From the IMG/VR virus record IMGVR_UViG_3300010883_000339, positions 1 to 27,215 of that record: a stretch of 27,215 bases of DNA. One strand, given 5' to 3'. Origin of the DNA: a virus. The stretch's first letter is position 1; every line of letters begins with the position of its first letter. The notes below the pieces were generated by a model that saw only the letters and a program-made list of their open reading frames with translations, made no database searches and was not told the DNA's origin. This document shows, piece by piece, positions 1 to 27,215 of this stretch. Made by a program: the position numbers and the translations under genes.

Positions 1-1
1 A

Positions 2-457
2 CTCGATAAATATGATCAAAGCAAGGGCTCTAAAGCCTTTTCTTATTTTAGCGTTATTACAAAAAATTGGTTTATCCACAAAGTAAAGAAAAATCAAAAA
101 CAGGTAAGGAGAGAAGTAGATATAAATGAAATATCCAGCGCGCTAGAGATTAAATATCTTGCAACCTATAACGAGTATATTGATAAGCGCTCAAACGATG
201 AGTTTTGGAATCAATTATGGACAGAAATTAAATCTTGGGATTCCGACGCTTTAAAAGAAAATGAAAAAAAGGTATATGAAGCAATTAAAATATTATTAGC
301 AAGCCCTGACGACATAGAAATTTTTAACAAAAAAGCTATTTATCTATATATCAGAGAGATAACCGGATTAAACACAAAACAGATTGTTAATAATCTAAAT
401 AAAATGCGAAAAAGATATCGCACGTTTAAAGAAAAGTGGAATGAGGGAGACTTATGA
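2..457 (+). CDS. Late-transcription sigma factor, T4 gp55-like (5' end missing)
   Basis: The reading frame is open from base 2 to a TGA at 455-457, giving 151 residues; the start lies before the window. The N-terminal part of the fragment (KGSKAFSYFSVITKNWF, about residues 8-24) looks like region 2 of sigma-70 family proteins and of phage late sigma factors: a KxxxAFSYF segment followed by a basic helix (HKVKKNQKQVRRE). The last 44 residues (FNKKAIYLYIREITGLNTKQ onward, ending in a basic helix) look like a helix-turn-helix of the region 4 type. T4 gp55 is 185 residues, so only a short N-terminal stretch is likely missing. The inferred role is to direct host RNA polymerase to phage late promoters. 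The stop overlaps the next start in an ATGA, so the two genes are coupled. The sigma assignment rests on recognition of the motifs, not on alignment. Confidence 0.68.
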   Translation, partial: LDKYDQSKGSKAFSYFSVITKNWFIHKVKKNQKQVRREVDINEISSALEIKYLATYNEYIDKRSNDEFWNQLWTEIKSWDSDALKENEKKVYEAIKILLASPDDIEIFNKKAIYLYIREITGLNTKQIVNNLNKMRKRYRTFKEKWNEGDL

Positions 458-744
458 AGAAAGATCTTGAAACATTAATAGACGAAGCATTACAAAATAT
501 TAGAGATGATAGACAGCTCGCGAGAGAATTATTAAACGATACTGCAAATTTAATTGCGACCAGCCCAGACGATAGTCGATATCTCGGGCCCGTTGCTGCT
601 AAACATGTTGAAACTTTGCAAAGGTCCAATGAGCAGCTTGTGAAACTTATTTCAATTACGCAAAAAGAAGAAAATAGCGTTAATTCTCTATCAGATAAAG
701 ATAAGCAAGATTTGTTTGATATTATTAAGGAGAATAATGCTTAA
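454..744 (+). CDS. Small helical protein of unknown function, coupled to the sigma factor
   Basis: Its 96 residues look almost wholly alpha-helical and charged, with no signal peptide or membrane segment. Residues 46-72 (GPVAAKHVETLQRSNEQLVK and following) form the most family-like part, a helix with regularly spaced hydrophobic residues. The C-terminus ends in a short acidic/hydrophobic stretch, DKQDLFDIIKENN. The start is chosen because ATG 454 overlaps the upstream TGA (ATGA) and follows a GAGGGAGA ribosome-binding site; the stop overlaps the next start (TAATG). Position and size recall T4 gp33, the late-transcription co-activator (112 residues) that works with gp55, and the C-terminal hydrophobic patch could be a clamp-contacting tail. 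That is a guess from context only. It could equally be a small assembly or chaperone protein for the hub gene that follows. Confidence 0.8.
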   Translation: MKKDLETLIDEALQNIRDDRQLARELLNDTANLIATSPDDSRYLGPVAAKHVETLQRSNEQLVKLISITQKEENSVNSLSDKDKQDLFDIIKENNA

Positions 745-2678
745 TGGCCGACAATGATGCCCCTAAAAAGTCTCGTTTAGGTTTTTTAAATCCAATCGCC
801 GGCGGCTTCGAACAGATTATCGATGGTGTTCGCGACGCCGGCGTAATGTTTCAGCAAACCTTAGAAAATATCCGCCGCGGCCAGGAACTCAATATTTTTA
901 GAGGAACTACCGATTATAAGGCTATAATTGTATCCACGCCTCAAATAATCAGAGCCAAGGATCCCAACGATGTGCTTGACAAAAATCATTATCAATTTAG
1001 AGCCAGAATTCCGGAAGTCCATGCCGAAATTCCAGATCCTTTTTGTTTCATGGAAGTCGGCGGCACTGGCAACAGCGACGACACCAAGACCCGCGGCGAC
1101 GAATCCGAGGCCTCCAGACATCGTGCAAAACATCCTTTGTTTGTTTCTGACGATTCCGCCCAGGACTCGATCGACGGCCTAGTCATTGGGGATATTGTCT
1201 GGGTTAGTTATAAAAAGGGCCCCGGATCGAGTCGAGGTATAGGTGGCAAATTTCTAGCTAGAACCCGTGAGGCAAAATATAGTGGTTATGAACAAGATTG
1301 CGCGGATATGGTTAATAAGCCAGCCAGCAATTGGTGCGGCTTGTGTCCCGGAGCGGCCGGAGATCCTAATAGCTGTTATCCTAACGCTGGGGGATCTGGT
1401 GATACCTATGAAGGCGCGCCAGCTGTATTGAGCGACGGCTATGGCAATACTCCATATAAGTCAGGCCACAGTGTCGCCGCCGATGCAAAAAGTGGCCCTT
1501 GTTCAGAATTATATTATGAAGATAAATATGGCCTAGGCGTTGGCAAGCCACAAGTTAGTCCTTGTTGTTGTGGGCAAACTATTAAATGGGGGGCGGCTTA
1601 TGATCCAGACGCCAATACGACCTGTCCAGAATCGCGTGGCTGCCATTCATTGGTGTTAAAAAGTAGCTCGAAAGATGCCGGCGGAGCAGATTATAGTGTT
1701 GTTGATAAGTATGCCAAGGGTGAAGGTGGAATTTTAAATTGTAGCACCGGCGCCTATATCAGATATGAAGTATCACCAGCATCGTTAAACACATTGGTTA
1801 AACCTTTATGGCTAGCCTTTATTGCCGAAGTTAAAAGAGTGGTGGGAGGCGGCATAGGATTTAGTTATACATCTGTTAGAAGAAGCGTAAAGCATCAATG
1901 GATTTTATATACAGGCCGCCAGGGCATGGGCCCCAGAAGTGGTATTTATTTTCCAAGCAAGCCGATGGGGGCTAAAACAGTCACCGGCCACAGAGCTGGC
2001 GCAGCATGTGATGGCAAGTGGACAATCGCGAACGAATCGGCTATGAACCCCGGATGGAGTGGTTTAAGTTATCTTCAATTGTGTGATAAAATTAATACAG
2101 AAATAGCTGGTAACAGATCGCCATCTAAATTCGGAATTGGATGGTTTGGTGACGGAGACGATGTTCATTGGGAAATGTATTATGCCTCTATTGATCCAGA
2201 TACCGGTAAGGGGGTCGCCCCGGGACAAGGCGGAACAATGACTAAATTATCAAGCCGCAGCCTAGGGTTGGCCGCCATAGGCGAGGCCGCCTGGAATTAT
2301 TATTTCGGACTTCATGGTTCTAATTCTTGCAACTGGCATGAAGATCTTGTAGATTTACCCTTAGAGTTTTTAGTAGACATGTGTCCCACTGGAGAGTTAA
2401 AATGTTTGGCACAATTGGGTGACCCATCTACATATGATCCTACCGTACTTCGAAGTGGAATAGTTTCTGAAGAGACACTATCAGCCAGCATCTTTGGTGT
2501 TGATTCCTCCGCGGCCCAGCAAATGACCGATCTTGATTTGGCCGCCATGGAACAAGATCTGGGAATAGCTGCAGCTCCCGGTAGCGAGCATTTGGATTTG
2601 GCTGTCTTTGATGATGAAGAGGACTTTCAGTGGGACGATCCTTACGATTCGCAAGCTGGGCCTCTGGCCGTTAGATAA
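744..2678 (+). CDS. Baseplate hub/spike protein: gp5-like OB fold plus M15-type peptidase domain
   Basis: Its 644 residues divide into four parts. Residues about 56-175 look like the gp5/VgrG-type OB fold: YQFRARIPEVHAEIPDP, then a loop, then LVIGDIVWVSYKKG and GIGGKFL. Residues 186-333 form a loop-rich insert with 11 cysteines, including CGLC (198-201) and CCC (274-276). Residues about 335-480 carry the M15 D,D-carboxypeptidase/L,D-endopeptidase pattern: HRAGAACD (416-423) fits HxxGxAxD with zinc ligands His416 and Asp423, and DDVHWE (472-477) supplies the third ligand His475 with a preceding acidic residue. An upstream SVRRSVKHQW resembles the usual S-x-R-S-x-x-x-Q stretch. The C-terminal 160 residues are acidic and unassigned. 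T4 gp5 has a lysozyme in this position; here a peptidase appears to replace it. The inferred role is a tail-tip enzyme that cuts peptidoglycan peptides during injection. The TAATG start overlap couples it to the gene before. Confidence 0.72.
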   Translation: MADNDAPKKSRLGFLNPIAGGFEQIIDGVRDAGVMFQQTLENIRRGQELNIFRGTTDYKAIIVSTPQIIRAKDPNDVLDKNHYQFRARIPEVHAEIPDPFCFMEVGGTGNSDDTKTRGDESEASRHRAKHPLFVSDDSAQDSIDGLVIGDIVWVSYKKGPGSSRGIGGKFLARTREAKYSGYEQDCADMVNKPASNWCGLCPGAAGDPNSCYPNAGGSGDTYEGAPAVLSDGYGNTPYKSGHSVAADAKSGPCSELYYEDKYGLGVGKPQVSPCCCGQTIKWGAAYDPDANTTCPESRGCHSLVLKSSSKDAGGADYSVVDKYAKGEGGILNCSTGAYIRYEVSPASLNTLVKPLWLAFIAEVKRVVGGGIGFSYTSVRRSVKHQWILYTGRQGMGPRSGIYFPSKPMGAKTVTGHRAGAACDGKWTIANESAMNPGWSGLSYLQLCDKINTEIAGNRSPSKFGIGWFGDGDDVHWEMYYASIDPDTGKGVAPGQGGTMTKLSSRSLGLAAIGEAAWNYYFGLHGSNSCNWHEDLVDLPLEFLVDMCPTGELKCLAQLGDPSTYDPTVLRSGIVSEETLSASIFGVDSSAAQQMTDLDLAAMEQDLGIAAAPGSEHLDLAVFDDEEDFQWDDPYDSQAGPLAVR

Positions 2679-2695
2679 ATTAAGGAAAAACAGAT

Positions 2696-3775
2696 ATGGC
2701 AGACTGGAAAACAAAAAAACAAGTAGATACAGCTAATTGGCCTCAACATGTTAAAGATGTAATTAACGACCCAGTTGGCATGCGCAAAAGAATTCAAGAA
2801 ACTCATACTCTTGGAGTCGCAAACACAACATTAAGTGAGCCCCGCCCAGACTATTTTTTCACTCCAGACAGTGATGAAAAACATATGGGAGGCAAGGCTA
2901 ATACACATATTATTTTCGGCAGAGATCAGCCCAATAATGCTTGGAGTGGCCACGGCGGCAGCGGTCACACACAAGCTGGATCAATTGCTTTAATTGCGGG
3001 AATGTCCCCACATGTCAAAGATGAAACTTTGGTCAACAAGAATGCGATTGATGATTCTGCAATGCTTTATATATCACAAAAAACCGATGTAGATACAAAC
3101 TTTGGTTTAGCCGAGGGTGAAATTGGGAATATTTCAAACAGATCAGCAATTGCTATAAAAGCAGATGGTGTTAGAATTATTGGCCAAGAAGGCGTTAAGA
3201 TTACTACCGGTGGCGCGCAAAATACAAAAGCTCGAAGCCGAGATGGTGAATCGAGTGCAGCTTTAAGTTCGTTAGATGCTGTGTTTACCGAGAGAAATTC
3301 AGACGGCGGCTTCTCCGCACAACCGGCGCCGGGAATTGAATTGATTGCTGGAAATAATACTGAAAAACAAAAAATAGGTTTTATAGGAAAAGCTTTGGGC
3401 TCCGATAGCGATGAAGTTAGTACTTTGCAGCCAGTGCCTTTAGGTGATAACTTAGCGGACTGCTTAATTGAAATGTCAGATATCATATCTAAATTAAATG
3501 GAAAAGTTGCTGATTTTGCACGCGCACAAAGTAAATTTAATGGTGCAATCATGACTCATACACACCAGCTGATGCCTCTTCCTGTCCCTCCGTTTTTGAT
3601 GGCCGGCCCATCATTAAAATTGGGTGCTGCTGGTATTAAGAATGCGGTCTCTATGATTACTAAAGTTCATGCTGGACTAATAGCGCACAAACTGGATATA
3701 ACTTTACACCAAATTAATTATTTGCGAGATTTCGGATCTCAATGGATTTGTAGTGAAAACGTTAGAACAACCTAG
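2696..3775 (+). CDS. Putative baseplate spike/puncture accessory protein
   Basis: This is a 359-residue protein. After a 65-residue leader there is GRDQPNNAWSGHGGSGHTQAG (in part residues 75-95) followed by short beta-strand-like repeats: GSIALIAGM, SAMLYISQKTDVDT, SAIAIKADGVRIIGQEGVKI and GIELIAGNN. These resemble strands in triple-stranded beta-helix or prism spikes such as the gp5 C-terminus and VgrG tips. Residues 246-290 (VPLGDNLADCLIEMSDIISK onward, ending FNGAIMTHTHQ) are helical and end in His-Thr-His (288-290), an HxH pattern like the metal-binding tip of phage P2 gpV. About 70 more residues follow, so the tip analogy is imperfect. I recall similar proteins beside hub genes in aquatic T4-like phages, with no assigned function. 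AAGGA at 2682-2686 supports the start. The spike role is inferred from neighbours and strand pattern. Confidence 0.6.
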   Translation: MADWKTKKQVDTANWPQHVKDVINDPVGMRKRIQETHTLGVANTTLSEPRPDYFFTPDSDEKHMGGKANTHIIFGRDQPNNAWSGHGGSGHTQAGSIALIAGMSPHVKDETLVNKNAIDDSAMLYISQKTDVDTNFGLAEGEIGNISNRSAIAIKADGVRIIGQEGVKITTGGAQNTKARSRDGESSAALSSLDAVFTERNSDGGFSAQPAPGIELIAGNNTEKQKIGFIGKALGSDSDEVSTLQPVPLGDNLADCLIEMSDIISKLNGKVADFARAQSKFNGAIMTHTHQLMPLPVPPFLMAGPSLKLGAAGIKNAVSMITKVHAGLIAHKLDITLHQINYLRDFGSQWICSENVRTT

Positions 3776-3776
3776 G
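3773..3776 (+). promoter_or_regulatory. Weak ribosome-binding site for the 2475-residue gene
   Basis: Only TAGG, overlapping the upstream TAG stop, lies at a suitable distance (7 bases) before ATG 3784. Other genes here have stronger AAGGA or GAGGAG sites. Initiation may depend on ribosomes finishing the upstream gene 8 bases before. Confidence 0.4.
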
Positions 3777-3783
3777 TATTAAA

Positions 3784-6700
3784 ATGGCAGATATAACATT
3801 TAAAGATTTTCAAGCAACAATAGTAACAAATAATGATGGAACGGATATTGAAGTTTCAATTGAATGTGTTGATTTTATTGAAACCGCTGTTCCCGAAGAG
3901 GTCTGTCCGACTTGTATCCCAAACCCAAAGGCTATAGAGCCAAATTGGAAAGTTATAGCTCCTTTAAAAATTGCTGCCTCAAATATTAATTACACCGATA
4001 CAAATGCGGCCGCTATTGAGCCAGATAGTATTGGCGCGCCATATTTAAACGAAAAAACTTGTGAATATTCAATCGCTGTTCGAACTCATTACGAGACAGC
4101 AACTGCAGCCACTGACCATACCGGAGAAGCAACAGTAATTGATGCAATCAATAATCCATGGTATAACATGCAACACTATGTCGAACCAGCAATCCGTGCT
4201 TTATTACGATATTATGGCAAATTAGAAACAGATAGTATTTACGATTCTGATGGAGAGGTGATAAGCATTGGAACAGTTGATGCTTTAAAAATCGTCACTG
4301 CTGCAGTGGACTATTATGTTCCATTTAGACCGCTATTAAATATGACAGTGTTGGTGACTGTTCCAGCTTTAAATTTCGATCAAATAGAAAGCGAACCTGA
4401 AGAGACCGAAGAGCTAACATCACTGGGCGATATCGAATTCGAACTACAAAACTTAAGAGGATACACGAGAAGGACAACAAGAGTGTTCAAATTATATCAA
4501 AGATATTTATCTGAGTTTGAAAAAGAATATGGTGGCGGTTTGTTTTTCGAAGATCAGACTCAACTGATAATAGCAACACCAGTTAAAAAATCTCCAACCC
4601 ATCCAGACTGGAATGAGAATAATGAAAGTTTTCATCTTAAACAGGTTGTAACTTCGATCTTTGATTTTATTTTTTCAAGAGGATATAAAACCCGAGGAAA
4701 ACCAAGAGCCGGCCAAAAAGTTGCAACTTCTATAAAAATTGGATTTGAAACAGAATATTCTGGACTATCTTATATTAAAATTATAGAAAAAGGGTGCGAA
4801 GACAATGCTAAAACTTTTTCTGGAAATAAAATTATATCTTTGACAGAAAACGAATCATTTAAAAGACCAACAACTTTAGGATATTTAGCCAAATTATCAG
4901 ACATGAATGAAGATTTGTTAGCTAGAGAGCCTACAGACTATTTGACTTTTTTGAAAAGATATACTTATCCCAGTTTATCCGTTAATTATGGTTCATCGTT
5001 ACCATCGCAAGAAGATGAAAGTTTAATATCTTGCATCTCTAATAATTTAAATATCGATGAGTCCCTGGAAGCTGGTCTCAAAGCTATCGTTAAAACGCCC
5101 GAAATAATTCTTAAGAGATTTAGTGAAAAATTGTGTAAGTCCGCCGCCGAAGCTATGAAAACGGAAGAGGAGGAAGGAGAAGAAGGAGAAGAGGGCGATG
5201 ATAGTACTACTGATACATCCTCAATATTTCCCCGGGTCTCAAAAAGAGAAAGTAGAAGACTTTTTGTTAATACTGCCATTGAGTCAGCAATGGAGGAATA
5301 TTATAAAGACGACACTATATTTGACGAATTACACGAAATTTTAGCCACAATAGAAGGTGAAGATGTAAAAGAAAAATTAAAAGAGTTTAGAAAAGAATTC
5401 TTAGGCAAGATCAAGCAGTGCGGACTTTATTCTTTTATGCTCAGAGGCATTCAATGTTTGATGGGAGGTATGTCTTTAACTGATTCCTTATATGTCATGA
5501 TCGAAGCTGCGCTAAAAGGTATGGATATTGACGGCATGCATAAATTGTTTGTCGGATTGCCATTGAATGCACAACTTGAGATTGAAGAAAAAGTTAAAGA
5601 AAAATTAGCCGAAAGGCTTGCAGACAATCAAGATATATATGCTCAAGATGGCACCGGCTTTGTCGGCGGCTTATTTGGCACGGCCATGGAAAATCCCTAC
5701 AACGGCGCGCCTTTTATAATTACTGGCCCAACTGCAGAAGGATATAAAGCAGGGCCCGGCTGGTATCAAATTAAAGTCTCTACCCTCACCGGCGGCCCGT
5801 GTTCGCCTCCTGGAACGATTTGCGATACTAGTATAATGAACCCCAACGTAGGCTCCATCGACAGCGATGGGGCATACCAGCCCCGCGATGTTGCGACTTA
5901 TGAATCTCATCCTGAAGGATATTGGTTCACCGAATCAACAATGAAATCATATCAACAAATTAATGGATCCTATGAACAATGGGTCGTTGATTACAGTTTA
6001 CAAGCTAATGGATCATTTATGGATCAGATTCGTGCCAATGGTACGAAGCAAACACCTAATTTCTCCGGAGAAGAATTATTTGGAAATATCTCATCCGATA
6101 TTGGAAAGGAGCTGCAAGCTACCTCAGCCGCTACCAAGCCAACAGCAACAAGAAGAACTCTGGCGCCATCAAGATCCGGCGGAGCTTATAACGCAGCCGG
6201 CGGAGATAGCATCCCTGGAATTATTATAACCGCATATATTGAAGCCATTTTAGAATATTACACCACATCGGGAACATTGGAAGAATTATTAGAGAGTCTA
6301 CAAAGATTTCCAGGCGCCGAAATTGTATTTAGAGTTTTAAAACAATTAGATTGTTCTGTGCCGCCACTTTTCGATCCTGGAGTTCCCGATTTTTTAAAAT
6401 CGCTTGATATTGCTGTTTGCCGATCACAAAGAAAATTAGTTATACCAAAATTCCAGAATCCAAAAGCTTGGTTGAGCGAATTGGATCCATTGGCCTATCT
6501 TAAAGAGGTAATTATAGATAGAATAGAGACGATAATCTGGGACTTAATGGTTGCTTTGGTAAAGAAGTTAATGGAAGTAGTAGGAAATGCACTGTGCAAA
6601 GCTTTGGAATTGGTTGGAACGATTGTAAAAGAAGCATTTACTCCGGGAGAAGCAAGCCTAAGATCAATAATCCAAGAAGTTATTTGTGGATCAGAGGCGA

Positions 6701-9700
6701 CCGAAGAGGACATAGATCAGACAATTGCCGATATTTTTAATTCAATCGGTGGCGCTGAATCAACTGCCAATACAGATGCTGTTAATTCTTTAGTTAATGA
6801 TTTATCAAATGGGTTAACAAGAAATGAAATGACAGATCTGTTAATAGGCAGATCAAACCAGACCGCAACCAAAATAGCAAAAGAAATTATAGACCAAGAG
6901 CATACAGAGTTTTCAGCCGTTTACAGCTCAGAAAGCAAAATAGCTAATTTGTTTGGTATAATTGGAAAAGCGATTCCAGCCGAATATCTAGATATTTTAG
7001 ATCACCTAGACGAAAGAGATACTCCTCTTGGCGGCATGCCAGTCAATACTGCCAATTGTTTAAGCAGCGAACAAAAACGCGCCTTTGATCAAGCCAGAGC
7101 CGGCATTTTAGATGGAAAAGGCGAATCTAAAGAGTTTATTAATGAATTAGTCGCTAAAGAAAACGAACAAGCGATTAAAGATCTATCTGATCTTAGCGGT
7201 GTTATGCAAAAAGGACTAGGCAGTTATATTGCAGAGAACATGCCAGATATTATGGCAAAAACAAATTGCGACATTGATACAGGTAGAGCTATTATTGCCG
7301 CAGTTCCTAAAGAATTAGTGGCAATAAATGATGAAATAATGGATAAAATGTTTCAACTAGTATTTCTTCAATTAATGGATGATCTGGTGGGTAAAAAAGG
7401 TTTTCTATCATTGGTTTTAAGTGATACGTTAGGGAACAATTACCCAGAGCATATAAGAAAAGTTTCAAATCAAGACGATTATGTTAACAGCTTCAGAGAC
7501 TCCGAGGATAGTGATAGAGTTTCTGTTAATAGAGAAAAGGGATATCATCCTTTTACTATTGCAACTTGGTTAGCTCAACAAATATTAAAAAATACTGCAT
7601 TCAACATTGGTGGCATGGCAACGGCTCTATCAACACCACATGGTGGAGGGCCTTGGAGCACAAATGGAATGAGCACCACCTCACAATCTGAAGTGTCTGC
7701 CATCTTAAGTACAGGAGAAACCATAACAGCGACCGTACCAGAAGAACAAAATTATAATTTAAGATTGGAATATCAAGACAACAATGATGGCCAAGGCTCA
7801 ACGACATATGCTGGAATTGCAGCCGATTATGATTATGGCTTTTATTTAGATTATTATCAATCAGTTGTTGCAGTACAGTCTGGCGTTAAATATGGCACTG
7901 CACCGGGCACGATACCAAATGCAGTTGTAACAGATGATATTAGTAGGATTAAAATTACTGAATTCAACCCAAATACAAATTCTGTTAAATATGATTTTTA
8001 TGTTATGGGATCTTTAGATGAAGATGTTTCTGAACTAAAGGCAACATTTGACTTGAGTGAAGATACCACGGTTGATACACTGGGTGGAACCGCCAATGCT
8101 TCAACAAATCTATCCACCTCTCCACAGAGTTATGTTTTTTCACAATATGTCGATGGAATATTATCGACAGTCGGCATGCCATCTTTGGCGGCCGTGCTTA
8201 GAAATTCAGATTTCAATTATGTTTCAGATAAATTTGTCAGCAGACTACTGCAATCAATTGCCATAAATCCATCTGATGAGACTTATGGCCTCACGCCAGC
8301 ATTCATTTACGGTAAAGAGATTGGCGAATTAACTGATATTGATTTAGTTTATGTTAAGCCTGATGCCGATGTATATTCATCAAACACCGGCGCCGATGAA
8401 GTCAGCTCAGAGGATTTATATAACATAGAAGAAGAGTTACAAATTTTGGGTCGCAGTGCTACAGATCCTGGCGATGGCAGCTCTAGAGTACATTTCTTAG
8501 ATCCGGCTAAATATGGCGGCCGCTATAATAATCCTCCGATCTATATTGGCCCTCCTAAAAATACGGGCTGGTTGGCGTTTGCAAAAGGCGTTATGCCAGA
8601 ACTGGATGGATGTGAGCCGTCAAAAGCGCAGTTAATTAATTTTAACGATATTAAAGAAAGGGTCAATGAATTACTTCAGAGCATACCCGATGACGAAAGA
8701 TTATCTATGAATCCAGATTGTGTTACGGAAGTGCCATATGCTAGAATTATGAATTCTTCAGCCATAGCCGGAATAGAGGGTTCAATACTGGCAACAATAC
8801 GAATTTATGTTGCAGAACACATGGTAAAGGCCATGGCCACATTTAGTAAATTTCAAATCATATCTCCAGATGTTTTTGATGATACCTTTGTGCAATATAT
8901 AATAGCAGTCATGGAAGGGGATCTGAAAGAATATGGAAAGAAAATTGGACCGCTTAAAGATGATGGATATTGGCTATCATTTTTAGAACAAGCTACACAG
9001 GCCACCGGCAGAATGGTGGAGAGCGAAGAAATGGAGATTATAGACGGCTCAGCTGAAGATATTGCAATCGTTACTATTGAAGACATGCAAGATATATATG
9101 TGTATCCAGGCCGCGATGAATGGTTGGGAAAGACTAGATCTGGCTTAATGTTCAATGAAACTGTTATAACTGCTGCTTTGATCGCCGGCGGCCTTTTATT
9201 GCCCGGTGTCGGATTGCTTACGGCTCTGGGAGCAGGGCTTATAAGCGGAGCTTTGACTGGTGGAAAAATCGCTGACTCTGTGAACGAGTACATGTTAAAA
9301 AATAATTTTGATGATGACGTTCCACCATGGTATGCGGATCGTTTACAAATTGGATCAAAATTAACACTAAAAGCATATCGAGAAACTAAAAAGCTTTTAT
9401 ATATTGAAAATACACAAGATTCTGCAAAAGTGCTATTAGGAAGACTAGTCAAAGATCAAATGAAAAGCCTAGCACAAACCTTTAGAGATCAAATGTATTT
9501 GTATGAACCCAAATTAACTGCCAAGATTCACGATATTACAAAACATTTTATTGGCACTAGCAAAATGTGTTACGGAAGTTCTCTGAGAGCCGACCTGTTT
9601 AATTATGATGATCCTGATCCAATAACTGGCGAATATGCCGCAGAATATTCTTCCGCAGCATATGACGGTGTTGGAGATGTTTTGGATGTTGCTGCTTGGG

Positions 9701-11211
9701 CTGGAGATCAAACCGGCGAAGAAGTAAAATCTGAAGGTCGCACAAATCCGTTAGATGGGCTTGAGCTTTCTGAATTATGTTTGTCTGATTTTGCTGATAC
9801 TGCCGTCGAGGATGCCCCTTACTATAAATATGCTGATATTATATATGGTATTAATCCATCCGAAGTCGATCCAACAAGCAATAATCTTGCCTCAAACCGC
9901 GCTAGCTCAAGCGATGAAGAGACAATTAAATCTTCAGCAAGCACTGTCCTGGGCGGGTATTCGTTTAAAACTGGAGAGTTTATTGTTGAGAAATATATTT
10001 ATGTTGAAGACAAAATTGAAGCTGGAATGCAGTTTGATATTGATGCAAATTATCCAAATGAAATTATAGACAGAGCAACTTATCTTCGTAATGTGGTTAA
10101 TTTAAGTGAATTTTCAGCTTATTTAAAGGGAGACCAACCAGGAGCGGCAGGCTTTCCCGTAAATGGAACAATGGAGTCGCCTAATGGCATTCCAGATGTT
10201 GATTATGGATATGGTCTAATTGGAGGAGCAAACCCTGTCATTGATCCCGAAGCTTTAATATCTGATTATTTTGGTAATTTACGCTATATTTACGATGATG
10301 CCGATGTGGACCAAGCAACGCCTACCGGAATTGAAGGATCAATTGGTTTGCGTTATGGTTTAAGAATTTCCTATATTCCAAGTAAAGATTTTGTAACTGT
10401 AATTGAGCAACATAATGATGGCACTTCCAGCTCAGATCCCACAGGGGAATATAAAAATATTTTATCTTCTGAAGGTCTTCGTGATGCTGCTCAAAGATAT
10501 AAAGCATTCCTGTTAGAATCGCCATCGGCTTTTGAGCTTGGAGTGGATGTTAACAATTTAGAATTCAATGATCGTTATCAGGCTATAGCCATGAGTTCAA
10601 AATATTTAATCCCACTAGTTTCGGCAGAAATAGATGTAATTGACGGGCCCATAGGCGAATTCTCAATTAATAATTATGATATGGCCTGCTTGGTTGATAA
10701 ATTAGTTCAAATGCCTGAGTTTAAATTGTTATTTAAATATGCGTTTCCTTTAAACAGATTCCTTTCAATCGTTGGAATTTATAATTCCGAGGGATTCTTA
10801 CCATCTATCGGACAAATTACAGAAAATTATAGATCTACCGATGCCGATGGGACTGGAGTTTATGGATGGAGAGAGAGTGACAAAACTGAAGCCACCGATC
10901 CTAGAACAGTTGGCGAATGGGATTCTAACGCGCATGACGGTACGATAATTCAAAGTAATTGGGATAGGTGGGACAAAACCGCATTTGAGAGCACAAAGAA
11001 AAGTCTAAGAGATATGTTTTTGGCTTTTTATAATGAAAGAGATTTTGACTATAAAGACGAATTCGAACGCAGAAAGTTGGTTGATCTTCTGAAAGATATG
11101 GGTATTGGCGGATTAATGAACGAAAGAATGAAATGGCGCCAAAGAAAACGCGTTAAAGATAGGCCATTTAATAGTCAAGATGAGGCTTGTGATGTTTATA
11201 AGTTGACCTAA
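3784..11211 (+). CDS. Giant baseplate-region protein of unknown function (2475 residues)
   Basis: I do not recognise a named family. The N-terminus has EVCPTCIPNPKAIEPNW with Cys41 and Cys44, and then LNEKTCEY with Cys93; I recall this CPTC...EKTCEY arrangement in very large proteins of aquatic phages. Residues 461-473 are an acidic run (EEEEGEEGEEGDD). Residues 590-620 look like a charged helix or coiled coil. Residues about 840-1230 are largely helical, and about 1310-1430 look beta-rich. Residues 1793-1827 form a strongly hydrophobic segment with a glycine zipper (GLISGALTG, GxxxGxxxG at 1818-1826), like a membrane-inserting or tape-measure hydrophobic region. The C-terminus is basic (MKWRQRKRVKDRPF). 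Its place between spike and gp25 genes suggests a hub or central baseplate component. A tape-measure or gp29-like role is possible, but the mixed fold content argues against a simple rod. No internal stop or frameshift is seen. Confidence 0.9.
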   Translation: MADITFKDFQATIVTNNDGTDIEVSIECVDFIETAVPEEVCPTCIPNPKAIEPNWKVIAPLKIAASNINYTDTNAAAIEPDSIGAPYLNEKTCEYSIAVRTHYETATAATDHTGEATVIDAINNPWYNMQHYVEPAIRALLRYYGKLETDSIYDSDGEVISIGTVDALKIVTAAVDYYVPFRPLLNMTVLVTVPALNFDQIESEPEETEELTSLGDIEFELQNLRGYTRRTTRVFKLYQRYLSEFEKEYGGGLFFEDQTQLIIATPVKKSPTHPDWNENNESFHLKQVVTSIFDFIFSRGYKTRGKPRAGQKVATSIKIGFETEYSGLSYIKIIEKGCEDNAKTFSGNKIISLTENESFKRPTTLGYLAKLSDMNEDLLAREPTDYLTFLKRYTYPSLSVNYGSSLPSQEDESLISCISNNLNIDESLEAGLKAIVKTPEIILKRFSEKLCKSAAEAMKTEEEEGEEGEEGDDSTTDTSSIFPRVSKRESRRLFVNTAIESAMEEYYKDDTIFDELHEILATIEGEDVKEKLKEFRKEFLGKIKQCGLYSFMLRGIQCLMGGMSLTDSLYVMIEAALKGMDIDGMHKLFVGLPLNAQLEIEEKVKEKLAERLADNQDIYAQDGTGFVGGLFGTAMENPYNGAPFIITGPTAEGYKAGPGWYQIKVSTLTGGPCSPPGTICDTSIMNPNVGSIDSDGAYQPRDVATYESHPEGYWFTESTMKSYQQINGSYEQWVVDYSLQANGSFMDQIRANGTKQTPNFSGEELFGNISSDIGKELQATSAATKPTATRRTLAPSRSGGAYNAAGGDSIPGIIITAYIEAILEYYTTSGTLEELLESLQRFPGAEIVFRVLKQLDCSVPPLFDPGVPDFLKSLDIAVCRSQRKLVIPKFQNPKAWLSELDPLAYLKEVIIDRIETIIWDLMVALVKKLMEVVGNALCKALELVGTIVKEAFTPGEASLRSIIQEVICGSEATEEDIDQTIADIFNSIGGAESTANTDAVNSLVNDLSNGLTRNEMTDLLIGRSNQTATKIAKEIIDQEHTEFSAVYSSESKIANLFGIIGKAIPAEYLDILDHLDERDTPLGGMPVNTANCLSSEQKRAFDQARAGILDGKGESKEFINELVAKENEQAIKDLSDLSGVMQKGLGSYIAENMPDIMAKTNCDIDTGRAIIAAVPKELVAINDEIMDKMFQLVFLQLMDDLVGKKGFLSLVLSDTLGNNYPEHIRKVSNQDDYVNSFRDSEDSDRVSVNREKGYHPFTIATWLAQQILKNTAFNIGGMATALSTPHGGGPWSTNGMSTTSQSEVSAILSTGETITATVPEEQNYNLRLEYQDNNDGQGSTTYAGIAADYDYGFYLDYYQSVVAVQSGVKYGTAPGTIPNAVVTDDISRIKITEFNPNTNSVKYDFYVMGSLDEDVSELKATFDLSEDTTVDTLGGTANASTNLSTSPQSYVFSQYVDGILSTVGMPSLAAVLRNSDFNYVSDKFVSRLLQSIAINPSDETYGLTPAFIYGKEIGELTDIDLVYVKPDADVYSSNTGADEVSSEDLYNIEEELQILGRSATDPGDGSSRVHFLDPAKYGGRYNNPPIYIGPPKNTGWLAFAKGVMPELDGCEPSKAQLINFNDIKERVNELLQSIPDDERLSMNPDCVTEVPYARIMNSSAIAGIEGSILATIRIYVAEHMVKAMATFSKFQIISPDVFDDTFVQYIIAVMEGDLKEYGKKIGPLKDDGYWLSFLEQATQATGRMVESEEMEIIDGSAEDIAIVTIEDMQDIYVYPGRDEWLGKTRSGLMFNETVITAALIAGGLLLPGVGLLTALGAGLISGALTGGKIADSVNEYMLKNNFDDDVPPWYADRLQIGSKLTLKAYRETKKLLYIENTQDSAKVLLGRLVKDQMKSLAQTFRDQMYLYEPKLTAKIHDITKHFIGTSKMCYGSSLRADLFNYDDPDPITGEYAAEYSSAAYDGVGDVLDVAAWAGDQTGEEVKSEGRTNPLDGLELSELCLSDFADTAVEDAPYYKYADIIYGINPSEVDPTSNNLASNRASSSDEETIKSSASTVLGGYSFKTGEFIVEKYIYVEDKIEAGMQFDIDANYPNEIIDRATYLRNVVNLSEFSAYLKGDQPGAAGFPVNGTMESPNGIPDVDYGYGLIGGANPVIDPEALISDYFGNLRYIYDDADVDQATPTGIEGSIGLRYGLRISYIPSKDFVTVIEQHNDGTSSSDPTGEYKNILSSEGLRDAAQRYKAFLLESPSAFELGVDVNNLEFNDRYQAIAMSSKYLIPLVSAEIDVIDGPIGEFSINNYDMACLVDKLVQMPEFKLLFKYAFPLNRFLSIVGIYNSEGFLPSIGQITENYRSTDADGTGVYGWRESDKTEATDPRTVGEWDSNAHDGTIIQSNWDRWDKTAFESTKKSLRDMFLAFYNERDFDYKDEFERRKLVDLLKDMGIGGLMNERMKWRQRKRVKDRPFNSQDEACDVYKLT

Positions 11212-11276
11212 AGTCGTTGATTAAATTAAAATAAAAACAAATGAATGTTCTAATTATTATTTGAGGAGTATACAGT
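11212..11276 (+). other. AT-rich intergenic segment with strong ribosome-binding site
   Basis: This 65-base gap is the longest non-coding stretch in the window. It is very AT-rich and holds a strong Shine-Dalgarno sequence, GAGGAG (11263-11268), 8 bases before ATG 11277. I see no convincing hairpin terminator and no TATAAATA late-promoter box. It could hold a promoter of unknown type for the gp25-gp6 block. Confidence 0.6.
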
Positions 11277-11774
11277 ATGGCCAGTTTTAGTGGAATCGCC
11301 CCGCGATTACCAATACACAGAGACAGTGAATCGGGAATCGCACTAACACAAACAATTAGTGAAAATACCCGGCAAAATTTAAAAATGTTATTATTAACGT
11401 CCCCCGGCGAAAGAATAATGCATATTGATTATGGCGTTGGGATTAGAAGAATGCTGTTCGAACCAAAAGGAACAGTTATACGACTTTTAAATTCTAGAAT
11501 TAGATCTCAAGTTAAAACATATATGCCCTATGTTACAATAATAGATCTAGAAATTCATACGGAAGATGAAGGTAATCTATCTGGTTTTTTAAAATCAATC
11601 TCGCGCGGAATCGGTACTGGCATGATATCAAACACGCTAGGTTTGGCTATAAAATATAGAATTAATCGCGCCGCCACTGATGATTGGATAATTATAGCCA
11701 CAGGAACTGCCGCCAGTGAAGTGCCATATGTTGCATTTGCCTCTCAACAGGCGTCGTCACCATATGGTTCATAA
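11277..11774 (+). CDS. 25: Baseplate wedge protein, T4 gp25-like
   Basis: It has 165 residues, against 132 in T4 gp25. The family core is clear: about residues 32-62 read RQNLKMLLLTSPGERIM and DYGVGIRRMLFEP, the hallmark of gp25/GPW-type proteins of contractile tails and type VI secretion (TssE). VTIIDLEI follows at 86-93 and a final strand, LAIKYRI, at 123-129. In T4, gp25 joins the wedge to the sheath and primes sheath assembly, and the same is inferred here. Between the last two strands lies an extra segment (101-122, SGFLKSISRGIGTGMISNT) and there is a C-terminal extension of about 30 residues, both absent from the minimal fold. The start is well supported by GAGGAG at 8 bases. The gp6 homologue follows 32 bases downstream, a natural partner in the wedge. 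Confidence 0.9.
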   Translation: MASFSGIAPRLPIHRDSESGIALTQTISENTRQNLKMLLLTSPGERIMHIDYGVGIRRMLFEPKGTVIRLLNSRIRSQVKTYMPYVTIIDLEIHTEDEGNLSGFLKSISRGIGTGMISNTLGLAIKYRINRAATDDWIIIATGTAASEVPYVAFASQQASSPYGS

Positions 11775-11806
11775 CTTACTTAAGATACAAATAAAAGGAA
11801 ATATAA

Positions 11807-13636
11807 ATGCCAAGTCGACCTAAAAAATTTGCTTTTGCTGGTGGTAATCCAAATCCCATAGATTATACTAGTCGCGAGTATGAAAGTATTCGTCAAGATT
11901 TATTAACATATGCGAAAAGATATTATCCCGACTCTTTAAGAGATTTTAGCGAAAACTCGTTTGGTTCATATTTGATAGATTCTATATCATATGTAGGAGA
12001 TATTCTCTCATTCTATATGGACTATAATGCTAATGAGGCATTTTTAGATACTGCTAGTCAATTTAATAATATTGTTAGATTAGCCAAAAATAGCGGATAT
12101 AAATACCCAGGAAGATCTTCTGCTTATGGCGTTATAGCAATGTATGTTATTGTGCCATCCAATAATGCCGGCACCGGTCCAGATCTGGATTATCTAAAAT
12201 TAACAATTAAAAGAAACACTAGAGTTAGAGCAGATGGCACTGGCGCCTCATTTTTACTATTAGATAATGTTCGTTTTGATCGAGCTTATAATGATTCAGT
12301 TGTTGCAAGAGTGGATGAAACAACAGGAGTCCCGACTGCTTATGCTCTAAAATCATATGGCCGCGTTGTATCTGGTCAGTTCGCTGTAAAAAATATTACA
12401 ATTGGAAATTTTCAAAAATTTAGACAAGTTATTATAAGTGATTCTAAGGTCTCGGAAATTTTAACTGTTGTGGATTCAGATGGAAATAGATATTATGAAG
12501 TTGATTATTTATCCCAAAATGTAATATATAGAGAAATTATCAATCCTGACGGTTCAACAGATGGCGTTCCATCTATTATGAAGCCCGTTGCCGTTCCAAG
12601 AAGATTTGTAACCGAACGTCATAGAAGCGATACGGTACTGCAATTTGGATATGGCTCGGAAGAAGAGTTGAAAAAACCATCTGTTGCTAATCCAAAAAAC
12701 ATTTTATTAGATGTTTTTGGAAAAGATTATTTTACAGATGTCAGTTTCGATCCATCTAAACTTATGGGAACTGACAAGTTTGGAGTTGGTCCGGCAAATA
12801 CTACTTTAACGGTTACATATAGACAAAATTCTCCCGGTTCATCAAATATTCCAGCTGGCCGTCTTAAGACAGTCGCTTCTTTAAATTATGAATTTGATAA
12901 TCCATCTAAGCTCAATCAAACAACTAGATCAGAAGTGTTAGCTTCTATAGAATGTTATAATGAATCTCCCATTGTTGGCGATCTGTCTGTTTTGTCAAAA
13001 GAAGATATTAGACAGCATGCTCTTGATATGTTTCCGACACAAAATAGAGCAGTAACAAAACTTGATTATGAAGCCATTGTTTATGCTATGCATCCAAAAT
13101 ATGGCTCAGTTAAATGCTGCGCAATATTCCAAGATCCAGACTCATTAAAAAGAAACTTGAATTTATATATCCTATCGGAAAATCAAAATCAACAATTGAC
13201 CGTTGCTAGCGATGCATTAAAAAGAAATTTAAAAACATGGTTAATACGTTATAAAATGTTAAATGATACAATTGATGTACTGGACGGAAAGATTGTTAAT
13301 ATTGGCATTAATTTTACTGCTAAAATGTTGCCGGGCCGCGATCGAGAAAGTGTTTTAAATAATTGTCTTAATAGGATTAAAAATGCTACATCTCCGAAAT
13401 ATTATTTTGGAGAACCTTTTGATATAGCCAGAATATATAAACTTATTAATACCGTCCCTGGTGTTATGGATTGTTTAAAAGTTGAGTTAGTCACAAAATC
13501 AGGATCTCCATATTCTTCCACAAGATTTAATCTCGATAGAAACATATCTGCCGATGGGACTCAATTAAATGTTCCAAAAAACGTTATATTAGAGGTGAAA
13601 TTTGCAAATGCAGATATTAAAGGAAGTCTTAGATAA
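11807..13636 (+). CDS. 6: Baseplate wedge subunit, T4 gp6-like (Baseplate J family)
   Basis: Its 609 residues are close in length to T4 gp6 (660). The N-terminal region, about residues 16-120, has the typical pattern: PIDYTSREYESIRQDLLTYA, then DFSENSFGSYLIDSISYVGD, ILSFYMDYNANEAFLDTA and RLAKNSGYKYPGRSSA. The C-terminal Baseplate-J region, about 405-570, has AVTKLDYEAIVYAMHPKYGS, NLNLYILSENQN, and FGEPFDIARIYKLINTVPGV. In T4, gp6 dimers form the inner ring that holds the wedges together and binds gp25, gp53 and gp7. AAAAGGAA at 11793-11800 is a good ribosome-binding site. The stop overlaps the next start in TAATG, coupling it to the following gene. Nothing looks truncated. Confidence 0.92.
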   Translation: MPSRPKKFAFAGGNPNPIDYTSREYESIRQDLLTYAKRYYPDSLRDFSENSFGSYLIDSISYVGDILSFYMDYNANEAFLDTASQFNNIVRLAKNSGYKYPGRSSAYGVIAMYVIVPSNNAGTGPDLDYLKLTIKRNTRVRADGTGASFLLLDNVRFDRAYNDSVVARVDETTGVPTAYALKSYGRVVSGQFAVKNITIGNFQKFRQVIISDSKVSEILTVVDSDGNRYYEVDYLSQNVIYREIINPDGSTDGVPSIMKPVAVPRRFVTERHRSDTVLQFGYGSEEELKKPSVANPKNILLDVFGKDYFTDVSFDPSKLMGTDKFGVGPANTTLTVTYRQNSPGSSNIPAGRLKTVASLNYEFDNPSKLNQTTRSEVLASIECYNESPIVGDLSVLSKEDIRQHALDMFPTQNRAVTKLDYEAIVYAMHPKYGSVKCCAIFQDPDSLKRNLNLYILSENQNQQLTVASDALKRNLKTWLIRYKMLNDTIDVLDGKIVNIGINFTAKMLPGRDRESVLNNCLNRIKNATSPKYYFGEPFDIARIYKLINTVPGVMDCLKVELVTKSGSPYSSTRFNLDRNISADGTQLNVPKNVILEVKFANADIKGSLR

Positions 13637-15228
13637 TGGGCATTAAAAAATACGTTGCAACAAAAGATAATACAATAACAAATGCTTATATGTTTAATTT
13701 AACCACGCGTGCTACCGGTGCAAGTATGGGTGCCTCCGATATTATTGAAGTGTTTTCAATTTACGGACAAAATTCTGCCTCCGCTGATGGATATTCTTCA
13801 GAATTATCAAGAATTTTGATTCAATTTCCAGTCACTGGAACGACTTCCATGTCAACAGATCGCACCAATGGTGTACTCCCCGCTAGCGGAAATGTTAGCT
13901 TTTACCTTAAATTATATAATGCAAGACACTCTCAAACAACACCTAGAAATTATCAATTAGCCGTAGAACCTCTAAATGCATTTTGGCAGGAAGGTTATGG
14001 TTTAGACATGGATGGCTATACAGACTTGAATTATGGCAACATTGGCTCAGACTGGGCAAGAGCAACTGACGCAGCTGCCTGGACCGCCCAAGGCGGAGAT
14101 GTATTAGCTGCACCAGCCTCTCTTACAGTTAAGCAAAAATTTGATACTGGAGTTGAAGATTTAGAAATTGATATAACTCCATTAGTAGAATATTGGATCG
14201 CAGGAAGCCAAAATAACTTTGGCGTCCGTATAAAACTAGATGGATCATATGAAGCTTCAGGTAGTGGAAATACTAGCGGATCCGCCAGATCATATTATAC
14301 AAAAAGATTTTTTGGAAGAAATACAGAGTTTTTCTTTAAGCGTCCAATGATTGAGGCTAGATGGGATTCTGCCACCAGAGATGATCGCGGTAATTTTTAT
14401 TACAGCAGCTCTTTGGCAACAAGAAAAGATAATCTCAACACGCTCTATTTTTACAATTATGTCCGTGGCCAACTTAAAAATATTCCTAATCACGGCACGC
14501 CCGGAAAGATATATCTTAGCTTGTATTCCGGATCCGAAAACAATAGTCGACCTATGCCGGCCGGCGAGGCTTTAACCCTCTCTGTTGATACAGTTTTCGG
14601 AGGCTCCAGCAAGATGGTAATCACGGGTGGTCTTTTGCCGGGTAAAACTGGTATTTATAGCGCCAGTCTTGCGATTACAGCCGCAGTGACTGGAACAACC
14701 GTTGTTGGGCCACTTACAAAACTATTTGATGTTTGGCACAATGGTTCTGGTAGTGCTCAATCCGGTTATTTACAATTTCATACTGGCACGATTCATCCAA
14801 AAATCTTAAAAGGCTTACATTATGATCCGGATTTTACTTATATTTCTACAATTAGAAATTTAAAACCAATTTATTCAGACACAGAAACAGCTAGATTTAG
14901 AGTTTTTACAAGACAAAAGAATTGGTGCCCTACTATTTATACTAGAGCAACAAAAAATATTTCTGCAACATTAATCGATAGCGCCTCATACAAAGTCACC
15001 AGAGTAATAGACGGCTTAGAAGTGATTGGTCATGATACCGGTAGCAGTAACGATGCGTCGACACAACTATCTTTTGATGTGTCCGGAAATTATTTTGATT
15101 TAGATATGAAAATCTTAGAGCCTGGATATTCATACAATATAGGATTGGCATTTTATAATGGAGCAATTGGATCTTGGGTAGATCAACCACAAGCATTTAA
15201 GTTTAGAGTCGAGCAGGATGAGAAATGA
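13636..15228 (+). CDS. Baseplate-associated protein with DNRLRE-like beta domain
   Basis: It has 530 residues. The first 230 or so follow the order of a DNRLRE/carbohydrate-module-like domain: KKYVATKDNTITNAY, SRILIQFPV (a buried strand), FYLKLYNARHS, VEPLNAFWQEGYGLD (the W-x-E-G stretch), AAWTAQGGDVL, LEIDITPLVEYWIAG and NFGVRIKL. The rest (about 230-530) is beta-rich with many Ser, Thr and Tyr residues and looks like stacked beta-sandwiches; it contains FYYSSSLATRKDNLNTLYFY and GKIYLSLYSGS. Such domains are known in cell-surface and phage adhesive proteins. Coupling on both sides (TAATG at its start, ATGA at its end) and a place between gp6 and the giant wedge protein suggest it belongs to the wedge, perhaps in the position of T4 gp8 or gp53, though I see no direct similarity to either. 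Confidence 0.75.
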   Translation: MGIKKYVATKDNTITNAYMFNLTTRATGASMGASDIIEVFSIYGQNSASADGYSSELSRILIQFPVTGTTSMSTDRTNGVLPASGNVSFYLKLYNARHSQTTPRNYQLAVEPLNAFWQEGYGLDMDGYTDLNYGNIGSDWARATDAAAWTAQGGDVLAAPASLTVKQKFDTGVEDLEIDITPLVEYWIAGSQNNFGVRIKLDGSYEASGSGNTSGSARSYYTKRFFGRNTEFFFKRPMIEARWDSATRDDRGNFYYSSSLATRKDNLNTLYFYNYVRGQLKNIPNHGTPGKIYLSLYSGSENNSRPMPAGEALTLSVDTVFGGSSKMVITGGLLPGKTGIYSASLAITAAVTGTTVVGPLTKLFDVWHNGSGSAQSGYLQFHTGTIHPKILKGLHYDPDFTYISTIRNLKPIYSDTETARFRVFTRQKNWCPTIYTRATKNISATLIDSASYKVTRVIDGLEVIGHDTGSSNDASTQLSFDVSGNYFDLDMKILEPGYSYNIGLAFYNGAIGSWVDQPQAFKFRVEQDEK

Positions 15229-18200
15229 GCATCAAAAAGATCTTCGAGAAACATAAAAACCTATCTAGCGGTAAACAGGACGAAGCTAGCGCATTTAATG
15301 AAATCGAATCTGTTCGGAACGCAGAAGAAATTATTGAAGCGCATAGAGAATTTGAGCCACCGGTAGTTTTTACATCGGGCGGAGCAAATTATGCAAAATT
15401 TGGATCCGCAGAAAAATATTTTATTGATTGTTTCTCTAGAATTTTAAAACAATATCCTTACGACGGCACCGAAGCCGAAAAGCAAGCTTATCATAATGAA
15501 TCTACTTATCTTGATCGTTATGTTCTTAAGAACAAATATCCGACTACTACTGGATATGCAACACTTTCTGCAAATAATTGGGGAACTAGGGCCGCAATAT
15601 CAGATGGGTATGGTACTCCCGGCTCAGCTTCTTTAGAATATATTAAAATCGTTGGCGGGCCACATAGTAATTCTTCTGGATTTGGTGGAAACTACAGTGG
15701 TGGAAAAAGCCAATTTACAATTCGAGAAACGTTTACTGGTTCAAACTTGGTTCAAGGACCAAAAACAAATCAGGCAAATGTATATAAAGATAGTAGCCCC
15801 CCAGAACATCCTGCGAGCCGGAAAGGCACAAGAGAAGGTAATTTAAGGACTGATTTAGATAATGGCATAACCGTTGAATTTTGGTTAAGAAAAGAAGGAA
15901 TAAATACTGCTCAGACAAGCAGAGAGGCCATTTTTGATTTATGGAATGGCGTTGCTGTTGGTGAAACCGGCTATGGTAGATTTACAATTGAGTATAATTC
16001 GAGCGCTAGCGCATCTCCTTTAAGAGTCACTTTATTATCTGGTACCACGGGTGTAAGTGATAAAGTTGTAGGATCATCTTTAACATTAGCAAACACAACT
16101 GGAACTTTATCGAATGAATCTGCACCTTGGAGACATTACGCACTTTCCGCTGAAAATTCTGGCTCTAATTTAGTTTTTAAATTATATGTTGACGGTCAGC
16201 TCGATGAGACACAGACTTATGCTAGCAAGAATATGAATGAAATTACCGGAGCAATGATAGCCCATATCGGCGGATTGAGAACTGCTCCCGGTTATACAAC
16301 TTCTTCTTGGGGTATGAAAGGCTGGGGCAAATTATCAGCATCAATGGATGAATTCAGGTTTTGGAAAGTCGCTAGAACTCACGAAGAGGTTGGAAGAAAT
16401 TGGTGGACACAAGTTGGCGGTGGCACAAACACAGACACAGCAAATACTGAACTTGGAGTGTATTATAAATTTAATGAAGGGATTACCCAAACAGCATCCG
16501 TAGATAATACAGTGCTAGATTATTCTGGCAGAATATCAAATGGCTCATGGGTTGGATATGCTGCCGGCGCAAGAAATACCGGCTCTGCAATGGTCTCTGC
16601 ATCTTTAACAAGAAACTTAACCTCGCGCTGGGGATGGGAAAGAGAAGATCCAATATTGTATTCTTTTCACCCAACGCTCAAAGATCGATTACGTGATTTA
16701 AAATTAACTGGATCTTTATATGATGATAGAAACTCCGCCGCTTTAATTAATAAAATACCGGCTTGGATTGTTGAAGAAGATGAAGTAAGAGGTGGTAGCA
16801 CCGAAACCACATTTAAAAACACAATCCAATTAATTGCCAGTTATTTTGATAAACTTTGGCATCAAATTGATGCATTTAAGGATATTCAAGTTCCAGGATA
16901 TATTAGTTCAAGCGCCCAGCCCTATCCGTTCAACCAGCAAAGAGTAGAAAGTCGCGGACTTTTTGCACCAGAAATTTTTATTGACGCCAGTATAATTGAG
17001 AGATTTCTTTCAAGAGACGAAGATAGGGATTACGAATTAGAACTTGTAGACATTAAGAATTTAATTTATCAAAATCTCTATAATAATATTACGCACATTT
17101 ATAAGTCGAAAGGCAATGAAAAATCAATTAGAAATTTATTACATTGTTATGGAATTGATGAAGATTTAATCAAACTTAATATGTATGCTAATAATGCAAC
17201 GTATAAATTACGACCAAATTATAAAGCAGCAGTATTAAGAAAGAAATATATTGATTTTAATCACACTGATAGAAGTATTGGAACTGTTTATCAATACTTA
17301 AGTTCTTCAAATTCAAATACTGTTTCATATATTTCCGGAAGCGATCATACGGGAATATATCCAGATCTTGAAGATTATTTAGGAGCAACTATTGAGTGTG
17401 AAGTGATATTCCCAACTCAGCATGCAGAAAATAATGATGGATATTATAATAGAACATTCTTTACTTCATCATTGTTTGGTTGCCATACGGCCATTCCAAA
17501 CTCTGATCAGACCAACACCGATACATCATGGGCTAACGCCGCAGGTTCAATCGGATCCAGCGATTATGCCAATTTTCAAGTTTATGCGGTTAGGGCAGAA
17601 CAGGAATCACCAAATGCGCAATTTTATTTAACTTCATCGGGCATGCCCGGTTTGGGGATTAAACTCACCAGTTCATTCTATAATAATCTTTATGACAGCG
17701 AAAGGTGGAACTTTTCAGTTAGAATTAAGCCATCTAAGTGGCCACGTTCTGATGGGGTTTCCGGTAGCGCATTAGATGATTTAACATATGATATACACTT
17801 CAAGGGTATGAATACGGTCTTAGATGATGTGGCACATAGTTTTGAAGTTTCAACATCAGTTAGTAATACAATTGGTAAAAGATTTATGCGCGCCTCCAAG
17901 AGACTTTATATTGGTGCGAGGCATACAAACTTTACTTCTAGCGTTGTTCAAGAAAAGACAGATGTTAGAATTTCTTCTTTGAGATATTGGACGAAATATT
18001 TAGATAATGTTACATTAAAAAATCATGCGATTTATCCCACATCTGTTGGAATTGGCAATCCTATGCGCAGTGCATATGGGCCCCTGCAAAGCTCATTAAC
18101 TGGCACATATGTTCCAAATATTGACACATTGGCTCTTAATTGGGATTTTAGTAATGTAACTGGATCCGGAACCGCAACCGATTCCGCGACTGCAGATGCA

Positions 18201-21200
18201 AAATTCGTTGTACGAGACATTTCATCTGGATCAACATCGCTAAGTACAGGGCGCTATGATTGGTTAGGCAAAATAGTAAATCAACAACATTCTGGTCGAG
18301 GTGACTTTTTCTTAGGAAATAAGGATGATGTTGTTAAAAACGATTATGTTTATGCTGCAAAACAAACTTTACCGGAGTACATTGTTAGCTCTGATATGAT
18401 CGAAAATGTTTTGCAAATTGATGATGTAGTATTCACCAGAGAATCTAGAGTAATGCAGCACTTTTTCTCAATTGAGAAAAGCATGTACCAAAGCATATCA
18501 GAAGAAATGTTAACAATGTTTGCAAATATTGTAGATTTCAATAATCTAGTTGGACAACCGGTTGATAGGTACAGGCCAGAATATAAATTGCTGGGCAAAT
18601 TTAGACAAAGATTTTTCGAAAATGTTAGAAATACTCCCAGTTTAGATAAGTTTGTTGATTTTTATAAATGGATAGATGCATCATTGTCAATAATGATACT
18701 GCAATTATTACCTGCATCGGTGGTTGCTTCAGATGGCATTCAAACCATGGTTGAAAGCCACCTTTTCGAAAGAAATAAATATTGGACCAAATTTCCAACA
18801 TTGGAGATGAAGGAAACAGATCCAAATACACACATGTTTGGAATTACTGAACATTTATACAATTGGAAATATGGACACGCTCCGTTGAAAGATGGGATAG
18901 GAACAGCCCGTAGAAACGGCGGACAACGTAATGGCTGTCTTTGGTGGAATCACCGCGCCGAACGAACAGATTTTCCATTAACATCTAAAGACTCTACAAT
19001 TGACGACCATAAAGAAAAATATAAACGAGAACTTATTACACATGTTTCGGCTTCTGGCCCTACACTTTATTCTGTTAAAGATAGTCAAGTTTATTTTGGC
19101 TCAACTTATGCATTAAGAAGATTTCCAAAAATTTATAGAGAAAAAATTGATCAAATGGTCTCTTTGAAAGGCGGTGTCAATTTCCATAGAAATAAAAAAA
19201 TTGATTTTGTAAATATCGCGACTTTGCCAATTGGTCCCTTACATACTCCCGCCGGCGGAGGAGGATCTGCAGGCATTCCATTAAATGTTCTGCTTACTTT
19301 CGATTGCGATGAAGCTAAGCTAAGAGATTGCAATGATATTTACGAACCTAATGATGTTCATAGGCCTTTTGAAAAGAAACACAGGCACTTTGCCGTTAGA
19401 CACGGAAGGGACTGGGAGCAAGGTGGCGGATATGCTAATGTTAAGTCAGAAATAGCCTTTCCTTGCAATATTATTAGTTCTTCAATGCGATTTGGACACC
19501 TGCATGATTATAATGTGCACACTTACAAGAGGTTTGTAACTGGCGCTATTGTTACAAATCTGCACAATGATGTTTATGGAGAGGACAGAGAAAAGCCATT
19601 GCAGGGCCCATTTACTGAAAGATGGGTTGGTGGCCACCAATCACGACATATCGCACTTAACGAGCGCAGACCTAGCACGACTACATTTTTTCCCTTTAAC
19701 TTGACTACTAAAAATCTAGACAACGTGTATACGCGCCCAGAAAATTGGTTTATCTTGCTTGGCGATTGTCAAGAATTGGAACCCTGCACAGATAATACTG
19801 GCGCTTTAGGATTTGTTGGCCCTGATTATCCTTATCCATCTACAGCCTCATGGTGGAATCGGGCAAACCCAAGAGCCAGATATTATCGTCTTAATGGACT
19901 TGGAGTTAAACGACCGGTCAATATTTCAAATATTCTTACCACAGCATCATTTGGAGGCCCAGGAGATCCTGCGGGTGGTGGTGCAACTGTATGTGGTAAT
20001 TTTGAAAAAAATTATCAAGTGGTGCACACATGCGGAAGAAGTGCAAATAATTTATGGTTTAAAACACACGAAAGTGCCGCTGTACCATCGAGAGTAAATG
20101 ACATTAATGTAAATGATGATGCGCTGCATGCAACAACAAACATTCATGGATTATATTCTTTAGGAACTGGCAGCGGAATAACTGCAATTAATGCTTTTCT
20201 AACTGGAAATTTTGGGATATCCACAAAGCGAACTGGTTTTAACAACTTTGCTCCCGACGAAATGCAAATTGCTAGCTCCAAGCGTGGCCACAATACAACA
20301 AATGCAGTAAATAAAACAGTTTTTGTAAACAGATTTTCTGCCCCAGGCGGCCCAGAGGTCATGACCGAGGGGTATTTAGACATACATGCTGGAGAAAATT
20401 CTCCATACAATGCGCTACCGTATAGAAATTTAACTGTTCGTGGTAGCGGTTCGGGTGAAGCCGGCTCTTATAGAATGGCAAATCATTTAACTGGTGCTGC
20501 AGCCTCCAGAGACGGCTTAAATACTTGGTGGAGAAGGCATAGCGCAAAATTTGGTGCTGATCCGATTCATGCAAAGTCATTTATTAATGGATCTTCGCTT
20601 GGGTATTTGGACGCGCCCACATATTACAGGCAATTCCATAGAAATAGCCGCGATAGAGTTGAAATTACCGATGATACCGGTATTCTCTCACCACTGCAAT
20701 CCCGAGTTGGAACAGGCAACAAACAAAGATACGACAATGCTTGGATTCGCCACACTCTTCCGCAAAATGAATCGCAATATTCATGGATTAGCGCCTCTAT
20801 TTTAACTGGTCAAAAAGTTTATGGCTACACTGCATATGATGGGGAGACGACTTCAAGCTATCCAATCTTAGATCAGCAGATTACCAGCAGCGATCTTAGG
20901 TGCGGAACGGCATCAGCCGGAACGCTCTTCGGCACAAAGGTTCATCAAGATTTTGTAGGATTAAATACTTTGACGCGCGACGGGATAACTGGCTCTTATG
21001 ACGGGGGTGTGCACGCTACCGCATTAATTAAACTAGTCTCGACCGGGCCAACAACTGCTGAAACGCTAATCATTGAGGATGCATCGGGAAATCCACCGGT
21101 TACATTTACAACTGACGATAGCGTGAACAGGGGTGATTCAACCGCCACCATCATTGGAATTGCAGACGTTGATGATTTAGCAAAATTCACAACCGCTGTC

Positions 21201-24200
21201 AGTGGCGCCATAGAAGCGGCAATAATAGCTGGAACTTTGGATATAGAAATTCGAGTCGCGAATTCTCCAAGAATTGGTTTACGACAAAATACTGCTGGTA
21301 CCGTGGGAAACAAAACCATTACAGGCTCAGCTGTATTTATTAATGAAATTCAACCACTTATCTTTCAGGGAGGGTTTAACCCTCAGAGTAACATTCTTGG
21401 CCAGCCCTTGGTTAACACAAACCGTCGAGAAGAAGGAACGCTACCCGAGTATGTAAATACTAAATTTGCAACAGTTGGTGTTGGCGTCGGAGCAATTGCC
21501 ACCGGTGATGCATTTAATGCTCTTATGCTTCATAGAAATGGTCCTTATGGCCATCCGACATTTAAGCAAATAAGGAATCACCAACATCAATTGGTCAGAT
21601 TTCAAAATCAAAATAAATATGATCGTGATACAATGTATCGAGCTTCCGGCACTATCTTCACAACAGTCGACGGACCACCAAACACCATCTCTTTTCAATT
21701 TATAGATCCCAATGGATTGTTGAGGCAAGAAAGATTTATATCAAGTCGTGGAGATTTGCAAGTATTTGATAATACTATGTTTCCTAGTAGTAAAGATAAG
21801 CCACTAGTTTGGACACTTGGTGGATCCGATGGCAGTTTCGAAAATGCTTGGTCAAATATGTATTCATTAGAATCAACTTTTGGCAATGATTTAATGGTTT
21901 TTTCTAATGAGAAAATAAACAACATTTATGCTGATCAAATAGGAACTCGTTGCACTACAGACACATATGATCAAATTTATGGCCTTTACACAGTTGACCC
22001 CCTCGTGTCGAGCACTCCCCCCAATTCATTGATGACATTAGTATATAGCGAAGATATATATCCCGCCAATATTAATATGTACACCACCAGAGTCCGCCAT
22101 CGTATGGATTATAGAAACGCATTTTGGAGAACTGGAAAGGCAGATAGAAACAGTGTAGGTGATCGTAAGCCAAATTCAATAGGTAACAATATTGTCCAAA
22201 GTTGCTGGCCGCTTGATCCATATGATGATTTTTCCACGCGCACAACGTGGTTATCGGCGTTTCCATCTATAGATGCAGAAAGTGCTGGAGAATTACAAAA
22301 CAATTACACTTATGTACACAATATCGCCGGCGGAGATAAATTAATAGCATTAACGGCTTCAGCAAAATTGAATTATCCTATGATGATGTTTTCTACCGCA
22401 TCTGTGGTTGTTCCCTCCGGTATGCTGCTATCCAACACTGGCGCCACTACGCCAACTACAAATCGTTGGAAAGGACAAGTCGGCAAAAAAGATCGTTCGG
22501 TCGTCTTTTCTGATGGTGGGTATTCAGCATGGCAGGCGCACGAATTAGCTGGATATATTGGTCAAGTAGAAACTACTCTTGGTAGAGAAGATGCATACGA
22601 GGCCACGACTGGATCACTAGGGTCGCTTGGAATTGGAGAAGTGGTACTAGTAGACGCGTTCGTCTCTGCTCCGGTGGAACCATGGTATGGAAGAACAAGA
22701 GGTCCAATTAATTTAAATGAATATTATGATGATTTTAATCAGGATTTAAGAGCTAAATTTAAAGATTATTCAATTGTCCCAGAGTTTAGAATTAGTGATC
22801 ACATGGACTATTATATCAACAAAAGAGGTGGTAACTTCTTGGCTGATAATTTGAGATATTTTGAAAATGTTGGTCAGCCCACTCCAGAGCGCCTGCGTAA
22901 AGTTCCACAAAATAGTTCAAATGAGGACTTTTATAAGATTTATCAAAATTCTGATTTTATGAAACATTTTTGTAAAATTAATAAAGATCACGATTCCATA
23001 GCAGGGCCTACAGCAATTAAATTAAGTTGCAATGCTGCAATTAAATTCATACCATACGATAATTTTTATCCCGCACAAAGAGTTTTAAACATAGCCGCTG
23101 AATTTTCAAAGTCTTTTGGCGATCAAATAACATATGATGGTCAGGCGACTGCCGACAATGGCGGTAAGCCATATGTTAGCAGCGGCAAAGTTAATTCAAG
23201 AGCCGGCTTCAGAAATGTGCTAATGCCATTCTTCTCACCAGGGATTATGATGAATTCTGTTAAAGCCGGCATGGCGGTTGATTGGCCAATTATGCAATAT
23301 GGTTCTAGAATTAGTAAGAAAGAATACGCTCCAGCAGCTACCCCAGGCGGCGAGTGGATGTTGACTATGGTATCCGGCACGAGCCTATGGGGTGAACCAT
23401 TTACTTCCATTTCTGCCTCCGATACTAATCTAGATGTTTGGGACCAAAGAATACCTTTTGAAGCCTTAATTGATCCAAATACTTATTTGCCAAATATACA
23501 GTTTTTTGATCATGTACCACATCCAAGTGGGGCGCTTGGTGCTGTCGGCATTACCGCTTCCTGCCCATTTGTTGGCGGCGACACTTATAAGCTAATGATA
23601 GAAAACTTTTTAGCCGAAACAGTTAACTTCTGGCTCAAAGATAGTCAGCTGACAGAAATTACTTCTGCTCCTGAAGCTAATCTGAATTTGACTCTTACTA
23701 GTGGAACGCTTTTTGGTGCTCGCGTTTCAATGTATCGAAGTATGACCAAGCCAAGAGGATCTAGAAGGTGGAACAATGATAAAATCGGCGCCCAACTTTT
23801 TTCCGGATCCGCCATTAAAGCCGGTCTCCCACAGGATCCAAAAAATCAAAATGGATTAAGGGAAACCATGACAATAAGCTCTGATGCCTTCGGTTGGGGC
23901 CCGCCAGTGTCTGGTCGTGGTGGCCCCAACGATGGAAGCAATATTGCAACTGCAACAGCCGCTTCTTATTCTGGAGCGCTAGATAGTATAGAGGGATATA
24001 ATGGAGCCTTTCAGCCTCCATATTATTTTGGAGAGGCTTGGGCCGACATTGTTTTCAAAGTCCCAGAGACAAAAACATATACTTTAGCAGAAATTCAAGA
24101 GACGGCATATATTAAATATTGGAGGGTTGACCCTGGTCCTTCAATGCACGGGGTTGGCAACGCAGGCGATAGTGGTGATGCTTATTCTGGAAGGCAATAT

Positions 24201-25709
24201 GTGCCAAACAATGGAAACCCACACGCACTTTATGCCGGAAATAATATTAATGAAAATGTAATGCAGATTTCAGCATCAACAAATATGCTTAATTTAAAGA
24301 AAGTTTATGTTGAGGGGTTCGTTGAGACAGAGGCCATGGGCGATATGGGCACAGCGACAACATATCGAAGTGAGCTTTCGAATCAGTGGTCGATACAAAT
24401 GAAGTGGGAAACTCCACATTTAAATTTCAACGACAAGACGATAAGACCCGTTAATTCAGATCATGGCCTAACGATCCCAACACTGGCATCCGAATCGGTA
24501 CCCAGAGGCATTTGGAGACAATTTGGATTAATTCCACAAGGCGATGAAGGTGTTTATATTGGTATTAATGATATCCCAACAACGTGGTTAGAAAACAACT
24601 GGTATGCTCAATCAGGCAGCAATATCTATACCAGGGGAGCAAAAACCGGTGCAGACGGGCTGGACCCAACTAAGCTTGGTCGTTCGATGCAATCATTGGT
24701 AGATTTGCTTGGATTCGAGAAGAGACAAAAAAAGCTTGGCCAACTAAAAGAAACAAAAACCGTAAAAGAAGCCGTTATTGCTGTGCCATTTATTGAATGC
24801 GAAGGAACAAGAAAGTTTTTTGAAGTCGATAGAGAAACAATTGATATGGTTCTGAGTCCGACCGCTACGACTGCGCAGACAGCCGAGATGGCTTCAACTG
24901 GCGTAATTCAAAGTCAATTAGAAACTCCTGGAGATTCAATAGTGGAGATGGTTGAAAAAATGCAAAATTATATTTTTCCACCAAAAATGGATTTTTTGAA
25001 ATACAGATCAATAGCTCCTTTTGCAATGTACATATTTGAATTTGAATTTGATTTTGATCAAGATGATTTGTCATATTTGTGGCAAAATTGTGCTCCAAGA
25101 GATTATAAGTCCTTCAAGGAGGCGACTGCAACGGTTTCTCATGAATTGCTGAGCAATGAGTTGATGGGCTTAAGCCAAAAAGAAACTGGAAAAGCTTTTG
25201 AAGACAAGGTTCAATGGATGGTTTTCAAAGTCAAACAACGCGCAGCAACTAGTTATAGCGCCTTGTCATCTGATGGAAAAATCGAAGTCAACACCACTGA
25301 AACACAAGTGGGCGATATTGGAACTGTTGGCACCTTCGAAGTCGCAGACTCTGCCGCAGATTCTGGTTATGATTATGGCTATAATTGGCCTTACGACTAT
25401 TTCTCTTTTGTCGAATTGGTGAAAATTGAATCGAGTGTTATGTTTGGTGACACATCAGGCACGGCTGCAGCTGTCCGAGCCGGCGGCTCGCTAGAGCAGC
25501 TTCAGGCCGGCGCCGGCATTGCCGCCACCCAAGCCAGCGTTGCCGCCAATAGAACCCCTGGCTTGCGAGTGATGGGCACCGGAGGCCCTCGCGCCAGCTT
25601 CTCGCCCGGAGGCCCAACGAGCGTGCAAAGCGTAGGTAGCCGATTCGGCACCGCAGGATCGACTTACCAAGCAACAGGAATATCCTTTGGTGGCGGGAGC
25701 ATAGGATAA
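15225..25709 (+). CDS. Giant baseplate wedge/adhesion protein with lectin-like modules (3494 residues)
   Basis: A single open frame of 10.5 kb. Landmarks, with rough residues: 1-110 helical lead with KYFIDCFSRILKQYPYDG; 185-450 a concanavalin/LamG-type lectin module (ITVEFWLRK, WRHYALSAE, FKLYVDGQL, SMDEFRFWKVARTHEEV, GVYYKFNEG); 497-680 a helical segment with IYKSKGNEKSIRNLLHCYGI (about 625-644), like the KG..R.LL..YG region of P2 gpI/tail protein I and related wedge proteins; 705-945 a second lectin-like module (RISSLRYWTKYLD); 1042-1200 a helical segment (FVDFYKWIDAS, MVESHLLFER-like helix); about 1930-2052 a beta domain with QNTAGTVGNKTITG; and 3410-3494 a Gly/Ala-rich tail. Position after gp6 suggests the gp7 place in the wedge. 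The lectin modules suggest glycan binding. The start has AGGA at 15215-15218 and overlaps the preceding stop. The equivalence to gp7 is inference. Confidence 0.88.
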   Translation: MSIKKIFEKHKNLSSGKQDEASAFNEIESVRNAEEIIEAHREFEPPVVFTSGGANYAKFGSAEKYFIDCFSRILKQYPYDGTEAEKQAYHNESTYLDRYVLKNKYPTTTGYATLSANNWGTRAAISDGYGTPGSASLEYIKIVGGPHSNSSGFGGNYSGGKSQFTIRETFTGSNLVQGPKTNQANVYKDSSPPEHPASRKGTREGNLRTDLDNGITVEFWLRKEGINTAQTSREAIFDLWNGVAVGETGYGRFTIEYNSSASASPLRVTLLSGTTGVSDKVVGSSLTLANTTGTLSNESAPWRHYALSAENSGSNLVFKLYVDGQLDETQTYASKNMNEITGAMIAHIGGLRTAPGYTTSSWGMKGWGKLSASMDEFRFWKVARTHEEVGRNWWTQVGGGTNTDTANTELGVYYKFNEGITQTASVDNTVLDYSGRISNGSWVGYAAGARNTGSAMVSASLTRNLTSRWGWEREDPILYSFHPTLKDRLRDLKLTGSLYDDRNSAALINKIPAWIVEEDEVRGGSTETTFKNTIQLIASYFDKLWHQIDAFKDIQVPGYISSSAQPYPFNQQRVESRGLFAPEIFIDASIIERFLSRDEDRDYELELVDIKNLIYQNLYNNITHIYKSKGNEKSIRNLLHCYGIDEDLIKLNMYANNATYKLRPNYKAAVLRKKYIDFNHTDRSIGTVYQYLSSSNSNTVSYISGSDHTGIYPDLEDYLGATIECEVIFPTQHAENNDGYYNRTFFTSSLFGCHTAIPNSDQTNTDTSWANAAGSIGSSDYANFQVYAVRAEQESPNAQFYLTSSGMPGLGIKLTSSFYNNLYDSERWNFSVRIKPSKWPRSDGVSGSALDDLTYDIHFKGMNTVLDDVAHSFEVSTSVSNTIGKRFMRASKRLYIGARHTNFTSSVVQEKTDVRISSLRYWTKYLDNVTLKNHAIYPTSVGIGNPMRSAYGPLQSSLTGTYVPNIDTLALNWDFSNVTGSGTATDSATADAKFVVRDISSGSTSLSTGRYDWLGKIVNQQHSGRGDFFLGNKDDVVKNDYVYAAKQTLPEYIVSSDMIENVLQIDDVVFTRESRVMQHFFSIEKSMYQSISEEMLTMFANIVDFNNLVGQPVDRYRPEYKLLGKFRQRFFENVRNTPSLDKFVDFYKWIDASLSIMILQLLPASVVASDGIQTMVESHLFERNKYWTKFPTLEMKETDPNTHMFGITEHLYNWKYGHAPLKDGIGTARRNGGQRNGCLWWNHRAERTDFPLTSKDSTIDDHKEKYKRELITHVSASGPTLYSVKDSQVYFGSTYALRRFPKIYREKIDQMVSLKGGVNFHRNKKIDFVNIATLPIGPLHTPAGGGGSAGIPLNVLLTFDCDEAKLRDCNDIYEPNDVHRPFEKKHRHFAVRHGRDWEQGGGYANVKSEIAFPCNIISSSMRFGHLHDYNVHTYKRFVTGAIVTNLHNDVYGEDREKPLQGPFTERWVGGHQSRHIALNERRPSTTTFFPFNLTTKNLDNVYTRPENWFILLGDCQELEPCTDNTGALGFVGPDYPYPSTASWWNRANPRARYYRLNGLGVKRPVNISNILTTASFGGPGDPAGGGATVCGNFEKNYQVVHTCGRSANNLWFKTHESAAVPSRVNDINVNDDALHATTNIHGLYSLGTGSGITAINAFLTGNFGISTKRTGFNNFAPDEMQIASSKRGHNTTNAVNKTVFVNRFSAPGGPEVMTEGYLDIHAGENSPYNALPYRNLTVRGSGSGEAGSYRMANHLTGAAASRDGLNTWWRRHSAKFGADPIHAKSFINGSSLGYLDAPTYYRQFHRNSRDRVEITDDTGILSPLQSRVGTGNKQRYDNAWIRHTLPQNESQYSWISASILTGQKVYGYTAYDGETTSSYPILDQQITSSDLRCGTASAGTLFGTKVHQDFVGLNTLTRDGITGSYDGGVHATALIKLVSTGPTTAETLIIEDASGNPPVTFTTDDSVNRGDSTATIIGIADVDDLAKFTTAVSGAIEAAIIAGTLDIEIRVANSPRIGLRQNTAGTVGNKTITGSAVFINEIQPLIFQGGFNPQSNILGQPLVNTNRREEGTLPEYVNTKFATVGVGVGAIATGDAFNALMLHRNGPYGHPTFKQIRNHQHQLVRFQNQNKYDRDTMYRASGTIFTTVDGPPNTISFQFIDPNGLLRQERFISSRGDLQVFDNTMFPSSKDKPLVWTLGGSDGSFENAWSNMYSLESTFGNDLMVFSNEKINNIYADQIGTRCTTDTYDQIYGLYTVDPLVSSTPPNSLMTLVYSEDIYPANINMYTTRVRHRMDYRNAFWRTGKADRNSVGDRKPNSIGNNIVQSCWPLDPYDDFSTRTTWLSAFPSIDAESAGELQNNYTYVHNIAGGDKLIALTASAKLNYPMMMFSTASVVVPSGMLLSNTGATTPTTNRWKGQVGKKDRSVVFSDGGYSAWQAHELAGYIGQVETTLGREDAYEATTGSLGSLGIGEVVLVDAFVSAPVEPWYGRTRGPINLNEYYDDFNQDLRAKFKDYSIVPEFRISDHMDYYINKRGGNFLADNLRYFENVGQPTPERLRKVPQNSSNEDFYKIYQNSDFMKHFCKINKDHDSIAGPTAIKLSCNAAIKFIPYDNFYPAQRVLNIAAEFSKSFGDQITYDGQATADNGGKPYVSSGKVNSRAGFRNVLMPFFSPGIMMNSVKAGMAVDWPIMQYGSRISKKEYAPAATPGGEWMLTMVSGTSLWGEPFTSISASDTNLDVWDQRIPFEALIDPNTYLPNIQFFDHVPHPSGALGAVGITASCPFVGGDTYKLMIENFLAETVNFWLKDSQLTEITSAPEANLNLTLTSGTLFGARVSMYRSMTKPRGSRRWNNDKIGAQLFSGSAIKAGLPQDPKNQNGLRETMTISSDAFGWGPPVSGRGGPNDGSNIATATAASYSGALDSIEGYNGAFQPPYYFGEAWADIVFKVPETKTYTLAEIQETAYIKYWRVDPGPSMHGVGNAGDSGDAYSGRQYVPNNGNPHALYAGNNINENVMQISASTNMLNLKKVYVEGFVETEAMGDMGTATTYRSELSNQWSIQMKWETPHLNFNDKTIRPVNSDHGLTIPTLASESVPRGIWRQFGLIPQGDEGVYIGINDIPTTWLENNWYAQSGSNIYTRGAKTGADGLDPTKLGRSMQSLVDLLGFEKRQKKLGQLKETKTVKEAVIAVPFIECEGTRKFFEVDRETIDMVLSPTATTAQTAEMASTGVIQSQLETPGDSIVEMVEKMQNYIFPPKMDFLKYRSIAPFAMYIFEFEFDFDQDDLSYLWQNCAPRDYKSFKEATATVSHELLSNELMGLSQKETGKAFEDKVQWMVFKVKQRAATSYSALSSDGKIEVNTTETQVGDIGTVGTFEVADSAADSGYDYGYNWPYDYFSFVELVKIESSVMFGDTSGTAAAVRAGGSLEQLQAGAGIAATQASVAANRTPGLRVMGTGGPRASFSPGGPTSVQSVGSRFGTAGSTYQATGISFGGGSIG
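25441..25706 (+). other. GC-rich segment encoding Gly/Ala-rich C-terminal tail
   Basis: Within the end of the 3494-residue gene the composition changes sharply. Bases 25501-25560 are 68% GC and 25561-25620 are 72% GC by direct count, against about 38-40% nearby. The encoded tail is rich in Gly, Ala, Ser and Thr (for example SLEQLQAGAGIAATQASVAA) and lacks the aromatic residues common upstream. It is probably disordered or a flexible linker. Normal composition returns at the next gene. Confidence 0.8.
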
Positions 25710-25719
25710 GGAATGAATC

Positions 25720-26760
25720 ATGTCGTTTTTTAATAAAAAAGAAGAAGTAATATATTTTAAGCTTACCCCATATGGCAGGCATCTGCTCTCTATGGGTAAA
25801 TTTAGACCAAAATATTATGCATTTTTTGATGACAACGTTTTGTACGCACCAGAGTATGCGAATTTTGTACAAAAGCAAAATGATGTAGAAGGTAGAATTC
25901 AAGATGATACTCCATATACAAGGGCACAGCATTCTTATAGTGGCGTTGAAAGAAACTTGAATAGCGTAAGGAGAAACTGTATGACGGGTCAAAGCGAAAT
26001 TGTTAGGGAACAACACGATGCAGATAAACACTATGTTATGTCGGCCCCGCTTGGAACTTCTGATATAGCATCAGAGTTTGCTCCTGCTTGGCAAACCATA
26101 TTTTTGCGCTCTGAACTATCAAGCTCGGTTGGTTATTCAACTGGATCTTTTGCTACATCTCAAATACCACAATTAAATGTCAAAGTTCCATATGATATTC
26201 TTGTTGTTGAAGAAAACGAAGAGGCAAGCTGGACACCTAAAAATATAACATCTTATAAAACTGAACCATTTGAAGATGGTACGTCAATTGCAGTTGAAGG
26301 CGAATATGTTTTGCTTGATATATTAGAAAATAATACTGATTTTCTAAAAGACAATTTTTATATTGAAGTGTTTGAAGTAGAAATGGAAAATACATCAGGG
26401 TCTGCCTATACTCCTGGAGTTCGCGATTCTAGAAGACGAGAAAGATTAGTTCCACTTAGTTTTTTGAAAAGACCACAAGAAATTGTAGATGAAATATTGT
26501 TAGATGAACATGAAATCGAACAGATCGACCCTGCTTTTGAGTTAGATGAAACATATGTTGAATATTATTTTGATATTAAAACTGATAATCATATATCTCC
26601 CATTGAAATTTGTAAATCAGTACAAAGGTTAGAACGTAAAAATGTTTATTTAGATATTGGTCTCGATCCCGCCATCGTGTGCGAGGATCAGACAACATCT
26701 GCCAATATTAATATGACATATGGTACAGACATAACCGATGAAGATGAGGATCAATGTTAA
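25720..26760 (+). CDS. Conserved phage structural-region protein of unknown function
   Basis: It has 346 residues. The N-terminus has a striking pattern at residues 7-38: KEEVIYFKLTPYGRHLLSMG, then KFRPKYYAFFDDN, followed by EYANFVQKQND and RIQDDTPYTRAQ. I recall this LTPYGRxLLSxGKFxPxYYxFFDD block in tail or baseplate clusters of aquatic T4-like phages, with no function given. The middle includes a beta-rich stretch with VLLDILENNTDFLKDNFYIE (about 198-217). The C-terminus is acidic (ITDEDEDQC). There is no signal peptide or membrane span. AAGGAA at 25708-25713 supports ATG 25720; the nearer upstream ATG 25713 is out of frame. It follows the giant wedge gene by 10 bases and is likely part of the same transcript, so a virion or assembly role is inferred. 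Confidence 0.82.
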   Translation: MSFFNKKEEVIYFKLTPYGRHLLSMGKFRPKYYAFFDDNVLYAPEYANFVQKQNDVEGRIQDDTPYTRAQHSYSGVERNLNSVRRNCMTGQSEIVREQHDADKHYVMSAPLGTSDIASEFAPAWQTIFLRSELSSSVGYSTGSFATSQIPQLNVKVPYDILVVEENEEASWTPKNITSYKTEPFEDGTSIAVEGEYVLLDILENNTDFLKDNFYIEVFEVEMENTSGSAYTPGVRDSRRRERLVPLSFLKRPQEIVDEILLDEHEIEQIDPAFELDETYVEYYFDIKTDNHISPIEICKSVQRLERKNVYLDIGLDPAIVCEDQTTSANINMTYGTDITDEDEDQC

Positions 26761-26761
26761 T

Positions 26762-26767
26762 TATAAT
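26762..26767 (+). promoter_or_regulatory. Possible -10 box (TATAAT) before the last gene
   Basis: A perfect TATAAT lies in the 32-base gap before the final gene. No TTGACA-like -35 box is visible 16-18 bases upstream and there is no TG extension. In such AT-rich sequence it may be chance, so the call is weak. Confidence 0.2.
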
Positions 26768-26792
26768 ACTAGTTATGCGTAGGATTTAAAAC

Positions 26793-27215
26793 ATGCCAAC
26801 ACCAATTGTAGAAAATGAGAAATGTTTACCTTGCCCGACAGCAATATTTAAAATTATTAAATGCCGCAGTTCATCTGAAATCTCAGACACGAAATCGGGT
26901 AGTGGATATAAAGGGGTGGCCGATATATGCAATCCACATGTAGACCCAGATATTAGTGCAGTTCCGATTACTGATAAATTTGGTAAAAGAGATTGGGTAT
27001 TTCCTGGCGATACTGCTCCAAAGTTTGGCGGACCGTATGGCGAAGGTTTATCAACTTCTGAGCCATCTGGAGCCACAACACACGGGCAGCTACTCATTGA
27101 TGTTGTTGTTTGTTTATATGATCGAGTTGATCCTTATGGCATGGCAGGCTGGTTTAAGAATGAAACATTAACAAAATTTATGAAATTATATGTTGTACAA
27201 TGCACTAGCGCCGAT
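26793..27215 (+). CDS. Unknown protein with N-terminal cysteine cluster (3' end missing)
   Basis: The frame is open for 141 codons from ATG 26793 to the window end, so the gene continues outside. AGGA at 26781-26784, 8 bases before, supports the start. The N-terminus has four closely spaced cysteines: KCLPCPTAIFKIIKC holds Cys11, Cys14 and Cys24, and Cys47 lies in VADICNPHVDPD. This could bind a metal ion or form disulfides. A later part (GQLLIDVVVCLYDRVDPYGM, then FMKLYVVQC) looks like alternating beta strands. I do not recognise a family. It overlaps no other convincing gene on either strand; the minus-strand frame across it is a shadow. Its position after virion genes suggests a structural or assembly role. 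Confidence 0.75.
   Translation, partial: MPTPIVENEKCLPCPTAIFKIIKCRSSSEISDTKSGSGYKGVADICNPHVDPDISAVPITDKFGKRDWVFPGDTAPKFGGPYGEGLSTSEPSGATTHGQLLIDVVVCLYDRVDPYGMAGWFKNETLTKFMKLYVVQCTSAD

Follow-up and report, generated by a model that had tools for sequence, protein, structure and literature searches.

A candidate tail hub with an M15-type peptidase domain in an uncultured virus, and the enzyme slot of its relatives

The hub gene and its neighbourhood

The window analysed here is an IMG/VR record of 27,215 bases. Its features are compiled in Table 1. At the left end lies a partial ORF (2-457) with a weak PHROG match to a late sigma factor (E 0.006), and behind it a conserved ORF of small size (454-744); the same order is found upstream of the hubs in L005/L046 and L140. 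The next ORF is the hub candidate. For this protein the first-pass annotation had described an OB-like region, an insert, and the motifs HRAGAACD (residues 416-423) and DDVHWE (residues 472-477). Insert and motifs were recovered where they had been placed, the insert at residues ~184-330 and the motifs at nucleotides 1989-2012 and 2157-2174. The insert holds 10 Cys in 147 aa between the OB and M15 domains and has no relative among the collected hub ORFs. It is possibly a disulphide or metal module. Lactoferrin matches of the window hub fall inside this insert, look compositional and were rejected.

Table 1. Features of the window, and tandem hub genes in three related lineages
Feature	Position	Strand	Remarks
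Tail-tip hub candidate, 644 aa	744..2678	+	OB-type N-terminus, Cys-rich insert, M15-type peptidase domain, acidic tail
N-terminal domain, residues 1-190, predicted OB-type fold	744..1313	+	AF2 pLDDT 76.8; top Foldseek PDB matches are OB-containing proteins
Cys-rich insert, residues ~184-330	1293..1733	+	10 of the protein's 17 Cys
M15-type peptidase domain, residues 327-531	1722..2336	+	Homologues, profiles, fold match
R380, conserved M15 Arg	1881..1883	+	By alignment VanX Arg71 / ChiX Arg47 (PMC5778951)
H416, predicted zinc ligand 1	1989..1991	+	Invariant in 26 M15 payloads
D423, predicted zinc ligand 2	2010..2012	+	Invariant in 26 M15 payloads
D472, predicted catalytic acid	2157..2159	+	Asp like Ply500 Asp130 / ChiX Asp120; Glu in most relatives
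H475, predicted zinc ligand 3	2166..2168	+	Invariant in 26 M15 payloads
Conserved partner gene, 359 aa, putative spike/needle	2696..3775	+	Directly downstream of hub; marker for relatives
Baseplate wedge gp25 homologue	11277..11774	+	Pfam GPW_gp25 3.6e-10
Baseplate wedge gp6 homologue	11807..13636	+	PHROG 219 E 1e-18
Tandem hubs upstream of partner gene	L140:5380-7835; L120:130-2060; L116:3015-5785		Common N-terminal domain in each hub

Many homologues of the partner gene, the window copy included, have an HxH close to their C-terminal third, a possible parallel to iron-binding spike tips. The two giant ORFs of the baseplate cluster (15225-25709, 3494 aa; 3784-11211, 2475 aa) gave no significant Pfam match. 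In its placement the larger one resembles gp7 of cyanophage S-SM2, which is also very large.

Relatives were gathered with the gp6-like gene, which returned 38 contigs, and with the partner gene, which returned 11. An alignment of the partner gene extended this to 429 contigs, 80 of which were kept for analysis. As hub equivalent we took the ORF immediately upstream of the partner-gene homologue. With the window copy of the partner gene as query, 0 cultured phage records were found. By gp6, the cultured phages closest to the window have Microcystis and Flavobacterium as hosts. In the stretches examined of Mel-JY01, immuto and LR756508 neither a recognisable hub N-terminus nor the partner gene was present. 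In the bacterial genome collection a relative of the partner gene occurred only in L156 (CP070664.1), a MAG of candidate division WOR-3. Because a single relative of this kind is too little, we make no host claim.

The M15-type domain

We scanned 6551 ORFs (1.0 Mres) from the window and the collected loci for HxxGxAxD ... [DE]xxH[WFY] at M15-like spacing. The pair was present in 38 ORFs. Five rounds of shuffling all ORFs yielded it once, and shuffling the window ORF 20,000 times yielded it 3 times. Since 36 of the 38 are hub ORFs and the shuffles stay near zero, the motif lies far above chance and is tied to the position of the hub gene. The other two ORFs (L070, L108) are short and located at locus starts. 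That of L108 sits just upstream of a neighbour-gene homologue and is thus a partial hub. Aligning 26 payloads showed no variation at H416, G419, A421, D423 and H475 and almost none at R380.

Taken by itself, the window hub returned nothing useful in single-sequence searches of Pfam, PHROGs, PDB, cultured phages and IMG/VR. The comparison of its domain with M15 profiles was not significant, hhalign included, and against an M15-payload profile built without L120 the window could not be separated from shuffles. The M15 assignment therefore depends on two bridging relatives, L120 and, found after it, L140. Residues 327-531 align with the C-terminus of the L120 hub at 29% identity (blastp, E 4e-11). 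At the Pfam cut-off of 25 for Peptidase_M15_4, L140 passes with 25.7 and L120 falls just under it with 24.8. A profile of the window, L120 and L140 found Ply500 at E 9.5e-6 and LysB4 at 0.03. It also matched an independent profile of 19 other hub M15 domains, from which all three sequences had been left out (96%, E 1.5e-9; control 0.22). An hhalign comparison of alignment A7 with A3 was discarded, since A3 includes the window sequence.

The AlphaFold model of the domain is of modest to low confidence (pLDDT 59). When it was searched against the PDB with Foldseek, the top 21 matches were all M15/LAS proteins, led by Ply500, LysB4 and LysECD7. The best match had an E of 6e-3, Ply500 a probability of 0.99, and none lay at E<0.001. 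The domain thus combines HxxGxAxD and [DE]xxH with the conserved upstream Arg, an M15 (LAS) fold match, and a homology that runs via L120 and L140 only. The first-pass annotation had proposed an M15-type peptidase in the hub, with a profile search against M15/VanY families and a structure prediction as checks. The proposal holds through L120, L140, the three-sequence profile and the fold match: the profile search is positive with the two bridges and negative for the window sequence alone, and the best PDB matches of the model are M15/LAS proteins rather than another fold.

As a zinc metallopeptidase of the M15 (LAS superfold) type, the domain would use H416, D423 and H475 as metal ligands, which from the family match should meet at one metal site. 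D472 would be the catalytic acid and R380 would bind substrate. The window copy diverges strongly (HRAGAACD, and TG before the His where S-x is usual), has an extra loop past the last ligand and scores low when taken alone. These features would also fit an M15 fold that has lost catalysis and is kept for binding the wall or as a structural part of the tip. We consider this quite improbable, because ligands, catalytic acid and conserved Arg are all retained, while a site in decay should have lost some of them.

For an active enzyme the residue at the catalytic position bears on the bond that is cut. In the L-Ala-D-Glu endopeptidases Ply500 and ChiX the catalytic acid is Asp130 and Asp120, respectively (PMC5778951). 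The window domain likewise has an Asp three residues before the last His, with Ply500 as its nearest match. Most hub M15 domains (28 of 36) carry Glu at this position and VanY is their commonest Pfam match, as would suit a D,D- or L,D-carboxypeptidase of the VanY/LdcB type that trims stem ends instead of cutting the stem. For the window enzyme we regard such an activity as unlikely, while granting it some weight: its subgroup has DxVH, the Asp being that of Ply500 and ChiX, which is suggestive but no proof, and the profile of the subgroup ranks Ply500 and LysB4 on top, while VanY-type structures score close to chance level. Because D472 corresponds to the Asp of Ply500 and ChiX and the profile matches Ply500, the sequence favours an endopeptidase of the L-Ala-D-Glu branch (Ply500, LysB4).

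The N-terminal domain and the role of the protein

The model of residues 1-190 (AF2, pLDDT 77) matched OB-containing proteins in the PDB, namely uS12-type ribosomal proteins, SSB, RPA and IF1. The best of these fold matches were ribosomal OB-containing proteins, not phage hubs. In BFVD the second match was 'Peptidase M23B [uncultured marine virus]'. The domain belongs to a family shared by 59 of the 64 hub ORFs. A profile comparison with nine gp5 OB domains gave no significant homology (hhalign 3%, E 0.013), Pfam Gp5_OB was not matched, and Pfam did not detect the Gp5_C beta-helix in 744-2678 or 2696-3775. Of the earlier description as a T4 gp5-like baseplate hub with an OB-like region, the OB-like part is upheld by the model, while the relation to the gp5 OB domain did not reach significance. 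Because of the latter result, the assignment of a hub role was made independently of gp5 homology.

The protein nevertheless shows the arrangement of a gp5-type hub, i.e. a predicted N-terminal OB fold with a wall hydrolase after it. The OB-type fold, the wall enzymes of the relatives and the gene order together point to a tail hub, which would be located in the virion. Missing sequence homology to the gp5 OB domain would also be expected for another tail-tip or tape-measure-associated component that does not correspond to gp5, and for 18 of the 61 members there is a match to a PHROG named tape measure, probably via the enzyme domain. Given that OB-type fold, wall hydrolase and a position near gp25 and gp6 together form the gp5 pattern, we hold this alternative to be improbable. 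The payloads often carry PHROG names with 'endolysin', which raises the question whether an endolysin or other non-virion protein lies in the tail cluster by chance. This would be very improbable for an enzyme that is fused to an OB-type domain conserved in nearly all hub ORFs and encoded, in dozens of contigs, directly upstream of the conserved partner gene. To our knowledge, endolysins are normally without such an OB-type part.

We therefore consider it highly likely that ORF 744-2678 encodes the hub of a contractile tail, in which an OB-type base carries an M15 zinc metallopeptidase that cuts stem peptides at entry and occupies an exchangeable slot. The N-terminal domain would be the fixed structural part of the central tail-tip protein. 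Upon sheath contraction the M15 domain would be brought to the cell wall, where it would cleave stem peptides. These cuts would open the mesh for the tail tube, at the step for which T4 gp5 employs its lysozyme.

An exchangeable enzyme slot and its counterparts in known systems

Beyond what the first-pass annotation had noticed, M15 is one of many enzymes that occupy the same hub position. Among 61 complete related hubs, for which one member may bear more than one domain, M15 is the commonest C-terminal payload. The Pfam matches comprise VanY (22), Amidase_2 (11), M23 (7), M15_4 (3), muramidase (3) and SLT (2), and in one hub each GH19, DUF2272, phage tail lysozyme, GDSL lipase and CHAP. Mapped onto a downstream-gene tree (62 rows), the presence of M15 changed at least 18 times, a raw minimum in a tree with many weak branches. 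The exchange can be seen directly in the DNA of L079 and L121, which is ~75% identical before and 74% identical after a stretch that diverges between hub residue ~141 and the stop; here an M15 payload is exchanged against a muramidase. In the pair L097 and L121 the break lies over the hub gene, with flanks that are 76% and 81% identical.

Three lineages (L116, L120, L140) possess two tandem hub genes. In L140 the first hub has an M15 and the second a lysozyme-looking payload. In L055 and L056 the M15 payload forms a separate ORF, preceded in L056 by a short candidate OB ORF, and the hub of L056 may be split. On balance it seems reasonably probable that the window is the M15 version within a large uncultured group of contractile-tailed phages, in which a fixed OB base offers a slot that was repeatedly refilled with many classes of peptidoglycan hydrolases. 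Some members would have tandem hubs with different payloads, such that a mixed tip could cut two types of bond.

If confirmed, this means that close relatives swap the wall-penetration chemistry of a contractile tail tip rather than keeping it constant. The relation between payload and host wall type would then become testable, and the hub set represents a catalogue of tail-borne wall enzymes. According to a review, virion-associated endopeptidases occur almost exclusively in phages of Gram-positive hosts (PMC6116005). The T4-like baseplate cluster studied here, which by gp6 stands closest among cultured phages to those infecting Microcystis and Flavobacterium, has M15 peptidases as its commonest payload. 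M15 enzymes, tail-borne lysins and the replacement of the gp5 lysozyme are already known; new are the M15 payload in a hub and the exchange slot. Neither an M15 domain in a baseplate hub nor such a slot was reported in the titles and abstracts searched, with the subscription literature outside their scope.

With T4 gp5 (Gp5_OB, Phage_lysozyme, Gp5_C) the window hub shares an N-terminal OB-type domain with a peptidoglycan hydrolase behind it, and the location of its gene in the baseplate cluster, but it has M15 instead of lysozyme and its chain is without Gp5_C beta-helix repeats. The Ackermannviridae gp5 of Escherichia phage FEC14 and Dickeya phage XF4 also has another wall hydrolase in place of the lysozyme, there a CHAP after a recognisable Gp5_OB. 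Ply500, LysB4 and ChiX have the same HxxGxAxD ... DxxH site with the catalytic Asp, whereas they are endolysins or a cellular enzyme without fusion to a tail-tip OB domain. The tape measure virion-associated lysins of T5 and TM4 provide a tail-borne wall-cutting domain that acts at entry (PMC6116005, PMC1796659). Their carrier is the tape measure, while here it is an OB-type hub.
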